From positions 100,830 through 164,829 of the forward strand of contig JAUNGP010000002.1 of the NCBI GenBank assembly GCA_030524345.1: 64,000 nucleotides of DNA. Direction: 5' to 3'. Origin of the DNA: Clostridia bacterium. Lineage in GTDB: Bacteria; Bacillota; Clostridia; TANB77; CAG-465. Below are positions 1 to 64,000 of this stretch, one piece after another; position 1 is the stretch's first letter; each line of letters begins with the position of its first letter. The position numbers and the translations under genes are program-made. The notes beneath the pieces are model-generated. The model was not told the origin of the DNA. It ran no database searches and was given only the letters and a program-made list of their open reading frames with translations.

Positions 1-1865
1 AAAAAATATGCATAACAAGCATACTCTTTCTTACTTGATCTATTAATTCTACCTAAAAACTGCTCTTCGCTATCAAGTATAGATATATTCTTAAAACCTA
101 CATCCATATCAATATCTACACCTGCCTCTATCGTCTGAGTAGCTATTACCAATACATCATTTAGTTCATTAATACTTGCTATTACTTGTTTTCTAGTATA
201 ATTATTATCATCACCGGTTATTTCATATACATTTTGAAAAGTATGATCATTTTTCATCATGTTATAGAAATTCCTCGCAGTGCTTTTTTTTATAAATTCA
301 ACTAATATTTTTTTCCCTCTATATTTTTTGATATTTTCAGCCAAATCTGATAATTCCATTTTTTTATCTAATAACGAATACTCTATTTTTACCCTATCTC
401 TAAAGAAAGAATGGTTATAATAAACATTTGGATCTTCAATCAAATTACAGTACTTAGAATTTGTCTCTTTTAATAATTTATCTAATCTTGGTAACGTTGC
501 AGACATAATAACAAATTTTATATTGAGAAGAGAGGCATACTTATCTAACATTACAATAATTTCTCTCCATATACTATTAGAATAAGCCTGAATTTCATCT
601 ATGATGACCACACTATTTATAAAATCATATAAATTATAATTTGCCTCTCTTGAAATTCCAAATAAGGTATTAAATAAGTTAATATGAGATGTCAATTTTA
701 TTGGATACATTCTAAATAAATTTTTCAAATATAACTGGTTATAATTAACATCTTCTTCTCTTTCTTCATTTTTTATATCAGTATCATTTACCATAGATGT
801 AATAGAATTAATAACAACAAAATCTTGATATTCACAAAAATAATTGTTAAATGTTCCGGCTGTTTGTTCTATTAAATTATTAAATGGAAATATATAATTA
901 ATAGAATTTATTTCTTCTATACTTTCATAAAAAATTCTTGAGATATTAATTGCCATATTTGTTTTTCCACTACCGGTTGGTGCTTCTAAATAAAATATAT
1001 TTTTATCCAAATTATTGACTAAATTTTTCTCAACTTCCAAAAACATATCGCATCTTAATTTATTAATACCTTCTACTTCTTTCTTTCCCTGTTCATATTT
1101 TCTTATACTATGATATAAACTAGAATCCCTATATTGACCATATAATTCCTTATCTTTATACTCACTAAAATTTATTCTTTCGTGATTCATATACTCATAA
1201 GTAGCATAATAATCACAAGAAACAATTAGAGAATACAATAGTTTCACTAAAATATAAATTGAAATCTTATCTATTTGATATCTATTGATAAACTCTTCTA
1301 TACATTCGATATCAAGCATGCCTATATTAAATATTGGCTCATACATTTCAAAGAAGTCTACTTTTTTAATACTATCAATATACTCTGATAATGTGGTAAG
1401 CGGAGTATGGTGTCTAGCAATAGCAAAGCTAAAATATAACGTGATATATAACAAAAATGTTGTATCTGCTTCATCATATTTATTCAGAATATCTTTCATA
1501 GTGGCATCAAAAAATATAGCAGCGGATAAATTTGCATGCTTACTATCTACATTATATCCTATATCTTTTATTTTATTGTTCATTTTTTTCTGCTGAAATA
1601 CAGGATTTATTTTTCCAATATCATGATAATAAATAGAAGCTTCAAATATATCATAAGTCTTATTTAAAATATCATCTTTAATATCTTTATAGACATCCTT
1701 TATCATATTTTTGATAATATTTTCTAATTTCTTTTCTTTCTCCAACTGTTTATAATATTTATAAGTCAGTTTTAAATGCTCAAAAAGTGATTCCTTAGAA
1801 TCACCTTTTGTATGTGCATAAAAACTGTTTCCTTCTAATATTTCATCAATATATTTGTTATTCAA
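1..1865 (-). CDS. cas3: CRISPR-associated helicase/nuclease Cas3 (3' end outside window)
   Basis: Cas3 is recruited by Cascade and unwinds and degrades target DNA. About 621 residues are visible. The N-terminus has an HD nuclease domain (YYHDIGK near residue 78). The helicase follows, with Walker A PTGSGKT near 293, a DEIQ box near 421, MSATLPRLD near 450, IEAGVDID (motif V), and GRINRSSK (motif VI) at the window edge. No ATG start fits. The TTG at 1865 has a GGAGGT site 5 nt upstream and gives NNKYIDEILEG. The gene follows cas5 by 12 nt and is last of the visible cas operon. cas4, cas1 and cas2 would lie beyond position 1 if present. The family call is firm; only the C-terminus is unseen. 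Confidence 0.95.
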   Translation of the reverse strand, partial: MNNKYIDEILEGNSFYAHTKGDSKESLFEHLKLTYKYYKQLEKEKKLENIIKNMIKDVYKDIKDDILNKTYDIFEASIYYHDIGKINPVFQQKKMNNKIKDIGYNVDSKHANLSAAIFFDATMKDILNKYDEADTTFLLYITLYFSFAIARHHTPLTTLSEYIDSIKKVDFFEMYEPIFNIGMLDIECIEEFINRYQIDKISIYILVKLLYSLIVSCDYYATYEYMNHERINFSEYKDKELYGQYRDSSLYHSIRKYEQGKKEVEGINKLRCDMFLEVEKNLVNNLDKNIFYLEAPTGSGKTNMAINISRIFYESIEEINSINYIFPFNNLIEQTAGTFNNYFCEYQDFVVINSITSMVNDTDIKNEEREEDVNYNQLYLKNLFRMYPIKLTSHINLFNTLFGISREANYNLYDFINSVVIIDEIQAYSNSIWREIIVMLDKYASLLNIKFVIMSATLPRLDKLLKETNSKYCNLIEDPNVYYNHSFFRDRVKIEYSLLDKKMELSDLAENIKKYRGKKILVEFIKKSTARNFYNMMKNDHTFQNVYEITGDDNNYTRKQVIASINELNDVLVIATQTIEAGVDIDMDVGFKNISILDSEEQFLGRINRSSKKEYACYAYF

Positions 1866-1877
1866 TTCTTACCTCCA

Positions 1878-2660
1878 TTAAAAGAAAAACATGATTTCAT
1901 TATTTAGTTGATATAGTTGATCTGTAGATTCTTTTATATCTAAGTCATAATTTGTAAAAACAAATTCTTTATAGTCAATATATCCAAGTACTGAATCTAA
2001 TTTGGTTGGCATTACTTCTTTAAATATAAACTTGTTTTCACTCGAACTCTTTGGTTTTATAAATGCTGCTAAATCAATTTCTTTTATTCTTTCAAATTCT
2101 ATATCACAGAAAATACTATTGATTTTCTTTACTCTTTTTACATCTTCTACTCTATCAGCATTTAAAATTTCCACCTCAGAAATATCTGCGAAATGATCAT
2201 TTTTTCCTAAGTACGGAATATACTCACATTTCTGATTAATTAAATATTCCTTAATCTTTTCATATTGTTCTGTTTCATTACCTAGTATATAAATGTCCCA
2301 AGAAGGATTTTCTAACCACTGCTCATCTACGATCAAAGTTGTTGGTACTTTATCATTGATATTAGCATATCCAACACTATTATTAAAACTCTGCATTCCC
2401 TTCACAAAACTTCCACTATAAGTATTAGGTTTTACCGCAATCTTGATATTACTCAAATTCTTATAAAATTCTGGTAATTCTTTTGCTTTGTCTTTAAATA
2501 GCATATTATAATTATACCCATTTTCTCCTATAATACTTCCTAATATTCCAAGTATTATAATTTTATGAACATTATTATATGTAAAGTATATATTATTGCT
2601 TTCTGGCTTTCGAAAAATAGCACTAGCTCCTTTTAATCTAAATTTTATTACTTCTTGCAT
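1878..2660 (-). CDS. cas5: Type I-B Cascade subunit Cas5
   Basis: 260 aa. Cas5 caps the 5' handle of the crRNA in the Cascade complex. The start MQEVIKFRLKGASAIFRKPE and the following KIIILGILGSIIGENGYNY are the RAMP-type Cas5 N-terminus, in which the protein forms its first beta strand and glycine-containing helix. The size matches the Cas5h/Cas5t group. It sits between cas7 (9 nt) and cas3 (12 nt) in the order usual for type I-B. Assignment rests on motif and position together. Confidence 0.88.
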   Translation of the reverse strand: MQEVIKFRLKGASAIFRKPESNNIYFTYNNVHKIIILGILGSIIGENGYNYNMLFKDKAKELPEFYKNLSNIKIAVKPNTYSGSFVKGMQSFNNSVGYANINDKVPTTLIVDEQWLENPSWDIYILGNETEQYEKIKEYLINQKCEYIPYLGKNDHFADISEVEILNADRVEDVKRVKKINSIFCDIEFERIKEIDLAAFIKPKSSSENKFIFKEVMPTKLDSVLGYIDYKEFVFTNYDLDIKESTDQLYQLNNEIMFFF

Positions 2661-2669
2661 AAGAGCCTC

Positions 2670-3590
2670 CTAAAAAAGTTTGTTTATTTTATAGCTATCG
2701 TTGATTCCTACTAACTCTATACTATAATCATTATAATATAACTCTATATGATCAATTTCTCCCTTTGCGTCTTCAAGTATTGAAGTCAGTTTGCTAAAAT
2801 CAATAATATCCTTTCCATCTTTAACTTTTTTAAAAGTAATATATTGATCTAAATTTGCAAGGTATAATTTACTTTCTTCTTTACATTCAACAAATAATGC
2901 AAATTCATTTTCACATCCTGATTTACTATTGGTATTAAAAGCTGTTGCAGCTACAAGGCAAGCCTCTTTAAATTTTTTATATGCTTCCTTTGTGTATCCA
3001 GTAAAATCTGATACTACTTCATGATAAACATCATAATTTTTAGGATTAACTGAAAATGGGTAAAAATAATGTGCTTCATCTGACACAATCTTTGTACCGA
3101 TAGAACTATTTGTGTTATTCTCATTATTAGAATTTCTAAAAGGAGATAATATTTCAATTACTTCGACATTTGAATCTTCATATTTATTAAATCCTTGTCC
3201 AACTTGAACTGCTCCAGTAATTCCAATATTATTATCCTTAGCTGCAAAAGTCGCACCAAAATTCATAACATCAATCGCAGAAAATAGATGTTTTAATACT
3301 TTTTCTTTATCCTTAATATTATTTACATCTTCTCCAAAGATCTGTTCATATCTTTCATTTAAATCTTTAGGTTGTATATTAGATTTTTCTTTTTTATATG
3401 ACTTAACATATAACACTTTTTCACCATTTGCTTCCCACATCTTTTTAATTGGATATTTAAAGGCCTTATCACTTCCAAAAATTTCATTATTAGAGGTAAC
3501 TCTTGGCCTACCTGAAAAGTTAGCATTCCAGTTTGCCATTACACTTTTTATTCCTACCACACCATATACTCTATTTCTCATCTCTTCCAT
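2670..3590 (-). CDS. cas7: Type I-B Cascade backbone subunit Cas7 (Csh2/Cst2 group)
   Basis: 306 aa. Cas7 forms the filament that binds the crRNA spacer. The N-terminus (VYGVVGIKSVMANWNANF, then GRPRVTS) and the segment EIFGSDKAFKYPIKKMW match the Cas7 family of subtype I-B. The middle has FGATFAAKDNNIGITGAVQVGQGF, shown here only as recognition (residues about 112-135). It lies between cas8b and cas5 with 9-11 nt gaps, so all are one transcription unit. The name Csh2 versus Cst2 cannot be decided without a profile search. Confidence 0.9.
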   Translation of the reverse strand: MEEMRNRVYGVVGIKSVMANWNANFSGRPRVTSNNEIFGSDKAFKYPIKKMWEANGEKVLYVKSYKKEKSNIQPKDLNERYEQIFGEDVNNIKDKEKVLKHLFSAIDVMNFGATFAAKDNNIGITGAVQVGQGFNKYEDSNVEVIEILSPFRNSNNENNTNSSIGTKIVSDEAHYFYPFSVNPKNYDVYHEVVSDFTGYTKEAYKKFKEACLVAATAFNTNSKSGCENEFALFVECKEESKLYLANLDQYITFKKVKDGKDIIDFSKLTSILEDAKGEIDHIELYYNDYSIELVGINDSYKINKLF

Positions 3591-3601
3591 ATTGATTCCT
3601 C

Positions 3602-5458
3602 CTAATCTTCTATCTCTTCCTTATTTTCTTTATCACTCTTAAAAAACAAATTATCTGCTAATATTCCAGCAAGAAGTGCAAACTTATTTTCTTTTTCTCG
3701 TATACTTGTCATTGGTTCTTCTATCATAAGCATAGAAAATACATTATTAAATCTTTTAGCGTTTAAATATAACTTATAATCATATTTTTGTCTTAAATAA
3801 TATAATTCATTTTTTAACTTATTATTATTATTAGACTCTATAATTGGTTCAAACAAATCTTGTGTTAATTTATTTGCCTCACTCTGAGAAAGTAAATATC
3901 TAGTTACTTGCCCTGCTATATAAAAATATAATTTATCATCAATAGAATCTATTTCTTTTTGCTCTATAATAATCTCTCTACTTTTAGTTTTTATCTCCTC
4001 TAATTTCATTTTTAAACTCATCTCTTTTCTTTTAAAATATTCATCTAAGCAAATCCATAGATTAAATGCATTTGCTGTTTGATAAGTATGTTTTTCTGTC
4101 AATTCCTCTTTTAATTGACTTTTTACGACCTTTAAAGCCATATCATCTAAATGCTGTAAAAACATAGACTCATCTTCTTTATTAAATAGTTCAAAAAACA
4201 CTCTATTGTAATCTCTTAATAGTTCTACTCTCCATCCACTCAACTTAGATAATTTTATATTTTCCTCATTGATATCATTTAGCTTTATAAATACGCCTGG
4301 AAACCATGTTTTTCTAATAAATGTTTCAAAGTCTTGTAACTTATTAACAGACGTATTTAGTCCTTTTAAATTAGTCTCTGAATTGACATAATTATAGTAT
4401 TTGAATTCTTTAATTCTATTAGTAAAATTTGGAATATATTCAAAATACTCAACAGAAGCAGCCCCATTATCATTACTGGACTTCATTAGATATACTGGTT
4501 TGGAACAAATCTCGTCTTGCTCTGTATTTCCTTTAAATTCAAAGTCGATTGGAAGCAATACATTTCCACGACCAGTAGTATTTTTTAAAATCCATATAAA
4601 TAGATTTCTAATTGCTTTTATATCTTGTATTGTAACTAAACTTGGAATTTTATATGATGTAGTCTTTAATTCTATAAACTCCTTGTTTTTGTTCATTCCA
4701 AAATTATAATTATTAATCCCGTATGTAGTCTTTTCTGTTTTTACATTATTAGAATTTTTATTAAATATTTTTAATGCTATATATTTATTAGATGCTTTTT
4801 CATACTCTTCACTAGAAGCTTCAATAAATATTTTTATCCATATGTCCTTTGGAAGTTTACTATCACCATTATTAATATGGTTGATTGCATTCTGATAGCA
4901 TTTTTTCATCAAATCTCGATATAGCAATATTTCTTCTTTAGTTGAAATATCGTTTCGAATACTATCTAATATCATCTTTTCTTCCTTTTTATCCTCTCCC
5001 ATAGTAGACAAAGACTCATAATATTTATCAATTCCTTTGAAAAATAAATGAATAGGAATAGCAGATTTATCATCAGATATTTCTTTTACAAATTTATTTT
5101 TAAAAAAGAGTGTATATTGATTATTACTACATATTTTTCTATCCATAGAATAGTTTGTCCCATCTATTTCTTCCTTTACTATAGTATCAATGGCTTTATT
5201 TGATGATAAGTATTTGCTATAAAAATCTCTTCTTTTAAAGTAATCATAGATATCACTTTGGGTAGCATCTTTCTTTTCATTCTCAATTAAGAGCTCAGAT
5301 TTTAGATTTCCTTCTATGTCAAATAAAAGGTACAATCCTTTTTCCAAAGTATAACTATCAATTACCACATTACTGTTTGAAAAATATTGTTCAAAATTCT
5401 TTAACAAATCGTTTGTCATATCGTACCTCCTATCTTGCTTTAACAAATCCAAATCCAA
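3602..5458 (-). CDS. cas8b: Type I-B Cascade large subunit Cas8b (Csh1/TM1802-like)
   Basis: 618 aa, the size expected for Cas8b, which recognises the PAM and helps recruit Cas3. Sequence is poorly conserved in this family. The call depends on length, position between cas6 and cas7, and a TTGRGNVLLPIDF segment near residue 295. Charged, Lys/Glu-rich helices dominate the C-terminal half. The start overlaps the end of cas6 by 29 nt, so the two are likely translationally coupled. I see no frameshift. A profile search with TIGR02556/Cas8b models would confirm. Confidence 0.85.
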   Translation of the reverse strand: MDLDLLKQDRRYDMTNDLLKNFEQYFSNSNVVIDSYTLEKGLYLLFDIEGNLKSELLIENEKKDATQSDIYDYFKRRDFYSKYLSSNKAIDTIVKEEIDGTNYSMDRKICSNNQYTLFFKNKFVKEISDDKSAIPIHLFFKGIDKYYESLSTMGEDKKEEKMILDSIRNDISTKEEILLYRDLMKKCYQNAINHINNGDSKLPKDIWIKIFIEASSEEYEKASNKYIALKIFNKNSNNVKTEKTTYGINNYNFGMNKNKEFIELKTTSYKIPSLVTIQDIKAIRNLFIWILKNTTGRGNVLLPIDFEFKGNTEQDEICSKPVYLMKSSNDNGAASVEYFEYIPNFTNRIKEFKYYNYVNSETNLKGLNTSVNKLQDFETFIRKTWFPGVFIKLNDINEENIKLSKLSGWRVELLRDYNRVFFELFNKEDESMFLQHLDDMALKVVKSQLKEELTEKHTYQTANAFNLWICLDEYFKRKEMSLKMKLEEIKTKSREIIIEQKEIDSIDDKLYFYIAGQVTRYLLSQSEANKLTQDLFEPIIESNNNNKLKNELYYLRQKYDYKLYLNAKRFNNVFSMLMIEEPMTSIREKENKFALLAGILADNLFFKSDKENKEEIED

Positions 5459-6110
5459 TAGAATTTTTCTCTAACGTACCTGTTGATAACAATAAATATG
5501 CTAATTTTTGTGAATTTTCATCTTGTTCAACCTCAATTTCAAATTTATTTCCCAAAAAATGCATATTTTTATATGGCAGCTTTATTGGTGTACGATTAAT
5601 TTTTGTAATACTTTTGATAAAATCACAAGATATTTTTTCATTATATATTTCTTTATATTTTTTCTCGGCATTTGCAGTAATACGTGTCTTTACTAATTCA
5701 AGATCATCTTTTATATCATAATCTCCCTTAGGAGTAGTTAAAACACATGGAGTAAGACTAATTAATTTATTTATTTTTCTATATTCATTTACCTGTAAAT
5801 TTGACATGATAATTTTAAAGCTACTGCCATTTACTCTATCTAGTAATTGTTTTAAAGTAGTAGCAAACTGTAAATCAACAAATCTAATATCAAAAATATA
5901 TATTTTATTCTTCTTATAAATACCATCTTTCTCAAATGGATATAATGAGCAAAAGTTATAAAACTTATAGCAATTTTTTTCATGAAATTCTTTCATTTTC
6001 TCATTATTTAACATAGAAAGCGATATTAAATTAGCTAATTTTTCATAAGTATTTTCATATTTGATATCTTCCTTTAACATTAATGTTACTTTTAAATTAT
6101 AATATACCAT
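5430..6110 (-). CDS. cas6: CRISPR pre-crRNA endoribonuclease Cas6
   Basis: 226 aa. Cas6 cuts pre-crRNA within each repeat and leaves the 8-nt 5' handle. The C-terminus ends in NSIGFGFVKAR, the glycine-rich loop typical of Cas6, and the protein has the usual two-ferredoxin-fold length. It is the first gene of the cas operon, 40-50 nt downstream of a predicted promoter. Cas6 is the protein most likely to meet the repeat-like RNAs of the prophage at 20.7-21.1 kb. Confidence 0.9.
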   Translation of the reverse strand: MVYYNLKVTLMLKEDIKYENTYEKLANLISLSMLNNEKMKEFHEKNCYKFYNFCSLYPFEKDGIYKKNKIYIFDIRFVDLQFATTLKQLLDRVNGSSFKIIMSNLQVNEYRKINKLISLTPCVLTTPKGDYDIKDDLELVKTRITANAEKKYKEIYNEKISCDFIKSITKINRTPIKLPYKNMHFLGNKFEIEVEQDENSQKLAYLLLSTGTLEKNSIGFGFVKAR

Positions 6111-6158
6111 AATTCACCTCCCATTATACTTACTACACTTGTAGACTCTTATAGCAAT

Positions 6159-6186
6159 ATAATATCATATTAAAAAAAATTGTCAA
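6159..6186 (-). promoter_or_regulatory. Promoter of the cas operon
   Basis: On the minus strand TTGACA (6186-6181) and TATTAT (6164-6159) are separated by 16 nt. The expected start, near 6152, is about 40 nt upstream of cas6, whose ATG has a GGGAGGTG-type ribosome binding site. No other gene lies between. Confidence 0.65.
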
Positions 6187-6348
6187 TGAAAATATATAGA
6201 TTGGCAGAATAAGCAAATTCGAAAAAACAACGGTAAAGTGTACTTTGAATTTTAGAACTATTATCAGTTCTTATATTTTACTATAATATTTTCATATTAT
6301 TTTTTATGATATAACCTTAATATGATATTTTAAAAAAGAGAAAATAAA

Positions 6349-7065
6349 ATGGGATTTGGATTTAGAAAATGTATCAAACTTTTTAAAAGAGTCAATTTAA
6401 ACTTAAATAAAAATTCAGTTGGAATCAATATAGGAACAAAAGACACAAGATGCTCTGTTAACTCCAAAGGTGAAAAACAGCTACTGTCAGTTATCTAGTA
6501 CAGTACTATATTATACAAAATATTTTGATTCACAGAAAAACAGTAATATTTCCAATATAAACGAACTTCACTCTTTTAATGCTAAAATAATTATAAGTAA
6601 AAGCAATAAAATAGTAAAAACTCTAAATACTACAGATAATCCGATAACTTTTTTTGAGCATGTTGATATCTACCGTAATTTTCTGAATTCTATTCAAAAA
6701 TACTATAACAAAAAACTTCTAAATAGAACATCACCAAAAACACAACTAGAGAATTTTGATAAAACATTACCATTTCAAGTTAACCTTATGATTCAGAGAT
6801 ATGTTGAAAAAACTGAAATCAAATTATTAAATTTAAAGACACATACTTCAAAAATTAATAATTTGAATGTATTCCTAAATACTTTAGATCATCATTCCAA
6901 CAGAATGAATCCAATAAATATTAATTTATACAAAAGAATATATCAAGAACTTACAAATAAATACATACTAAATATGAAACCAATGGAAATCTTTTCTGTA
7001 ACAATTGTGGTAAAAAGATAGACATTGATAGTAAATTTTGTTCCCTTTGTGGAAAACAACTTTAA
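6349..7065 (+). pseudogene. Broken DUF4236 protein with C-terminal zinc ribbon
   Basis: The first frame (6349-6498) begins MGFGFRKCIKLFKR and continues NSVGINIGTKDTRCSVNSKG, the hallmark N-terminus of DUF4236 proteins (MGFRFRKSIKI...). It then hits TAG at 6496. The next frame (from about 6470) resumes with LYYTKYF, which in this family follows the glycine-rich start, and runs to 7021. A third frame restores a zinc ribbon with CNNC and CSLCGKQL before TAA at 7063. Two frameshifts are therefore needed. Function of the family is unknown. The gene lies between the cas and polysaccharide operons and appears dead, unless the indels are assembly errors. Confidence 0.7.
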
Positions 7066-7821
7066 AAAATCAGTGATATAAAACTTCCTTCTAAATATAG
7101 AAGGAAGTTAGTTTATATTACAATCTATTTTTCTCAAAAAGTTAGCCTATTTTATATCTTTATTTACCATTAAACTATTAAGATAGAAAGAATTATCTTA
7201 ATGGTTCTTCTTTTACCTATTTAACATTTTTCTTGTTAATATATAAGGTTCCAATACCCATTATAATACTACTAAAACAGCAAATCGTCCTTAAGATCCC
7301 AATATCTATATCTTCTTCTTTTTCTGCATGAGCAATAATAAAAACAAATTTATAATTACTTGTTTTCACCGTAATAGTAGTCTCTTTTCCATTTCTGGTT
7401 GTTGCAGTAATTATTAATCCTTCCTATATTTATCATCTTGGACAATTTAACTTATTCAATGCAAAATTAAAAATTTATTAGTTTTTTCAAATATAAAGTC
7501 GATTGTACACTCAAATTCACCAAAATTCTATATAAATTAACAATTATAGAAAATTCGCATTTAATATAAGTTCATACACTAAGCTTTTAATATATTTTTA
7601 ATTGCTAAATCAGTATTGCACTTATCTTAAAATCGTGTGAACTAGCTCCTACTGTTAATTTATAAATACTAACCATTTCAAGCTCTTAATTTATAATATA
7701 TGCTTTTATCAAATTTTGAAATACATCATTATAATGTTTTAATAACCTCTTAGTATTTTTAGGCAAACATCAACTGCCATTAGAATCCGAATATTTAGAA
7801 TTTTTTATATTGACAAGGTTT
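7066..7821. other. Non-coding stretch between the DUF4236 remnant and the polysaccharide operon
   Basis: It holds an 11-bp hairpin (AACTTCCTTCT at 7082-7092 with its complement at 7099-7109) that could terminate the upstream gene, and a surface-protein remnant (7217-7432, listed separately). From 7433 to 7821 I see only AT-rich sequence without a supported gene. The end of the polysaccharide operon lies at its right edge. Confidence 0.5.
7217..7432 (-). pseudogene. C-terminal remnant of a membrane-anchored protein
   Basis: A minus-strand frame without a start codon encodes about 71 residues ending at TAG (7219-7217). It reads TATTRNGKETTITVKTSN, then a charged stretch (HAEKEEDIDIG), a hydrophobic segment (CCFSSIIMGIGTLYI) and a basic tail (NKKNVK). 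This looks like the membrane anchor of a surface protein whose upstream part is gone. A stop codon directly precedes the frame. Identity of the parent protein is unknown. Confidence 0.35.
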
Positions 7822-9351
7822 TCAATAATTTTTAGTAATTTTTTTCAATGTTGTTTTTAATATACCTATATAATATTTAAATTCATTGGTTCTATAGAAC
7901 AATATTACATAGAATATATTTGGAACTACAATGCAAATTATAGCATTTATGAATAGGGTTATAAATAAATTAGATATATTTATTTTACTAGTTATTATAG
8001 CTGTGATAGCAGTTACAATTATAGATATAATAAAATACTTCAGATGTTCTCTAATAAATTCAGCATACCTTCTATGAAATAATTTCTTATATACAAATAT
8101 TGGATAACTATATAGAAATAATACCATAGAGCTTAAAGATGTACCAATAAATATACCAATAAGTCCAAACATTTTTGCTAGTATTATCGAAGCAACTATA
8201 TTTATAACAGATTCTATTATTGGCACAAATCTATCCTCATAAAATATACCTGCTGCTTCTTTAAAAGTATTACTTGTGGCTCTCATACCTTGTATATAAA
8301 AATTAATAATCAAAACAATTATCACTCCGTAAGGTAATAAGTACTCTTGTCCCATCCATAATGTTATAAATGGTTGTAATAAACATAACAAACATGTTCC
8401 GCAAAAACAATATAGCCATGAATTTAAGAACAACATTTTATGATATATATCAAATGATTTGTTTCTATCATTTTCTATTAACAAATTTCCGATAGTTGCA
8501 ATGATAGAATTAAATACTTGTCCTAATAAATTAGTTAATGCATTTATAATCATACTATAATTTGAATATAAACCAACTGCAATTACTCCTATTGCATTAG
8601 AAATAATTATATTGTCTGTTCCCAAGACTAGTGAACCACCTATTCTATGAAATAAAAGTCCCTTAACCTTATGTAATATATCTAATCTTAGTTCAGAACT
8701 TATATTTTCGTTTACTTTGTCTAGTATAAAAGGATACTTTTTATTAGCTATTACGGAAATAACTATATTTTCTAATAGCCTAAAGACAATTTTTATCATT
8801 AGATATAATAAATAATTTTTAGTTAAAAGAAGTAACGTGACTTCACAAATATTCATTAAAACTATATATCCTATATGTACTAGATTAATTATATAAGTTT
8901 TTTGGTCTGCATATAAAATTGATCTTTTATATGTTAAAAGATATGATGCAACAATATCGATTAATGCCAATAAAAATAATAAATATAAGTTCTCTGATAT
9001 AGTAATTTCTCCTACAATATACTTCATAAACGGCATAACACTTAATCCTAAAACAAATATTATACTAGCAATTATTCTATAGGTTTTTTTATAAAATCGC
9101 ATTAAAATCGTTATTTCTTTTTCATTATGCTCAGCAACAGGTTTATATAAATGATATATAATTGCTGATCCAAATCCCAATTCCACAACTGCTAATATCG
9201 AAAGTATATTGCTAAATAATCCATTGAGTCCTAAATATTCATTTCCTAATGAAATTACAAATATTTTCTGTACCAAAAATCCAACTAGAATTGTAATAAT
9301 ATTCATTATTGTCGCTACCACTGCATTTTTTATTGAATTACTTGATCTCAT
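7822..9351 (-). CDS. Wzx-like polysaccharide flippase (MATE/PST superfamily)
   Basis: 509 aa, almost entirely hydrophobic with about 12-14 membrane segments. The N-terminus (VATIMNIITILVGFLVQKIF, then LGNEYLGLNGLFSNILSIL) is typical of oligosaccharide flippases that move undecaprenyl-linked repeat units across the membrane. The length fits the family. It is the last gene of the polysaccharide operon and the only flippase candidate in it, so it probably exports the unit built by the preceding glycosyltransferases for the polymerase at 10956-12152. Confidence 0.88.
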   Translation of the reverse strand: MRSSNSIKNAVVATIMNIITILVGFLVQKIFVISLGNEYLGLNGLFSNILSILAVVELGFGSAIIYHLYKPVAEHNEKEITILMRFYKKTYRIIASIIFVLGLSVMPFMKYIVGEITISENLYLLFLLALIDIVASYLLTYKRSILYADQKTYIINLVHIGYIVLMNICEVTLLLLTKNYLLYLMIKIVFRLLENIVISVIANKKYPFILDKVNENISSELRLDILHKVKGLLFHRIGGSLVLGTDNIIISNAIGVIAVGLYSNYSMIINALTNLLGQVFNSIIATIGNLLIENDRNKSFDIYHKMLFLNSWLYCFCGTCLLCLLQPFITLWMGQEYLLPYGVIIVLIINFYIQGMRATSNTFKEAAGIFYEDRFVPIIESVINIVASIILAKMFGLIGIFIGTSLSSMVLFLYSYPIFVYKKLFHRRYAEFIREHLKYFIISIIVTAITAIITSKINISNLFITLFINAIICIVVPNIFYVILFYRTNEFKYYIGILKTTLKKITKNY

Positions 9352-9419
9352 TTTTTCCCAACTTTCTTGTTATAAACTTTTGTTTTATTTACTTATATAA
9401 AAACAAATAATTACCTTTG

Positions 9420-9953
9420 TCAAATGATATACCCCTCATTTGATTCCAAATCCTTATTCATTTGAACTTTTTTCTCTGTGGATATATTATTTATTTTATA
9501 TTCTTCATTATAATATATACCTTTTTCTTTTTTTGACCTGTGCTTATTTAAAAAAACATCTAACTTACAAATTGGTACGGCTGGATTACCTGCATAAACC
9601 AAACCACCTTCTAAATCTTTAGTAACAACACTTCCTGCTCCTATAATAACATTATCATTAATGTATACCCCTGGTAAAATAATAGTTCCTGCACCAATAA
9701 AAACATTATTACCAATTTTGGTCTTAGCCACTTTAGTATAACCTAAAAATTTTTTCATTGAAGCATCATGAGCAAGAATATGTACATATGGTGCCAATGT
9801 TACATTATTGCCAATTGAAATTAGCCAACAGTGACCTGGATCAATTATAACACCATATTGAACATCAAAATTGCTTCCATATGTTAATCCATTCTTTTTT
9901 AGTTTTGCCAAATCAATTGTCCCTCTGATCTTTGCTTTTACTCTTTCTAGCAT
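9420..9953 (-). CDS. Hexapeptide-repeat acyltransferase (serine acetyltransferase-like)
   Basis: 177 aa with left-handed beta-helix hexapeptide repeats: IGNNVTLAPYVHI near 45-57, KIGNNVFIGAGTIILPGVYI near 75-95 and NVIIGAGSVVTKDL near 99-112, followed by VYAGNPAVPI, the loop that closes the active site in this family. It likely adds an acetyl or similar group to a sugar of the polysaccharide. It overlaps the upstream glycosyltransferase by about 41 nt. The acceptor cannot be predicted. Confidence 0.85.
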   Translation of the reverse strand: MLERVKAKIRGTIDLAKLKKNGLTYGSNFDVQYGVIIDPGHCWLISIGNNVTLAPYVHILAHDASMKKFLGYTKVAKTKIGNNVFIGAGTIILPGVYINDNVIIGAGSVVTKDLEGGLVYAGNPAVPICKLDVFLNKHRSKKEKGIYYNEEYKINNISTEKKVQMNKDLESNEGYII

Positions 9954-10959
9954 AACTTTTCCCTCCCATATTTTTTAAAAACAAAATAAAACTCATATAA
10001 ATAAAAAAGAATAAATACAATTTATGCTTCATTAGAAATACCTTAATTTTTATACTTAATTTATATCTTTTTAAACTAGCGCAAATAAAAGTTTCTTCTA
10101 AGTTATACATTTTTATCAAATCTCTAATATCATTGCTATTATTAAATTTATTGATTGCCATATATCTTTCGATCATAGTTAATATGTCTATTATATATTT
10201 TTCACTTAGTGCATCTATGACCATTATATCTTCTCCGAATATCTTTAAAATCATCTTTATGCTTAAACTATAAACTGATGTCAAGTTTGCGAAACCATTT
10301 TTTATCAATCCACTAGATAAGCTACCACTATTGTATATTTTATAAAAATATATCGATTTCTCAATCAACGAAATATTTCTACAATTACATAGATAATTTA
10401 AATTAAATAAAAAATCTTCACCTAAATTTATCTCTTCTTCGAATTTAAAATCAATAAGCTTTCTCTTATAACATTTTGCCCAAGGACTATTAAAAAAACA
10501 ATTTAAATATAAAGAAGGAAATATTTTTTTGAACTCTTCTATATTATAAGTTTTAATATCTGCTTGAATTATTTTTTCTATAGTATTTCCATTTTCATAG
10601 CAACATGTATAATTTCCTATACAAAAATCTACATGTGACATTCTATCTATAAATACATCACATATATCAGATCTCAAACAGTCATCAGAATCCAAAAATA
10701 TAACATAATCACCTTCAGCTACATCTAACCCCTTATTTCTTGCACTTGATACACCACCATTATTCTTATCAATTATTTTTATTCTATTATCATATAAATA
10801 TCTCTGACAAATAGCTAAAGTATCATCTTTTGAACCATCATTAATAATTATTAATTCCCAATTTTTATATTTTAAATTTAGAACTGATTCTATGGCTCTA
10901 TGTATGGTAAATTGAGCATTATATGCTGGCATTATTATAGAAAATTTACAATTTTTCAT
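9913..10959 (-). CDS. Family 2 (GT-A) glycosyltransferase
   Basis: 348 aa. The N-terminus FSIIMPAYNAQFTIHRAIES, then ELIIINDGSKDDT and YVIFLDSDDC, are the nucleotide-sugar binding motifs of family 2; the DSDD at about residue 92 is the metal-binding DxD. A hydrophobic C-terminal stretch (LYLFFFIYMSFILFL) may anchor it to the membrane. It overlaps the polymerase gene start by 4 nt, so it is coupled within the operon. Sugar donor and acceptor are unknown. Confidence 0.9.
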   Translation of the reverse strand: MKNCKFSIIMPAYNAQFTIHRAIESVLNLKYKNWELIIINDGSKDDTLAICQRYLYDNRIKIIDKNNGGVSSARNKGLDVAEGDYVIFLDSDDCLRSDICDVFIDRMSHVDFCIGNYTCCYENGNTIEKIIQADIKTYNIEEFKKIFPSLYLNCFFNSPWAKCYKRKLIDFKFEEEINLGEDFLFNLNYLCNCRNISLIEKSIYFYKIYNSGSLSSGLIKNGFANLTSVYSLSIKMILKIFGEDIMVIDALSEKYIIDILTMIERYMAINKFNNSNDIRDLIKMYNLEETFICASLKRYKLSIKIKVFLMKHKLYLFFFIYMSFILFLKNMGGKSYARKSKSKDQRDN

Positions 10960-12152
10960 TGATCCACCTCATCACTTTCATCTATATATTCTAATAGATA
11001 TGGCAATTCAAATATCATATAAATAAATGGAAAATAAAGTTGTATTTCAGTTATGCAACCAATCAAAATTGATATAATAAATACACAGATAAGATTATTA
11101 TTTTTACTCATGCTCTGTGATTTTAATTTTAAGCAAGAAAAATAAAATGAAATTATCAATATTATCATGCCAATATAACCGCTCATTAATCCTATATGAA
11201 GCCAATGATTATGGGCTGGTTTTAAAATTCCATAAATATTGACAGTTGATTCTAAACCATATCCTAACAAAGGATTTTGATTTAACTTATTTACGGCACA
11301 TTCCCATATATATGTTCTTCCACTTAAAGTAATATCCTTATTTAGTAAGTTGGCTATAAAAGAAACTATACTAAACGAATCGCCTATTAAAGTCATGGAA
11401 AAATTAATAATCATAATACTAATAAAAATTATGCGAATATATTTATTTAATTTCTTATCTTTCCTTAAAACAAATAATATGTATAAAATAAGCGTTATAA
11501 AGACCTCAATTATTCCAGTTACAACCCATTCGGAAATTAGAGAATATAGACCTAAAATCAAACATATAACTGTTTTTAATGAAAATTTATCATTGTTGTT
11601 TATATTATCATCTATAAAATTAAAAAGAAAACTTGGAATTATTACTAAAGAAAATCCAGTTCTTAATCCAAATAAATAAACATTTCCATTTTTTGACATA
11701 GGTATTAAACCATTAGGAAATAAAACTAAAGTTAAAAAATTTAGGATGACCATAAAAGTAAAAATACTACTGATTCCACTAATACTTTTTTTATAATTAA
11801 CTTTTAAGGCAATATCAATAAATGAAATCATGCCTAGTGACTCTAACAAATAATAAATACTTTCAGAGGTATGTCCCCCCAGTAAAGGAGAAATAATATA
11901 ATTCCAAAAACTAAACAAAATCATCATTATAAAAAATTTAGATTTATTTTTAGAACAAATATTTATAAAAAATAGCATTAAACATTCAATAGCTAAAATG
12001 ACATTAGTAATTTCTGCTAAACATGGTATACAATTAAATGCTTCTGACTTAAAAAATGGAAATAGCAACAAACTAACTAAGAATTTAGAAGAAAATATTT
12101 TTTCTATTAACTTAATATCACCCTTTTTTATTTCAAAGCCTAATCTATTCAT
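10956..12152 (-). CDS. O-antigen/capsule polymerase-like membrane protein (Wzy-like)
   Basis: 398 aa with about 10-11 predicted membrane segments. The periplasmic-loop motif (SGRTYIWECAVNKLNQNPLL, then GYGLES and AHNHWLHIGLMSGYIG) is the Wzy/O-antigen ligase signature. It would polymerise flipped repeat units on the outer face. The start overlaps the preceding glycosyltransferase by 8 nt and the end overlaps the next one by 4 nt. Ligase activity is less likely given the Gram-positive setting and the accompanying flippase. Confidence 0.85.
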   Translation of the reverse strand: MNRLGFEIKKGDIKLIEKIFSSKFLVSLLLFPFFKSEAFNCIPCLAEITNVILAIECLMLFFINICSKNKSKFFIMMILFSFWNYIISPLLGGHTSESIYYLLESLGMISFIDIALKVNYKKSISGISSIFTFMVILNFLTLVLFPNGLIPMSKNGNVYLFGLRTGFSLVIIPSFLFNFIDDNINNNDKFSLKTVICLILGLYSLISEWVVTGIIEVFITLILYILFVLRKDKKLNKYIRIIFISIMIINFSMTLIGDSFSIVSFIANLLNKDITLSGRTYIWECAVNKLNQNPLLGYGLESTVNIYGILKPAHNHWLHIGLMSGYIGMIILIISFYFSCLKLKSQSMSKNNNLICVFIISILIGCITEIQLYFPFIYMIFELPYLLEYIDESDEVDQ

Positions 12153-13371
12153 CGTTTATTCCTCTCATTTCATAACTATCAAGTAAGTCATAATATTGAC
12201 TGATTTCTTCTTGATTTCCATATTCATTCTCCTTTAAGAAATTAATATATCTTTCTTTATTCTTCAACATTTTTTCAATCCCATCAGCAATTGCTGTATA
12301 ATTCATTTCAACTATTAATCCTTCTTCTTCCCTGATTTGATCACCTACAGTATCATAATTTGTTACAATAATGGGCCTTCTTAGGATCTTTGCTTCGTCT
12401 AGTACCATAGATTTTCCTTCATATCTTGAGGTCTGTATTATAATGTCTGCATTTTTCATATATACATATGGATTTTCTTTAGAACCAATAAATTCAATAA
12501 ATTCATCCACATTATATTTCTTGGCCATTAGCTTTAAATTCTTCCTTAATTCTCCATCTCCTAAAATAAACCATTTAAATTTTAATCCCCTGCTTTTTAA
12601 AACTGCCGTTGCTTGTATTGCCATATCAAATCCCTTAAGATAAACTAATCTTCCAACAGAAACAAACTTAAACCCTTCAAATTCAAATTCCTTTGGATAG
12701 TATGTATTGGCTAAAGAAGTAATAGCTCTAGAATTAGTTAAGTTAGGTAATGTGACTATTTTATCTAAAACCTCTGGGAACAATTTAGTTAATACATTTT
12801 TACATTCATTTGAAATAGTTACAATCTTGTCAACTTCTTTAAAATAACTTAAATCGTATTCAAGATCTGCCTTTATTTTAGAATAATCAGTATGTATCCA
12901 TGCTATTTTTTGTTCAGATTTTACTTTATCAACCAAATAATACAAAGTTTCACCTTCAAGATATGAAATTGCTATGTCATATTTTATATTGAAATCAGGA
13001 ATCACTTTTTTATAGAACTTTTTCCATCGATATTGGCCTTTTTGAAACCCGGATCTCGTACAGATTTTCGAATACACTGTACCAAATAAATGAATAAAAG
13101 TATAATATAATTTTTTAAAACCAATTGAATTCTTTAATGAGTCGCTATACATTAAATGTAAAATATCACAGTCTGATCTTAAATTAACTTGTTCTGGAAT
13201 TTGTCCAAGAAAAAGCCCTCTCTCTTTAAAAAGTATTAAATCTACTTCAAATTTTTCATAATCAAATAACTTTAAAAGATTTATAAGGCTTCTTTCTCCT
13301 CCACCATTATCAAGACACCCCATTATAAATAATATTTTTTTCTTCATATTAATACTTTTCCTTTCGTGCAA
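12145..13371 (-). CDS. Family 4 (GT-B) glycosyltransferase
   Basis: 408 aa. It begins KKILFIMGCLDNGGGERSLI, the glycine-rich donor loop of family 4. The C-terminal domain has FKFVSVGRLVYLKGFDMAIQ near 240, then FILGDGEL and SRYEGKSMVLDEAKILRRPI, matching the E-x7-E signature. The annotated ATG is preceded by an in-frame alternative, MKKKILFIM at residue 9, which may be the true start. It likely adds a sugar to the lipid-linked repeat unit. Confidence 0.88.
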   Translation of the reverse strand: MHERKSINMKKKILFIMGCLDNGGGERSLINLLKLFDYEKFEVDLILFKERGLFLGQIPEQVNLRSDCDILHLMYSDSLKNSIGFKKLYYTFIHLFGTVYSKICTRSGFQKGQYRWKKFYKKVIPDFNIKYDIAISYLEGETLYYLVDKVKSEQKIAWIHTDYSKIKADLEYDLSYFKEVDKIVTISNECKNVLTKLFPEVLDKIVTLPNLTNSRAITSLANTYYPKEFEFEGFKFVSVGRLVYLKGFDMAIQATAVLKSRGLKFKWFILGDGELRKNLKLMAKKYNVDEFIEFIGSKENPYVYMKNADIIIQTSRYEGKSMVLDEAKILRRPIIVTNYDTVGDQIREEEGLIVEMNYTAIADGIEKMLKNKERYINFLKENEYGNQEEISQYYDLLDSYEMRGINDE

Positions 13372-13396
13372 CTAATTTAATTCTTTTGACTATACA

Positions 13397-14449
13397 TTAT
13401 AATTTACCATCTACAAGCATTCCGTAAAAAGTTTTTTTACCATCTTTTTCTTTAGGAAAAGATTGCTTCCACGTTAATTTAAATAATATTGTATCTTTTG
13501 ATAACTTTTCCCACAACTGTTGCTCATAAGGTTCTTGCAATATTTTAAATAATTCATCACACTCAGGATTACTATTTGGTATCGCTTCAAAAGCTTCAGC
13601 AATAGCTTTATCATGTCTTTGTGCAAGTACTATTAGATAGTCAGTTAAAAGATAATCTATTATTTCATTGTTTTCACTCCAATATTGTAATAAAAAATCT
13701 CTAATAACAGCAAATATTTTTCTATTTTCATAATTACACCCCAATGAATAATTTGCAAAGTATCCGCAAGCAACTGAACAATGACCATAATCTGGTCTTT
13801 TAATAGACCATAATGGATAATTAAAATATTCTTCAATTTTGGGACTATTACAAAAAAATGTAGAATCAAGCCATATTCCACCATAATTAGCTAATATTTC
13901 AAGTCTTAGCAAATCAGAATAATGTGTTCTTGAAATGATTCCCTTCTTCTTTTTTTCCTCAATCCAATCAGGAAATTTTACATACTCATGATAGTTTTCT
14001 TCAGTAAGAATAATTATCTCATGTTGCTTTATATATTTTTTTATGGAATTTATACAACTTCTCACTATTTCTGGTGCATTTTCCACACCTTGCCACCAGC
14101 ATATCCAAATCTTATCTTTTAACTTTTTATCTGAATCTATTAACTTTACATTGTCAAAATCATAATCTTTTATAAAATTTGAAAAATCCTTTTCTATATA
14201 TTCCATCATAACTTCATGTTTTTTCATTAGCCTTTTTGTAATTTTTTGTGACTCTTCATAAGAATTATGGTTCATTATTTGAATATCTACCTTTGCTATT
14301 AATGTTGAGAAAGCTTTTCTCCAAGAGGTTTTTTGGGCAATTTTTTTCGTTGCACTTAATTCCTCAAAAATCCTATGTTTAATTCTTTTTAGATTGTTAT
14401 GTTTATTTCTCATCTTACTTGTCCTCCATAATACTTTTATACAGATCAA
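13397..14449 (-). CDS. Capsular polysaccharide glycosyltransferase (Caps_synth/GT32-like)
   Basis: 350 aa. The motifs KIWICWWQGVENAPEIVRSC, then EIIILTEENYHEYV and YGGIWLDSTFF, mark the Caps_synth/Gly_transf_sug group, whose DXD (here LDS) binds the metal-nucleotide complex. It overlaps the end of the upstream family 4 gene by 35 nt. Internal start alternatives exist at residue 12 (MRNKHNNLKR), which would reduce the overlap. Specific linkage is unknown. Confidence 0.82.
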   Translation of the reverse strand: MICIKVLWRTSKMRNKHNNLKRIKHRIFEELSATKKIAQKTSWRKAFSTLIAKVDIQIMNHNSYEESQKITKRLMKKHEVMMEYIEKDFSNFIKDYDFDNVKLIDSDKKLKDKIWICWWQGVENAPEIVRSCINSIKKYIKQHEIIILTEENYHEYVKFPDWIEEKKKKGIISRTHYSDLLRLEILANYGGIWLDSTFFCNSPKIEEYFNYPLWSIKRPDYGHCSVACGYFANYSLGCNYENRKIFAVIRDFLLQYWSENNEIIDYLLTDYLIVLAQRHDKAIAEAFEAIPNSNPECDELFKILQEPYEQQLWEKLSKDTILFKLTWKQSFPKEKDGKKTFYGMLVDGKL

Positions 14450-15548
14450 AGTAAAAATTTTCTAATACTTTATGAGTATTTTTGATATCATAATTATTAT
14501 CAATAGCATCATTGCGTTTGTTCACTCTTTTTAAATCCTTTACCTTTATGATTTCCTGTGCCCACTCAAAAGGAGAATTATCCAAAGATACAAATTTAGT
14601 TTTTTCATTAAATTTTGCTTCTTTGGGAACTCTATCTGAAAAAAAACATGGTAAATCAGAAAATTGAGCCTCTATTCCTACCAACGGAATTCCTTCAAAA
14701 AGTGAAGGTAGTACAAAAACGTCCATGGCTTGGTATAATTCTGATACATCATTTCTACTTCCCAAAAATTTAATTTTTTCTTCTAAGCTCTTGCTTTTTA
14801 CATATTCCTTAATTTCTTCTTCCTTTTCTCCCATTCCTACAATTAATAACTTAGATTTGGAATATATTCTGATTATTTCTTCAAATATATCAATTAAAAA
14901 TTTGTGATTTTTTGGATAACATATTCGACCAATATGTCCTACGACAAATTCATCATCAATATTTAATTCTTTTCTTTTTAACTTTCGTATTTTTTCAACA
15001 TAATAAAATTTTGATGCATCTACTGCATTTGAAATTATTTTGAATTTTCTCCCTTTAAATAAAAATTTCCCAGCTTCATATCCACAAGCCAAATTATGTG
15101 TTGATACTTTATTTATTTTCATTCTATAGTACTGTTTAAGTAAATATTTAAAATCCTTGTCAATCGACGTACTATGGCTGTGTGCTATTCTTATAGGAAT
15201 ATTATTTTTTTTAGCTGCAAGCAAAGGAATATAACTCATTGCATCAATATGAGAATGAACTATTTTGTATTCTGGATGTTCCAAAAAGAATTCTTTCATC
15301 CATTTAAAATATTTTGGATAATTTTGAGGATATAATCTTGGTGCATAATATACTCTTCCGCCAAGTTTTATTATCTCTCCATCATAATCACTTTTATATG
15401 GTCTATGTGTCAAAAAATCAAACTGTATCTTATCTCTATCAATATTTCTATAATAATTCATTAGCATAGTTTCTAGTCCAGCTCGATGCATATCATTAAC
15501 ACATTGCAATATTCTTATTGGCTCTTCTTTTTCTTTCACTAATTTCAC
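14415..15548 (-). CDS. Family 4 glycosyltransferase (EpsF-like)
   Basis: 377 aa. The N-terminus has RILQCVNDMHRAGLETMLMN and YRNIDRDKIQFDFLTH, typical of EpsF-type transferases. The C-terminal Rossmann half has FVVGHIGRICYPKNHKFLID and VFVLPSLFEGIPLVGIEAQF, the family 4 donor site. It overlaps the preceding gene's stop by 4 nt. It acts in the cytoplasm at the membrane on the growing repeat unit; linkage is unknown. Confidence 0.88.
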   Translation of the reverse strand: MKLVKEKEEPIRILQCVNDMHRAGLETMLMNYYRNIDRDKIQFDFLTHRPYKSDYDGEIIKLGGRVYYAPRLYPQNYPKYFKWMKEFFLEHPEYKIVHSHIDAMSYIPLLAAKKNNIPIRIAHSHSTSIDKDFKYLLKQYYRMKINKVSTHNLACGYEAGKFLFKGRKFKIISNAVDASKFYYVEKIRKLKRKELNIDDEFVVGHIGRICYPKNHKFLIDIFEEIIRIYSKSKLLIVGMGEKEEEIKEYVKSKSLEEKIKFLGSRNDVSELYQAMDVFVLPSLFEGIPLVGIEAQFSDLPCFFSDRVPKEAKFNEKTKFVSLDNSPFEWAQEIIKVKDLKRVNKRNDAIDNNYDIKNTHKVLENFYFDLYKSIMEDK

Positions 15549-16681
15549 CTACTCTTATATAGCTTTAATGTATCTTCAACCACTTTATCCCAATTATATT
15601 TTTCTAATACATATTCTTGAGCTTCATTTTTATATTTTTTAACAATATCAGTATTATCTATCAAGTATTGTAGTTTATCTTTTAAATCTTCTACATTAGA
15701 TTTTTTAAAAGTAATTCCCTTATTTTCTATTACTGTTTGGCACTCAGGTATATCTGATGTTAAACAACAATTTTTATAGCTCATCGCTTCTAGTAAAGAT
15801 AGTGGCATCCCTTCTAAGTCACTAGGTAATGTATATATATATGCATTGCTATACAATTCTTCTAATGCTTGTCCTTGAATAAAGCCAGTAAATATTATGT
15901 TCTCATAATCTTTGGATGAATCAATTAATTTTTGGTAGTAAGAACTAGTATCACTTGCTCCACCAGCAATTACCAATTTTTTATCTGTTTTTATTTGTTT
16001 ATATGCATCTATTAAATAATGAATCCCCTTTTCAGGAACTATTCTTCCCAAGAATAATATATAATTATCTTTTTTCAAATTGTACTTTTCTTCTAACATT
16101 TTAGTTTGTTTTATTTCAGGTTTATTTACCCCATTGGGTATAAAATGTGTATCTCTATTATATGCTTCTAAAAAATACTTTTTTACATTTTCACTTAATA
16201 CTATTATTTCATCTGCATATTTGACTGCCATTTTTTCACCAAACTTAATATAATTTGTAGCAAAGCTTCCCCATTTTGCTCTTTGCCAGTCTAGTCCATG
16301 TATTGTAACTATGATTTTCTTTTGACTAAAGAACTTTATTATAGGTAGCATAGTACTCGGTCCCTCTGCATGAAAATGAACTATATTATTTTGAGAGAAG
16401 AGTATTTTTATACTTCCAAAAAAGGACGATGTCATAGCCGCCAATCCTTTTTTATCTATTGTGAATACCTTTTTTAATTTAACGCCATTATATTCTTTAA
16501 TTTTTTTTACCTTCTGATCCTTATCTAAAGCGTGTTTCCCAGAACGGTTATAACATGTAACATCTATTCCTCTTTCTACCATTCTAGTAGAAAGTTCTTC
16601 GACAACAATTTCCACTCCTCCCTCTCTAGAGGGAATATGCTTATGTCCAATCATTGCCACTTTTAGCTTATTATCTTGCAT
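15545..16681 (-). CDS. Family 4 glycosyltransferase (rhamnosyltransferase-like)
   Basis: 378 aa. The start KVAMIGHKHIPSREGGVEIV, then VEELSTRMVERGIDVTCYNR, resembles the DUF1972/rhamnosyltransferase subgroup found second in many Gram-positive capsule operons. The C-terminal donor site is present (ILFLGRIVPEKGIHYLIDAY, LPSDLEGMPLSLLEAMSY). The stop of the upstream priming transferase touches its start (16681), so translation is coupled. It is probably the second sugar transferase; rhamnose as donor is an inference from similarity only. Confidence 0.85.
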   Translation of the reverse strand: MQDNKLKVAMIGHKHIPSREGGVEIVVEELSTRMVERGIDVTCYNRSGKHALDKDQKVKKIKEYNGVKLKKVFTIDKKGLAAMTSSFFGSIKILFSQNNIVHFHAEGPSTMLPIIKFFSQKKIIVTIHGLDWQRAKWGSFATNYIKFGEKMAVKYADEIIVLSENVKKYFLEAYNRDTHFIPNGVNKPEIKQTKMLEEKYNLKKDNYILFLGRIVPEKGIHYLIDAYKQIKTDKKLVIAGGASDTSSYYQKLIDSSKDYENIIFTGFIQGQALEELYSNAYIYTLPSDLEGMPLSLLEAMSYKNCCLTSDIPECQTVIENKGITFKKSNVEDLKDKLQYLIDNTDIVKKYKNEAQEYVLEKYNWDKVVEDTLKLYKSR

Positions 16682-17406
16682 TATTCTGCTCCATCCTTTT
16701 TAACAACTACACCTATGGTTTTAAAAAGTAGTCCCATATCATTTGCAAATGATTTATTTTCGTTGTATTCCATATCAAATTTCATTCTTTCTTTAAAAGT
16801 TGTGTTTGACCTACCTGATACCTGCCAAAGTCCTGTTATTCCTGGCTTTGATTCTATAATTGTATTATAGTATTCCCCCATATCTTCCTTTTCTCTTGGC
16901 AAATATGGTCTAGGTCCCACAAGTGACATATCTCCTTTTAAAACATTGATTAGTTGTGGTAGTTCATCAATGCTTGTTTTTCTTAAAAAATTCCCAAGTT
17001 TTGTTATTCTGGGATCATTTTTTAATTTCTTATTAATTTTATATTCTTTTGCTGCCTCCTCGTCTATTGCAAGTAGTTCAAATAGCTTTTTATCTGCATC
17101 TGGTACCATAGTTCTAAATTTATATATTTCAAAAAGTTTTCCATTCTTTCCAATTCTTTGTTGCTTAAACATAGCAGGTCCTTCTGAATCTTTACGTATT
17201 GCCAAAGTAGTTACAAGAAATACAGGTGAAAGTATTGTAAGTGCAATAGATGATGCAGTTACATCTAATGCCCTTTTAAAAAAATCATATGAACTTTTTA
17301 CCTCTACATTTTTTTCTTCAAATTTTAATACATTGTTACTAGGTATCTTAACAGGACTATCAACACTTAAATATTTAAAATTCCCCTTCTCTTTTGTAAA
17401 TGCCAT
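16681..17406 (-). CDS. Undecaprenyl-phosphate sugar-1-phosphate transferase (priming enzyme)
   Basis: 241 aa. This is the bacterial sugar transferase family that starts repeat-unit synthesis by moving a sugar-1-phosphate to undecaprenyl phosphate. It has one membrane helix (ALDVTASSIALTILSPVFLV near 48-67) and the catalytic core: FKQQRIGKNGKLFEIYKFRT, RKTSIDELPQLINVLKGDMS, LVGPRPYLPREKEDMGEYY and GITGLWQVSGRS. It lacks the long four-helix N-terminus of WbaP and resembles short Gram-positive forms such as EpsE/CpsE cores. It is second in the operon. Confidence 0.92.
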   Translation of the reverse strand: MAFTKEKGNFKYLSVDSPVKIPSNNVLKFEEKNVEVKSSYDFFKRALDVTASSIALTILSPVFLVTTLAIRKDSEGPAMFKQQRIGKNGKLFEIYKFRTMVPDADKKLFELLAIDEEAAKEYKINKKLKNDPRITKLGNFLRKTSIDELPQLINVLKGDMSLVGPRPYLPREKEDMGEYYNTIIESKPGITGLWQVSGRSNTTFKERMKFDMEYNENKSFANDMGLLFKTIGVVVKKDGAE

Positions 17407-17417
17407 AATGGATCCTC

Positions 17418-17933
17418 CTATTTTTTAAAATACAAACAATTCTTTTTAAAAATCTGATAAACCATTATAAATAATATTAAACCTGTCATTATGCCCAAAG
17501 TATCTATTCCAACATCTACTATGCTACTTGTCCTCCCTGGAACAAAAATTTGATGGAACTCATCAGATATTGCATATAATATTCCTATTATCATTGTTAA
17601 TATGGCATATTTCATATTTACAAATATGTAAAAAAATATAGACAGAAGTACTCCACCTACTAAGTATAAAAAATAATGAGCATTTTTCCTTACTACACTT
17701 TGTATATTTGAAGGATAGTTATACACATTATTCACATCCTGCTCTTCCTCTTCCCTAATCTGTAACTGTTCTAAATCCTTTTCAGAAGAAATAACTGTAT
17801 TAATTTTATTAATTACTATTCCACTAGTTCTATTAGATTCCTTTCCATTTTGACTCGAAAACAGGAAAACAACTATCATCCAACTCAAAACTAAAAAAGT
17901 AGAACTTATTTTTAATAATCCCTTAATTTTCAC
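17418..17933 (-). CDS. VanZ-like membrane protein
   Basis: 171 aa with about four to five membrane segments. The motif FSSQNGKESNRTSG after the first helix, NAHYFLYLVGGVLL in the middle and YAISDEFHQIFVPGRTSSIV, then DVGIDTLG, are the VanZ family signature. VanZ relatives are often found beside envelope polysaccharide genes; the biochemical role is not settled. It is the first gene of the operon, about 70 nt downstream of a strong promoter. Confidence 0.87.
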   Translation of the reverse strand: MKIKGLLKISSTFLVLSWMIVVFLFSSQNGKESNRTSGIVINKINTVISSEKDLEQLQIREEEEQDVNNVYNYPSNIQSVVRKNAHYFLYLVGGVLLSIFFYIFVNMKYAILTMIIGILYAISDEFHQIFVPGRTSSIVDVGIDTLGIMTGLILFIMVYQIFKKNCLYFKK

Positions 17934-18008
17934 TATATTTTCCCCATAATATAAATAACAAGGTATAACATATTTAAAAATGTTATATCACTTTTTTTGA
18001 CGATTTTT

Positions 18009-18037
18009 ATTCTACCACTTACCTTATAATAAGTCAA
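18009..18037 (-). promoter_or_regulatory. Promoter of the polysaccharide operon
   Basis: On the minus strand TTGACT (18037-18032) and TAGAAT (18014-18009) lie 17 nt apart. Transcription would start near 18002 and leave a leader of about 70 nt before the VanZ-like gene. The ten genes downstream are spaced by under 70 nt or overlap, consistent with one transcript. Confidence 0.65.
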
Positions 18038-18176
18038 TAAAATTTGTCGTATTTTGTAATAAAAAATCGCTTAGTATCAAGCTTTTCCAATATTATGTAA
18101 CATATTTGTAACACAATATATTTATTTCAATAGTATGTAAAAAGTAACAATTTTTCAATTTTTTTGATTAAAAATA

Positions 18177-18205
18177 TTTACTAATAAAAAAAGATATGTT
18201 ATAAT
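18177..18205 (+). promoter_or_regulatory. Promoter of tRNA-Glu
   Basis: TATAAT (18200-18205) lies 12 nt upstream of the tRNA, with a weak TTTACT -35 (18177-18182) at 17-nt spacing. The prophage does not separate this promoter from the tRNA. Confidence 0.5.
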
Positions 18206-18216
18206 AGCAGAGTAAT

Positions 18217-18291
18217 GGCCCCTTGGTCAAGCGGTTAAGACGCGACCCTCTCAAGGTCGAATCATGGGTTCGATTCCCGTAGGGGTCACCA
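18217..18291 (+). tRNA. tRNA-Glu (anticodon CTC)
   Basis: A 75-nt cloverleaf. The acceptor stem GGCCCCT pairs with AGGGGTC. The anticodon stem CGACC/GGTCG encloses loop CTCTCAA, so the anticodon is CTC. The T arm (GGGTTCGATTCCC) and an encoded CCA end are present. The 3' end is the integration site of the prophage; the intact gene is retained at attL. Confidence 0.95.
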
Positions 18292-18319
18292 TTATAGCAG
18301 GTTTTATACCTGCTTTTTT
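18279..18319 (+). repeat. attL core of the prophage (tRNA 3' end plus its terminator)
   Basis: 41 nt, identical to 59020-59060. The core covers the last 13 nt of tRNA-Glu and the intrinsic terminator AGCAGG-loop-CCTGCT followed by T6. Identity ends on the left at the tRNA T arm and on the right after the T run, as expected for tyrosine-recombinase integration into a tRNA gene. The two copies bracket about 40.7 kb containing all phage genes. Confidence 0.93.
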
Positions 18320-18437
18320 GTTTTCTATCAAATAACTATAAAATGCTATCAACTTACAGTTTCAATACTTTCAAGTATCTTTTTAAAATTTTATATATTT
18401 TCAATTTTTCTCAGATATATTTAAAATTCTTTCAATA

Positions 18438-18458
18438 TACTGTAAAATTTACTGTAAA
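18438..18458 (+). promoter_or_regulatory. Putative integrase arm-binding repeats at attL
   Basis: Two copies of TACTGTAAA (18438-18446, 18450-18458) followed by a T run. The same pair occurs just inside attR (58952-58960, 58963-58971) with 11-nt instead of 12-nt spacing. Paired repeats inside both ends of a prophage are typical arm sites. This is inference from position and sequence. Confidence 0.5.
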
Positions 18459-18478
18459 TTTTTTATAAAAAAAGAGAT

Positions 18479-18631
18479 CTAAAAAGATCCCTCTGAAATA
18501 TTAAATCTATCAATCATCCCTAGTCTAAAAATTTTTATAAAAATTTTTATATTACAATTAATAAATTTAATTTCTTCTTGTGTAAACAAATAAGAATTTG
18601 CCTTAATTACTTCTAAAACATATTCTTTCAT
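18479..18631 (-). CDS. Small hypothetical phage protein (50 aa)
   Basis: ATG at 18631 is preceded by AAGGAGCGATT, a good ribosome binding site. The product starts MKEYVLEVIKANSYLFTQEE and ends MIDRFNISEGSF, with no domain I recognise. It follows the 96-aa gene on the same strand by 23 nt and is the gene closest to attL. The pair may be accessory genes expressed from the prophage edge. Confidence 0.5.
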   Translation of the reverse strand: MKEYVLEVIKANSYLFTQEEIKFINCNIKIFIKIFRLGMIDRFNISEGSF

Positions 18632-18654
18632 AATCGCTCCTTCTTAAAGTTTAC

Positions 18655-18945
18655 TTAATAGCGTAATTTAATTATAACACAAATAGAGTATAAAGCAATA
18701 CTATTTGATTGTAAATTTTTTCCATTTTTTAAATCTATATTATTCCTCTCTATAAAGTCCTGTTGTTGCTTATTTAACTTAAATTCAAATTCGTACTTCT
18801 TAGATATAATTAGATCTAGCACTAAATTATACAATATAGAATGTTCTATATATACTTTTGTACTCTCTACTACTTCTTTTTGTATTTCTTCTAAATAATA
18901 TATAAGTGTTTTATTATAGATCTCTTTATAATTTATATCTTTCAT
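18655..18945 (-). CDS. Hypothetical phage-edge protein (96 aa)
   Basis: Starts MKDINYKEIYNKTLIYYLEE behind AAGGTGATT. Probably helical, with no membrane segment and no known motif. It lies between attL and the plus-strand accessory block and is divergent from that block. I do not recognise it. The strand differs from the neighbouring accessory genes, so it has its own promoter somewhere in 18946-19050. Confidence 0.6.
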   Translation of the reverse strand: MKDINYKEIYNKTLIYYLEEIQKEVVESTKVYIEHSILYNLVLDLIISKKYEFEFKLNKQQQDFIERNNIDLKNGKNLQSNSIALYSICVIIKLRY

Positions 18946-19059
18946 ATAATCACCTTTAATATTATGTGCTTTTTGGATCTTTTTATAAAATAAAATACTA
19001 CAGTATCAAGCATTTTAGAGGAATTTATAATAAATTTAAACTTTTTTTCAAAAAAAGTG

Positions 19060-19088
19060 TTGACATCGTTGCAACGATGTAATATAAT
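19060..19088 (+). promoter_or_regulatory. Promoter P1 with 18-bp palindromic operator
   Basis: TTGACA (19060-19065), 17-nt spacer and TATAAT (19083-19088). The perfect palindrome ACATCGTTGCAACGATGT (19063-19080) fills the spacer and overlaps the -35 box, so a bound dimer would block RNA polymerase. The same palindrome occurs in P2 (19499-19516). The adjacent RHH protein is the likely binder. Confidence 0.8.
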
Positions 19089-19115
19089 ATAAATATAGTA
19101 AGGGAGGTGATAATA

Positions 19116-19232
19116 TTGCTAAAGTTACTATTTAAGTTCTTAAAAAGAACCGCCAAAAAAGAGTCTACTCGATCATGGGCTGAAAGAGTAGACAGATGGA
19201 TTGAAGAGGACTTCGGAAAAAGCTCTTACTAA
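19116..19232 (+). CDS. Small basic protein (38 aa), TTG start
   Basis: First frame after P1. TTG at 19116 has AGGGAGGTGA 5 nt upstream. It reads MLKLLFKFLKRTAKKESTRS, then WAERVDRWIEEDFGKSSY: a basic amphipathic N-terminus and an acidic C-terminus. No homologue recognised. An 11-bp hairpin follows the stop. It may be a real small protein or a leader peptide for the regulator gene. Confidence 0.5.
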   Translation: MLKLLFKFLKRTAKKESTRSWAERVDRWIEEDFGKSSY

Positions 19233-19239
19233 AATCCAC

Positions 19240-19275
19240 AGAGAAAGAGAATATCTCTTCTCTTTCTCTATTATA
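19240..19275 (+). terminator. Hairpin between the 38-aa gene and the RHH gene
   Basis: AGAGAAAGAGA (19240-19250) pairs perfectly with 19259-19269. The following sequence ATTATATTATTT is only moderately T-rich, so it may be a partial terminator or attenuator that lowers expression of the downstream regulator. Confidence 0.5.
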
Positions 19276-19310
19276 TTATTTAATATTTAAATTGTCAAGG
19301 AGGCGATATT

Positions 19311-19499
19311 ATAAAAAAATTTGATGAAAAACAATATAAAATAGACTATGATAAGAAACATTATACATTTATATCTTTTAAATTAAAAAAGAAAGAAGCA
19401 TTAAAATTTAAAGAAAATTTAAAACGTGAAAATATTAGTATTACTGATTTTTTTAAAAAATGTATTGAAAATTATAAAGAAATTTTAAAAAAGTATTGA
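19311..19499 (+). CDS. Ribbon-helix-helix regulator with non-canonical start (Aca-like candidate)
   Basis: About 62 residues: KKFDEKQYKIDYDKKHYTFI, then SFKLKKKEALKFKENLKREN and ISITDFFKKCIENYKEILKK. The pattern (short beta strand, helix, ISITDFFKKCIENY helix) is that of Arc/CopG-type DNA-binding proteins. AAGGAGG at 19297-19303 is ideal, but the frame has no ATG, GTG or TTG; the possible starts are ATT (19308) or ATA (19311). Its TGA lies inside the -35 box of P2. It probably represses P1 and P2 through their shared palindrome. It could also be a start-codon mutant. Confidence 0.6.
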   Translation: MKKFDEKQYKIDYDKKHYTFISFKLKKKEALKFKENLKRENISITDFFKKCIENYKEILKKY

Positions 19500-19524
19500 C
19501 ATCGTTGCAACGATGTAGTATAAT
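19496..19524 (+). promoter_or_regulatory. Promoter P2 with the same 18-bp palindromic operator
   Basis: TTGACA (19496-19501), 17-nt spacer, TATAAT (19519-19524). The palindrome at 19499-19516 is identical to that in P1 and sits in the same place relative to the promoter. It drives the acidic-protein gene at 19695. Confidence 0.8.
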
Positions 19525-19566
19525 GAAATTAATAAGAAAGTTATGCTTCTTTAAAAAGCAAAAAAA

Positions 19567-19604
19567 GAGTATTTAGAACAATTCGCAAAACACTCTAAAT
19601 ACTC
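19567..19604 (+). promoter_or_regulatory. Structured 5' leader of the acidic-protein gene
   Basis: The leader from P2 to the ATG is about 165 nt. It holds an 11-bp hairpin (GAGTATTTAGA at 19567-19577 with 19594-19604) and a second pairing between ACAAGAAG near 19621 and CTTCTTGT near 19655. Neither is followed by a T run, so these are more likely translational or stability elements than terminators. Confidence 0.4.
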
Positions 19605-19694
19605 AAAAACAAACTACTTACAAGAAGTAATTTAAAATATTATAACATATAAATTTCTTCTTGTAAAGTAAAAAAATGAAAGGGGAAATTTATT

Positions 19695-19931
19695 ATGAAA
19701 AAATTTATAGGAGAATTTAAAAAAATCGAGAAAATTGTGAGAGAAGAAGATACAGAAAGAAAAGGAATAGCAGAAGAAGACGGAGAATATATACTAGTAG
19801 AAAAAGATGACGAAAGAGCAATAATGACAGTAGAAGTAGCATATGTTGATGGAGAATATTTAGTAGACTTTAATGAACCTTCAAAGTGGTACAATTCTAA
19901 TATCGTCTTAGGAATTTTTGAAAATATATAG
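19695..19931 (+). CDS. Small acidic phage protein (78 aa), anti-CRISPR candidate
   Basis: Starts MKKFIGEFKKIEKIVREEDT behind GAAAGGGGAAA. It is strongly acidic, with clusters EEDGEY, VEKDDER and VAYVDGEYLVDF, suggesting a compact beta-rich fold. I recognise no family. It is driven by the autoregulated promoter P2, next to an RHH regulator and upstream of CRISPR-repeat-like RNAs. That context resembles acr/aca loci, but no sequence similarity to a known Acr is claimed. Confidence 0.65.
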   Translation: MKKFIGEFKKIEKIVREEDTERKGIAEEDGEYILVEKDDERAIMTVEVAYVDGEYLVDFNEPSKWYNSNIVLGIFENI

Positions 19932-19947
19932 AAAGGATTTTAAAAAA

Positions 19948-20621
19948 ATGAAAAATTATATAGGATTAACTAGATCTACTTTTACAGTTATAGATCAAAA
20001 AAGTGTAAAAAAAGGTAATTATACTAGAGCATATTTATTATATAAATGTAGCAATTGTAACAGAGAAAGCTGGATACGTGCAGATTACTTTAAAAATATT
20101 AAATATTGCGTTTGTAATAACCCTACTCTATTTAAATGCAAGGATTACTCTAAAATAACAAAATATGGTATTACTTTTTTGGAACCTGTGGATAAAACTA
20201 AAAAGCGGGACAAAAGTTTGGAAATGTAAATGCAGTTGCGGAAAAATATTTTATGAAAAGCCTAACGAAATATTAAAAGGAAACAAAAAGTCTTGCGGTT
20301 GCAAAAAAATAAGATATACACCTGCTAACTTAGAAAAAGCTATTAACAAGCACTTAAAGGAAAATATTGTAGAAGGTACAAATCTGCAAATTTTAAGATT
20401 AAACAAATTAAAACAAAACAACACAAGTCGGACATCTAGGAGTTTGTTGGGATAAAGAAAGAAAAAAATGGATAGCAAAAATTAGATTTAAAGGTAAAAA
20501 CATATACCTAGGAAGATACAGTAATATAGAAGATGCTATAAAAGCACGTAAAAAAGCAGAAGAAAAGTATTTTAAGCCTATTTTAAAAAAATATAAAAAA
20601 GAAGACAAAGAAGATAGCTAA
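19948..20621 (+). pseudogene. Frameshifted AP2-domain phage protein with zinc motifs
   Basis: ATG at 19948 has AAAGGATTT upstream. Frame 1 carries YKCSNCNRESWIRADYF and ends at 20229. Frame 2 (from about 20200) carries WKCKCSCGKIFYEKPNEILK and SCGCKK. Frame 3 (from about 20430) carries GHLGVCWDKERKKWIAKIRF and YLGRYSNIEDAIKARKKAEE, an AP2/ERF-type DNA-binding domain as in phage HNH/AP2 proteins, ending at TAA 20621. Two +1 shifts are needed to join them. Its stop lies 9 nt before the promoter of the repeat-RNA cassette. Confidence 0.7.
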
Positions 20622-20629
20622 AAATATAG

Positions 20630-20658
20630 TTGACATTTATATTTTATTATGCTATAAT
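20630..20658 (+). promoter_or_regulatory. Promoter of repeat-RNA cassette A
   Basis: TTGACA (20630-20635), 17-nt spacer, TATAAT (20653-20658): a full consensus promoter. A perfect palindrome, GTAAGATCTTAC (20665-20676), lies at the expected start site and could be an operator or a 5' hairpin. Confidence 0.85.
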
Positions 20659-20678
20659 CTAGATGTAAGATCTTACAA

Positions 20679-20811
20679 GTTTAACTATTACACGGAGTGT
20701 ATTTAAATTAATACTTTAATATTTTAATTGGTTTAACTGTTACACAAGGTGTATTTAAATTAATATTTTGGAGCATTAATTTATAAACTGTTACACGAGG
20801 TGTATTGAGAG
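20679..20811 (+). repeat. Three CRISPR-repeat-like units of cassette A
   Basis: All three contain TACAC-NNN-GTGTA, a 5-bp stem with a 3-nt loop; loops are GGA, AAG and GAG. The unit starts are 52 and 51 nt apart, whereas the host array starts are 67 and 66 nt apart. Confidence 0.8.
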
Positions 20812-20836
20812 TAGTTTTTAAAGCTACTCTTTTTTA
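20808..20836 (+). terminator. Terminator of cassette A
   Basis: AGAGTAG (20808-20814) pairs with CTACTCT (20824-20830), followed by TTTTTT. Confidence 0.85.
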
Positions 20837-20934
20837 TTTGCAAAATTAGAAATAAAAATAGAGTATTTAGACTAATTTTAAAAAATATAAATATAAATAT
20901 AAAAAGAAGACAAAGAAAACGACTAAAAATATCG

Positions 20935-20963
20935 TTGACATTTATATTTTATTATGCTACAAT
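20935..20963 (+). promoter_or_regulatory. Promoter of repeat-RNA cassette B
   Basis: TTGACA (20935-20940), 17-nt spacer, TACAAT (20958-20963). Spacer and flanks are near-identical to the cassette A promoter, showing duplication. An imperfect counterpart of the cassette A palindrome, GTAAGAAATTCTTAC, lies at 20970-20984. Confidence 0.82.
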
Positions 20964-20969
20964 TTAAGT

Positions 20970-21138
20970 GTAAGAAATTCTTACATGTTTAACAATTACA
21001 CATAGTGTATTTAAATTAGTATTTTGAAGTTTTTATAGGACCTAGAAGTCTAATTTATTGTTTAACTTTAACACGTGGTGTATTTTAAAAAAGTAAGCTA
21101 TGTGTATGAGAGTAGTTTTATACTGCTCTTTTTTTATT
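20970..21138 (+). ncRNA. CRISPR-repeat-mimic RNA B (candidate RNA anti-CRISPR)
   Basis: A second cassette built like A, with two 30-nt units at 20987-21016 and 21060-21089, 43 nt apart. Unit 1 matches the host repeat at 23 of 30 positions and ends in ATTTAAAT. Unit 2 matches 22 of the first 26 positions, then diverges. Both keep a short stem (TACAC-ATA-GTGTA; ACAC-GTG-GTGT). A terminator hairpin with T7 follows at 21109-21136. The AGAGTAG stem motif is shared with the cassette A terminator. Confidence 0.68.
20987..21089 (+). repeat. Two CRISPR-repeat-like units of cassette B
   Basis: 30-nt units with the same GTTTAAC start and central stem-loop as cassette A. The 43-nt gap and the loss of the 3' handle in unit 2 argue against a functional CRISPR array. 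Confidence 0.75.
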
Positions 21139-21146
21139 TATAACAT

Positions 21147-21180
21147 AAAAGAGTAGAACAAATTGAAGTTCTACTCTTTT
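21147..21180. terminator. Bidirectional terminator hairpin
   Basis: AAAAGAGTAGAAC (21147-21159) pairs perfectly with 21168-21180. A and T runs flank the stem, so it can act on both strands and insulates the cassettes from the gene at 21334. Confidence 0.7.
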
Positions 21181-21284
21181 AAAATTTCTTTTATATTTTA
21201 TCTTTTTAATCTAGCATTATTGTAACATAAAAAAATGCATTGTAAAGCGTTTCGACAAAAGTAGACCTATTATGCATATTTTTC

Positions 21285-21313
21285 TTGACTTTGTTGGACG
21301 TGCCTTGTATAAT
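21285..21313 (+). promoter_or_regulatory. Promoter of the 309-aa membrane protein gene
   Basis: TTGACT (21285-21290), 17-nt spacer, TATAAT (21308-21313). The ATG at 21334 is 20 nt downstream behind AAAGGTGATGA. Confidence 0.75.
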
Positions 21314-21333
21314 TATGTCAAAGGTGATGATGT

Positions 21334-22263
21334 ATGAAAAGTAAGAAATTAATTGTCTATATTGCATTAGCAATTGTTTCGCTCTCTTGCTTAATAGGAT
21401 TTATTTTTTTACCTGTTCAGCATACTGTAGTAGATACGATAATAGCTGAAGATAGTACAAAAATAATATATATTATTCAAGACGAAACATCTTTTTTAGG
21501 TAAATCAATAGCTGAATGGAGAATTGTAATATCAATAATAGGATTTATAGTAGGAACAACTTTAACTTGCACAGAATACAATAGTAATAAAAAACAAAAA
21601 CAACAAGAAAAAGGTGCTGAGATCGCAAGGTTATTCTCCGATGAATTAGTAGATAAATGTTGTATTTTAGGAGAAGTAATAACGAAGTCATCTTTACAGT
21701 CTCTACTTAAATTAGATGTAATTAACGATAGTGATATACATAATTTTGACGTAACAGAAATAATAGATCTATTTAAAGACAAAAATATATTTTCTAAATA
21801 CGAAGCTATATGTAGAACAAATGAATTAGATCAAATATATTATAGACTATTATCAATAAGAATATCCGCTAAAAAATATAACGACATAAAAGATAAAGTA
21901 TTTTCTGATGATGAAGCTAAAGAATTATTTATTTTAGATAATAAAAATCTTCCATTCAGATTTATGTTTTTAGTTTCGGAAGTACTAAATAAATTAGAAG
22001 CTACATCAATGCATATTGCTAGTCAATCAACATCATCAATTTATATCTATCAATCATTACATCAAATGTTCTTACGAACAATTAGAATACTAGTAATATC
22101 AATAGCATACACCAACGAAAATTATGCTAACAAATACTATACAAATATAATACATGTATATAATATGTGGATGAAGATGTTAAAGAAACAACAAAAAAAT
22201 GAAAAGAAAAATAAAGAAAAAGCTTATAAGAAATTAAATCCAAAAATAAATACAGTTCAATAA
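21334..22263 (+). CDS. Two-helix membrane protein of unknown function (phage accessory gene)
   Basis: 309 aa. Helix 1 (IVYIALAIVSLSCLIGFIFL, residues about 8-27) is followed by a short outside loop and helix 2 (IVISIIGFIVGTTLTC, about 63-78). A basic coiled linker (NKKQKQQEK) leads to a helical cytoplasmic domain of about 215 residues and a Lys-rich tail. The start has a good ribosome binding site. It has its own promoter and terminator, as expected for a prophage accessory gene. A superinfection-exclusion or abortive role is possible but not shown. No family recognised. Confidence 0.75.
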   Translation: MKSKKLIVYIALAIVSLSCLIGFIFLPVQHTVVDTIIAEDSTKIIYIIQDETSFLGKSIAEWRIVISIIGFIVGTTLTCTEYNSNKKQKQQEKGAEIARLFSDELVDKCCILGEVITKSSLQSLLKLDVINDSDIHNFDVTEIIDLFKDKNIFSKYEAICRTNELDQIYYRLLSIRISAKKYNDIKDKVFSDDEAKELFILDNKNLPFRFMFLVSEVLNKLEATSMHIASQSTSSIYIYQSLHQMFLRTIRILVISIAYTNENYANKYYTNIIHVYNMWMKMLKKQQKNEKKNKEKAYKKLNPKINTVQ

Positions 22264-22280
22264 TGAACTGTATTTATTTT
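22248..22280 (+). terminator. Terminator of the 309-aa gene
   Basis: AAATACAGTTCA (22248-22259) pairs with TGAACTGTATTT (22264-22275), followed by ATTTT. The stem includes the stop codon region. Confidence 0.75.
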
Positions 22281-22419
22281 ATATCTCTAGTCATCAACCT
22301 TTAAAGGTACCTCTTTCATCCAATCAACAAACACATTAATCTCCTCCTTTAAATAAATATAATAATATCTATTCTACTTATATATTATAATAAAATATTT
22401 AAAAAATCAATACTTTTTA

Positions 22420-22449
22420 CCAAAAAATGGTGGTAGGTTAAGCCTACCA
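22420..22449 (-). terminator. Terminator of the phage late operon
   Basis: On the minus strand TGGTAGG (22449-22443) and CCTACCA (22437-22431) form the stem, followed by CCATTTTTTGG. It lies directly after the endolysin stop codon and ends the minus-strand late transcript. Confidence 0.75.
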
Positions 22450-22451
22450 AT

Positions 22452-23396
22452 CTATATTTTTAGAACTTGTCCTACATATATCAGATCAGGGTTTGCTATA
22501 TTGTTCTTCTGTACTAAACTATTTACAGTAGTTCCAAATTTGTTTGCTATTTTTGTAAGATTATCTCCTGCTACTACTGTATATGTTTTTGTGGAGCTAT
22601 TTTGAGATAGTTTTAATACCTGTCCTACATATATTAAATCTTTGTTAGATATATTATTAATTTGTGCTAAGTAATCAACACTAGTATTATATCTACTTGC
22701 AATAGCACTTAGAGTATCTCCTGCTTGTACAACATAGCTGTTCACTGTATTATTCACTGAACTTTTAAGCTTTAATATTTGTCCTACATATATTAGATCC
22801 GGATTTGATATATTATTTAAAGCTACTAGTTCATTCACAGTAATATTAAATCTATTTGCTATACTTGATAACGTATCTCCTGCTACAACTTGATACTCTG
22901 TTGTATCAGTATCTATATAATTGTTACTTGTACTATTACTTGTTTCTGTATCAAACCTAGTCAAATCGTATTGTTCTATTATATTTATAAGCTTAGAACT
23001 ATAACTGGGATCTGTTGCATATCCGTCTTCTCTTACTTTGTTACAGACATCTCTATAGTTGTAATTGCCTCTAAGATTAGCATATCTGTCATATGTATTA
23101 AATAATGCACTATGATCTGCTAAGCTCTCCGCCCAGGAAGGATATTTTCTAAAGTTAGCACTTACAGTGCACCAATTTCCATTCAGATATTCTTGTGTAT
23201 TAAATGTACAATATGAACCTCTATAGTCTCCTTTTATACCAAACAAGTTGTAGTTAGGTGCTTGTGCTAGTGCACTTCTTCCCCAGCTGCTCTCGAGTAT
23301 TGCCTGAGCTATTGTTAGGCTTGCAAGGATTTTACTTTTTTTCATATCTTCCCTTGCTAAAGTTCCTATTTTTTCTATAAATTCTGCATTTGTCAT
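22452..23396 (-). CDS. Endolysin: glucosaminidase with three LysM domains
   Basis: 314 aa. Residues 1-147 form a glucosaminidase (PF01832-type) domain that cleaves peptidoglycan glycan; the probable catalytic Glu is E35 in [12 protein letters not shown]. Three LysM repeats follow at about 168-210, 221-263 and 272-314, each ending NPDLIYVGQ or NKDLIYVGQ, which bind the wall. No signal peptide, so it relies on the holin. It is last in the late operon, downstream of the holin. Confidence 0.93.
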
Positions 23397-23481
23397 AAAT
23401 CTTCATTCCTTTCACTTTAGTTTACAATAAGTGTCTTTCATATTTGCCTTTTAAGGCGTTTTTTCAAAAGGGGTATAGTAA

Positions 23482-23697
23482 CTACATCTCTGTGTTTTCC
23501 CTGTTGTAACTATCTGTTGATATTTTTAATATCACTCCTAAAAATGTATCTACTGCCATTATAGTTCCAGATATTTCTTTTGCATATGGTAATCCCCATA
23601 ATCCCGCAATCGCTACATACGCTGTTGCTAAAGCTGGTAATAATAACTGGGCTATCCATTTTAAAATATCATAAGTTTTGTTACTCATATATATCAC
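23482..23697 (-). CDS. Phage holin (r1t/phi-LC3 type)
   Basis: 71 aa with two hydrophobic helices: ILKWIAQLLLPALATAYVAI and a second covering ISGTIMAVDTFLGVILKIS. The phrase GLWGLPYAKEI between them is typical of short Gram-positive phage holins. The likely start is the second Met (MSNKTYDILK, residue 4). It forms the membrane lesion that releases the endolysin encoded next. Confidence 0.85.
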   Translation of the reverse strand: MIYMSNKTYDILKWIAQLLLPALATAYVAIAGLWGLPYAKEISGTIMAVDTFLGVILKISTDSYNRENTEM

Positions 23698-24009
23698 CTA
23701 CCTTTTTGCCATAAGCTTTTCCCATTTGTCATGAATATAGCTATTTCCTTTTAAATCTTTTGTGTAATGATCGTATAAATCATAAGCTCTTTGGATTTGG
23801 CACTCATCTTTATACACTCCATTTTCCACATCTGCAAGAAAATCAACAAGATAGTTCCTACACTGATTTTTATCTATATCATCAATTTTAGAGTGGAGTG
23901 GTTTAAATTGCTTGTCTAATATCTTATTTAAAAATTTCTTTAAAAAGCTTATTATTACTGTTGTAGCTGTAATAAGAGAAGCTAATTGTAAAATAATCTC
24001 TTTAATCAT
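23698..24009 (-). CDS. Membrane-anchored lysis accessory protein
   Basis: 103 aa: one N-terminal membrane helix (ILQLASLITATTVIISFLKK), then a soluble helical region with Lys-rich segments. Its position directly before the holin gene and its topology resemble XhlA/BhlA-like accessory proteins, but sequence similarity is weak by eye. Stop and the following start almost touch (23698/23697), so the two are coupled. Confidence 0.7.
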   Translation of the reverse strand: MIKEIILQLASLITATTVIISFLKKFLNKILDKQFKPLHSKIDDIDKNQCRNYLVDFLADVENGVYKDECQIQRAYDLYDHYTKDLKGNSYIHDKWEKLMAKR

Positions 24010-24455
24010 TCTACCACCTCAGTTATTTTCCCTTCTGTTATCTCTTCCCAAGCAGCTGGATATGCTTCAGGAGACCAAACACAGCCATCAACTTTGCAAA
24101 TGTACTTTTTGTTGTTATAAAGTACCTTGTCCCCTGTATTGTAACAATCGTGCGAACCTGTAGGCTGAACATATTCTTTGTATTCATTTGTATCTTCTGT
24201 ACCTTCTCCTTTTAGCTCTCTCACCGCTTTATCAAGCTCTATCAATCTTGTAAAAACTTCTTCAACTCTCTTTTCTATGCTTGCATAACTATTCTCTGCA
24301 AGTGCATTTTCTCTAGCTAAAGTGATAAGTTCTGCTTTTTGCTCATCTGTGATTTTTGACTCCAACCAGATCACATCTATTTTTTGCAAGATATCTTCTA
24401 ATTTATAATTTTTATTTATGATAACATTTTTTACTATTTCATACATATTACTCAC
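24006..24455 (-). CDS. Tail/lysis-region protein with C-terminal carbohydrate-binding module
   Basis: 149 aa. Residues 1-85 are helical (KITDEQKAELITLARENALA). The C-terminal 60 residues (YVQPTGSHDCYNTGDKVLYN, then KYICKVDGCVWSPEAYPAAW) match the CBM5/12 chitin-binding fold with aromatic ligands, found on many clostridial phage tail-associated proteins. It overlaps the fibre gene by 8 nt and the next gene by 4 nt. It probably helps the virion bind cell-wall sugars. Confidence 0.8.
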   Translation of the reverse strand: MSNMYEIVKNVIINKNYKLEDILQKIDVIWLESKITDEQKAELITLARENALAENSYASIEKRVEEVFTRLIELDKAVRELKGEGTEDTNEYKEYVQPTGSHDCYNTGDKVLYNNKKYICKVDGCVWSPEAYPAAWEEITEGKITEVVE

Positions 24456-26913
24456 CCCCTATTTGACTAACTTGATTAGCTTCTAGTGATGATAGTCTGC
24501 TTTCTATGTTTCCGAACTTCTCATCTAAAAAATGCTGTAAATCTTCGTTGCATGTTAAGTCGAAAGTCCCTGCATCTATGCTAATGTTATTTAAGCCTGT
24601 CTGTAATTCAAGATTGTTAAGTAGGACCTGATTTTCTTGTGATAAAGTTATGTATTCGTATTGACTTGCATCTAAAGGATAAAACATATAGACAGGTTCA
24701 CCTGCATCATTTTTTTCTTTAAACAAAGCTTTTAATTTTTCTATTGTATCTATGCTATATTTTATAGGGATTCTAATATAAGCTACGGAAGGAGTCCCTT
24801 TTACTAATACTATTCTATTATTTTCTTTATCTGAGAAATAATTTGATAAAGCATTAAAATATTCAGCAGGAGTAGCTGCAATAATGACACTGTATTCATT
24901 ATAGTCCTCTCCATCCGCCAACTTGTTCAAAGTCTCATCTCCTGTAAAATTATATTTTTTTATTACTTTTTCTAACTTCCATAGGTTGTCTTCATCTTTG
25001 TATATTCTGTCTTTGTATCCTCCTATTGCACCGTTAAAGCAATCTTCTGGTAAAACTAATTCTTTTCTATATCCATCATATTGCATATATTCTTCTGCTT
25101 TTTCATAAGTTAACTGCGGATAGATTATGCAGTCTACTGTATTGCCTGCAAGGATTTCAGCATAGACGTTACATATATTCACGCTTTCTTTAATATTTAC
25201 TCCTGCATTTGCTATTGATAAAAATCCTAATTCGATCGTTCTAATAACTATTCTAGCCCCTGTTATTGCACTCCCTTGAATATATGCATATAGCTTTCCT
25301 GTTATATTTTTACATTGAATTTTCTTTTTGCTCGGCTCATTGACTAGAATTTGCAAGTTTGTATTTTTCTCAGCTGCTCCTACACATTTTAATCCTAAAT
25401 CGTTCTGGACTGTAAATGTAATTCCATTTTTTGTAATCATATATCCAGGCTTGTAATTCAGATTGTCTATATAAAGTATATTTTCTTTTGAATTTTGAAT
25501 TGATATATTTTGCACTATATTTTCAATTTCGCTCGGAAAATCTAGTGAAGGACTTTCTCCGTATCGCTCGTATTCTTTTACTTCTGTACCTTCTGCTAAA
25601 GTAATGTAAATTGTATAATTATTAAAAATTGTTCCTTCTAAAAAATAGAGTGCATTATATAATATACCTGTATCATTTTCTTGTTTTGTATATGTTGCAA
25701 CCTTACTATATTCTCCTGTTTCTATATTTTGCATAGTAAGCCTGTCTGAGTTACCTGCATATTTTAGTCCTACATTTTTTAAACTTCCTTCCCCTGATGT
25801 TACAATCTTTAAGGAATAGCTTTTTCCCGTCATAGCCTCCTGCTCGCTTTGACTATATCCCCAATCAAGTCTAATGTTTCCGTTTTCAGTAGCAGTCCCA
25901 TTTATCATTATTGATCCGTCTTCGTTTCTGTTTACAACAATTCCTGACTGAGTTATAGGATATACAGCGTTAGGATTAAATAGATTATACCCTTCCCTAG
26001 TTTCTTGTATTAATTGTTCTCCTTTTATAACAAACATATCTAGCTTAGAATTTTCTGTATAAACTTGTGCAAAGTTCACATCTTGTACTGTAGTTTTCAA
26101 AGCTCTAGCATACTTGTTATCACTTATTTCACGCTCATTTTCAAGTGAGCTCTCTACTTCTTCTTTTGCTTCTAAAGTATTATCTCTAGCAACTATAGTA
26201 TCTTCTTTTGCTTGTTCTACTGCGCTTTTATCTTCTTCTACAGATGTTTTTATTTCTATTGCTTCTGTTACTGCTTTGTCTATTTCTGCTTTCTTTTCTT
26301 CGTAATTCTTGTTAAGCTCGTTTTCCTTAGCTACATAAGCTTCTTCTAATCTCTCTAGCACGCTTTGATACTCTTTATCTATATTATCTACTGCCTTATT
26401 TTCTATTGCTTTTACATTATCTTTTATCTGTTGTATCACAGAAGTTACAAGGCCCTGTATATCTGTTTTAATCTGTATAGTATCATCTAAGGCCTGTTTT
26501 GTTTCTTCAAGTATTTCATTCATTTTGTTGATATATAGTTCATAGCTTGATATATCTGCTAATGCTTCACTTTCAAGTGCATCTTTTTCATATGCCCCTC
26601 TTGAAATTCTAAAATACTCTAAATTAGAAGTACACCTACTTTCTAATACGTCATTTTCAATTTTATTTCCGTAAACTCCAATATAAATTTTTCCTACTTC
26701 TTCTGCAATTTCTTGAGGAATGATACACTCATTATCTACTAACGCCTTTTTATAAGTCTTATCATTCGCTGTAAAAATAGCTATTTTGTCATATTCATTC
26801 CATTCTTTTGTAAAAGAAAAATGACACTTTATGTAATTAAAAGTGCCACTTGCTATGTATTTTTTATCTATTTTTATTATATTATCATCAATATTTATAT
26901 TTAATGTTTTCAT
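24448..26913 (-). CDS. Tail fibre / upper baseplate (BppU-like) receptor-binding protein
   Basis: 821 aa. The N-terminus (MKTLNINIDDNIIKIDKKYI, then FTKEWNEYDKIAIFTAND) is the BppU-like attachment domain of Gram-positive phage fibres. Residues about 130-275 are coiled coil. The rest is beta-rich with jellyroll-like segments, suited to receptor binding. The gene contains the protospacer matching host CRISPR spacer 2 (25772-25807). The spacer would encode a similar peptide, so it came from a homologous gene. Confidence 0.82.
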   Translation of the reverse strand: MKTLNINIDDNIIKIDKKYIASGTFNYIKCHFSFTKEWNEYDKIAIFTANDKTYKKALVDNECIIPQEIAEEVGKIYIGVYGNKIENDVLESRCTSNLEYFRISRGAYEKDALESEALADISSYELYINKMNEILEETKQALDDTIQIKTDIQGLVTSVIQQIKDNVKAIENKAVDNIDKEYQSVLERLEEAYVAKENELNKNYEEKKAEIDKAVTEAIEIKTSVEEDKSAVEQAKEDTIVARDNTLEAKEEVESSLENEREISDNKYARALKTTVQDVNFAQVYTENSKLDMFVIKGEQLIQETREGYNLFNPNAVYPITQSGIVVNRNEDGSIMINGTATENGNIRLDWGYSQSEQEAMTGKSYSLKIVTSGEGSLKNVGLKYAGNSDRLTMQNIETGEYSKVATYTKQENDTGILYNALYFLEGTIFNNYTIYITLAEGTEVKEYERYGESPSLDFPSEIENIVQNISIQNSKENILYIDNLNYKPGYMITKNGITFTVQNDLGLKCVGAAEKNTNLQILVNEPSKKKIQCKNITGKLYAYIQGSAITGARIVIRTIELGFLSIANAGVNIKESVNICNVYAEILAGNTVDCIIYPQLTYEKAEEYMQYDGYRKELVLPEDCFNGAIGGYKDRIYKDEDNLWKLEKVIKKYNFTGDETLNKLADGEDYNEYSVIIAATPAEYFNALSNYFSDKENNRIVLVKGTPSVAYIRIPIKYSIDTIEKLKALFKEKNDAGEPVYMFYPLDASQYEYITLSQENQVLLNNLELQTGLNNISIDAGTFDLTCNEDLQHFLDEKFGNIESRLSSLEANQVSQIGGE
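25772..25807 (+). other. Protospacer for host CRISPR spacer 2
   Basis: 36 nt matching the spacer at 63562-63597 in 31 positions; mismatches at spacer positions 2, 26, 29, 31 and 36. The three bases 5' of it are CCT (25769-25771), a PAM known to work in clostridial type I-B systems such as that of C. difficile. Confidence 0.85.
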
Positions 26914-26921
26914 ATAATCAC

Positions 26922-27404
26922 CTAAATATATTCAACTGCTTCTACTGTTAAAAAACAATCTAAAAATTGTAATGTACCAGTTGCACTACAAAAAAGTGCT
27001 ACACTAATCTCGTCACCTTCTACTACATCTACTAGTATCGGAGCTACTGTAACGCCTTGATGATACGCATTAAGCCCTCCACCTATGTAATTTTCGGCGA
27101 TACTTGAATCTCCTTTTTTTAGGCTAATGCCTTTGTCTCCTGTAATGCTAGAAGTGTTAATTCCGTTTGAGTGTGCCGAAACAAGTACCTTAGAGATTCC
27201 TGCGCCTATTTTTATTTTTCCGTTGTCTATTGTAAGTTTATCACCTATCTTGCAATATTCAGTGCCTTGAAGCAATGTATTTCCCCACGCTTCCGTAATG
27301 TTGATACTTCCTTTAGCCTTTTTCATTGTAATTATATTTTTTGCAGTATTTTTTTTCAAGCTCTCTATTTCCTCTTCTAATTCTAAGATCTTAGGCTTAC
27401 TCAT
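26922..27404 (-). CDS. Tail-associated protein with N-terminal coiled coil
   Basis: 160 aa. Residues 1-30 (KILELEEEIESLKKNTAKNI) form a coiled coil. The remainder reads as a beta-sandwich with alternating hydrophobic strands (IKIGAGISKVLVSAHSN, EISVALFCSATGTLQFLDCF). It lies between the tail protein and the fibre, overlaps the upstream gene by 8 nt, and may be a head-fibre or accessory baseplate protein. No specific family recognised. Confidence 0.7.
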   Translation of the reverse strand: MSKPKILELEEEIESLKKNTAKNIITMKKAKGSINITEAWGNTLLQGTEYCKIGDKLTIDNGKIKIGAGISKVLVSAHSNGINTSSITGDKGISLKKGDSSIAENYIGGGLNAYHQGVTVAPILVDVVEGDEISVALFCSATGTLQFLDCFLTVEAVEYI

Positions 27405-27738
27405 TAGTTCCCCACTCTCCTCTCACAACAAATTCAAACAGTTTTTCAACCTCTGCAGACCAATCTTTTAATTGAATCCTATTACTAATACTATCCTTAT
27501 TTCCTACCTCTATATAATGATCATCTAAAACTAATTTACATCCTTGATAATATACATCTAATACTCCATCCCCTACTTTATACATAATAGGTATAGTTAA
27601 ATCTGTATTAGCTTCTATAATCTCACCTGTTATGAGACTTTCTTGAACAATAGTTTCATAATTCGATATTTCATTTAACACTTCAGCTTCGATCGGTGTA
27701 GTTTCGTCAGGCTCGTCTTTAAATATTCTTCTATTCAT
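27397..27738 (-). CDS. Phage tail/baseplate accessory protein (113 aa)
   Basis: Starts MNRRIFKDEPDETTPIEAEV behind AAGGAGGAAGGAAGTA. It contains a VYYQGCKLVLDDHYIEVG beta-rich segment often seen in small baseplate-adjacent proteins. The ATG overlaps the TAG of the extended upstream frame (27731-27733), which supports a frameshift upstream. Function within the baseplate is unknown. Confidence 0.7.
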   Translation of the reverse strand: MNRRIFKDEPDETTPIEAEVLNEISNYETIVQESLITGEIIEANTDLTIPIMYKVGDGVLDVYYQGCKLVLDDHYIEVGNKDSISNRIQLKDWSAEVEKLFEFVVRGEWGTNE

Positions 27739-30296
27739 TACTTCCTTCCTCCTTATCTTTTTTCATATATCCATATACTTGTAATATTGCACTCATCATA
27801 CCTGTTTTTAATGCCATGCTTACTAAATTAGCTTCTTCATTTCCAAATTCAGGCTTAGTATCATCGCTTTGTATTTTAAATCTATTAAAGCCTTTTTTTA
27901 CTTCAGACGCTATATCAGAAGTTTTTATAAATTCTAATTTTGTATTTCCATCACCAGGAACGGACGGAGTGTATCCATTACTTCCAAGGCCGCCCCTCTA
28001 TATTAGAATAAGATTCAGTATCTTGATCATAATACATACTTCCTAAATACCAATCTCTATACATAGATGCATCTGAACTTGATTTATACAACTTTACCTT
28101 CCTAGAATATCCGTACCCTTTCAAATCTGCATTATATCCATACACTTTTAAAGGAAAATGACTTAGTATAATATAGGCACTTTCTATTGTAAATCCATCA
28201 GGAATATATGCATCTATTGTAAGCTTAGTAGCCATAACAGAACTATTCAGAGAATTTGCCCTAAATCCAATTTGACCATAATTTCCACTTATACCATCGT
28301 TCATATTTGGCGTCCCTATAAATGTTAAATTAGTAAGTAATCCCCTTCCTCCTATAATCTCAGATCCATCATCTAAAAGTATATTTCCACTAAATGTACC
28401 ATTTTTAGCTTCTATACTTCCATCTTCAAGTATTTTAAAATTTTCGTTAGCAGTTACCAAACCTGTCATATCAATTTGGCCAGGTTTCAAATTTATCTTT
28501 GCGATTAATTCATCTGTATCAGTTTTTCTTGCGACTTCTAAATTAAGTTCATCCGCCATTTGTTGTATCTTAGAGTTAGTCTCCACTTTTGTGGAATAAT
28601 ATTTATTTAATTCTGTATTATACAAATATGTAGCTTCCATTTTCCAGTTTTCAAATTCTTTTATATATAAGTAATTTGTACCTGAAAAAAGAGCTATGTC
28701 TAGCTCTCCTAAAATTTCCTCTTTTGCTTCATTATATATAGTGTATACACCATTATTCTTTTCTATTTTTCTTAATATTTTAACAATACATTTACCTTTA
28801 TCTTGATTAAATTCTACTACAAAATTATCTCTTATATTATTGTATTCTCTAAGAGGATTTTGAAAATAAAATTTGAACTCCTTTTTCATTGAAGGATCAC
28901 TTCGTGGAAACAAGCTTTTGCTTGGATATAACGTTTTGCTGGGATATATAAGTGGCTTATTTGCCTTTCTACTATTTCTTGATACTACTAATGTTACAGT
29001 TGCTCCTGCCTTTCGTGGAAACAAACTTTTGCTTGGAAATAGTTTGTTACTTGGATATATTGCTCCTTTTGTATTTTCAGGATATATAATCCATTCTAAA
29101 ATATTAGTATTCAATGCATCTTCTAATTTTAATTCATTTACTCCTTTTACTGTTTTTGTAAAATCATAAAATGCCGATACTTCATTTCTAATACTATCTA
29201 CATTCTGTTTTACTGTAGCTATTTTCTCACTATTTTCATCTGTTTCTTGAACAAGCTGTTCTATTTCACCATCAATTTGATTTATTTTACTTTGTATACG
29301 CCTGATATTCTTCTTTTCTGATACTACATTTCTTGTAGTTTCTTCTCTTTCTTTAGATTGAATTTTACTAGAAATGCTTGCTCTAAATTTACCTGCATAT
29401 TCTATATTTCCTTGATATATAACTCTTTTTCCATCTATTATTAATATATCTCCAAAATCTAAAGCAGGATCTATATTGCTTTCACACTCAAAACTATATG
29501 CTTCAAAATCTTTATATTTATTATAAATATTTTGTAATTGTTCATTATCTACAATAAACATATTATCTGAATTTATCCATACTGTATTGTTAGTTTTGTC
29601 TCCTACAAAATAGTTTTGTATACCATCTTCATAAGCAATCCTACTTACTTTAAATTTATCTCCCCAAGTATAGTTTTTAAAATATTTTATATCAACATTC
29701 GCTATATCCTCGCCTATACTTTTTATATACAACTTTCCATCTCTTCCAATATGAGCAAATCCTCCTGCTTGTTCTGCAATATAACTTATGTATTCTCTAG
29801 CACTTACTGTGCTATCATATACTGATATTTCTTTATTATCATTCAAAAAAGAAGTAGAACCAAGTTCTACTCCTGCTTTTGAACAAATATCTATTAATAT
29901 ATCTTTTAAAGTTTTTGGATATGTTAATGTACTTCCATCATAATTAAACTCAAATTTCATCATATTATCTACTAAATTTATTGACACAGTATAACTATCT
30001 TCTTCACTTAATTTATCCACATTAAAGTACCCAATAGGAACTATTTCATTTACTATACCAGATTCAATATATACCTGTGTTATAGGTTCTTTTATTTCAT
30101 CTTTATGTAATTTTAAGCTTATAGAATTAGAAACCACAGAGCCAAAACAAAATTCATCGTTGAAAAGCTTGTATGTTCCACTAAATCCTAATATATGCTT
30201 TTTATTTACTTCTACACCATTGATATATACTTTAAGTAAATGCCTTGTACTAGGTTTATATATTAAAGATTTATAAGTTTCACTAGTATTATACAT
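27731..30296 (-). pseudogene. Tail hub / minor structural protein, C-terminal frameshift
   Basis: The main frame (30296-27978, 772 aa) has an N-terminal hub-like region (ISLKLHKDEIKEP, GYFNVDKL, AREYISYIAEQAGGFAHIGR), a coiled coil near 330-385 and paired motifs with YPSK and SLFPR. It stops shortly after NIEGR. Removing one G at 27993-27996 gives IEGGLGSNGYTPSVPGDGNT and continues for about 80 residues to TAG at 27731, overlapping the next ATG. The extension is collagen-like and then helical. Either a real mutation or an indel error; the shorter protein may still work. Confidence 0.75.
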
Positions 30297-30708
30297 TGTT
30301 TGCCTCCTCTACTGCGTTTATTTGTGCTTCTGTGAGTTCTTTTTGCATTAGTGTAAATGATGTTTTCCATGTCGTTTTAATAGTATTTTCATCTATCTCT
30401 GTTTGAATCATAGTGACTTTTCTTTTAGATACTCTAAATTTAGCATTTTCAAGTATTCCACCTTGTACAACAGGTATTTTAATTGTAAGTACCAAAGGAT
30501 TTTTATATGTTTCTTGTATTAATTCTTCTGCTTCTTCCTCTGTATTAAAATCCCATGACATTGAAAGTTTTAATAATCCAACAGCAATGGGGTTATCAAT
30601 TAAACTACCATCTACAATACTTGAATAACTATCTTTATCTGTATCCTCTATATCTGCACTGTATGAGGAAGGTGTCTGTAATGTTTTATTTCCTCTTTTC
30701 CATAACAT
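30289..30708 (-). CDS. Phage tail protein, distal-tail position (139 aa)
   Basis: 139 aa, beginning MLWKRGNKTLQTPSSYSADI. The C-terminal half (FRVSKRKVTMIQTEIDENTI, then WKTSFTLMQKE) is beta-rich. It lies between tape measure and tail hub, the usual position of a distal-tail component, and resembles the DUF6711 tail proteins. It overlaps the hub gene by 8 nt. Confidence 0.7.
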   Translation of the reverse strand: MLWKRGNKTLQTPSSYSADIEDTDKDSYSSIVDGSLIDNPIAVGLLKLSMSWDFNTEEEAEELIQETYKNPLVLTIKIPVVQGGILENAKFRVSKRKVTMIQTEIDENTIKTTWKTSFTLMQKELTEAQINAVEEANNV

Positions 30709-30723
30709 ATAATCCCCTCCTTA

Positions 30724-33561
30724 CTATGTATAACTTGCTTTTATTTGAGCTTTTCCTGTCTGTCTAGCTCTTTCATTTATTCCGTCTATAACTTCATCAA
30801 TAATACACTTAGTTCCAAGAAAAACTTGTAATTTAATAGGTTGACCATTATTGGATTGATTATTTGCTAATACATCTTCAAATGTTTCCCTAAGCACATT
30901 TTGTGGAGCTGTAATTTCTGGATTGCTTTTGGCATTTGAATATTCACCAAATACTGCTAGTGTTTCTTCATAAGCTACATTACCTGTAGCAAGTCTTGGT
31001 AAAGAAATTGTATTTAACCTTAAACTAATCGGATTTAAACCTATTAATGATCCTACAGCACTTGCAACACTACTTATTGCGCCTAATACTATGTTTATTC
31101 CACTGATTATTCCATTTACAAAACTTTCTATACCAGATAATATAAAGTTAATAACCGTTCTGATAACTCCCCATATGCCATTCCAAACACTTGTTATAAC
31201 ATTCATAACTCCATTCCATATATTAGACCAAATTGTAAATATGGTATTTAATATTGTAGATATTGTATTTTTTATTCCATCGAATACACCTGATATAAAT
31301 CCACTTATTGTATTCCATACTGTTGTAAAAATAGTTTTTACATTATTAAAATAAGATACAAAAAAATCCTTTATTGCATTCCAAACAGTGGTAAATATAT
31401 TCTTTACCGTCTCAAAATATGATATAAAGAAACTCTTAATTCCTTCCCATATTGAAACAGCTACATCTTTGATTCCATTCCATAAACCTACGAAGAAATC
31501 TTTTATTGCATTCCATATATTAATAGCTGTCTGTTTTATCCATTCCCATATACCAGATAAAAAACTGCCCAATTCATCCCAATGTTTTATACATAAAATA
31601 ACTATTGCAATTACTGCTGTAATCGCAGCAACAACCAATAGAATTGGTATATTGGCTGCAAACCAAGCAGCTGCATTTGCTATTAAAACGGCGGTTTCCA
31701 TTATTTTTTCTGCAATTATTCCCGACTGAACTAATTTATATATAGTAAGTGCAGCGGTTACTAAACCAATAGAAATAGCCAAAGCTTCTAAAATTGTTAC
31801 AACCAACTCATTTTCTCCTATAAACTTAAGAGCTTCTCCTACAATATTTAAAATCGTACCTATCCCAGATAATGTTATTTTTAAAATTGGTTCTAATAAA
31901 GCAAATAAATCACTTATAATAGGTTTAATTAAGGTACTTATTCCTGTAAATGAATTTAATATACCATCTAAAAATGTTTGGAAAGCCTGACTACCTGCAA
32001 TTTTTTCAATTACCCCTAGCAAATTATTAAACATATCTGCTAAATTTTGAATAATAACATCTCCATTGCCATTATTATTCCACGCGTTAGCAAAAGCCTC
32101 TGCTATATTTCCAATTATTCCTAATATATTTTCTAAAATAGAATATACTGTTCCATTTGTTATAATATTTTCAAAACTTCCCCATACACTTTCTATTAAT
32201 TCGCCTATATTACCTATAGTTTCTTTAGCCTTTTCAATTAAACTTGCACCATATGTATTCCATGATTCTACTAATGGTTCAAAAAAATCATGTAATTTTT
32301 GTGACAGTGGACTCAATTGTGTATCTACTCCTGATAAATCAATATTTGGTGCTACTATTCCACTTCCAGTATCTCCAGTGCCATTATTATCACTTAAATT
32401 ATTAATATCACTATGTACTCCAGCAAGTGCTTTTGATTCACTAGCTGTTTTCTTTGCACTATTTGCCATGTTAGCATAGGCTGTTGCTCCTGCATTAGCA
32501 AATATATTTACTTTAAATAAAGCATATATAACGGATTGTAATGCTTTCATTAGTTGATACACTAAATTGGTTACATATTGTATAATTGGTGCAAATACAC
32601 TCCCCATACTATACTTCATATAGTCTATATTAGCACTAAGCTGTTGTGCTCCTGTGTTCTGACTAGATAGCCAACTTTGAGCAGAACTACTTAGCACACT
32701 ATATATCCCTCTTAAGCTAAATAATGCTCCAGCATACTTTAACACCTGTCCTATACCACTTTTTATACCAGTTGACATACTTTTTATATGCTTGGTTATT
32801 GTAGTAGTTATATTAGGTATTTTAGAAAAATCTAATCTAAATCCAGATAAGTGTTGTTTTGCTGTTCCTATCCCTGTTTTAAGTCTGGTAAAGATACTTG
32901 AAAATCCACTTTGTTTCTTTTTAGCTTCTTCTACTTCTGCTCCTATTTGAGAATAATTTTGTTTTGCTTCTTCAAGTTTTGAATTTAATTCTTCTACTTT
33001 TTCATTTAGTTTTTCCTCTTGCTTAATCAGATTCTGATATCCTTTATCTTTATTTAAACTTTCGTTTACAACGGGTTCAATCGCTTTTTCTGCTATAGGA
33101 TTATTTTTAACATCTAATCCCTCAGGCGTAAATTTAGCCCATTTTTGCTCTTGCTTTTCATCCATTTTTGCATATACTTCACTTAATTTTTGCTTAGTAT
33201 TTTCTAACTCTTGTTGATATTTTTCTACACTTTGTGATGCCTTAGAAAATTGTGCTTCTAATTGACTCAAATTTGAACCATTAACGTTATTTATTTGTTG
33301 TTTTACTTGCCTAACTGCTTGTTTTACATTTTTCCCCATATTCTTCATGTCAACACTATCAAATTTTTCTTTTATTTGTTTTATGGCAGTATCAGCCTGT
33401 TTTACCATCCCCTGCATATCTACTTTATCAAAAGTTTCTTGCACTTCTTTTACTACTTCTTTTATTGTAGGAACTAACTTCTTGAAGTCCTTTAATGCTT
33501 CTTCTACTCTTGCTTCTACAATAATCTCTAGTTCTTCTACTGTTATTTTAATCACCTCCAA
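30724..33561 (-). CDS. Tape measure protein
   Basis: 945 aa, the longest gene. The N-terminal third is coiled coil (VEKYQQELENTKQKLSEVYA). Near 580-680 there are hydrophobic helices. Residues about 690-850 hold tandem Trp-rich units such as IWNAIKDFFVGLWNGIKDV and VWNAIKDFFVSYFNNVK, typical of tape measures, which set tail length and reach into the host membrane. The start MEVIKITVEEL is behind GGAGGTGATT. It is unusual that it is not adjacent to the tail chaperones. Confidence 0.93.
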   Translation of the reverse strand: MEVIKITVEELEIIVEARVEEALKDFKKLVPTIKEVVKEVQETFDKVDMQGMVKQADTAIKQIKEKFDSVDMKNMGKNVKQAVRQVKQQINNVNGSNLSQLEAQFSKASQSVEKYQQELENTKQKLSEVYAKMDEKQEQKWAKFTPEGLDVKNNPIAEKAIEPVVNESLNKDKGYQNLIKQEEKLNEKVEELNSKLEEAKQNYSQIGAEVEEAKKKQSGFSSIFTRLKTGIGTAKQHLSGFRLDFSKIPNITTTITKHIKSMSTGIKSGIGQVLKYAGALFSLRGIYSVLSSSAQSWLSSQNTGAQQLSANIDYMKYSMGSVFAPIIQYVTNLVYQLMKALQSVIYALFKVNIFANAGATAYANMANSAKKTASESKALAGVHSDINNLSDNNGTGDTGSGIVAPNIDLSGVDTQLSPLSQKLHDFFEPLVESWNTYGASLIEKAKETIGNIGELIESVWGSFENIITNGTVYSILENILGIIGNIAEAFANAWNNNGNGDVIIQNLADMFNNLLGVIEKIAGSQAFQTFLDGILNSFTGISTLIKPIISDLFALLEPILKITLSGIGTILNIVGEALKFIGENELVVTILEALAISIGLVTAALTIYKLVQSGIIAEKIMETAVLIANAAAWFAANIPILLVVAAITAVIAIVILCIKHWDELGSFLSGIWEWIKQTAINIWNAIKDFFVGLWNGIKDVAVSIWEGIKSFFISYFETVKNIFTTVWNAIKDFFVSYFNNVKTIFTTVWNTISGFISGVFDGIKNTISTILNTIFTIWSNIWNGVMNVITSVWNGIWGVIRTVINFILSGIESFVNGIISGINIVLGAISSVASAVGSLIGLNPISLRLNTISLPRLATGNVAYEETLAVFGEYSNAKSNPEITAPQNVLRETFEDVLANNQSNNGQPIKLQVFLGTKCIIDEVIDGINERARQTGKAQIKASYT

Positions 33562-33623
33562 GGTAATAAAAAATCCCCTTTTTAAAGAGGATGTAAGCAG
33601 TTTAGTGTCTTGCTTAGGACATG

Positions 33624-33652
33624 TTGATTTTACCAGATTTTGGTATTATAAT
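33624..33652 (+). promoter_or_regulatory. Promoter of the plus-strand accessory gene 33678
   Basis: TTGATT (33624-33629), 17-nt spacer, TATAAT (33647-33652); the ATG follows 25 nt later behind GAAAGGAAGGTGAT. It points against the late operon. Confidence 0.72.
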
Positions 33653-33677
33653 GTCAATCAGAAAGGAAGGTGATATC

Positions 33678-34139
33678 ATGTTTGAAAAAGTTTCTTATAT
33701 TTTCGCCATTGCTTTAGGTCTTTCTGCAGTAATTTCACCTATTTTTACTACATACTTAAATAATAAACATCAATTGAGGATTAAACAAATTGATGTATTT
33801 GAATCTAAAAAATCGAAAGCCATAAATGATTTTTTAGAATGTTGTTATAATTTAAAAAATAATTATAATGATGAAAATTTCTTAAAGTGTAAATTATCTA
33901 TTGTTAATCTAGGCTTATATATTTCAAACGATAATCGTGATATATTAAACTGTATGATAGATACATTTAACAATAAAAGCTTTCCGAAGGATTTCTTTTA
34001 TACTGAACTAGATAAATGGGCTGAACAAATGCACCAAGATACAATTAATGATTTTACAAGTAAATCATGTCTAAGCAATGTAAAAGCCCAAATGTTAAAA
34101 ATAAAATCCAAATCACATAGATCACATAAATCCAGGTAG
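33678..34139 (+). CDS. Membrane-anchored accessory protein (153 aa), antisense to the late operon
   Basis: ATG at 33678 with AAAGGAAGGTGAT upstream. One N-terminal helix (VSYIFAIALGLSAVISPIFT) is followed by a helical cytoplasmic domain with NKHQLRIKQIDVFESKKSKA and several Cys, and a basic tail. The arrangement resembles short membrane proteins of prophage accessory loci. It has its own promoter and terminator, so it can be expressed in the lysogen. Function unknown; superinfection exclusion is one option. Confidence 0.75.
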   Translation: MFEKVSYIFAIALGLSAVISPIFTTYLNNKHQLRIKQIDVFESKKSKAINDFLECCYNLKNNYNDENFLKCKLSIVNLGLYISNDNRDILNCMIDTFNNKSFPKDFFYTELDKWAEQMHQDTINDFTSKSCLSNVKAQMLKIKSKSHRSHKSR

Positions 34140-34215
34140 TTTCTGGATTTATCTTTTTATGCCAAAACATTACCGCTAATATTGAGCCTATTATTAATAT
34201 AAATCTCGCTAACAC
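34054..34215 (-). CDS. Small membrane protein (53 aa), GTG start
   Basis: GTG at 34215 has AAGGAGGGAGAGATA upstream, a strong site. The product has two hydrophobic helices (LARFILIIGSILAVMFW and WIYVIYVIWILFLTFGLL) with a short charged turn. It overlaps the 3' end of the plus-strand gene and its terminator. It lies in the minus-strand late direction. Existence is supported mainly by the ribosome binding site and helix pattern. Confidence 0.42.
   Translation of the reverse strand: MLARFILIIGSILAVMFWHKKINPETTWIYVIYVIWILFLTFGLLHCLDMIYL
34128..34160 (+). terminator. Terminator of the plus-strand accessory gene
   Basis: AAATCCAG (34128-34135) pairs with CTGGATTT (34143-34150), followed by ATCTTTTTAT. 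Confidence 0.65.
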
Positions 34216-34277
34216 TATCTCTCCCTCCTTTTTTAGGCATAATAAAAGAGAATAGATTTTTCTATTCCCTTAATTTC

Positions 34278-34580
34278 CTATATCAATTTTGCACAATCTA
34301 GTATTATTTCTTCTAACCATTCATTAAAAACATGTCTAGTTTCATCTACACATTTTGAATATTTTATATACTCAAATACTTCAAATAAGTATATATAAGC
34401 CTCTCCTGTATTTTCGTCCCACATATCACTACAATTTGGTAAATCTTTATTTCTTACATCTAAACATTTTCTTATAAATTTTTCTGGAAAATGTATTGAT
34501 TTATGTTCTTTATTTATTATCACTTCCATTATTCCAAATCTTTTATGATTATATTCTTTACATTCTACCATACTACGCAC
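34278..34580 (-). CDS. Hypothetical protein (100 aa) coupled to the antirepressor
   Basis: Its start overlaps the end of the antirepressor gene by 8 nt, so both are translated from one message. It reads ECKEYNHKRFGIMEVIINKE and has a helical acidic C-terminus. No motif recognised. The in-frame second Met (MVECKEYNHK) is an equally good start. Confidence 0.65.
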   Translation of the reverse strand: MRSMVECKEYNHKRFGIMEVIINKEHKSIHFPEKFIRKCLDVRNKDLPNCSDMWDENTGEAYIYLFEVFEYIKYSKCVDETRHVFNEWLEEIILDCAKLI

Positions 34581-35340
34581 ACTCCCTTTCTATTAATGGT
34601 AATATATCATGTTCCTTTAATATTCTATATAAAAACATTCTGCCTTTTTGTGTCCATTCCATATTTGGATTTACATCTGGAGTTCCATCTTTATGGTGAA
34701 AATGTATTACTTTATTATGAGTATATCCAAATCCTCTATATTGACTATATAATAGCCATTGTTTTCCTTGTCTATATTGTATGCCTAATCTATGTAATAA
34801 CTTGTTCATTTTATTAGCTGTCATTCCATAATCATTTGCTATTGCATTTATTGTCATTGTTCCTTTTGTTCTTAATATTTTATCTGTATAGTCTGCTTTA
34901 GGCTTTAATTCTCCTATTAGTTTTTTATTTTGTTCATTTAGTAAACGTTCTTTCTTTAATTCTGTTGCAAGATTTATTATTGTATCTGGATTTAATAATA
35001 CTTCTTCTACTTTATCGGGTGTTAAATATGTTCCATGTTTTCTTATACTTGGTATAACCTCATGAGTAATCCATCTTTTAAATTCTTTAGCTTCTGGTTT
35101 TCTGCTTGCTAATATTAAACTATATAATCCATATTCGTTAACTAAATTAGTGTTACCTTGACGACCTATGTTCAACATAGTGCGTTCATCTTCATCTAAT
35201 CTTTGAATTGCTTGTGTTGTATTCTTTATATCCAAAGCATTACATACGTCTTTTGCAACAAAGAATATATTATTATCTATTTCTTGTACTCTAATTCTTC
35301 CAAATTCTCTATTTTCAAATATTTTTAATTTATTATTCAT
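34573..35340 (-). CDS. Antirepressor (BRO-N plus KilAC domains)
   Basis: 255 aa. Residues 1-105 form a BRO-N domain (RIRVQEIDNNIFFVAKDVCN, then LVNEYGLYSLILASRKPEA, WITHEVIPSIRKHGTYL). Residues about 140-250 form a KilAC domain (MTINAIANDYGMTANKMNKL, LHRLGIQYRQGKQWLLY). Such proteins inactivate phage repressors and promote induction. It lies downstream of an Arc-like gene and a divergent small RNA, an arrangement like P22 immunity I. A paralogue is at 53091-53852. Confidence 0.9.
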   Translation of the reverse strand: MNNKLKIFENREFGRIRVQEIDNNIFFVAKDVCNALDIKNTTQAIQRLDEDERTMLNIGRQGNTNLVNEYGLYSLILASRKPEAKEFKRWITHEVIPSIRKHGTYLTPDKVEEVLLNPDTIINLATELKKERLLNEQNKKLIGELKPKADYTDKILRTKGTMTINAIANDYGMTANKMNKLLHRLGIQYRQGKQWLLYSQYRGFGYTHNKVIHFHHKDGTPDVNPNMEWTQKGRMFLYRILKEHDILPLIERECA

Positions 35341-35343
35341 AAT

Positions 35344-35511
35344 CTACATCCCCCTTATTAACATTCTTTTTAAATTCCTATATATACTTATACCTGTAAG
35401 CTGATAAATTGCAGTATGTATAATCACTAATATTGCTATACTAGGTACTTGCATTGTTATCATTTTCATTAAACACATTATTATTAATATTATTTCTTCT
35501 ATTATTCCCAT
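35344..35511 (-). CDS. Small membrane protein (55 aa) upstream of the antirepressor
   Basis: ATG at 35511 overlaps the stop region of the 135-aa gene. The product has two hydrophobic stretches (IIEEIILIIMCLMKMITM and IAILVIIHTAIYQL) and a basic end. Its TAG is 4 nt before the antirepressor ATG, and GGGGGATGTAG-type sequence provides the next ribosome binding site. Tight spacing supports it as a real gene. Confidence 0.55.
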   Translation of the reverse strand: MGIIEEIILIIMCLMKMITMQVPSIAILVIIHTAIYQLTGISIYRNLKRMLIRGM

Positions 35512-35512
35512 A

Positions 35513-35920
35513 CTAAACCCATCCTTTATAACACATAACTTTCATTAACTCATCTGCTATATTTTCTTCTTTTATATATGGATTTAAGTATAAAATATGT
35601 CCAAAATCTGTATGTCTTAATTTCATTTGTCCATAATCTAACCAGTATGCTCTTTTAATTAAATATATATTTTTTTCTTCTTTACTAACATACCAATTGA
35701 TTACTTTTTCAATTTCTTTTTCCTTCCATTCTTTTGCCAAAGAATTGATTTGTTCTCTTCTTTCTTCTAAAGTTTTCTCAACTATTTCTTGTGCATTTTC
35801 CTCATAATTTTTATTTATAACTATTTTAAATTTACAATTTTCTAAATCAACTATAAATCTTGATTTACATTCTAAATTTTCTTTTATTTCTGTTTCAAAC
35901 ATAAAAAATACGACCTCCAT
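35513..35920 (-). CDS. Hypothetical phage protein (135 aa) of the antirepressor operon
   Basis: It has a charged helical middle (EIVEKTLEERREQINSLAKE, then WKEKEIEKVINWYVSKEEKN) and an aromatic-rich C-terminus (YGQMKLRHTDFGHILYL). The ATG at 35920 follows GGAGGTCG; the second Met, MFETEIKEN at residue 7, is an alternative. No family recognised. It is the first gene after the small-RNA region. Confidence 0.65.
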   Translation of the reverse strand: MEVVFFMFETEIKENLECKSRFIVDLENCKFKIVINKNYEENAQEIVEKTLEERREQINSLAKEWKEKEIEKVINWYVSKEEKNIYLIKRAYWLDYGQMKLRHTDFGHILYLNPYIKEENIADELMKVMCYKGWV

Positions 35921-35932
35921 TCAATTTTCTAC

Positions 35933-35961
35933 TTGAACTTTAGCCGCTTATATGATACAAT
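35933..35961 (+). promoter_or_regulatory. Promoter of the divergent small RNA
   Basis: TTGAAC (35933-35938), 17-nt spacer, TACAAT (35956-35961), on the plus strand directly in front of the divergent minus-strand gene at 35920. Confidence 0.7.
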
Positions 35962-35967
35962 TAAATT

Positions 35968-36040
35968 TATAAGGACTAAAGTTCTTATGTGTTTGAGATA
36001 ATCTGTGTGTTCGCCAAAACTTAGCAGGTTATCTCCTTTT
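35968..36040 (+). ncRNA. Small antisense RNA (sar-like) in the antirepressor leader
   Basis: A transcript of about 73 nt ending in an 11-bp terminator hairpin (GAGATAATCTG at 35995-36005 with CAGGTTATCTC at 36025-36035, one T-G pair), followed by CTTTTTATT. No open frame. It is antisense to the message that runs from the RHH gene (36040-36201) into the antirepressor operon, as sar RNA is between arc and ant in phage P22. Confidence 0.6.
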
Positions 36041-36201
36041 TATTTATTTAATTCGGTATAAACCTTGTCTATCCCCTCTCTTATTATTTCTGATTTTAAT
36101 TTTCCTGTTTTTTTGCAACAGTAATTTAATTTTTTTACATCCGTTTCTGATAATCTAATTCTAGTATTCAAATTTTTTGGATCACTCGTAGGTCTACCCA
36201 T
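36040..36201 (-). CDS. Arc/CopG-type ribbon-helix-helix repressor
   Basis: 53 aa from MGRPTSDPKNLNTRIRLSET, then DVKKLNYCCKKTGKLKSEII and REGIDKVYTEL. NTRIRLSE is the DNA-contacting strand and GKLKSEIIREGIDKVY the second helix. The longer frame from 36255 is unlikely because it begins inside the -10 box of its own promoter. It probably represses its promoter through the inverted repeat at 36233-36266 and so controls the downstream antirepressor genes. Confidence 0.85.
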   Translation of the reverse strand: MGRPTSDPKNLNTRIRLSETDVKKLNYCCKKTGKLKSEIIREGIDKVYTELNK

Positions 36202-36232
36202 TTTTTTAACTTCTATTTTTCTCACCTCTTTC

Positions 36233-36274
36233 TGTATCCACATATATAATATCATTTGTGGATACAGATGTCAA
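36233..36274 (-). promoter_or_regulatory. Promoter and inverted-repeat operator of the Arc-like gene
   Basis: On the minus strand TTGACA (36274-36269) and TATTAT (36251-36246) are 17 nt apart. Two perfect 10-nt arms, TGTATCCACA (36233-36242) and TGTGGATACA (36257-36266), flank the -10 box with 14 nt between them. This is a likely RHH operator. Confidence 0.8.
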
Positions 36275-36324
36275 GTGTTTTTTTATAAAAAAGTTAAAAT
36301 ATTTTTACCTGTCTTATTTTTGCA

Positions 36325-36357
36325 CGAAAAAAGAGCTAAACTTTAATGTTTAACTCT
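36325..36357 (-). terminator. Terminator of the 36370-37502 unit
   Basis: Minus-strand stem AGAGTTAAAC (36357-36348) with GTTTAGCTCT (36341-36332), followed by TTTTTTCG. It separates this two-gene unit from the Arc-like gene. Confidence 0.65.
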
Positions 36358-36369
36358 AAAATATAAAAT

Positions 36370-36951
36370 TTAATTAGCAATTTCTACTTGCTTATATTCT
36401 AACGGTACATATACCATCAAATGATTTGCTTTCTTCTTCATGGGCTTTATATTAGTTCCATCAACATTAAACTCATGACTTATATCATCCCACAAAGATA
36501 TAATATCATCTCTATTTGTTTCTATTGGAATAATAATTTCATATCCTGTATTATATCTATTTTTTTCTACATTTATTACTTTTACATTAAATCCTAAGTC
36601 ACTATATAATCCTTCTATTTTGTTTATGGTTATTTGATATTCATAATCACTGGGCTCTACAAGTTTAAATTCTTTTTTCTTCAGTTCTTCACCATAACCA
36701 TAGTCAAATTTTCTGACATAAGACTTTCCAACAGTATTATAATTGTCCTCTGTAAAGGTTATATTATTAATTGAATCACTTATTTTTTTATTATTCATAT
36801 TTTTTATTTTCTTAATAGCCATTACTTCAAAAACAATTGATAAAAGGCTCACTATCAACATAAATGGAAATATTACTGCTAATAATAAACTTAAAAATAT
36901 TAATGGTACTAATAATATAGATAGTAATATATATGCAATTTTATTATTCAT
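36370..36951 (-). CDS. Two-helix membrane protein (193 aa), accessory
   Basis: Residues 1-50 hold two closely spaced hydrophobic helices (IAYILLSILLVPLIFLSLLL, then AVIFPFMLIVSLLSIVFEVM). The rest is soluble (ELKKKEFKLVEPSDYEYQIT, then KIEGLYSDLGFNVKVINVEK and YEIIIPIETNRDDIISLWDD). No family recognised. It follows the PH-domain gene by 8 nt in the same small operon with its own promoter and terminator, so it can be expressed independently of the late genes. Confidence 0.72.
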   Translation of the reverse strand: MNNKIAYILLSILLVPLIFLSLLLAVIFPFMLIVSLLSIVFEVMAIKKIKNMNNKKISDSINNITFTEDNYNTVGKSYVRKFDYGYGEELKKKEFKLVEPSDYEYQITINKIEGLYSDLGFNVKVINVEKNRYNTGYEIIIPIETNRDDIISLWDDISHEFNVDGTNIKPMKKKANHLMVYVPLEYKQVEIAN

Positions 36952-36959
36952 ACAAATCC

Positions 36960-37502
36960 CTATAACCCTAATAATTCTTTCTTTTTCTTATCAAATTCTT
37001 CTTGCGTTATTATGCCTTGATCTAATAAGTTTTTGTATTTTAATATTTTATCAGTTTCATCATTTGAATTATTATTAACTATATTTGAAGCATTGAAAGA
37101 ATTACTTTTTTGATTTAATTGCTCATTTACTACATTAACAAAATTTTGTTTATCTACAAGATTATTTATAATAAATTCTCTACCTTTAACAATTATCTCT
37201 ACATATGATTTTGTAAAACTTATTTCTGTTTTTATACTATCTATTTGTAAAATTTGAATTTCATCTATTTTTGAAGATATACCCGAATCCGATATTAAGA
37301 TTCTTTTATCAGTACAAATAACATCTACTTGTCTTTTATCATAAAAACCAGCAGAAATCATTTTTAAATGTTCATCATCCGCTATTACATTATCTAGTTT
37401 ATGTGCTAAATATTTATATCTACCTTTATTAATAAAATTAACATTTTTAGCAACAGTAAATATTTCTTTTTGAATAGACTCCTTTGATTTCATAACTAAC
37501 AC
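36960..37502 (-). CDS. Bacterial PH-domain protein with C-terminal SHOCT motif
   Basis: 180 aa. Residues about 30-120 look like a bacterial PH (YokE-type) domain (KMISAGFYDKRQVDVICTDK, then RILISDSGISSKIDEIQILQ and KTEISFTKSYVEIIVKGREF). A low-complexity Asn/Ser linker leads to a SHOCT motif (DKILKYKNLLDQGIITQEEF, then DKKKKELLGL). This pair is common in prophages, with unclear role. The likely start is MKSKESIQKEI (residue 4). Confidence 0.82.
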   Translation of the reverse strand: MLVMKSKESIQKEIFTVAKNVNFINKGRYKYLAHKLDNVIADDEHLKMISAGFYDKRQVDVICTDKRILISDSGISSKIDEIQILQIDSIKTEISFTKSYVEIIVKGREFIINNLVDKQNFVNVVNEQLNQKSNSFNASNIVNNNSNDETDKILKYKNLLDQGIITQEEFDKKKKELLGL

Positions 37503-37521
37503 CTTCCTAAAATATATAACA

Positions 37522-37550
37522 ATTATATACTAACTATGCTTAATATGCAA
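37522..37550 (-). promoter_or_regulatory. Promoter of the PH/SHOCT accessory unit
   Basis: Minus-strand TTGCAT (37550-37545), 17-nt spacer, TATAAT (37527-37522), about 20 nt before the gene start. It lies right after the tail chaperone stop codon. Confidence 0.65.
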
Positions 37551-37556
37551 GTATAA

Positions 37557-37846
37557 TTATTCGAATAGTTTTTTAAATGTATCTTTTAATCGTAATATCT
37601 TAGGTCTTGTTCTCATTGCGTCTCCAGATAATAGTTTATCCGTTTCTGCCTCTTTAAGAACTATTTCCATTTTAAAATCATCATTTATTCTACTCATGTT
37701 AGCTTGACAAAAAGTGCTTATTTCTCTATAAGTTGAGTTCCAGTATTCTTCTGGTTTCATTCCAAAATAATAAGCCAAAGACTCAGAATTTATTATTAAT
37801 TCCTTTACAGTCTTTGACTCTTTTATTTTACTTGTTATTGATTCTA
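37557..37846 (-). CDS. Tail assembly chaperone extension (-1 frame, T-like part)
   Basis: This frame continues from the preceding chaperone gene in the -1 frame. It is open through the upstream stop (37844-37846) and reads GLESITSKIKESKTVKELII, then NSESLAYYFGMKPEEYWNST and YREISTFCQANMSRINDDF. The internal ATG (MAYYFGM at 37778) lacks a good ribosome binding site. Siphoviruses make a G/GT fusion by -1 ribosomal slippage here. No canonical X-XXY-YYZ heptamer is seen; a run of five A lies near the end of frame 0. Confidence 0.72.
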
Positions 37847-38293
37847 GCCCTTGTATCCTTTGAACTCTTTTTCTGCTATGTTTGCTACTGCCTTTTCTGT
37901 TGATTTCTTCATAATTTCTTCCATATCTATTCCAGATATTGGATTTCCTATTTTCTTTTCTAGTTCCTCCTGTGACATCTTCGTATTGAAAAAACCCTGA
38001 TCATTTACCTCTTTTGCTATTTCTTCAAATATTTCTTTATATGATTTATTATTTTCTTCTTTATAATCATCTAAGAAATCATATACCTCATAATAATCTT
38101 TAAATGCTTTCATTCCTGATTCGTCTTCTGCAAATACAAATATTACTTTAGCAAGTGAATCTAAGTTCATCTCATTAAAAGATTTAAAATATATATCTTC
38201 AAAATTTTTCCCTTTTAATAGTTCTGTTATATTTATTATTTTTCTTGTTCTTAATACAATATTAACTTCTTTAGCTTTTGTTTTTAATATCAT
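37844..38293 (-). CDS. Tail assembly chaperone (G-like)
   Basis: 149 aa, soluble and helical. It reads VLRTRKIINITELLKGKNFE, then DIYFKSFNEMNLDSLAKVIF and ends KEFKGYKG. The position (after the major tail protein, before the frameshifted extension) and the N-terminal strand with ITELLKGKNFEDIY are typical of Gram-positive tail chaperones. The tape measure that it binds lies 4 kb further on because of an inserted accessory block. Confidence 0.8.
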   Translation of the reverse strand: MILKTKAKEVNIVLRTRKIINITELLKGKNFEDIYFKSFNEMNLDSLAKVIFVFAEDESGMKAFKDYYEVYDFLDDYKEENNKSYKEIFEEIAKEVNDQGFFNTKMSQEELEKKIGNPISGIDMEEIMKKSTEKAVANIAEKEFKGYKG

Positions 38294-38314
38294 AAATTAA
38301 TCCTCCTATACTTA

Positions 38315-38788
38315 TTAATTGCCTGCTACTGTTGGAAATCCATCAGTTTCTTCCACTGCAGTAGTTTTATATATTGTTAATTTATCCTTTAAAAATTCTC
38401 CCACAGAGATTGTATCCATTGTAAGTCTACTTGTTCCTTTACAATATCTTACAAGTGGTTTACCTGTAGTTTCAGCTGTATTTTCTGGTAATTGGAAAAA
38501 CCAATAATATTCTTTTGACTTATCTAAATCTCTTAATCTCTTATGTTGTGTATGTGTAAATAGTATTGGTATTTCTATTGTACCAGCTTTTCTAATTCCT
38601 GGTCTTGATAATTCATAATCTAAATCAAGTACACTTGCAGTTATTTGTTCTGGTGCTTCTTCTAATGCAGGTATCTCCTCTGTAAATGATACTTGTGTTC
38701 GTTCACCTGTTAATGTTTCAGAATAATATACTTTAGTATATGTGCTCACGTCTGGACTTTTTGTTTCTTCATTCATTTTATATTCCAC
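38315..38788 (-). CDS. Major tail (tube) protein
   Basis: 157 aa beginning MEYKMNEETKSPDVSTYTKV. It is beta-rich (SFTEEIPALEEAPEQITASV, GTIEIPILFTHTQHKRLRDL, YWFFQLP) and ends in VEETDGFPTVAGN. Size and position between the tail terminator-like gene and the chaperones fit the tail tube. An in-frame alternative start is MNEETKSPDV at residue 5. Confidence 0.8.
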   Translation of the reverse strand: MEYKMNEETKSPDVSTYTKVYYSETLTGERTQVSFTEEIPALEEAPEQITASVLDLDYELSRPGIRKAGTIEIPILFTHTQHKRLRDLDKSKEYYWFFQLPENTAETTGKPLVRYCKGTSRLTMDTISVGEFLKDKLTIYKTTAVEETDGFPTVAGN

Positions 38789-38792
38789 CTTT

Positions 38793-39182
38793 CTATCTTA
38801 TGTACTCAAATGAGTTTGTTAATGCATTGTAACGAACTTCATATGTACATATTAATTTATATTTCTTTGTTATTTCATCAAATATTATAGGACTTGTATT
38901 GGTCCTTAATATGTTTAGTTCTCTTAATTTTAAATCTGATTTATTAGCCATATCCATACATTCTCTTTGCATCTCATTCCAATGCTCTATACTTATTTGA
39001 AATATCTTTCTTAAAGGTATTGCATCATTTGTCTTATTAATATTCATTAAAGGGTTTTGAATTGTTCTACATGGAAATATACTCTCAGTAGTAGGAGTTT
39101 TTAAAGAAACTTCATCTCCAATTTCTGATAGTTTATCATATAATAAATCTGACATTTCTTTTTCTGTAAAATCGCTTATCAT
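38793..39182 (-). CDS. Tail completion/terminator-like protein
   Basis: 129 aa: helix (KEMSDLLYDKLSEIGDEVSL), then mixed strands (TTESIFPCRTIQNPL, LRKIFQISIEHWNEMQREC). The alpha/beta order and place between the HK97 gp10-like gene and the tail tube gene suggest the tail terminator. Sequence alone does not settle this. Confidence 0.68.
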   Translation of the reverse strand: MISDFTEKEMSDLLYDKLSEIGDEVSLKTPTTESIFPCRTIQNPLMNINKTNDAIPLRKIFQISIEHWNEMQRECMDMANKSDLKLRELNILRTNTSPIIFDEITKKYKLICTYEVRYNALTNSFEYIR

Positions 39183-39193
39183 CTACATACCTC

Positions 39194-39733
39194 CTACTTG
39201 CAAGCTTCTTTTATCATATTGTATAGTTTCTCTTGTATTACATCTAAATTATCATCTCTTGTTTTAAATTCAGCATCAGTAAGGAAATGGTTAGGCTCAG
39301 CTCCACTTGCAATATAAAATTCTTGACCATTTATAACTTTTATTGGGTAGCTAAGCGACCTTTTTACTTTATTTTTAGGAATATACCATTCAACATATCC
39401 ACTTTCTTTGAAGTGTTTAGTCACACCAATATGCTCTTTTTCAGCAAATTCTCCTGTTCCAAAATACTCAAACCATAAATATGATATATTATCATCAGTC
39501 ATAAATTTTTCTGGATCAGCATATACTTTCCCTTTTACTTTACCTGTAGAAGTCTCTATCATTTCAACAAGTATTCCAGTAGTATTATGGCCTTTTTCCA
39601 ATCTTATAGCATATCCTTGTATATTCTTTAATATTTCTTCTACGCCTTGTTCTACCACTTTTGGTAAATTATCGCATATGCTCTCTATCCCTTTATAATT
39701 ATGCTTAACTTTTATTTTACATCTAAGTGCCAT
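39194..39733 (-). CDS. HK97 gp10-like head-tail joining protein
   Basis: 179 aa. It has the gp10-like segment with KVVEQGVEEILKNIQGYAIR and a GTGEFAEKEHIGVTKHFKES region, ending in an acidic helix with GAEPNHFLTDAEFKTRDDNL; the phrase resembles the usual ...PF.. ..AF end of the family. Position among the head-tail connector genes agrees. It overlaps the next gene by 11 nt. Confidence 0.75.
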   Translation of the reverse strand: MALRCKIKVKHNYKGIESICDNLPKVVEQGVEEILKNIQGYAIRLEKGHNTTGILVEMIETSTGKVKGKVYADPEKFMTDDNISYLWFEYFGTGEFAEKEHIGVTKHFKESGYVEWYIPKNKVKRSLSYPIKVINGQEFYIASGAEPNHFLTDAEFKTRDDNLDVIQEKLYNMIKEACK

Positions 39734-40055
39734 AGTATTTCTCCAATCTATACAAATATGTATTTCCTATAACACTTTGACTTATTACCCTATATTCTGG
39801 AATTATATCTTCCCTTTTTTTAATATTTTCAAAAGATATTCCATATCCATTTAATATATCATAATCTTTATCTGTTCTAGCTTTGTATATATCATAATTA
39901 ACTTCACCAGTAGATTTTCTATCCAATTCATTTACATCCTGTTGTAAATTTAAATATGCCTCTTTATAAAAAATCCATTTTATTGTATATTCACCATGTT
40001 CATTAATTCTTTTAGGTCTACTTATATATACCTTTTTTAAATCTTTTAATAGCAT
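39723..40055 (-). CDS. Head-tail stopper-like protein
   Basis: 110 aa. KKVYISRPKRINEHGEYTIK, then WIFYKEAYLNLQQDVNELDR and a strand-rich end fit head closure (stopper) proteins of siphoviruses (minor capsid 10/11 type). Stop and start overlap with neighbours by 1 and 11 nt, so the cluster is translated together. Confidence 0.68.
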   Translation of the reverse strand: MLLKDLKKVYISRPKRINEHGEYTIKWIFYKEAYLNLQQDVNELDRKSTGEVNYDIYKARTDKDYDILNGYGISFENIKKREDIIPEYRVISQSVIGNTYLYRLEKYYGT

Positions 40056-40387
40056 TACGGTAACCTCCTTAGTCCAGCTCTTATGATGTCATTTCTCATC
40101 TTTTCTTCTATATCAATAAATGAACTTGATTCACTACCTTCATTTCTATTACTCATACCTTCTGCACCCATACGAATATATTTAGACACTACCGCTTCTT
40201 TTATATACGGATATAACAATTCTTCCTTATTACTTGATTTTAAATGAGATGTATTTAAGGCAATAGAATACATCTCATTATAAGTATCTTCTATTAATTC
40301 TTCTGTATTTTCTCTATAATTTGCTCCTAATACATTTTTTATTTTTTCTATTATTTCTTCTATTTTTACTTTACTTTTTTCATCCAT
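40055..40387 (-). CDS. Head-tail adaptor (gp6-like connector)
   Basis: 110 aa, all helical: KIEEIIEKIKNVLGANYREN, then TEELIEDTYNEMYSIALNTS and YIKEAVVSKYIRMGAEGM. This four-helix pattern just after the capsid genes is the usual adaptor protein that joins the portal. It ends in GLRRLP, and its stop overlaps the next start. Confidence 0.75.
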   Translation of the reverse strand: MDEKSKVKIEEIIEKIKNVLGANYRENTEELIEDTYNEMYSIALNTSHLKSSNKEELLYPYIKEAVVSKYIRMGAEGMSNRNEGSESSSFIDIEEKMRNDIIRAGLRRLP

Positions 40388-40403
40388 TCTATCGCCTCTT
40401 TAT

Positions 40404-40616
40404 CTATTTTTGGGGTAATAATGCTAATAGTTCATCTTTTTTAGCTTTATCATCATATTCAATTCCTAATTCAGTTAACTTTGATTTTATTTCTTCAACC
40501 TTGGGTGCTTTAGTATCTTTCATTTCTTCCCATTCTGAATTGTGGCTATATGCAAATTCTTGTGCATAACTTTTTGCTTCTACTATTTCATTATTTTTCT
40601 TATTTTTAAATTTCAT
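40404..40616 (-). CDS. Small HeH/SAP-like protein after the capsid gene
   Basis: 70 aa: FKNKKNNEIVEAKSYAQEFA, then a C-terminal HeH/LEM-like unit (KVEEIKSKLTELGIEYDDKA, then KKDELLALLPQK). Such proteins follow the major capsid gene in many Gram-positive phages. The role is uncertain; it may decorate the capsid or bind DNA. Confidence 0.72.
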   Translation of the reverse strand: MKFKNKKNNEIVEAKSYAQEFAYSHNSEWEEMKDTKAPKVEEIKSKLTELGIEYDDKAKKDELLALLPQK

Positions 40617-40627
40617 GATATGCCTCC

Positions 40628-41707
40628 TTATTTAGACACTATTTTACATAGTGGAATAAATTTGTGAGGATAATATTTATCTTTTTTAGCATTCTGCATT
40701 AATCCCCAGTTTGCTCCATCTGCAAATTCTGCATCAGTTGGAGATTTTGTAGCTTGATTTGCCATTAAGTAGCTAAATCCTTTTGGATGTACAACCCTTC
40801 TTTGTCTTGAAATTAAGTTGGTTGTTCCACCAGCTTTTAATGCCTCTCTATCTCTTTCAAATGGTACATCTACAGGCATAGGCTCTCTTTTAAATAAACC
40901 TTCTCCTAATACATATGTTATGTATTTAATTGTAGTTGTAGTTACAGTATTTTCCCCACTACCTGTAGTTGTAGTTTTTGATTCAATTGTATATGCATCA
41001 TCAATTAATACCGTCTTATCTCCCCATTGTGCAATGTTAGTATTTCTTTGAATACCTTGTGAATCTGTATATTTAATATATTCTAATAGTTGCTTTTTAG
41101 CTAACTCTGTTGCAACTTTTGAATGCATAATTGCAAGTTTAAACTTCTTGTTTTTATCACCACAAGCTTTTTGAGTTGCATCATAAATTGCATCTTCTGT
41201 TATTGTTCCGTTGACTTCAAAAGTATGTTCCTGTGCAAATTCCTGTGCTCCCGGATCTGTTGAAGCAAAAATACCATTTAAAATAGCAATAATAGTATCT
41301 TCATTAATATCATCCCATCTTTCTGCAAATTTTGATGCGATCTGATCTAATGGATCTAGTCCTGGTATTAAATCCTTTGTAAAGTCTTTCTCAGTTCCTA
41401 CAACTGCTCTACCATATGAATGAACACCATAATAATATGTATCTACACCGTCACCTGTTTTTAAATCTGTTTCTCCATCATAATTTTGAGATTCACCTTT
41501 AAAATCTCCTTTTACAGGAATTACTCCATAGGCTGTTGTTGATTGATTAGCAAACATATCTCTAATTTGTTCATCACTTTCAAAAATATTAGCATTTAAT
41601 AATGCATTCTCTCTTTCTTTTGGTAAACTTTCAATATATCTTCCAAAAGCTTGTGGGTTATATGTATTCCCATCAAATACACTTACATTTGGTTTTGTAT
41701 CTGGCAT
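40628..41707 (-). CDS. Major capsid protein
   Basis: 359 aa. It begins MPDTKPNVSVFDGNTYNPQA, with IPGLDPLDQIASKFAERWDD near 120 and later LAIMHSKVATELAKKQLLEY and GDKTVLIDDAYTIE, a pattern seen in the coat-protein group of SPP1-like phages. It follows the scaffold gene by 20 nt and precedes the connectors. It is a sizeable, conserved gene in the expected place. Confidence 0.88.
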   Translation of the reverse strand: MPDTKPNVSVFDGNTYNPQAFGRYIESLPKERENALLNANIFESDEQIRDMFANQSTTAYGVIPVKGDFKGESQNYDGETDLKTGDGVDTYYYGVHSYGRAVVGTEKDFTKDLIPGLDPLDQIASKFAERWDDINEDTIIAILNGIFASTDPGAQEFAQEHTFEVNGTITEDAIYDATQKACGDKNKKFKLAIMHSKVATELAKKQLLEYIKYTDSQGIQRNTNIAQWGDKTVLIDDAYTIESKTTTTGSGENTVTTTTIKYITYVLGEGLFKREPMPVDVPFERDREALKAGGTTNLISRQRRVVHPKGFSYLMANQATKSPTDAEFADGANWGLMQNAKKDKYYPHKFIPLCKIVSK

Positions 41708-41727
41708 TTAAATCACTCTCCTTTTTT

Positions 41728-42261
41728 CTATATGCCACTATTACTTATAAATTTTTCATAACCACTTTTAGGTGTGGTATCTACCTTATCTCCTGTTTTA
41801 GGAGATGGTTCCTTAGAATATTCAATTATTGCTTTTTCCCTTTCTGTTTTTGTAATTTTTTCAAATATTTCTAATTTTTTATTAATACTTTCAGCTGTTT
41901 CTCTTTCAAATTCAATAGTATTAATAAGTTCTAAAGCTATTCCTTTGCTATTAGCTTGTCTAATAGTTTCATCTTTTAATTTATATGCCTCTAGTTCTCT
42001 CTCAGCTTTACTTGCTCTTTGACGTGCTTGTTCTATTTCATAGTTTTTCTTTTGATCTTCATCCATCTTAGCAAGTTTTTCAGCTTCTTGTTTCTTAGAC
42101 TCATATTCTCTTATAATAGCCTCTCTTTCTTTTTGCTTTTCAGCATTAATCATTTTGTTTACTTCGTCTCTGGTAAAAGTTTTTTCTTCTACTTTAGTTG
42201 TTTCAACTTCTTTTTCTACACTCTCGGCAGTAGTCTCCATATTTTTTTTGTCATTTTCCAT
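41728..42261 (-). CDS. Capsid scaffolding protein (DUF4355-like)
   Basis: 177 aa, highly charged coiled coil (KVEEKTFTRDEVNKMINAEK, then QKEREAIIREYESKKQEAEK and RQRASKAERELEAYKLKDET). The EEKTFTRDEVNKMI start and the C-terminal helix after PSPKTGDKVDTTPKSGYEKF are typical of phage scaffolds that leave during capsid maturation. It sits directly before the capsid gene. Confidence 0.88.
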   Translation of the reverse strand: MENDKKNMETTAESVEKEVETTKVEEKTFTRDEVNKMINAEKQKEREAIIREYESKKQEAEKLAKMDEDQKKNYEIEQARQRASKAERELEAYKLKDETIRQANSKGIALELINTIEFERETAESINKKLEIFEKITKTEREKAIIEYSKEPSPKTGDKVDTTPKSGYEKFISNSGI

Positions 42262-42372
42262 AACAAATTCCCCCTTAACTTTTACGGTGTTATAACCATA
42301 CGATCGACCTTTTACAGTAGTCTAACTAAACATTTCCTTTATTCTATGCTGACTAGGATAAAACGCATAATA

Positions 42373-42407
42373 AAAGAGCTATAGATTTTTATTATCTATA
42401 ACTCATA
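42373..42407 (-). terminator. Terminator after the MuF/immunity pair
   Basis: Minus-strand stem GAGTTATAGAT (42404-42394) with ATCTATAGCTC (42386-42376), followed by TTTTATTATG. It lies between the small gene at 42408 and the scaffold gene and may reduce read-through. Confidence 0.6.
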
Positions 42408-42632
42408 TTAACTATCTTCTTTTCTTAACAGCCACGATATTTCAAATCCATGCTCTAATTCTTCTTTCAATGTTTTATTTGATTCTTCATAATCAATATC
42501 TTTCGTTAAGATTTGATAATGTTTTAATATTTCTTTATCTTTCCAATCTAATTCATTGTAAAAAATTATTTCTTGTTCTGGCGTTATTTCCTTAATATTT
42601 TTTATACTTAAATATTGCTCTTTTAAAGTCAT
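42408..42632 (-). CDS. Small acidic protein downstream of MuF toxin-like gene (immunity candidate)
   Basis: 74 aa, acidic: MTLKEQYLSIKNIKEITPEQ, then EIIFYNELDWKDKEILKHYQ and KTLKEELEHGFEISWLLRKE. It overlaps the MuF gene by 4 nt and is followed by a terminator. In phage MuF polymorphic toxins a small gene after the toxin domain often encodes immunity. The position supports that role; sequence alone does not. Confidence 0.6.
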   Translation of the reverse strand: MTLKEQYLSIKNIKEITPEQEIIFYNELDWKDKEILKHYQILTKDIDYEESNKTLKEELEHGFEISWLLRKEDS

Positions 42633-44185
42633 TTTAACAACTCCTTTATCATATTATAAAACCTTGGCAACTTATTTTTTAATTTTTGTGGATTTTCAAA
42701 ATATTCTCTAAAACTTTCACTAAATATTTCTGTTACATACTCTGGTTTTATTCTCCCATATCTATCTTTAACTTCATTTATATTATTACAATGAATATAT
42801 CCCTGATATTCATCTATAAAGCTATTATTCTTTAAAGCATATACTGTCCTATTATCTCTTTTTATTTGTGCTAACTTACTACTATCTACTAGCTCTTGCT
42901 TTAATTTTAAATAATCTTTATTATTTTTCAAAGCAACATCTTCAACAAAATGTCCTATTTCATGTATTACTTCATATTTATCTGCATTCTCATAAATATA
43001 TATTATTTTATTTTTTGAATCATATCTACTATAATTAAAATCACTCATATTTTTAGTTATTATTTCAAATTTCATATTTTTATCTAAAACATCTTTCAGT
43101 TTCTTAGGTAAAAAATTAATCGCATCATTTATAGCTTCTTCTTCCTTACTAGTATTGTATCCACTTACCACATTCTTTCTAATATATGGTACTATTATAC
43201 CATTATTATCTTTCAAAGTCGAATTATTCACATATTGAACTTTAGAACGACACCAATGGAATCCATCATCAATTGGTGGAAGATTCAATCCAGGTATTAA
43301 TCCAAAGCACTTATATTTCATTATTCGATCATTATTCTTACTGTATCTATAAAAAGTATTCCAATCATTTATATTAAAAGTCTGATTATTCAAACTCTGA
43401 CACATTTTAGTTGTTGCCTCATCTTCTATTGCAACAAATCTTACTTTTGCCTCTTTATCTAAAGACTTTATCCCTTCGATTTTAGCTTTATTATTTAATT
43501 CTATTATCTGTAAATCCATAGATCCGAACATTTTATTATCTTTTATATTTAATTTTTTATCACTTTGCTTTTTTAATATACTTTGAAAATCTGGATTATC
43601 AATATCAAGTTCTTGTTGCTGTTGAATATTTAATATTGCCTGCCTATATAATTGATCTACATTAATTTTTATAGTAGCCTCTATATAGGCATCAAACTCA
43701 TATCCCATGTGGTTATTCATAGCAAGTAATGATAAGAATAGTATATCATTCATGTCCAATATAGGATTCTTTTTCTTTGAAGCCCTATTTACTTCTTCTT
43801 GTCCTTCTTTGTAATAGTAATTCATATCGTCATATATTATTTGTCTTTCATATTCATCTAGTTTACTTTGCTCTTCAATATAAGCTCCATATATTAATAC
43901 TTCTAATATTTCACTATTCTTTGCTCTAGTTTTACCATAAATATTTCTAGCTAACATTCCAAAATAGCCTGTTAATAGTCCTTTATTATTCCATTCATCT
44001 ATTTTTACATTTACCATATCTTTAGTTTTTTTATCTGCTATATTATATAAATTATCATAACTTAAATCCAAAACTTTAAATATTTCTTGCAATTTATTCT
44101 GCGTTTGTAGACCTATTTTTTGATAAATTTTCTTTAATTCTTTCATTTTCTTGTCGTGATATATCCATGTTTCCATCTGTATCAC
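42629..44185 (-). CDS. MuF-type minor head protein with C-terminal HEIGH metalloprotease domain
   Basis: 518 aa. Residues about 1-320 form the MuF/SPP1 gp7-like part, ending in a Cys/His region (FVAIEDEATTKMCQSLNNQT, then GLIPGLNLPPIDDGFHWCRS) that links it to the portal. Residues about 340-518 form a zincin-like domain with HEIGH at 408-412 and a downstream Glu in EIFSESFREYF that may be the third ligand. This resembles MuF polymorphic toxins delivered with phage DNA. Its start overlaps the portal gene by 92 nt; an internal start (MKELKKIYQK, residue 14) would shorten that. Confidence 0.8.
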   Translation of the reverse strand: MIQMETWIYHDKKMKELKKIYQKIGLQTQNKLQEIFKVLDLSYDNLYNIADKKTKDMVNVKIDEWNNKGLLTGYFGMLARNIYGKTRAKNSEILEVLIYGAYIEEQSKLDEYERQIIYDDMNYYYKEGQEEVNRASKKKNPILDMNDILFLSLLAMNNHMGYEFDAYIEATIKINVDQLYRQAILNIQQQQELDIDNPDFQSILKKQSDKKLNIKDNKMFGSMDLQIIELNNKAKIEGIKSLDKEAKVRFVAIEDEATTKMCQSLNNQTFNINDWNTFYRYSKNNDRIMKYKCFGLIPGLNLPPIDDGFHWCRSKVQYVNNSTLKDNNGIIVPYIRKNVVSGYNTSKEEEAINDAINFLPKKLKDVLDKNMKFEIITKNMSDFNYSRYDSKNKIIYIYENADKYEVIHEIGHFVEDVALKNNKDYLKLKQELVDSSKLAQIKRDNRTVYALKNNSFIDEYQGYIHCNNINEVKDRYGRIKPEYVTEIFSESFREYFENPQKLKNKLPRFYNMIKELLK

Positions 44186-45701
44186 CCACTTTATCCTTTA
44201 TTTCAAATTTATCATTCTGATTACTTGCATTGTTTTTCATATTTTCTAAATTCTTCTTAATATTTTCTTTGTTTTGCTCATCCATCTTAGTTAACTCATT
44301 TTTAGCATCAAAATCATATGGTAACATACTAATTACTGTCTCATCACTTATTAATCCTCTCAATTTCATTGCATTAGCCGTCTTACTAGTTTCATCACTT
44401 GGAATATTTCTTTGCAATTTTACTTCTATATCTCTAAAATCGTATTTTTTACCTTTATCCTTGTTAAATTTATTTAATATGATTTCCCATCGCCTAAGCA
44501 ATCCTTTTTTAAATTCTCCTTCAAATGTCGCTATATATTGTTGTAAGCTAAAAAATTTCTTTTCTAAAGCTGCATTATTATCAGCACTTGTAAATCCTAA
44601 ATCTGTCATATTTGGACAAAACGAACACAAGCATATGATATCCATTAAGGTCTTTTTATGATTTTGTAATGCACTATCATTTACATTTTTTTCTACCCAT
44701 GCTAAATCTCCATCTTGACTTAAATAACGTACTCTACTGTTTAACACATATTCATCTTCTAATACTCTTGCTGGATTTATTAATTCATTGCCATTCTCAT
44801 CTTGTATTGTCATTGGATTTTCTGGCTCATATCCTACAACTTTCAATATTGCCTCATCATTATATTTGAATGTGTTTCTTGAATTTTGTATTACTTGTTG
44901 GTAGGCTTCTATCAAACTTATTACAGGTTCAAATATTGCAAGTCCATCTTCCTGTTCAATTGCTGTTGCTGGTATATCATCATCCCATTTCTTAGGTTGC
45001 ATTTCTTCCTTGTTTTCTACAAACAAACTCTCATTTCTATATTTTTGTTCATATTCTGGTGTTCCAAATAATTTTCTTTTCTCTGGTGTATCATAATAAT
45101 ATCTCTTTCCATTTGATGTTGTTAGTTCAACCATATTCTGATATTCTCCATTTGCAAGTGTTGTCTGTATTAATCTATACAGTCCTATTAAATTTTTTGG
45201 TAATGAATAATCCCATATGGCAACGGTTTCTAAAGCATCACTTCTAGCTATAGTTATTTCTCCAGTATTCTCATCTTTATAATATATTTCATAACAAGCT
45301 CTTTTTATTAAAAAATCTAAAACAAGCTCTAAAAAAAGAGCTCCATCATCATTATAGTCTACTATATGTTTCATAAGCTCCTCTATTTCTTTAATATCTT
45401 GTTCTGCATTGGTCTCTTTATTAAATAAGTCTTCTATTATTATGTTTCTATCTTTATTATATGCCTTTACTTTATATACTGGTGGCTTTCCACCAAAGTA
45501 TCCTGCTCCCATTATAGCAATATATCTTTCTAATGGTACCTTGATATCTTCATCTGTTAAGCTTGCTAACTCTTCATCTGTTAATTTCCTTCTAAATATT
45601 TCATATAATTTTTTACGATTTTCTAATTCTTCTTGCACTTTAAAATATATCGCTGTTATACTACTTTCTTTTTCCAATTGTTCTTTACTATATCTTAACA
45701 T
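44094..45701 (-). CDS. Portal protein (SPP1 gp6-like)
   Basis: 535 aa. The start LRYSKEQLEKESSITAIYFK and motifs YIAIMGAGYFGGKPPVYKVK, then AIWDYSLPKNLIGLYRLIQT, EQEDGLAIFEPVISLIEAYQ and LCSFCPNMTDLGFTSADNNA match SPP1-family portal proteins. It forms the dodecameric vertex through which DNA is packaged. It lies between the large terminase and the MuF gene, as usual. The C-terminus is charged and helical. Confidence 0.88.
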   Translation of the reverse strand: MLRYSKEQLEKESSITAIYFKVQEELENRKKLYEIFRRKLTDEELASLTDEDIKVPLERYIAIMGAGYFGGKPPVYKVKAYNKDRNIIIEDLFNKETNAEQDIKEIEELMKHIVDYNDDGALFLELVLDFLIKRACYEIYYKDENTGEITIARSDALETVAIWDYSLPKNLIGLYRLIQTTLANGEYQNMVELTTSNGKRYYYDTPEKRKLFGTPEYEQKYRNESLFVENKEEMQPKKWDDDIPATAIEQEDGLAIFEPVISLIEAYQQVIQNSRNTFKYNDEAILKVVGYEPENPMTIQDENGNELINPARVLEDEYVLNSRVRYLSQDGDLAWVEKNVNDSALQNHKKTLMDIICLCSFCPNMTDLGFTSADNNAALEKKFFSLQQYIATFEGEFKKGLLRRWEIILNKFNKDKGKKYDFRDIEVKLQRNIPSDETSKTANAMKLRGLISDETVISMLPYDFDAKNELTKMDEQNKENIKKNLENMKNNASNQNDKFEIKDKVGDTDGNMDISRQENERIKENLSKNRSTNAE

Positions 45702-45709
45702 AGTTCCTC

Positions 45710-47110
45710 CTATTTTTTTATAAATGGTTTGTTTGTCATTTCCATATTATTTATTGGTTTCGGATTCTCATATACTCCTGTTAAACAATCTTCTGCATCA
45801 TCATGATCATTCTTCCCTGTTCTTACATAATGTTTTATATGTTTAGCAAATTCTGGCCATTTATCTTCCCAATTAATAGGAAAATATATATTGTTTGTTA
45901 CGCCAGTACTATTAGATAATATTCTTGCTGTTTTATTTTCACTCTGATGAAACCATCTAACTTTTGTATGTCTATTATTCATTTCCTTTAAGCTTTTAAT
46001 TACGTTTCGTGCAAAGCCTCTACCACCATTGTTACTCTCAATGTTTGCGTTTCCTACATGATCTTTAGTAAGCATTTTTGCTACCAATGGTTCTGTTATT
46101 TCCATGGCGTCTTGTGTATATATAATATCAAGTATATAATAATCATTCGCATACATTTGATAATCTATTGAACATAAATAGTCATCTCCTTCATCTGCTG
46201 TATCTGTATAATTCATAATATAATGTGCGGGAGGCAATTTCTCATAGGTCTTAAATTTATTATATAGTCTGTTTCTTATATCAATCGGTTCTTGCTGATA
46301 ATTAGCATATACAATGTCTTTATTCATATTTTTGGTTTTTAATTTATAATCCTCTTTATTTAATATTTCACTGCATAACATTGTTCCATCGTCCTGAACA
46401 GCTTTATAATTAATATGCCTTACATTCTCATAGTTTTCTAATATATATCCTGCCAAATCCCCATCTGCCCATCTAGTCATTATTATAATTAGTTTAAAAC
46501 CTGTCTCTGTTCTAGACAACATTGTATTATTAAACCAATCTATATGTTTTTGCAAGGTATTTTCATTGTAGGCTTCCTCAACATTTTTTATCAAATCATC
46601 TATTATCATGATTGTACAGCCAAATCCTGTTGCTGTTCCTTTGGGAGATGTTGCAAGATAATTCGCTTGACCATTTCCTTCCAAAGCCCATTTATTTGCC
46701 CTAGATTCGCCATATTTTATTTTTGTATTAGGGAATATATCAGAATATGCTATGATTCCCTCTGTCTTTTCTGATGCTATTGCATCTCTTACTGACTTTG
46801 CAAAAGTTCCTGATAAAATTTCATTGTATGATCCTGTCATTATTTTTTCTTTTGGATTTCTTCCTAAAATCCATTCTACAAATTTTCCAGCCGTTCTTGA
46901 TTTTCCATGTCTCGGAGGCAAATTTATTACCAAAAATCTGTCATTGCTTTCATAAAAGTTTTGTAATGCTTCACAAAAATTCTTTAAAAACTCTCTATCC
47001 TCTTTATAAAAATCACCTGCAGTTAATTTACAATATTCAAAGAAGTCACGTCTAGCTAATTCCAAACGTGCTTGTTCTTTCATTTTAACTCTTATATTAT
47101 CATTTATCAT
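45710..47110 (-). CDS. terL: Terminase large subunit (packaging ATPase/nuclease)
   Basis: 466 aa. Walker A-like PPRHGKSR at about 65-72 and Walker B with IMIIDDLIKN near 170 form the ATPase. The motif III-like IIMTRWADGDL follows. The RNase H-like nuclease half has YLCSIDYQMYANDYYILDII and ends with DHDDAEDCLTGVYENP, whose acidic residues bind metal. It overlaps the small subunit gene by 11 nt. Confidence 0.93.
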   Translation of the reverse strand: MINDNIRVKMKEQARLELARRDFFEYCKLTAGDFYKEDREFLKNFCEALQNFYESNDRFLVINLPPRHGKSRTAGKFVEWILGRNPKEKIMTGSYNEILSGTFAKSVRDAIASEKTEGIIAYSDIFPNTKIKYGESRANKWALEGNGQANYLATSPKGTATGFGCTIMIIDDLIKNVEEAYNENTLQKHIDWFNNTMLSRTETGFKLIIIMTRWADGDLAGYILENYENVRHINYKAVQDDGTMLCSEILNKEDYKLKTKNMNKDIVYANYQQEPIDIRNRLYNKFKTYEKLPPAHYIMNYTDTADEGDDYLCSIDYQMYANDYYILDIIYTQDAMEITEPLVAKMLTKDHVGNANIESNNGGRGFARNVIKSLKEMNNRHTKVRWFHQSENKTARILSNSTGVTNNIYFPINWEDKWPEFAKHIKHYVRTGKNDHDDAEDCLTGVYENPKPINNMEMTNKPFIKK

Positions 47111-47645
47111 AAGCTATTTTTCTTAATTCTTCTGTTGTCATTCCTGCAAATGGATTATTTACATTAATATTACCACCAACCTCAACTTTATCTTTAAACA
47201 TTCCTAGGTGTTTTCCTAGTAATTCAAGTGCCTTTGTTTTATCTAACAATTTCACTTTCTGAGTATTTCCTATTTGTTCCCTATTTTCTCCATAACCATC
47301 ATATTCTTCTAATGTTTCTAAAGATGATATTGCCCTAACTGTTTCTTCATCTATGTCTTGTATGTTTTTTAGTCCACCACTTTCGTTATATAGCTTTCTT
47401 ATGTCTAAAAACGCTATTCTTGCAAGTTCTTGTATTACCATATCTTGCGTTACTTCTGTTCTTTTTTCTCGTTTCTGCATTTTTTCTGTAATATAATTTT
47501 GAACCTTAACATTTCCTAACATTCTACTTCCTGCTGAACTAGCCGTTTCATCTTTCTTACAATTAGGATAAGCGACCTTATATGCTCTTGTTGCATTAAG
47601 GTCTATTAAATATTCATCACAAAATCTTTTCTGTGCATCTGTCAT
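47100..47645 (-). CDS. terS: Terminase small subunit
   Basis: 181 aa. TDAQKRFCDEYLIDLNATRA, then YKVAYPNCKKDETASSAGSR and MLGNVKVQNYITEKMQKREK are the DNA-binding N-terminus of the terminase small subunit 2 family. The C-terminal part (LGKHLGMFKDKVEVGGNINV) contacts the large subunit. It starts the late DNA-packaging operon. Confidence 0.93.
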   Translation of the reverse strand: MTDAQKRFCDEYLIDLNATRAYKVAYPNCKKDETASSAGSRMLGNVKVQNYITEKMQKREKRTEVTQDMVIQELARIAFLDIRKLYNESGGLKNIQDIDEETVRAISSLETLEEYDGYGENREQIGNTQKVKLLDKTKALELLGKHLGMFKDKVEVGGNINVNNPFAGMTTEELRKIAYDK

Positions 47646-47673
47646 ATAAGCTCACTCCTTTTCTATATCAATC

Positions 47674-48009
47674 TTATTTTAACATTTTATATTTTTCTAC
47701 GACCTTATTAATAAAATCGTTGCTATGTGCTACTACTTCACATATATATTCTTCATTATACTCAATTTGATTAGAGTTCGCTGTATTCCACATCCAGCAA
47801 TGACACAACTCATGCTTTAAAGTTCTAATTTTTTCTTCTGGATTCAATTCTTTACAAAGTCTAATTATATGTTCTGTATAATTTGTATTTCCAAAAATAT
47901 AAATTTCTTCTTTTTTAGCATTAGGATGTTCCTTTAAATAATTATTTTTTAATTCTTCTTCGTTAACCTCTATTATTTTATAGGTCATATCATTTATTTT
48001 AAATTTCAT
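47674..48009 (-). CDS. Small zinc-metallopeptidase-like protein (ImmA/IrrE-type)
   Basis: 111 aa. The motif TLKHELCHCWMW contains HELCH, the zinc-binding site of gluzincin-like ImmA/IrrE proteins, with a downstream Glu in YICEVVAHS as a possible third ligand. The N-terminus is Lys/Glu-rich. ImmA cleaves phage repressors in some elements, but this gene is in the packaging region, not beside the repressor, so the target is uncertain. Confidence 0.75.
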   Translation of the reverse strand: MKFKINDMTYKIIEVNEEELKNNYLKEHPNAKKEEIYIFGNTNYTEHIIRLCKELNPEEKIRTLKHELCHCWMWNTANSNQIEYNEEYICEVVAHSNDFINKVVEKYKMLK

Positions 48010-48169
48010 TTACACACTTTCCTCTCATGATTTTAAGCCTACATTCTTTCTTTTTGAATTTCTTGCAATAAGCACATTGTTCCTCTTTTATAATATTTAC
48101 CTGTCTTATATATCCTTTACCAAGCTGGTCATTTATAATTTGCTGATATATATAATCATATCTCCTCAT
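47999..48169 (-). CDS. Small Cys-rich phage protein (56 aa)
   Basis: The start MRRYDYIYQQIINDQLGKGY at 48169 is preceded by AAAGGAGAGTGAC, better than the upstream ATG at 48202. The C-terminus holds CAYCKKFKKKECRLKIMRGK and C, a possible zinc site. It overlaps the metallopeptidase gene by 11 nt. No family recognised. Confidence 0.6.
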   Translation of the reverse strand: MRRYDYIYQQIINDQLGKGYIRQVNIIKEEQCAYCKKFKKKECRLKIMRGKCVNEI

Positions 48170-48205
48170 AGTTGTCACTCTCCTTTTATCTACTTGTCTC
48201 ATAGC

Positions 48206-48242
48206 ACATAAAAAGAGACTGGTGTGTATTTCAGTCTCTTGA
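48206..48242 (-). terminator. Terminator between early and late regions
   Basis: AAGAGACTG (48213-48221) pairs with CAGTCTCTT (48232-48240); on the minus strand the stem is followed by TTTATG. The interval 48203-48418 contains a second, weaker hairpin and a possible promoter for the late genes. Confidence 0.6.
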
Positions 48243-48418
48243 GGTTGATTATAAATAAATTAATTTAATTAATCTAGCATTCAATATAAAAAGAGACAAC
48301 TTTTTAATATTGCCTCTTTAGTTAACTTCCTTATAGTACTTCCGTTATTATATATTATAACATAGTTTTTTTTTAAATAAATACCCTTTATATCCCAGTT
48401 TTTTCCCAATTTAAAATT

Positions 48419-49042
48419 TTATGCTTTTATTACATCTAAAATCTTCTTTTTTATATCTGCAATTTGATTTTGAAGTCTCTTTTTTGTCGACTTCATTTTA
48501 AATTTCCTATTAAAATTATATTCTACATTTTCCCACGAACGATTTTCAAAATATCTGCATTCTATTAAAAACATTTCCTTATCCGACAATATACTGAAAG
48601 CATTTTCTAATTTCTTAACTTCCCTTTCCAAAGAAAATAATTTACTCTTTTCTATTTCTATTAATTCTTCTACTTGTTTTTTATTCATTTCTTTATATAT
48701 TACTTGATTTTCGATAGGATTACTTATTTTATTTTTAGCTCTTGGCATTCCTAAATTATACTCTGGAACATCTACAAAATCTAAAATATCTTTATTATTT
48801 TCCCAGTTATTTATTCTTTCTTTTATTGTGCTTACCTTAGCCTTATTTTTCATATAATTTTTTAACATATCATTTATATCTTTTAAAGTTAATAAAGCAT
48901 CTGCACATGGTGTTCTACTTTTTCTATTAAAACTCTTTGGTTCTTCACAGAATTTACAGTATTCATAGCTTTCGCACATTCCTCCATTTCTTTTTACTGC
49001 TTCTTTTTCTAATTTATATTGAATTTTTTCTTTATTTATCAT
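48419..49042 (-). CDS. Late transcription regulator (ArpU/RinA-like, sigma-type HTH)
   Basis: 207 aa. The C-terminal quarter (LSDKEMFLIECRYFENRSWE, then NVEYNFNRKFKMKSTKKRLQ) is a sigma-70 region 4-like HTH, common in phage late activators of Gram-positive phages. The N-terminus has a Cys cluster (CESYEYCKFC). It lies last in the early region, directly upstream of the packaging genes, where the late activator is usually encoded. Confidence 0.8.
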   Translation of the reverse strand: MINKEKIQYKLEKEAVKRNGGMCESYEYCKFCEEPKSFNRKSRTPCADALLTLKDINDMLKNYMKNKAKVSTIKERINNWENNKDILDFVDVPEYNLGMPRAKNKISNPIENQVIYKEMNKKQVEELIEIEKSKLFSLEREVKKLENAFSILSDKEMFLIECRYFENRSWENVEYNFNRKFKMKSTKKRLQNQIADIKKKILDVIKA

Positions 49043-49054
49043 ATACTCACCTCT

Positions 49055-49330
49055 TTAATATCTTGTATCTAAATTATTACTTCTACTGTCCTGCTCATTT
49101 GCCTTTTTAATTAACGTTTCTATATAATCATTTAATTCATTATTCTTTTTTATTAAAAGTGTATTATATTCCTTTATTTGCTCATACCTTGCTTTTATTT
49201 CTGTATGCTGTTCTTGTATAGCTGTTTGTCCTACTATAAGTATTAATAAAAATATTACTATTAATATAAACAGTATATCTTTTATATTATTTATTGTTTG
49301 TTTATCTTTTAAATTTACCTTAACTTTCAT
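49055..49330 (-). CDS. Membrane-anchored coiled-coil protein (91 aa)
   Basis: One N-terminal helix (IKDILFILIVIFLLILIVGQ) after a basic cytoplasmic start is followed by a coiled coil (HTEIKARYEQIKEYNTLLIK, then KNNELNDYIETLIKKA). Resembles short phage membrane proteins of unknown role. Ribosome binding site AGGGACAAG is moderate. Confidence 0.65.
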   Translation of the reverse strand: MKVKVNLKDKQTINNIKDILFILIVIFLLILIVGQTAIQEQHTEIKARYEQIKEYNTLLIKKNNELNDYIETLIKKANEQDSRSNNLDTRY

Positions 49331-49344
49331 ACGCTTGTCCCTCC

Positions 49345-49503
49345 TTATATTAAATTAAACTGTATTATAATAAATCCTGTCATTCCGACCGCAAATGCTA
49401 GAAAATTTCTAGCTGAAATACTTTCTTTATAAAACATTTTTGCTATATTTATAAAACCAAAAAATATAGATAAAAATAAACAAATTGTTTTAACTATTAC
49501 CAT
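49345..49503 (-). CDS. Small two-helix membrane protein (52 aa)
   Basis: ATG at 49503 has GAGGAGTGAGATT upstream. The product (MVIVKTICLFLSIFFGFINI, then AKMFYKESISARNFLAFAVG) has two helices around a charged turn. It fits tightly between neighbouring early genes. No family recognised. Confidence 0.6.
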   Translation of the reverse strand: MVIVKTICLFLSIFFGFINIAKMFYKESISARNFLAFAVGMTGFIIIQFNLI

Positions 49504-49537
49504 AATCTCACTCCTCTAAACAGGCCGATCTTGCCTC

Positions 49538-49891
49538 TTATTCTTCTAATAATTCTTTTAAAATTTTATTTTCTCTTCTTAAATCGTGAATTAAATCACC
49601 ATCGCCGCTATCTGCAATAGCTCTTTGATTTCTTTCTATTATCTTTCTTATTTTCTCTTTAGGTATATAATTTTGAATTATATCTTCAAATAGTTTTTGA
49701 TTTTCTCTGTCTAATCTACGATTATCTCTTTTTAGTCTTTCTACTAGATTTAATACACCTTCTAATGCCTTTATGTCAGGATCGCAATTAATGCAACTTC
49801 CTCCTGCATTTTCTATTATTTCTTTTTGCTCTTTTCTAATTTTTAAAATTTCTTTTACTTGCTCAATATTTTTTAAATCTTCTTCATTCAT
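49538..49891 (-). CDS. Coiled-coil phage protein (117 aa)
   Basis: Acidic, helical: MNEEDLKNIEQVKEILKIRK and LERLKRDNRRLDRENQKLF-like heptads (residues about 55-75), with a CINC motif near 33-36. No function recognised. It follows the 75-aa gene by 5 nt in the early operon. Confidence 0.68.
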   Translation of the reverse strand: MNEEDLKNIEQVKEILKIRKEQKEIIENAGGSCINCDPDIKALEGVLNLVERLKRDNRRLDRENQKLFEDIIQNYIPKEKIRKIIERNQRAIADSGDGDLIHDLRRENKILKELLEE

Positions 49892-49896
49892 TATTA

Positions 49897-50124
49897 CTAT
49901 TCCTCCACTTTCTCAAACCAATTTTTTTCGAAATATAAACACATATCTATATCTTTTTCTCCGCAAGCACATGCTTTAGCATATTCCTCGTCTTCTCCAG
50001 CAGATACTAATGTTTTGTATATTGCATTTTGATATGCTTTTTCAGCCTCTTCTGTAACTCCTTCTAATAATACATAACCTTCTCCATACTCGCTATAGTA
50101 ACCAAGGTATATGTATCCTATCAT
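49897..50124 (-). CDS. Small acidic phage protein (75 aa)
   Basis: MIGYIYLGYYSEYGEGYVLL, then EGVTEEAEKAYQNAIYKTLV. Acidic with a Cys pair (CACGEK). No family recognised. The interval 50125-50194 before it lacks a clear gene. Confidence 0.6.
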   Translation of the reverse strand: MIGYIYLGYYSEYGEGYVLLEGVTEEAEKAYQNAIYKTLVSAGEDEEYAKACACGEKDIDMCLYFEKNWFEKVEE

Positions 50125-50194
50125 TCCAGCAAAATCTTGAATTTCATTTCCATTTTTATCTAACGGAATATTTTTAAAAAACAGTTTTTCTATT

Positions 50195-50569
50195 TTATGT
50201 ATTTTTATCCTCTACTTTCTTATAAAAATATTCTATCCAATATGCTGTATCTTCTCCACAACCAAATTCATCATTTATACACTCTGCCATTTTTCGCATT
50301 ACTTTATCTTTTGTTGATAGTTCTTTTTGTTGTTCTTCTAATTTACGTCTTAAACTTTGTATTTCTCTAAGCATTCTTACACTTGCAAATTCTAAATTTG
50401 TAAATTTTACATCATCTAATCTATCTAAATATATTGTATTTTTTTCTTCTATTACCTTATATTTATCTTGATACATATCATCTATTATACTTTCAGCTTC
50501 TTCAACTGACATAGTATCTTGTACCATTATCTTGTTATAATAAGCTTTCTTTTCTTCTTCACTCATCAC
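50195..50569 (-). CDS. Coiled-coil early protein (124 aa)
   Basis: Charged helices (MMSEEEKKAYYNKIMVQDTM, then SVRMLREIQSLRRKLEEQQK) and a C-terminal part with CINDEFGCGEDTAYWIEYF, which may bind metal. Either of two adjacent Met codons could be the start. Role unknown. Confidence 0.65.
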   Translation of the reverse strand: MMSEEEKKAYYNKIMVQDTMSVEEAESIIDDMYQDKYKVIEEKNTIYLDRLDDVKFTNLEFASVRMLREIQSLRRKLEEQQKELSTKDKVMRKMAECINDEFGCGEDTAYWIEYFYKKVEDKNT

Positions 50570-50589
50570 TTTGTTCCTCTACTTTCTTA

Positions 50590-50940
50590 TCAATCAATTG
50601 CTTTTTTATCTTTTAATATCTCTAATATTCTTATAAAATCAGGTTGTAAATCTTCACTAAAATATTGTCTTAAACATTCTACTTCATCTATTGTATTATT
50701 TATTATATTATCCCTTTTCTCTAACTCTTTTAGTACATTTTCTATTGCCTCTTTTAATATTTTATTATTATCATCTAAGCAATGTTTTGTTGTCATTATA
50801 TAACTTTCTTTTATTATTTTTATATCTTCTTCTATATCTTCAACCCTGACTCCGTGTGGACAGTCTGTACAATAATCCACATTAAACTTCTTACACGCAT
50901 TATATTGTTCTTCGCCTTTTTCACATTTATATTTTTTCAT
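50590..50940 (-). CDS. Early phage protein with N-terminal Cys motif (116 aa)
   Basis: KKYKCEKGEEQYNACKKFNV and DYCTDCPHGV near the start give a possible zinc site, followed by acidic helices. The style (short Cys site plus coiled region) recurs in neighbouring genes of the early operon. Function unknown. Confidence 0.65.
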   Translation of the reverse strand: MKKYKCEKGEEQYNACKKFNVDYCTDCPHGVRVEDIEEDIKIIKESYIMTTKHCLDDNNKILKEAIENVLKELEKRDNIINNTIDEVECLRQYFSEDLQPDFIRILEILKDKKAID

Positions 50941-50945
50941 ACATA

Positions 50946-51323
50946 CTACACCTCATATTCCACGCTTTTGAACTGCTCTTTTGTTACTATTGATAAAATT
51001 TCTATTTGTTCTAAACTAAATCTATTAACATTTAAATATTCTTTAAATATTCTCGCCTCTTTACCTACTTTTACTTTATCTATATTAATACAACTAAGAT
51101 TATTGAGCCTATATTTTAATACATCGTCCTCTTCTATTAAATCTATTATGTTAAAACTATGTTTTTTTATATTTTTATATCTAACAAAATTAGTAATATC
51201 CGCACAATCATCTAAAAAGCTGTTATCAATTATTACTCCTAAATTACCTATATCGTCCTCTTCAAGTATTTTTCCTATAATACCATCGAAAGTTCTTACA
51301 TATTCTCCTACTTGTATATTCAT
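50946..51323 (-). CDS. Hypothetical early protein (125 aa), SH3-like N-terminus
   Basis: The N-terminus (MNIQVGEYVRTFDGIIGKIL, then EEDDIGNLGVIIDNSFLDDC) is a small beta-barrel-like repeat as seen in KOW/SH3-like phage proteins. The remainder is helical. Its ATG abuts the HNH gene's stop (51324). Role unknown. Confidence 0.65.
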   Translation of the reverse strand: MNIQVGEYVRTFDGIIGKILEEDDIGNLGVIIDNSFLDDCADITNFVRYKNIKKHSFNIIDLIEEDDVLKYRLNNLSCINIDKVKVGKEARIFKEYLNVNRFSLEQIEILSIVTKEQFKSVEYEV

Positions 51324-51788
51324 TTAATCTATCTCCTTTTTATAAAATAAGTTTTCTTCTTTCCAGTTCTTATATTGCCTCTTTAAGTAATCTCTTGTTT
51401 TCTTTTTTATGCTATTTTTTAATATTTCATCATTTCCATTATCATAAAAATTATGACAACTTATACACATACATACAATATTTTCTTCTATTCCTAAGCC
51501 ACCATGGCTACGTTTTATGTAATGACTATTAGGCAAACCTCTCTGTCCACAGATGATACATCTTCCATCATCACGTTGCCATACAAGTGCTTTTACACGT
51601 GTAGATATGTCACAAGCCTTTGCTCTTCTACTTGTCCTATTTTTCATTTTCTTTACTTTCTTGTATTCTTTTTCATTGCAATTGTTACAATCAATTTTTG
51701 ACACATTTTTATGTTTTTTACAACAATAAAAATATCTTTGTTTTCTATAACTTCTAAGTCTTAAATGCTTACAAGGCATTTTTATCAT
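51324..51788 (-). CDS. HNH endonuclease
   Basis: 154 aa. The core CIICGQRGLPNSHYIKRSHG, then GLGIEENIVCMCISCHNFYD, has the two Cys pairs and His residues of HNH nucleases; NSHYIKRSHGG carries the active-site His. The N-terminus has a further Cys-rich segment (CCKKHKNVSKIDCNNC). In phages such enzymes can aid packaging or act as homing nucleases. It overlaps the next gene by 20 nt. Confidence 0.85.
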   Translation of the reverse strand: MIKMPCKHLRLRSYRKQRYFYCCKKHKNVSKIDCNNCNEKEYKKVKKMKNRTSRRAKACDISTRVKALVWQRDDGRCIICGQRGLPNSHYIKRSHGGLGIEENIVCMCISCHNFYDNGNDEILKNSIKKKTRDYLKRQYKNWKEENLFYKKEID

Positions 51789-52005
51789 CTGCCTCTTTAG
51801 ATATAGTCACTATTGATCCTAATTTATATCTGTTGCATTCGTATTCTATATAATTTATAAAATCATTCATACATTCTTCACATAAATATTTATCAATATG
51901 TGTTTTATAAGTATGTTTTTTACATTCATTTATACTTAAATTTCTTTCTTCATGATTTAATTCAGGTATTTCTTTTTTACATCTATCACAAAACCTTTTT
52001 AGCAT
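51769..52005 (-). CDS. Small zinc-binding phage protein (78 aa)
   Basis: Contains CDRCKKEIPEL and YLCEECMNDFINYIEYEC, two Cys pairs suited to one zinc. Similar to small Cys-rich proteins next to HNH genes in phages. Overlaps the HNH gene by 20 nt. Confidence 0.65.
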   Translation of the reverse strand: MLKRFCDRCKKEIPELNHEERNLSINECKKHTYKTHIDKYLCEECMNDFINYIEYECNRYKLGSIVTISKEADDKNAL

Positions 52006-52007
52006 CC

Positions 52008-52193
52008 TTATTCCTCCTCTAATATATTAAATTCAATTAAATAAATCATTTTTATGTCATCAGTAATATTTTCAATAATACTTAATTCACGTCTTAATTT
52101 TTTATATCCTTTCTTTGTTATGTTAATTTGACTAGGATATTTATTATATTTTTCTTTAAACTCTTCTATCTGTTTTAATACTTTCCTTAACAT
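52008..52193 (-). CDS. Hypothetical early protein (61 aa)
   Basis: MLRKVLKQIEEFKEKYNKYP, then SQINITKKGYKKLRRELSII. Basic helix then acidic end. AAGGAGGTATCTG precedes the ATG. Overlaps the 40-aa frame at its start. No family recognised. Confidence 0.62.
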   Translation of the reverse strand: MLRKVLKQIEEFKEKYNKYPSQINITKKGYKKLRRELSIIENITDDIKMIYLIEFNILEEE

Positions 52194-52278
52194 CAGATAC
52201 CTCCTTTATAGTTGTAGGTATGTTATATTTATCACATATTTCTTTTACACTCGTTTTTAATATATCTATATAGCCCAT
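52156..52278 (-). CDS. Small early protein (40 aa)
   Basis: ATG at 52278 follows AGAGGTGAGAAA. Reads MGYIDILKTSVKEICDKYNI, then PTTIKEVSDVKESIKTDRRV. It overlaps the start of the 61-aa gene by 38 nt in another frame, which weakens the case, yet the ribosome binding site is good and it fills the gap after the replication gene. Confidence 0.45.
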   Translation of the reverse strand: MGYIDILKTSVKEICDKYNIPTTIKEVSDVKESIKTDRRV

Positions 52279-52282
52279 TTTC

Positions 52283-53098
52283 TCACCTCTTTTGTTTTAT
52301 TACTTCATTTTTTAATGCCGTAACAAAGTATTTTAGATCATTTGCTATTTCATTTTCTTTTTTAGTGCTAATATAATTGTCATACACTTTAAATAGTATT
52401 AATTCATCTATTTTATTAAAGTATTCACTTTCTTCTTCTAAAAGATAACTAACTGCATTTTGAAATAATGCATACTTTAAATAATCCTTTTTAGGTAATA
52501 TATTAATAAACTCTCTTTCTATAAAAATATTTTTTTCTTTTAAAGCCTCATCATATTTTTGTGTAGCCTCTTCGACCAATTTTAAATTTTTGAAATCGTC
52601 GCTATTATTTATATTAATTAATTTATTATCTATCTGTCTATCATTATCTATATCTATATCTTTCTCTATCTCTTTCTCTACGTGACTTGCTTGTGACAAT
52701 AATGTGACTTTGTCACAGTTTAATAATTCTTGCTTTTGTCTTAAACGTTGATTTCTCTTTCTTTCTGCACTATCAGTTTCAGATCCAATGCAGTTTGCTA
52801 CTTCAGGCATTTTATAATTATTATCACTTACCTGTTCTATTAATCCTTGTGATTGCAAAAATGATAACGTAATTTTAACATTTTCTATATCTTCATCTAA
52901 ATCTAATGCTAGTTCTTCTGCAAAATCTTCTTCTACACCTTCAAATTTTAAAATTCCTTCATTTTTTATAGATTTTAATTGCATTTTTAAGTAAATAATT
53001 ACATATGTATCTCCACCAGCGATTTTTCTTAACTTTTTTATTGCCTTTTGTGCAAAAAAATCATCTTTTAATTTTAGCCAGTAATACCTTTTAGACAT
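52283..53098 (-). CDS. Phage replisome organizer / replication initiation protein
   Basis: 271 aa. The N-terminal wing-helix (KRYYWLKLKDDFFAQKAIKK, then LRKIAGGDTYVIIYLKMQLK and GILKFEGVEEDFAEELALDL) is the Rep_Org_N family, which loads the host replicative helicase on phage DNA. The linker holds RKRNQRLRQKQ. The C-terminal half is helical and might bind DnaC/DnaI-like factors. No helicase loader is seen next to it. Confidence 0.9.
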   Translation of the reverse strand: MSKRYYWLKLKDDFFAQKAIKKLRKIAGGDTYVIIYLKMQLKSIKNEGILKFEGVEEDFAEELALDLDEDIENVKITLSFLQSQGLIEQVSDNNYKMPEVANCIGSETDSAERKRNQRLRQKQELLNCDKVTLLSQASHVEKEIEKDIDIDNDRQIDNKLININNSDDFKNLKLVEEATQKYDEALKEKNIFIEREFINILPKKDYLKYALFQNAVSYLLEEESEYFNKIDELILFKVYDNYISTKKENEIANDLKYFVTALKNEVIKQKR

Positions 53099-53852
53099 TT
53101 TTCATCTCACCTTTTAAGAATTTATTAACAAAATAAATTTGCCCTTTCCCAGTAATTTTAGGTGTTTTACTTGTAGTTTCATATCCGTTAGAATGTAAAA
53201 TTGTTGTTTTCTTTAACTCAAATAATCCCAGATTCATCGATTTTTGTGTAGGTGTATTATAATCATCTCCGTACTTACTAACTAAATATCCATTTTTTCT
53301 TAGTATTTTAAAAAGTCTTTTCTCTCCTATATCTATACCGTTTTGACATAAGTACTTTGCCATTTCTCTTACCAAAATAGATTTTTTACTTGCACTTACA
53401 GAATCTGCAAATAACACTTTATGTTTTTGTTCTTCAATTATTTTATCTTTTTCAGCTATTTTACTTTGAGCTACCAAAAGTGCTTTTGCCAGCAGTTCAT
53501 CGTCGGATAAATTTTCTTGATCTAATATATATCCGCCGTTTCTTCTTATACTAGGCAGCACTTCACTTGTTACCCAACCAGTAAATTTTTCTGCTTCTTC
53601 TTTTCTGCTTTGAAATATCACTTTATATAAATTACTTTCATTTACAAAATTAGCTTGTTGCTTTCTACCTAAATTATCGATGACCTCGGTAGTAACGACC
53701 CCATCTTTTTTTAATCTATTTTTACAATCACTTATATTTTTTATATCTAAAACTTCACATACATCTTTTAAACAAAACCAGGCTTCGTTATTTATAATTT
53801 GTACTCTTACTTTTCCAAAATCTTTATTTTCAAAAACTCTTAATTCATTCAT
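53091..53852 (-). CDS. Second antirepressor (BRO-N plus KilAC)
   Basis: 253 aa, a paralogue of the gene at 34573. BRO-N (VRVQIINNEAWFCLKDVCEV, then NESNLYKVIFQSRKEEAEKF, TGWVTSEVLPSIRRNGGYIL) is followed by a linker and KilAC (ILVREMAKYLCQNGIDIGEK, then RLFKILRKNGYLVSKYGDD). It precedes the replication gene and overlaps it by 8 nt, so it is expressed early. Confidence 0.9.
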   Translation of the reverse strand: MNELRVFENKDFGKVRVQIINNEAWFCLKDVCEVLDIKNISDCKNRLKKDGVVTTEVIDNLGRKQQANFVNESNLYKVIFQSRKEEAEKFTGWVTSEVLPSIRRNGGYILDQENLSDDELLAKALLVAQSKIAEKDKIIEEQKHKVLFADSVSASKKSILVREMAKYLCQNGIDIGEKRLFKILRKNGYLVSKYGDDYNTPTQKSMNLGLFELKKTTILHSNGYETTSKTPKITGKGQIYFVNKFLKGEMKNV

Positions 53853-53928
53853 ATTTATCCCTCTTTCTTTAATTTGATTTTTCTTTTGAAATTTGATATA
53901 ATATGAATAATGTATTGTGTAAAATACA

Positions 53929-54132
53929 TTATTCGTGTTGATTAGAAGTGTTGTCTTTCAATTTTGATGCTTCTAATCTTTTTATTTGCCTATCTTTTTC
54001 TATTATTTCGTCTTTTAATTTTTGAATATCTGCTATATAGTCAGCTATCATGATTTGATATGTTGAAGATATATTTTTATAATGTTTTAATTGCTTTTCT
54101 ATTCTTTCATACTCTTTTCGATTTATAAACAT
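53929..54132 (-). CDS. Coiled-coil early protein (67 aa)
   Basis: NRKEYERIEKQLKHYKNISS and KLKDEIIEKDRQIKRLEASK form a coiled coil. Between this gene and the antirepressor is an 8-bp hairpin (AATGTATT/AATACATT near 53911-53932). No function recognised. Confidence 0.62.
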   Translation of the reverse strand: MFINRKEYERIEKQLKHYKNISSTYQIMIADYIADIQKLKDEIIEKDRQIKRLEASKLKDNTSNQHE

Positions 54133-54173
54133 ATTTCACCTTCTTTCTATATTAAAATTACCAGATACATTTT

Positions 54174-54401
54174 TTATTTAATTACACAATTTAAAAATTG
54201 TTGTTTATTTATTAATTTATAATTTTTATATTCTTGTTCATTTATCATTTTTATATATGCCTCTTTAAACATCTTATTTTCCCTTTTTATAACTCTATTT
54301 TTATTTATATGTTCTTTTATTGTTTTTTCTATTAACTGTGCTATAAAATGTAATATAATAATTCCTGCTAGCATTAATATACAAACTTGTCTTAGATCCA
54401 C
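54174..54401 (-). CDS. Small membrane protein (75 aa), early region
   Basis: One helix (VCILMLAGIIILHFIAQLIE) and a basic C-terminus (KTIKEHINKNRVIKREN...). GGGGAGGTGAG precedes the ATG. No family recognised. Confidence 0.62.
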   Translation of the reverse strand: MDLRQVCILMLAGIIILHFIAQLIEKTIKEHINKNRVIKRENKMFKEAYIKMINEQEYKNYKLINKQQFLNCVIK

Positions 54402-54442
54402 TTTTTCTCACCTCCCCTCTTTTAATCTGTGTATCAGTCGCC

Positions 54443-54694
54443 TTAATTTTTTATTATTAGTCCTTCATTTAAGACTTTTAATAGATTTTCTTGTGTAACT
54501 TTTTGAGTTTTTCCTATATAAATTAATTTTTCTCGTTTTCTTAACACATTAAATATCTTCGTTACCTCTTTTAGTGTAAAACCATATTCTTCCATGACAT
54601 CTTCTTTCGTTAAGATCCTGTACGGATTTATTTTTAACATTGTTAATAATGCCAATTCTATATTTTTAAATACTGTCATGTCTTCTTTACTCAT
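54443..54694 (-). CDS. Small winged-helix-like DNA-binding protein (83 aa)
   Basis: The segment IELALLTMLKINPYRILTKE, then DVMEEYGFTLKEVTKIFNVL, looks like a helix-turn-helix with RKREKLIYIGKTQKV as the wing. Possibly an early regulator. Start has AGGTGAGAAT upstream. Confidence 0.6.
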   Translation of the reverse strand: MSKEDMTVFKNIELALLTMLKINPYRILTKEDVMEEYGFTLKEVTKIFNVLRKREKLIYIGKTQKVTQENLLKVLNEGLIIKN

Positions 54695-54775
54695 ATTCTC
54701 ACCTACTTCCTTTTTTTACCATTTTTTGCTATAATACCTCTTGAGCCTGAACACCACGAGAAAGGTGGTGATATT

Positions 54776-54907
54776 ATGACATCCAGAGAAGAAATTGCTT
54801 TACAACTTACATTAAAAACTATCGAAAAAATATCTTTCGATTATGATAATGTAAAAAAATTACAATATGAGATTTATAATTCAATTTATGAAAACATAAA
54901 AGTTGAT
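54776..54907 (+). CDS. Small plus-strand protein (43 aa)
   Basis: ATG at 54776 has AAAGGTGGTGAT upstream and TATAAT at 54730-54735 without a clear -35. It reads MTSREEIALQLTLKTIEKIS, then FDYDNVKKLQYEIYNSIYEN. Helical; it runs against the early genes, so may be expressed in the lysogen. Evidence is the ribosome binding site and composition only. Confidence 0.45.
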
Positions 54908-54938
54908 AGTGATAGGCCTGTCAAAGTTTAAATTATTT

Positions 54939-55100
54939 TTAATATTCATCAGCTATCTTACACATAGCTAAAACGTTATTTACTATCTGTTCAGGCTCAT
55001 TACTTATTGCTTTACCTGTGTTAATTTTCTTTTCTAATAAATCATTCATTCTATTTAACCTTTTTAATTCATCTAATAAAATCATATTTACTTTATCCAT
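54939..55100 (-). CDS. Small coiled-coil early protein (53 aa)
   Basis: The start MDKVNMILLDELKRLNRMND at 55100 has AAGAGGTGAGCAG upstream and is preferred to the longer frame from 55151. A 19-nt repeat, TTGTTCAATTTACTGTACA (55132-55150), lies directly upstream and also precedes the XRE gene. It may bind the same regulator. Confidence 0.6.
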   Translation of the reverse strand: MDKVNMILLDELKRLNRMNDLLEKKINTGKAISNEPEQIVNNVLAMCKIADEY

Positions 55101-55131
55101 CTGCTCACCTCTTTCTTTATCACCTATATTT

Positions 55132-55150
55132 TTGTTCAATTTACTGTACA
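55132..55150. promoter_or_regulatory. Immunity-region operator copy 1
   Basis: TTGTTCAATTTACTGTACA, identical to 55361-55379. Both copies precede minus-strand early genes, as expected for operators of the phage repressor or Cro-like protein. Confidence 0.55.
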
Positions 55151-55151
55151 A

Positions 55152-55343
55152 TTATTGTAAAAATAGTTCTGCTATTCCTACATTTAAAGCCTTTGATAAT
55201 CTAGTCATTGTTATATTAGTAGTTACATTAATCGTGCCATTTTCAAGACCTGAAATTATTGGTCTTGACACTTTTGCCTCTTTAGATAATCTCTCTTGTG
55301 ACCAACCTTTTAACTGTCTATAATATTTTATTTTCGTATTCAA
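55152..55343 (-). CDS. Cro-like XRE-family regulator (63 aa)
   Basis: A single helix-turn-helix: NTKIKYYRQLKGWSQERLSK, then EAKVSRPIISGLENGTINVT and SKALNVGIAELF. It is divergent from the repressor, the usual place of Cro. Its promoter (TTGACA-17-TAATAT, minus strand) lies between the two genes. It is the first gene of the early transcript. Confidence 0.88.
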   Translation of the reverse strand: MNTKIKYYRQLKGWSQERLSKEAKVSRPIISGLENGTINVTTNITMTRLSKALNVGIAELFLQ

Positions 55344-55360
55344 AGTATCACCCCCATCAT

Positions 55361-55470
55361 TTGTTCAATTTACTGTACATATTATCATATATATTTTTTG
55401 TTGTCAAGTAAATTTAACAAAAAAATATAAAAATGTTGACATTTTGTAAAATATATTGTACAATACAATA
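55361..55470. promoter_or_regulatory. Divergent immunity promoters and operator copy 2
   Basis: Plus strand, toward the repressor: TTGACA near 55437 and TACAAT 17 nt further. Minus strand, toward the Cro-like gene: TTGACA and TAATAT, also 17 nt apart. The 19-nt operator copy 55361-55379 lies by the minus-strand start. The layout is a classic lysis-lysogeny switch. Confidence 0.75.
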
Positions 55471-55486
55471 GAAAGGTGGAAGAAAA

Positions 55487-56404
55487 ATGCTACTTGGAGA
55501 AATAATAAAACAATATAGAAGTGAACATAATTTATCTATGCAAAATTTTGCAGATTTAATTTATAGTAGTAAAAGTTATGTTTCTATGCTTGAAAAAAAT
55601 ATCAATCCTGCAACAGGAAAACCCATAAAGCCTAGTATAGAAACTTTAAAAAGTATAGCAAGTGCTATGCATTTACAAATTGAAGATTTACTTTCTCTAC
55701 TTGATGACAAGCAAGAAATAATACTAAATGAGGATACAAACTATAAACAAATTGACATACAATTTGAAAAATCACAGGAAAGATTAAAAGACTGTAGAGA
55801 GAAAAAAAATTATACAATAGAAGACTTAGCTCAAATATTAAAAATTGACAAAAATAAATTATATAGATGGGAAAATATCAGTCCTGCAAATATGCCAACT
55901 ACGGCTATAAAAAAGTTAGCAGATTTATATGAAGTTAATCCAACTTGGTTATGTGGATATGATGTTCCTAAAAAGATAATAACTTCAAATAAAAAACTAG
56001 AAACAATAAAAATACCTGTAGTAGGAACAGTAGCTGCTGGAACACCTATTCTTGCAGAGCAAAATATAATTGACTATGAGGAACTTCCAGCTAACGAATT
56101 TAAAGACGGTGAATATTTTGGACTTAAAGTAAAAGGAAATAGTATGTTTCCTCGAATTTTAGAAAGAGATGTGGTAATAGTAAGAAAACAAGAAGATTGT
56201 GAAAGTGGTCAAATAGCAGTTGTACTTGTGAACGGAGACGAAGCAACCGTAAAACAAGTGAAAAAAACTGCTAGTGGTATAATGCTAATACCTTTTAATG
56301 CAACCGAATATGAGCCTGTGTTTTTTACTAAAGAAGATATAGAAAAGAAACCTGTGAAAATTGTTGGAATCGTAAAGAGACTGATAGGTTATAACTTTGA
56401 TTAA
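55487..56404 (+). CDS. CI-like repressor: two XRE HTH domains plus S24 autoprotease
   Basis: 305 aa. HTH 1 is at about 5-65 (QNFADLIYSSKSYVSMLEKN), HTH 2 at about 98-155 (TIEDLAQILKIDKNKLYRWE). The S24/LexA-like domain has the cleavage site VGTVAAGTP (Ala184-Gly185), catalytic Ser219 in KGNSMFPRI and Lys256 in DEATVKQVK. It should hold the prophage silent and be cleaved after RecA activation. Two HTH domains in one repressor are uncommon. Confidence 0.92.
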   Translation: MLLGEIIKQYRSEHNLSMQNFADLIYSSKSYVSMLEKNINPATGKPIKPSIETLKSIASAMHLQIEDLLSLLDDKQEIILNEDTNYKQIDIQFEKSQERLKDCREKKNYTIEDLAQILKIDKNKLYRWENISPANMPTTAIKKLADLYEVNPTWLCGYDVPKKIITSNKKLETIKIPVVGTVAAGTPILAEQNIIDYEELPANEFKDGEYFGLKVKGNSMFPRILERDVVIVRKQEDCESGQIAVVLVNGDEATVKQVKKTASGIMLIPFNATEYEPVFFTKEDIEKKPVKIVGIVKRLIGYNFD

Positions 56405-56418
56405 AAGGAGTGATATAT

Positions 56419-57153
56419 GTGGAAAAAGACATTGAAATAATAAATGATGAAAAAGAATGTATTAAAATGAATACTGTTTTGCATAAAGATTCAGCTTTAC
56501 AGAGATTAGATAATAGTTTTTTAAAACACATAGAGAAAGAAGAATACAAAAAGAGTGATCTTTTAGCTTATTGGGTAAAGGATTTTTCAAACTATCACGA
56601 CAATGAAGATAGCTTTGATTCATCTAAATTAAAAATTTTCAAACGTGGTGATATTATAAAAGTAAATTTAGGATTTAATATAGGAAATGAACTCGGTGGA
56701 TTACATTACTGTGTAGTAATAAACAAAAAAGATAACAAAAAATCTGGTACTCTAAATGTTATTCCATTATCTTCTTTTAAAGAAGGTAAAAAATATAATA
56801 TGAATACTTGTTTAGATTTAGGCGATGAACTATATACTTGTATATCTAACAAACAAAGGAAAATGATCGAAAAAACTACAAAAGAAATACGCGAAATTTT
56901 AAACCTAGATCCAAGACTAGCTACGAAATCTGATCTAGAAAAACTAAAAGGGTTAGCACAACAATTAGAATACTTATCTAAAGTAAATATCGAAATAGAC
57001 AAGATGAAGCATGGTACTATTGCTTTAGTTCACCAAATAACAACTATAAGTAAACAACGTATTTATAAAACGGATATGTTGAAGCATATAAAGTTATCAA
57101 ATTCTAGCTTAGACAAAATAGATGAAAGAATTAAAGAAATGTATATAAAATAA
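56419..57153 (+). CDS. PemK/MazF-like protein in the lysogeny operon
   Basis: About 244 aa. GTG at 56419 lies behind AAAGGAGTG and gives MEKDIEIINDEK; a GTG at 56410 overlaps the ribosome binding site. Residues about 78-120 read KIFKRGDIIKVNLGFNIGNE, then LGGLHYCVVINKKDNKKSG and LNVIPLSS, and later GTIALVHQITTISKQRI, which is the PemK/MazF fold. Extra helices surround it. It starts 14 nt after the repressor stop. No separate antitoxin is seen. Confidence 0.8.
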   Translation: MEKDIEIINDEKECIKMNTVLHKDSALQRLDNSFLKHIEKEEYKKSDLLAYWVKDFSNYHDNEDSFDSSKLKIFKRGDIIKVNLGFNIGNELGGLHYCVVINKKDNKKSGTLNVIPLSSFKEGKKYNMNTCLDLGDELYTCISNKQRKMIEKTTKEIREILNLDPRLATKSDLEKLKGLAQQLEYLSKVNIEIDKMKHGTIALVHQITTISKQRIYKTDMLKHIKLSNSSLDKIDERIKEMYIK

Positions 57154-57239
57154 TTTTAAACCATTATAAATGATTTTAAACGAGTTTTTAGAAAAATAAA
57201 AAAATTTTAAATAAATCTAAAGATTTTTGTATAATTTAT

Positions 57240-57268
57240 TTGACAATGAACATATTATATTGTATAAT
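57240..57268 (+). promoter_or_regulatory. Promoter of phage small RNA 2
   Basis: TTGACA (57240-57245), 17-nt spacer, TATAAT (57263-57268). Confidence 0.75.
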
Positions 57269-57274
57269 CTAATT

Positions 57275-57352
57275 AAGACTTAACTACATATTATGTAAAT
57301 AATATGTCAGTCATAAGAAGATTTTAGGCGGTTCATTGCAACCGCCTTTTTT
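57275..57352 (+). ncRNA. Phage small RNA 2 between the lysogeny genes and integrase
   Basis: About 78 nt: a 9-bp hairpin (ACATATTAT/ATAATATGT), a linker with GTCATAAGAAGATTTT, and a terminator stem GGCGGTT (57327-57333)/AACCGCC (57340-57346) followed by TTTTTT. No open frame. CAUAAGAA is complementary over 8 nt to UUCUUAUG in the RNA at 35968-36040. Confidence 0.6.
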
Positions 57353-57583
57353 ATTATTTAAAATAATTACTGTTTTGCTAGTATCGATAAAATGTTAAAA
57401 GATAAAATTACTAAATTTATCGATAATGTAATAAACAATTTAATAAAAAAGGAACAAAGTGTAATTCAAGTTTGGCGACTGATACACTTTATTCCGAACA
57501 AATAGAACACTTTTGATAAAGTATTCATATATATTTTAACATATATGTGCCTCTTTATCAAGAGTGATAAGGAGGATTTTTTT
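57353..57583. other. Intergenic region before the integrase
   Basis: Contains an inverted repeat ATCGATAAA ... TTTATCGAT (near 57394 and 57418) and a nearby TATCA/TGATA-rich stretch around the integrase ribosome binding site. No gene is seen. It may hold integrase or excisionase control sites. Confidence 0.4.
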
Positions 57584-58970
57584 ATGGGAAAAGGAAGAGG
57601 TACTGTATTTACAAGAATACAGAAAGTAAAAAGAAAAGATAATAAAATTTTGGAAGAATGTCATATATGCAAAAACTGTACAGATAGAAATATTTGTAAT
57701 AATAGAAATGATTGCAATAAATGCGACAAGTGCAAGAAGTGTAAAGATCACAACGATTGCGATAAATTCTACTTTTATACTAGGATAGTGGGAGAATATA
57801 GATCTGCTAATAACAAAGTTGGAAAAACAATTTATGGAAAAAAGAAAAGCGACGTAAATAAAGAAGTAACTTTAAAAATTGCGGAGGTACACAAAGGAAT
57901 ACATGTAGATTCTTCTAAAATAACTTTAAAAGAACTTATGCAAACAGTAGTTAATAATAGATTTCTCAATGGACAAACTAAAGAAAGAGCATATGCAAGA
58001 AATCTAGATACTATAAAAGCTGCTTCGAAAATTGAAATATTGAATATGTGTATTCAAGACATTTCCCATAACGACATTATAGAAAGTCTATCCGCTATAA
58101 GGCAATATTCTCAAAGCGTAATTGATAAAATTTTTGGATTAATAAATAGTGCATTTAAACTTGCGGTAATTAATAAACTTTTATACACTAATCCATTTGA
58201 AAATAAAGATGTCATAAAAAAACCCAGAAGTAAATTAGCAGCCAAAATAGTTAGATCTTTTACTATAGAAGAACAAAAGTTATTTGTTAAAAGAACATTT
58301 TTGGAAGAAAAATATGGAATAATGTTTAGAATAGATATGGCTACTGGATTACGTCCACGGTGAATTACTTGCACTAAAACCGTCCGACTACGATCAAAAA
58401 AAGGAAGTTTTACATATTTCAAGAACTTTAACTAGAGATAAAAATGATAAGGTAATAATTGGTGATGCGACAAAAACATATAACGGTGATAGAGAAATAC
58501 CTGTTACAAATGAATTTAAACAAGATTTATTAATAGCTATTGAAAATATGTTAGATAATGAAAATAATTTAATATTCACACACGAAAATGGGAAAATAAT
58601 AAATCCAGTTACATTTAATGATGTCTTTAAAAGGGTATGTAAAAATATTAATATAGAAAATGTTACAGCCTATACTCTAAGACATTCTTTTGCTACAAGA
58701 AGACTAGAAAGTCACATGGACATAAAATTATTATCAGAATTAATGGGACATTCAGATATAGAAACTATTTATAAAAATTATGTTATGATTTTAGATGATT
58801 TCAAATATTCTGAATTAAAACGATATTATAGATATGCAGAAAGCGTAGGATTATATAAAGATAACAATTCTGAAGTAAATATAGATGAAATAATTAATAT
58901 AATAAAAAATTTATATATAGAAGATCCAGACGAATTAATAAAAAAACTATCTACTGTAAAAATACTGTAA
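57584..58970 (+). pseudogene. Tyrosine integrase with internal frameshift
   Basis: ATG at 57584 follows AAGGAGG. The N-terminal 60 residues contain a Cys-rich segment (CHICKNCTDRNICNNRNDCN, then KCDKCKKCKDHNDCD). The core-binding domain follows. The frame breaks right after MATGLR: GLRPR-stop in frame 1, but one base later it reads HGELLALKPSDYDQKKEVLH. The second frame holds AYTLRHSFATRRLE, LLSELMGHSDIETIYKNYVM with the Tyr nucleophile, and runs to TAA 58968-58970. As written the enzyme is split at its first catalytic Arg. It is adjacent to attR. Confidence 0.85.
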
Positions 58971-58971
58971 A
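58952..58971 (+). promoter_or_regulatory. Putative integrase arm-binding repeats at attR
   Basis: Two TACTGTAAA copies (58952-58960, 58963-58971) at the very end of the integrase gene, matching the pair next to attL. Confidence 0.5.
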
Positions 58972-59019
58972 TTTTCTTAAGTTCATTGATTTATAGGGGT
59001 TTGATGGCATTATATTTTG

Positions 59020-59060
59020 GTAGGGGTCACCATTATAGCAGGTTTTATACCTGCTTTTTT
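59020..59060 (+). repeat. attR core of the prophage
   Basis: 41 nt identical to 18279-18319: the 3' end of tRNA-Glu and its terminator. Upstream sequence does not continue as tRNA, so only the 3' fragment is present here. Confidence 0.93.
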
Positions 59061-59114
59061 ATACAAAAAGAGAATGAACATGTTATTATTCATTCTCTTT
59101 TTTCATCATTTCCT

Positions 59115-59879
59115 TTACATCACTCTTATATCCCCTGTAACAGTTGCAACAGTAAAGTCTCCAATATATTTACCAGATTCAACATATTCATTTTTTACAT
59201 CTCCACATATTGTGTGAGGTAATAAGCGCAATTTTTTAAAATTATGAAACTTCATTTTTATATCCCCGCTAGTTGTTGAAATGTCTGCATTAACATCGTT
59301 TTTGGCATTCATTTCTAATTTGATGTCTCCACTTGTACATCTAATTTTTGCACCAGTAAAATTCATTTCAGATTTCACATCGCCAGAAGTACTACTAACT
59401 TCTATTTTTTCTACCACTACTCCACTAGTTATCCATACATCGCCTGACGATGTTTTTATTTTTAATAATTTTGTAGAAATGGCACCACTCAGTTTTACAT
59501 CGGCAGATACGGTATTAATTGAAATTTCATCAAAAAGTTTTCGTGGAATGTGAATATTGATTTGTAAATTACTATAATGACAACATCCATCAAAATTGAT
59601 AGAAATCATTAATTGTCTATTTCTCACTTTAAAATCAAATTTTAGTTTCTCATCACCTTTATATCCCCCAATTTGTCCAATTGCATTTGCCTCAATTAAG
59701 CCACTATCCACTGCCTTGATATTAACATCTATAAAACTTGTATCAATCAAGATCTTATCAATATTAGTAGCTTTCTCACACCGTTTTTCATTGATTTTAA
59801 CCTTTTTTCCAGATTCTTTTTCTTTGATTACTTGACCATCGATAATTGTTACACTATTCTGATTAATAATTCGAATCAT
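59115..59879 (-). CDS. DUF4097-family beta-strand-repeat protein
   Basis: 254 aa built of short beta repeats: KTSSGDVWITSGVVVEKIEV, then SSTSGDVKSEMNFTGAKIRC, TSGDIKLEMNAK and TTSGDIKMKFHNF. This is the DUF4097 putative adhesin fold (beta helix). There is no signal peptide or membrane helix, so it is probably cytoplasmic or membrane-associated. It starts the host region right of the prophage; role unknown. Confidence 0.85.
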   Translation of the reverse strand: MIRIINQNSVTIIDGQVIKEKESGKKVKINEKRCEKATNIDKILIDTSFIDVNIKAVDSGLIEANAIGQIGGYKGDEKLKFDFKVRNRQLMISINFDGCCHYSNLQINIHIPRKLFDEISINTVSADVKLSGAISTKLLKIKTSSGDVWITSGVVVEKIEVSSTSGDVKSEMNFTGAKIRCTSGDIKLEMNAKNDVNADISTTSGDIKMKFHNFKKLRLLPHTICGDVKNEYVESGKYIGDFTVATVTGDIRVM

Positions 59880-60037
59880 ATTTTTCCTCCTTCACCAAAA
59901 TAAATAATTATTATCCTTTCAATATCAAAATTTGATATATTATATAATACATTCTCTAAAAATTCAAGTTATGCCAACTTATAGCTAAAACTTGTATAAA
60001 TATTTATCATTTACACAAAATAATTATAGGTGATTTT

Positions 60038-61306
60038 ATGAACATAATGCACAGATTAGAAGTACGAAATGGTGTTTTGCAAAACGTAATGTATATATAC
60101 TATCCTACAGAATATGAATTTGCGCTAGACTTTGATAGCTTAAAAACGCATGTCATCAGTGTAACGGATAAGGTAAGAGAATATGCATTAAAAAATATTT
60201 CCAGATTTTCAAGTGAATCCATTTTGCTAATATTAAATGGTGTAGTAGTAGGAACAGTATTACTAACCCAATTAGTAGCAGATACAAATTTAAAAAATAT
60301 CCCACAGAATATCTCCCAAAACATATCAAAAATAAATGTAGAAAAGCCAAAAAATATAGAAGTCTCACAAGCTTCTTTAAAAGAAATAAGTAAAGCAGAG
60401 ACTCAAGATTTCCCAGAGGATCCTAATTCGCCAAGTAATTTACTAAGCACCACAAATTACACATCAACAAATTCAGGAAGTGTATCTAACTTAGTTTTAA
60501 GTGAATCGACAACAATTATTCCTTTAAAACTATCTGATGGAAAGATTATACAAATTGGATTAGAGGATTATATAGTAGGTGTTGTAGGTTCTGAGATGCC
60601 TGCAGAATTTAATACAGAAGCCTTAAAGGCACAGGCAGTGGCAGCAAGAACTTATGCATTAAAAAAAGTAGCAGCTGGTATAACATTAACTACTAATTCT
60701 GAAACACAGAGTTACAAGAGTGAGAAGGAATTAAAAGATATGTGGGGCAATTCTTTTAATAAATATTATACCAAAGTAAAGAATGCTGTCTATTCAACAA
60801 GTAGAGAGTGTATAACATATAATGGAAATTTAATAGATGCACTATACTTTTCTACAAGTAATGGAAAAACAGAAGAACCTATAAACGTATGGGGATATAG
60901 TGCACCTTATTTAAAAAGTGTAGATAGTAGTTTTGAGATAGGCGCAAACGGATATGAGGCAACTAAAACTTTTTCTAAAACTGCTTTTTGTAATACGTTA
61001 GGTATCGATGAACCATCACTTACAAATATCAAAATTATAGAAAAAACGACAGGTGATAGAATAAAGAAAATATCAATTGGAGGAAAGATTTTTGGCGGTG
61101 TTGAATTAAGAACATTACTCGGGCTAAGATCCACTGACTTTAGTATTTCTACTAGCGGCGATAATGTGATTGTTACAACAAGAGGATATGGTCATGGAGT
61201 TGGCATGAGTCAAAGAGGAGCACATATACTCGCCACACAAAATGGTTGGAATTACCAACAAATATTAAAATATTACTATACAGGAGTAGAAATTACTAAA
61301 AAATAG
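60038..61306 (+). CDS. spoIID: SpoIID/LytB-domain protein (sporulation transglycosylase-like)
   Basis: 422 aa. A membrane helix lies near 65-82 (LLILNGVVVGTVLLTQLV) after a cytoplasmic part, then a Ser/Asn linker and the SpoIID domain (LEDYIVGVVGSEMPAEFNTE, then ALKAQAVAARTYALKK, the E at SEMP being the probable catalytic residue; YGHGVGMSQRGAHILATQNG near the end). In spore formers SpoIID trims septal peptidoglycan with SpoIIP/IIM. This is the main hint to a sporulating host. The 64-residue N-terminus is longer than usual. Confidence 0.88.
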   Translation: MNIMHRLEVRNGVLQNVMYIYYPTEYEFALDFDSLKTHVISVTDKVREYALKNISRFSSESILLILNGVVVGTVLLTQLVADTNLKNIPQNISQNISKINVEKPKNIEVSQASLKEISKAETQDFPEDPNSPSNLLSTTNYTSTNSGSVSNLVLSESTTIIPLKLSDGKIIQIGLEDYIVGVVGSEMPAEFNTEALKAQAVAARTYALKKVAAGITLTTNSETQSYKSEKELKDMWGNSFNKYYTKVKNAVYSTSRECITYNGNLIDALYFSTSNGKTEEPINVWGYSAPYLKSVDSSFEIGANGYEATKTFSKTAFCNTLGIDEPSLTNIKIIEKTTGDRIKKISIGGKIFGGVELRTLLGLRSTDFSISTSGDNVIVTTRGYGHGVGMSQRGAHILATQNGWNYQQILKYYYTGVEITKK

Positions 61307-61345
61307 TAGGCTATACATTTGCATAGCTTACTTTCTTTTTTATAG
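61304..61345 (+). terminator. Terminator of spoIID
   Basis: GTAGGCTAT and ATAGCTTAC form a stem with a short loop, followed by TTTCTTTTTT. A near-perfect stem with one G-T pair. The stretch to 61511 has nothing else that I can support. Confidence 0.65.
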
Positions 61346-61511
61346 TTCTTTTATAATTTTCAAATATTTTTCTATTTTCTCCTCACTTAAAAATTTGATA
61401 CAAGTCGTAAAAGATTGATAGCTATATTTTATTTTGCAACATAATAAAAGTAAAACATATCATATTTACCAATGATATAAGTGAAAATTATATCGCCTAT
61501 TAAGTCTTATA

Positions 61512-62507
61512 CTACTTTCTCACTTCATTCTTGCATTCACCAGTTTCAATAAACTCTTTTATATTACTTAAAGAAACACTTGCAATTTTATCCAAAGCTT
61601 CCCTCGTAAAGAAAGCTTGATGTGAAGTAATAACAACATTTGGCATTGAAAGTAACAATGAAAGTCCTCTATCCCTTTTGTATGAATTAGACATGTCATT
61701 TAAGAAAAATTCTTCTTCATCTTCGTAAACATCAAGTCCAAGGCCACCGATTTTATCTTCTTCTAATTTATCTATTAAACTCTTTGTATCAATTAGTTTA
61801 CCCCTACTTGTGTTGATGATAACAACTCCATCTTTCATCTTATCTATACTTTCTGCATTAATCATCTTCTTATTTTCTTTCGTTAAAGGACAATGTAAAG
61901 ATATAATGTCAGATTTTTCATATAATTCATCTAATGTAGTATATCTAAATCCAAGCTCTTTTTCTGCCTCTTTATTTTCAAATACATCATAAGCCAAAAT
62001 TTCTGTACCAAAGCCTTTCATAATTTGAATAAAAGCTCTACCTATTTTTCCAGTTCCAATAACACCAACAGTTTTACCATGTATATCAAATCCAAGTAAA
62101 CCATTTAAAGTAAAGTTATATTTTTTAGTTCTCTGATATGCTTTATAAATTTTTCTATCTATACTAAGAAGTAAAGCTACAGCATGTTCAGCAACGGCAT
62201 AAGGTGAATATTCAGGAACCCTTACAACTTTTAATCCATCAGGTAAATTATCTATATCCACATTATTATATCCAGCACAACGAAGAACAATAAGTTTTAC
62301 TCCACATTCTTTTAAAATTTCTAAAGTGTCTTTATCGGCCAAATCGTTAACGAATATACAAATAGCATCATATCCTCTAGCAAGAGGTGCAGTTTCAGCA
62401 TTTAATTTTGTTTCTAAATATTTAATTTCATAACCATAATCTACATTATACTCATTAAAAAGTTTTTTATCATATTCTTTTGTATCAAAAAATAATATTT
62501 TCATCAT
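61512..62507 (-). CDS. D-2-hydroxyacid dehydrogenase (D-lactate dehydrogenase-like)
   Basis: 331 aa from MMKILFFDTKEYDKKLFNEY; AGGGAGGAATTTTT supports this start over the longer frame from 62573. The NAD site is TVGVIGTGKIGRAFIQ. Catalytic residues are the Arg in INTSRGKLID, the Glu in GLDVYEDEEEFF and the His in VITSHQAFFT. It reduces 2-oxoacids such as pyruvate to D-2-hydroxyacids. It is monocistronic and lies outside the prophage. Confidence 0.92.
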   Translation of the reverse strand: MMKILFFDTKEYDKKLFNEYNVDYGYEIKYLETKLNAETAPLARGYDAICIFVNDLADKDTLEILKECGVKLIVLRCAGYNNVDIDNLPDGLKVVRVPEYSPYAVAEHAVALLLSIDRKIYKAYQRTKKYNFTLNGLLGFDIHGKTVGVIGTGKIGRAFIQIMKGFGTEILAYDVFENKEAEKELGFRYTTLDELYEKSDIISLHCPLTKENKKMINAESIDKMKDGVVIINTSRGKLIDTKSLIDKLEEDKIGGLGLDVYEDEEEFFLNDMSNSYKRDRGLSLLLSMPNVVITSHQAFFTREALDKIASVSLSNIKEFIETGECKNEVRK

Positions 62508-62632
62508 AAAAATTCCTCCCTTTATATTATTCTTGCAACTATATATTATATCACCATTTTCAACTACATACAATATACTATAATAATATTTTATTAATAT
62601 CGTATCTTTGTGGTATTATTATGAGCTAATTA

Positions 62633-62661
62633 TTGATATAACATACTAGTAGTGATATAAT
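62633..62661 (+). promoter_or_regulatory. Promoter of the HD-domain gene
   Basis: TTGATA (62633-62638), 17-nt spacer, TATAAT (62656-62661); the ATG at 62683 follows GGGAGG. Confidence 0.7.
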
Positions 62662-62682
62662 ATAAATGTTGGGAGGTTTTTA

Positions 62683-63252
62683 ATGTTTTTTTCAAATAGA
62701 AAATTTAACTATGTATATTCACTTAACAATAACTCGGTAAAAGCAATTGGCTCAGACGTCAATTTATTAGATGATTGCCTTGAATATAATAAATTTGTAT
62801 CCGATCTAATTGATAATCAAATTGTGTTAGAAATGATGGATTATATGCAACATGGTACAACAAGTTGTTATCAACATTGTATCAATGTATCTTATTATAG
62901 TTATAAATTGGCAAAGAAACTAAATCTTGATGCTAAATCTACTGCAAGAGCTGCACTACTTCATGATTTATTCTTATATGATTGGCACAAGACCGCTAAA
63001 GTGAAATCTCTATTTAAAAAGCATGGATTTACTCATCCAAAAAAAGCTTTAGAAAATGCAAGTAAATATTTTCATTTAAATGACAAAGAAAAAGATATTA
63101 TTATAAAACATATGTGGCCATTAACAATAGTGCCACCTAAATATAAAGAAAGTTATATTGTTAGTTTCATGGATAAGTACTGTTGTTTAATAGAAACGTT
63201 CTATCCTAAATTCCATAAGATTCATTTTTTGAAAAAAGTTTCATACCTATAA
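62683..63252 (+). CDS. HD-domain phosphohydrolase
   Basis: 189 aa. The HD motif is clear: HGTTSCYQHCINVSYYSYKL, then ARAALLHDLFLYDWHK with the HD pair, and a later His in IIIKHMWPLT. Related to clostridial HD proteins that hydrolyse nucleotides or act as metal-dependent phosphohydrolases; substrate unknown. It ends in FLKKVSYL. Confidence 0.87.
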   Translation: MFFSNRKFNYVYSLNNNSVKAIGSDVNLLDDCLEYNKFVSDLIDNQIVLEMMDYMQHGTTSCYQHCINVSYYSYKLAKKLNLDAKSTARAALLHDLFLYDWHKTAKVKSLFKKHGFTHPKKALENASKYFHLNDKEKDIIIKHMWPLTIVPPKYKESYIVSFMDKYCCLIETFYPKFHKIHFLKKVSYL

Positions 63253-63464
63253 ACAAAAATATTATAGGTATTTTTATTTTAGAATATGGCTTTCTTCTTC
63301 CTCTACTTGTTTTATTTACTAAAGATTTTCCAGCAAAGCTCTGTAAAGCCAGTAAAATAAGCATTTTATAAAATGATAAATTTGCTGGAAAAAATATAAT
63401 AGGATGTTGATATATCAACAATTCTGTGATATTATCCTTTTTAAGAATGTTGATATTTCAATGG
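63253..63464 (+). other. Region upstream of the mini-array, putative CRISPR leader
   Basis: Contains a perfect 12-bp inverted repeat, TTTTCCAGCAAA (63326-63337) with its complement at 63381-63392, the palindrome CATTTTATAAAATG, and GTTGATATATCAAC followed later by GTTGATATTTCAAT just before the first repeat. The minus-strand frame here (63206-63421) has no support. The AT-rich lead-in with conserved-looking short palindromes suits a CRISPR leader. Confidence 0.5.
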
Positions 63465-63627
63465 GTTCAACTTTAACATAAGATGTATTTAAATGTTAAA
63501 TATGTTATGACTCTATTTTTAGAGCCACCAAGTTCAACTTTAACACAAGATGTATTTAAATATATTTTTTAAACTTCCTTCCCCTGTTGCTGCAATTGTT
63601 CAACTTTAACATGAAATGTATCTAAAT
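63465..63627 (+). CRISPR. Mini CRISPR array, three 30-nt repeats and two spacers (type I-B repeat)
   Basis: Repeats at 63465-63494, 63532-63561 and 63598-63627; each starts GTTCAACTTTAACA and ends in TAAAT. Spacers are 37 nt (63495-63531) and 36 nt (63562-63597), the normal type I-B range. Repeat 3 has two to four differences, marking the trailer end, so the leader is on the left. Spacer 2 matches the resident prophage (25772-25807) at 31 of 36 positions with CCT as PAM. Spacer 1 has no match I could find in this window. The cas operon is 57 kb away in this window, but shares the chromosome. Confidence 0.88.
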
Positions 63628-63764
63628 GAACATACATCCCTATTATTTACATAACTTCCTATATTTAATTTTAACCAAATATAATACATATCTTATCAAT
63701 TTATCTACCATATCAGTAATTTAATCACTCATTCTCATATATTGAAAAAAATAAAGGAAAATGG
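63628..63764. other. Spacer between mini-array and tRNA-Leu promoter
   Basis: AT-rich sequence with no gene and no further repeat copy that I can detect. Confidence 0.4.
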
Positions 63765-63793
63765 TTGACAAGAAAATGAAAAGATGCTATAAT
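63765..63793 (+). promoter_or_regulatory. Promoter of tRNA-Leu
   Basis: TTGACA (63765-63770), 17-nt spacer, TATAAT (63788-63793): full consensus, as usual for stable RNA genes. Confidence 0.85.
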
Positions 63794-63817
63794 ATGAATT
63801 GCTATAAGAAATAGCAT

Positions 63818-63906
63818 GCGAGTGTGGCGGAATAGGCAGACGCACAGGACTTAAAATCCTGCGGGCTTCAAAACCCGTACCGGTTCGACTCCGGTCACTC
63901 GCACCA
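63818..63906 (+). tRNA. tRNA-Leu (anticodon TAA)
   Basis: 89 nt with a long variable arm (GCGGGCTTCAAAACCCGT region), as in class II tRNAs. The acceptor stem GCGAGTG pairs with CACTCGC. The anticodon loop is CTTAAAA, giving TAA. The T arm GGTTCGACTCC and encoded CCA are present. Confidence 0.96.
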
Positions 63907-64000
63907 ACGATGTTTCTGTTCGAACTAAATTGAACAGATAGATACGAAAATCAATCAGAAATGGTTGATTTTTTCTTTTGCAAAAAATCATCCTAATTCT

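What the first reader, a model, noticed from the sequence alone, without database searches (positions are those of the whole stretch)
20630..21138. Two phage cassettes that mimic host CRISPR repeats: candidate RNA anti-CRISPR locus
Each cassette has a full promoter, a palindrome near the start site, 30-nt units like the repeat of the array at 63.5 kb (up to 26 of 30 identical) and an intrinsic terminator. Unit gaps are 21, 22 and 43 nt instead of 36-37, so they would not make normal guide RNAs. RNA anti-CRISPRs (Racr) made of solitary or few repeats are established for other phages. A tandem pair in a type I-B lysogen, with three and two repeat units, is an unusual form and fits a decoy for Cas6 or Cascade subunits.
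Basis: partly seen in the sequence, partly recalled or inferred. Interest (0 to 1): 0.95.

Follow-up and report, generated by a model that had tools for sequence, protein, structure and literature searches.

The report
Phage decoys of host CRISPR repeats
A prophage that its own host's CRISPR spacers match carries two short cassettes, each with a strong promoter match, two or three copies resembling the host's CRISPR repeat and a terminator match, which are predicted to make decoy RNAs that would tie up the host's CRISPR proteins.

Summary
Window 20630-21138 has two tandem duplicated cassettes: near-perfect promoter, start-site palindrome, repeat-like units (3 and 2; up to 26/30 identical to the host repeat), aberrant gaps (22, 21, 43 nt; native 34-39) and an intrinsic terminator. 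The units form a more stable hairpin than the host repeat; between the copies the first unit's stem and handle are unchanged while gap and loop drift. Nine further distinct multi-unit cassettes from eight other sources share the plan. The gaps have no convincing guide target, whereas the gaps of two host CreR-like elements do in the same test. Most likely an RNA anti-CRISPR, but of a multi-unit form: it fails the published definition (solitary repeat, >=90% identity), and the SRUFinder screen discards such loci by rule. Expression, Cas6 binding and inhibition are untested. New variant of a known kind.

The parts
20630..20658 (+). promoter match of cassette 1, TTGACA-17-TATAAT with TG before the -10
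   Evidence: 12 of 12
20665..20676 (+). palindrome GTAAGATCTTAC at the expected start of the transcript (5' hairpin or operator)
   Evidence: role inferred
20679..20708 (+). unit 1, full, handle ATTTAAAT
20709..20730 (+). gap 1, 22 nt
20731..20760 (+). unit 2, full, 26/30 identical to host repeat
20761..20781 (+). gap 2, 21 nt
20782..20811 (+). unit 3, hairpin kept, handle lost, runs into the terminator
20807..20835 (+). intrinsic terminator of cassette 1 (stem-loop 20807-20831)
20935..20963 (+). promoter match of cassette 2, TTGACA-17-TACAAT with TG before the -10
   Evidence: 11 of 12
20970..20984 (+). palindrome GTAAGAAATTCTTAC
20987..21016 (+). unit 4, full, stem and handle identical to unit 1
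21017..21059 (+). gap 3, 43 nt
21060..21089 (+). unit 5, altered handle; a decayed third unit appears to follow at about 21085-21107 (inferred)
21108..21134 (+). intrinsic terminator of cassette 2 (stem-loop 21108-21130)
18279..59060 (.). prophage, bounded by a 41-nt direct repeat (18279-18319 and 59020-59060) at the tRNA-Glu 3' end
1..6110 (-). host type I-B genes: cas3 (part, to about 1865), cas5b 1878-2660, cas7b 2670-3590, cas8b 3602-5458, cas6b 5430-6110; rest of cas3, cas4, cas1, cas2 just left of the window
58095..58130 (+). self-targeted site, 36/36 to a main-array spacer, PAM CCG
58196..58230 (+). self-targeted site, 34/35, mismatch at position 30, PAM CCA
53019..53055 (+). self-targeted site, 36/37, mismatch at position 3, PAM CCA
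51582..51619 (+). older target site, two spacers with 5 and 7 mismatches, PAM CCA
25772..25807 (+). older target site, 5 mismatches to a spacer of the 63.5 kb array, PAM CCT

Best explanation
Window 20630-21138 holds two tandem cassettes (promoter match, host-repeat-like hairpin units, terminator match) in a prophage that the host's own spacers match, and they are likely RNA anti-CRISPRs: their transcripts would be bound and cut by the host's type I-B Cas6 and are predicted to load Cas proteins onto guide RNAs of the wrong length that target nothing, starving the real crRNAs. Shown here by sequence: the anatomy, the duplication, first-unit stem and handle unchanged between the copies while gap and loop drift, full-length cas genes, self-targeting spacers with a common PAM, no convincing target for the gaps, and the same plan in other mobile elements. 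Inferred: transcription (about 170 nt); cleavage by Cas6 just before ATTTAAAT of units 1 and 2 (the 8-nt handle is recalled knowledge of type I-B), giving a 52-nt product (8 handle + 22 gap + 22 repeat) instead of the native ~66; the handle-less last hairpin holding Cas6 on a fragment still joined to the terminator; short products seeding Cascades that do not license Cas3 (shown in print for a type I-F1 system, PMC7296934 abstract). Units that fold more stably than the host repeat would also be good Cas6 ligands. The confidence given here is for an RNA anti-CRISPR; for the wrong-length pseudo-crRNA step in particular I give about 0.45, and the plain Cas6-sponge rival shares the rest.
For: Host has full-length I-B cas6, cas8b, cas7b, cas5b, cas3, cas4, cas1, cas2 and five arrays. 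6 of 54 spacers match the prophage with 0, 1, 1, 5, 5, 7 mismatches (two more stand at 9), 6 of 6 with CC at -3/-2; 270 shuffled spacers never below 10; 0 of 54 below 10 in 91,471 bases of other host DNA. Four units fold at -2.7 and one at -1.6 kcal/mol, host repeat 0.0. Unit 1 against unit 4: 0 of 17 stem and handle positions changed, 2 of 3 loop, 1 in the 5' flank; gap 7 of 22 (Fisher p 0.012 for gap against stem plus handle). In 35 units from window and relatives the stem covaries (score 0.310, shuffles 0.095 +/- 0.018, slid pairings at most 0.076). Handle kept (>=7/8) in 19 of 21 internal and 1 of 11 terminal units of 11 distinct cassettes. 15 of 21 gaps in these lie outside the native 34-39 nt. 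Gaps of the window: no CC-PAM target with <=1 mismatch in the own genome, while the promoter-match test finds targets for two host elements.
Against: No expression or binding data. Self-targeting could be tolerated through a protein Acr; of the prophage ORFs scanned for a family, 0 of 10 hit NCBIfam and 1 of 8 hit Pfam (an HTH), so unknown proteins abound. The 36/36 site has PAM CCG, not CCA/CCT, perhaps an escape; the integrase gene that holds it is split into two ORFs. No other genome of 191 (own included) or 385 (own included) showed these cassettes, so their own conservation is untested. Handle loss in the last repeat also occurs in 7 of 19 native arrays, so it is array-like, not a decoy mark. 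6 of 21 gaps in the cassettes are of native length and 4 longer, so short guides are not universal. The covariation rests mainly on one pair (15-19), which also varies between native arrays; the search patterns fixed most of the other stem bases, and the outermost pair forms in only 7 of 35 units. One gap-3 seed match of 12 with CCT exists in the genome.
Confidence: 0.7

Rival explanations
1. CreR-like guide RNA: the gaps act as short guides that bring Cascade to a host promoter, for instance that of cas, and silence it.
For: Two host genomes carry the same plan (two units, short gap, handle-less last unit) upstream of cas6, with gaps matching a nearby site over 15 and 21 positions, counting every sixth position as free, both with PAM TCA. 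Silencing cas would also be an anti-CRISPR effect.
Against: For the window's gaps the best seed runs near the cas promoter are 9, 9 and 8, at or below the 95% points of shuffles (12, 9, 9) and without a CC PAM. Own-genome targets with <=1 mismatch: none; with 2 mismatches, self sites left out: 7, 0 and 1 against reversed-pattern controls of 17, 1 and 0.
Confidence: 0.1
2. Phage mini-CRISPR array whose gaps guide the host system against competing phages.
For: Repeats, promoter and terminator as in arrays; viral mini-arrays are known (PMC11656645, passages).
Against: Mini-array repeats are described there as identical to the host's and most spacers as matching related viruses; here the units are 19-26/30 identical and differ from each other, gaps are 22, 21 and 43 nt, and gap 3 finds no match covering 80% of it in 50,697 phage records (63 records with partial matches) and no exact match of a 20-nt piece in viral contigs. 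Gaps 1 and 2 were not searched in viruses.
Confidence: 0.06
3. Decaying remnant of a captured host array without function.
For: Degenerate units; unit 5 handle and a third unit of cassette 2 look eroded.
Against: Promoters 12/12 and 11/12; stems and handles of the first units unchanged between copies while gaps drift; stem more stable than in the host repeat; same plan elsewhere.
Confidence: 0.09
4. Pure Cas6 sponge: each hairpin works alone, as in a solitary-repeat Racr, and handles and gaps do not matter. This too is an RNA anti-CRISPR, so its odds lie inside the 0.7 of the main reading.
For: In RacrIF1 the product upstream of the Cas6 site carries the inhibition and handle changes are tolerated (PMC10651486 section 6).
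Against: Handles are kept almost only where another unit follows (19 of 21 against 1 of 11), which suggests that handle-gap-hairpin products matter; but the search patterns asked for one intact handle, and native arrays show a milder form of the same bias (12 of 19 keep it).
Confidence: 0.25

Closest known systems
Racr, RNA anti-CRISPRs made of solitary repeat units (RacrIF1 and others, PMC10651486)
   Same: phage-borne, intergenic, promoter-driven mimic of the host subtype's repeat, host has that subtype
   Different: three and two units per cassette, two cassettes in tandem, units under 90% identical to the repeat, in cassette 1 a last unit without handle that runs into the terminator, subtype I-B (the discussion names I-C, I-E, I-F and V-A as tested)
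Virus-borne mini-CRISPR arrays (PMC11656645, passages; PMC6858448 seen in listing only)
   Same: few repeats with spacer-like gaps in a virus
   Different: repeats neither identical to the host's nor to each other, gaps of aberrant length, no viral target found for the one gap searched
CreR / CreA crRNA-like regulatory RNAs (PMC12737573, passages)
   Same: crRNA-like RNA outside an array; the two CreR-like elements found here share the two-unit, short-gap plan
   Different: in a prophage, not beside cas; no match to the cas promoter above shuffles
AcrIB2, protein inhibitor of type I-B (PMC10732046, passages)
   Same: prophage-borne, against type I-B
   Different: a protein, not an RNA

Membership tests
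Racr (solitary repeat unit) | repeat-like sequence in a mobile element, outside genes, matching the host's CRISPR subtype | tested here: met
Racr (solitary repeat unit) | predicted promoter upstream | tested here: met
Racr (solitary repeat unit) | solitary, no other repeat-like match within 100 bp (SRUFinder rule) | tested here: not met
   three and two units, 51-73 nt apart start to start
Racr (solitary repeat unit) | >=90% identity to a known repeat (SRUFinder rule) | tested here: not met
   best unit 26/30 (87%) to the host repeat; the SRUFinder repeat database was not at hand
Racr (solitary repeat unit) | small RNA that binds Cas6 and inhibits interference | not testable with these tools
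   needs RNA and protein work
mini-CRISPR array | repeats identical to those of the host system | tested here: not met
mini-CRISPR array | spacer of native length | tested here: not met
   gaps 22, 21, 43 against 34-39
mini-CRISPR array | spacer matches another virus | tested here: inconclusive
   gap 3 without a match covering 80% of it or an exact 20-nt match; gaps 1 and 2 not searched in viruses
CreR | guide matches the promoter of the cognate cas operon | tested here: not met
   (runs at or below the 95% point of shuffles); the test worked on two host elements; the cassettes lie in the prophage, not beside cas
canonical CRISPR array | near-identical repeats at constant spacing | tested here: not met
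   the host's own arrays have 64-69 nt spacing, cassettes 52, 51, 73

The most novel reading that the evidence does not exclude
A distinct form of RNA anti-CRISPR: multi-unit cassettes whose pre-folded repeat hairpins outcompete native repeats for Cas6b and are cut into handle-bearing pseudo-crRNAs of wrong length, so that whole Cascades are poisoned, not only Cas6 and Cas7. The form recurs in phages and a phage-like plasmid, serves against type I-B, and is missed by the solitary-repeat screen, which discards clustered units.
Probability: 0.4. Interest if true: 0.86.

Novelty: new variant of a known kind. Interest (0 to 1): 0.76.

Why it matters
If true, RNA anti-CRISPRs extend to type I-B and to a multi-repeat form that the published screen rejects by rule, so their number is underestimated. 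The natural test bed is unusually clean: cas genes, the main array with two close self-targeting spacers, and the prophage with the cassettes lie within about 65 kb of one contig, so removing the cassettes gives a direct survival test. It also joins three known things on one plan (array, CreR, Racr), which makes their evolutionary order testable.

Tried and rejected
Relatives by BLAST: 48 of 191 genomes (own included) had a match to the cassette DNA. None outside the own genome spans promoter and units except one in G021, which is the end of a regular array; the rest are short promoter-like stretches or pieces of arrays by their coordinates; not all 48 were opened. Phage records: 32 weak hits, of which I opened one, Dulem virus 30, which proved to hold units. 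Neighbour protein 21334-22263: no viral relative, two genus relatives among 57 genomes searched (own included), without cassette units. Pattern scans: 4 stretches, 1 judged real by eye; 29 stretches, which I sort as 9 multi-unit cassettes (L024, L078, L084, L085, L087, L088, L090, L094, L100; L078, L084 and L094 also lie in an open stop-to-stop frame on the other strand, L100 was not tested for that), 2 regular arrays (L075, L092), 2 single units outside long frames (L080, L098), 16 inside open frames; 22 genome stretches, 10 contexts read, 2 cassettes (L111, L112); 18 stretches, nothing new; 111 stretches (80 listed), no new two-unit cassette by the unit scan. One search used a wrong spacing and gave 7 stretches that look like coding chance matches; corrected (6 stretches, only L087 looked real). 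Order-wide scan: 8 of 385 genomes matched, only the own genome as a cassette. Class-wide: 4 of 391 (own, two host CreR-like, one array end). Left out of counts: the five look-alike stretches L078, L084, L088, L094, L100 (four contigs, 168-180 of 180 positions identical) counted as one cassette; L087:3625 left out of the alignment for its 4-nt loop; L084, L094 and L100 not in the alignment; array L034, whose repeat has another handle, left out of the 19 native arrays; single units L080 and L103 are in the alignment, not in the cassette table; the Clostridioides plasmid element L276 read by eye only.

Guide targets were tried at the cas promoter, the cas operon, the prophage, neighbouring host DNA and the array leader, then at genome scale (no exact match, 57 with one mismatch against 79 for the reversed pattern): nothing above controls.

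Full report
What is there. Two cassettes lie head to tail at 20630-20838 and 20935-21138, between the left attachment site and a glucosaminidase/LysM lysis-type gene (22452-23396), on the + strand while the neighbouring structural genes are on the - strand. Each has a near-perfect promoter match with 17-nt spacing and TG before the -10 (12/12 and 11/12), a palindrome at the expected start, repeat-like units and an intrinsic terminator. Units are at 20679, 20731 and 20782 in the first and 20987 and 21060 in the second; gaps are 22, 21 and 43 nt. The copies are a duplication (87% over 71 nt from 20600 and 20905; alignments) that begins upstream of the promoter, in what looks like the 3' end of an open frame ending ...KEDKEDS (the copy reads ...KEDKEND) behind an HNH-like stretch. 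The last part of cassette 2 looks like a decayed third unit (inferred).

More than chance. Four of the five units differ from the host repeat at 7 or fewer of 30 places, within 411 nt and on one strand; 200 shuffled prophages gave on average 0.2 sites with 8 or fewer, at most 2. A relaxed unit motif is found in the window at these five places and in the three repeats at 63.5 kb only.

Host system. The window's left end holds cas6b, cas8b, cas7b, cas5b and most of cas3 (808 aa in full in L242), followed to the left by cas4, cas1, cas2 and a 40-repeat array. They look full-length against their family models; activity is not shown. Three other arrays lie on other contigs (8, 5 and 3 repeats). Native spacers are 34-39 nt (54 spacers from the five arrays).

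Self-targeting. The prophage is bounded by a 41-nt direct repeat at the tRNA-Glu gene (18279-18319, 59020-59060) and carries terminase, portal, major head, tape measure, repressor and integrase genes (closest terminases 61% in Fusobacterium and Clostridioides phages). Six of 54 host spacers match it: 36/36 at 58095, 34/35 at 58196, 36/37 at 53019, and older matches with 5, 5 and 7 mismatches; two more stand at 9. The six have CC at -3/-2 (CCG, CCA, CCA; CCA, CCT, CCA). CCA is called a consensus PAM for the C. difficile I-B system (PMC10732046, passages). 270 shuffled spacers never came below 10 mismatches, and none of the 54 came below 10 in 91,471 bases of other host DNA; the rest of the genome was not tested. 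The 58196 match (PAM CCA, mismatch at distal position 30) is the best candidate for a live target; the perfect one has CCG and may be an escape. Self-targeting with intact cas genes is commonly taken as a sign of an inhibitor in the genome (established practice, recalled), but it does not say which one.

Conservation inside the element. Unit 1 against unit 4: stem (10) and the remaining handle (7) show no change, the loop 2 of 3, the 5' flank 1, the gap 7 of 22. Four units fold at -2.7 kcal/mol and one at -1.6; the host repeat does not fold on its own (0.0). The units thus keep the host's AAC box and, where full, the handle, and strengthen the hairpin.

Relatives. Pattern scans and BLAST led to other multi-unit cassettes: Dulem virus 30 (one clear, one weak), a Clostridiaceae plasmid CP026602.1 (up to six units; an XkdX-family gene, a phage tail-type name, lies nearby), a Clostridium MAG contig and viral contigs L024, L085, L087, L090 and the L078 group. 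With the two window cassettes these are 11 distinct cassettes in the table. Best promoter matches score 8-12 of 12 (8, in two, may be chance). A terminator was found in 9 of the 11, within 4 nt of the presumed Cas6 cut in 5 of them; in the other two an RBS and a ribbon-helix-helix gene follow instead. Gaps: 11 of 21 shorter than native, 6 native, 4 longer. Across 35 units the stem covaries (score 0.310; shuffles 0.095, none of 500 as high; slid pairings at most 0.076); in L087 and L112 units of one locus have different, compensated stems. Limits: the patterns fixed most stem bases, the free pair 15-19 carries most of the covariation and also varies between native arrays, related sequences can exceed such shuffles, and the outermost pair forms in only 7 of 35. 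The handle is kept in 19 of 21 internal units and 1 of 11 terminal ones. Two cautions: the search patterns asked for one intact handle per stretch, and 7 of 19 native arrays also have a handle-poor last repeat, so this is the logic of an array, kept more strictly in the cassettes (10 of 11), not a mark of decoys.

Guide test. If the gaps were guides, they should have targets. None has a CC-PAM target with one mismatch or fewer in the own genome; with two mismatches there are 7, 0 and 1 non-self sites against 17, 1 and 0 for reversed patterns. One isolated 12-position seed match of gap 3 exists. The cas promoter region shows nothing above shuffles. A positive control came from the class-wide scan: two host genomes carry two-unit elements upstream of cas6, and their gaps match a site close downstream over 15 and 21 positions (every sixth position free; 99% points of shuffles 12), both with PAM TCA; in one the mismatches fall at positions 6, 12 and 18. 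These fit CreR, the cas-silencing crRNA-like RNA (PMC12737573, passages). So the test can find guides, and the phage gaps fail it.

Mechanism. Best reading: strong transcripts whose hairpins capture Cas6b; cuts before ATTTAAAT release handle-gap-hairpin fragments of 52 nt (native about 66) that recruit Cas5, Cas7 and Cas8 into Cascades that target nothing. Complexes on shortened spacers form but truncated R-loops do not trigger Cas2/3 in type I-F1 (PMC7296934, abstract), and a non-targeting crRNA alone lowers interference in the Racr study (PMC10651486, passages). In RacrIF1 handle changes are tolerated, so a plain Cas6 sponge remains a real rival. All steps after the DNA anatomy are inferred.

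Membership and novelty. Racr as defined uses solitary repeats; SRUFinder discards full matches within 100 bp of each other and hits under 90% identity (PMC10651486 section 30). The cassettes fail both, so they are filed as working like a Racr, a new variant. The discussion of that paper names I-C, I-E, I-F and V-A as tested, and a word search of it for I-B gave 0. In the listings of searches (3 of 3 papers; 30 of 137; 20 of 34; no paper) of the open library I saw nothing that by title or abstract start describes multi-unit RNA anti-CRISPRs; subscription papers and preprints were not searched. Of the papers I read: PMC10651486 abstract, sections 4, 6, 9, 11, 12, 30 and passages; PMC7296934 abstract; PMC11656645, PMC10732046 and PMC12737573 passages.

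Noticed in passing
L289 (G641:C1:1511000-1530000) near 9441 and L290 (G524:C39) near 10000, minus strand: Host two-unit elements upstream of cas6 with gaps matching a site close to the cas operon start (runs 15 and 21, PAM TCA; mismatches at 6, 12, 18 in one): likely CreR-type RNAs.
   Followed up: partly
window 57545-58363 and 58548-58970: The prophage integrase is split into two ORFs in different frames; the perfectly matched self-target lies in the first.
   Followed up: no
window 63465-63627: Degenerate side array of three repeats; one of its spacers matches prophage 25772 with 5 mismatches.
   Followed up: partly
L029:2522-2665 and L111:1180-1323: An identical 47-aa ribbon-helix-helix protein follows the cassette in Dulem virus 30 and in a Clostridium MAG; an Aca-like regulator is possible (label recalled). 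Three promoters in this part of Dulem virus 30 share a TTGCAAAACGAGTGCA box (2372, 2730, 3137).
   Followed up: partly
window 19918-20621: HNH-like gene region in broken frames; its 3' end appears to have been duplicated together with the cassette.
   Followed up: partly
L276 (Clostridioides sp. plasmid pESS17301a), about 800-930: Another two-unit element with a handle-poor second unit, seen by eye.
   Followed up: no
L288 (G010:C1:71645-71706): The last repeat of a native array has lost its handle and abuts a terminator-like hairpin, as in the phage cassettes.
   Followed up: yes
window 21146-21181: A third, strong terminator-like hairpin follows cassette 2.
   Followed up: no
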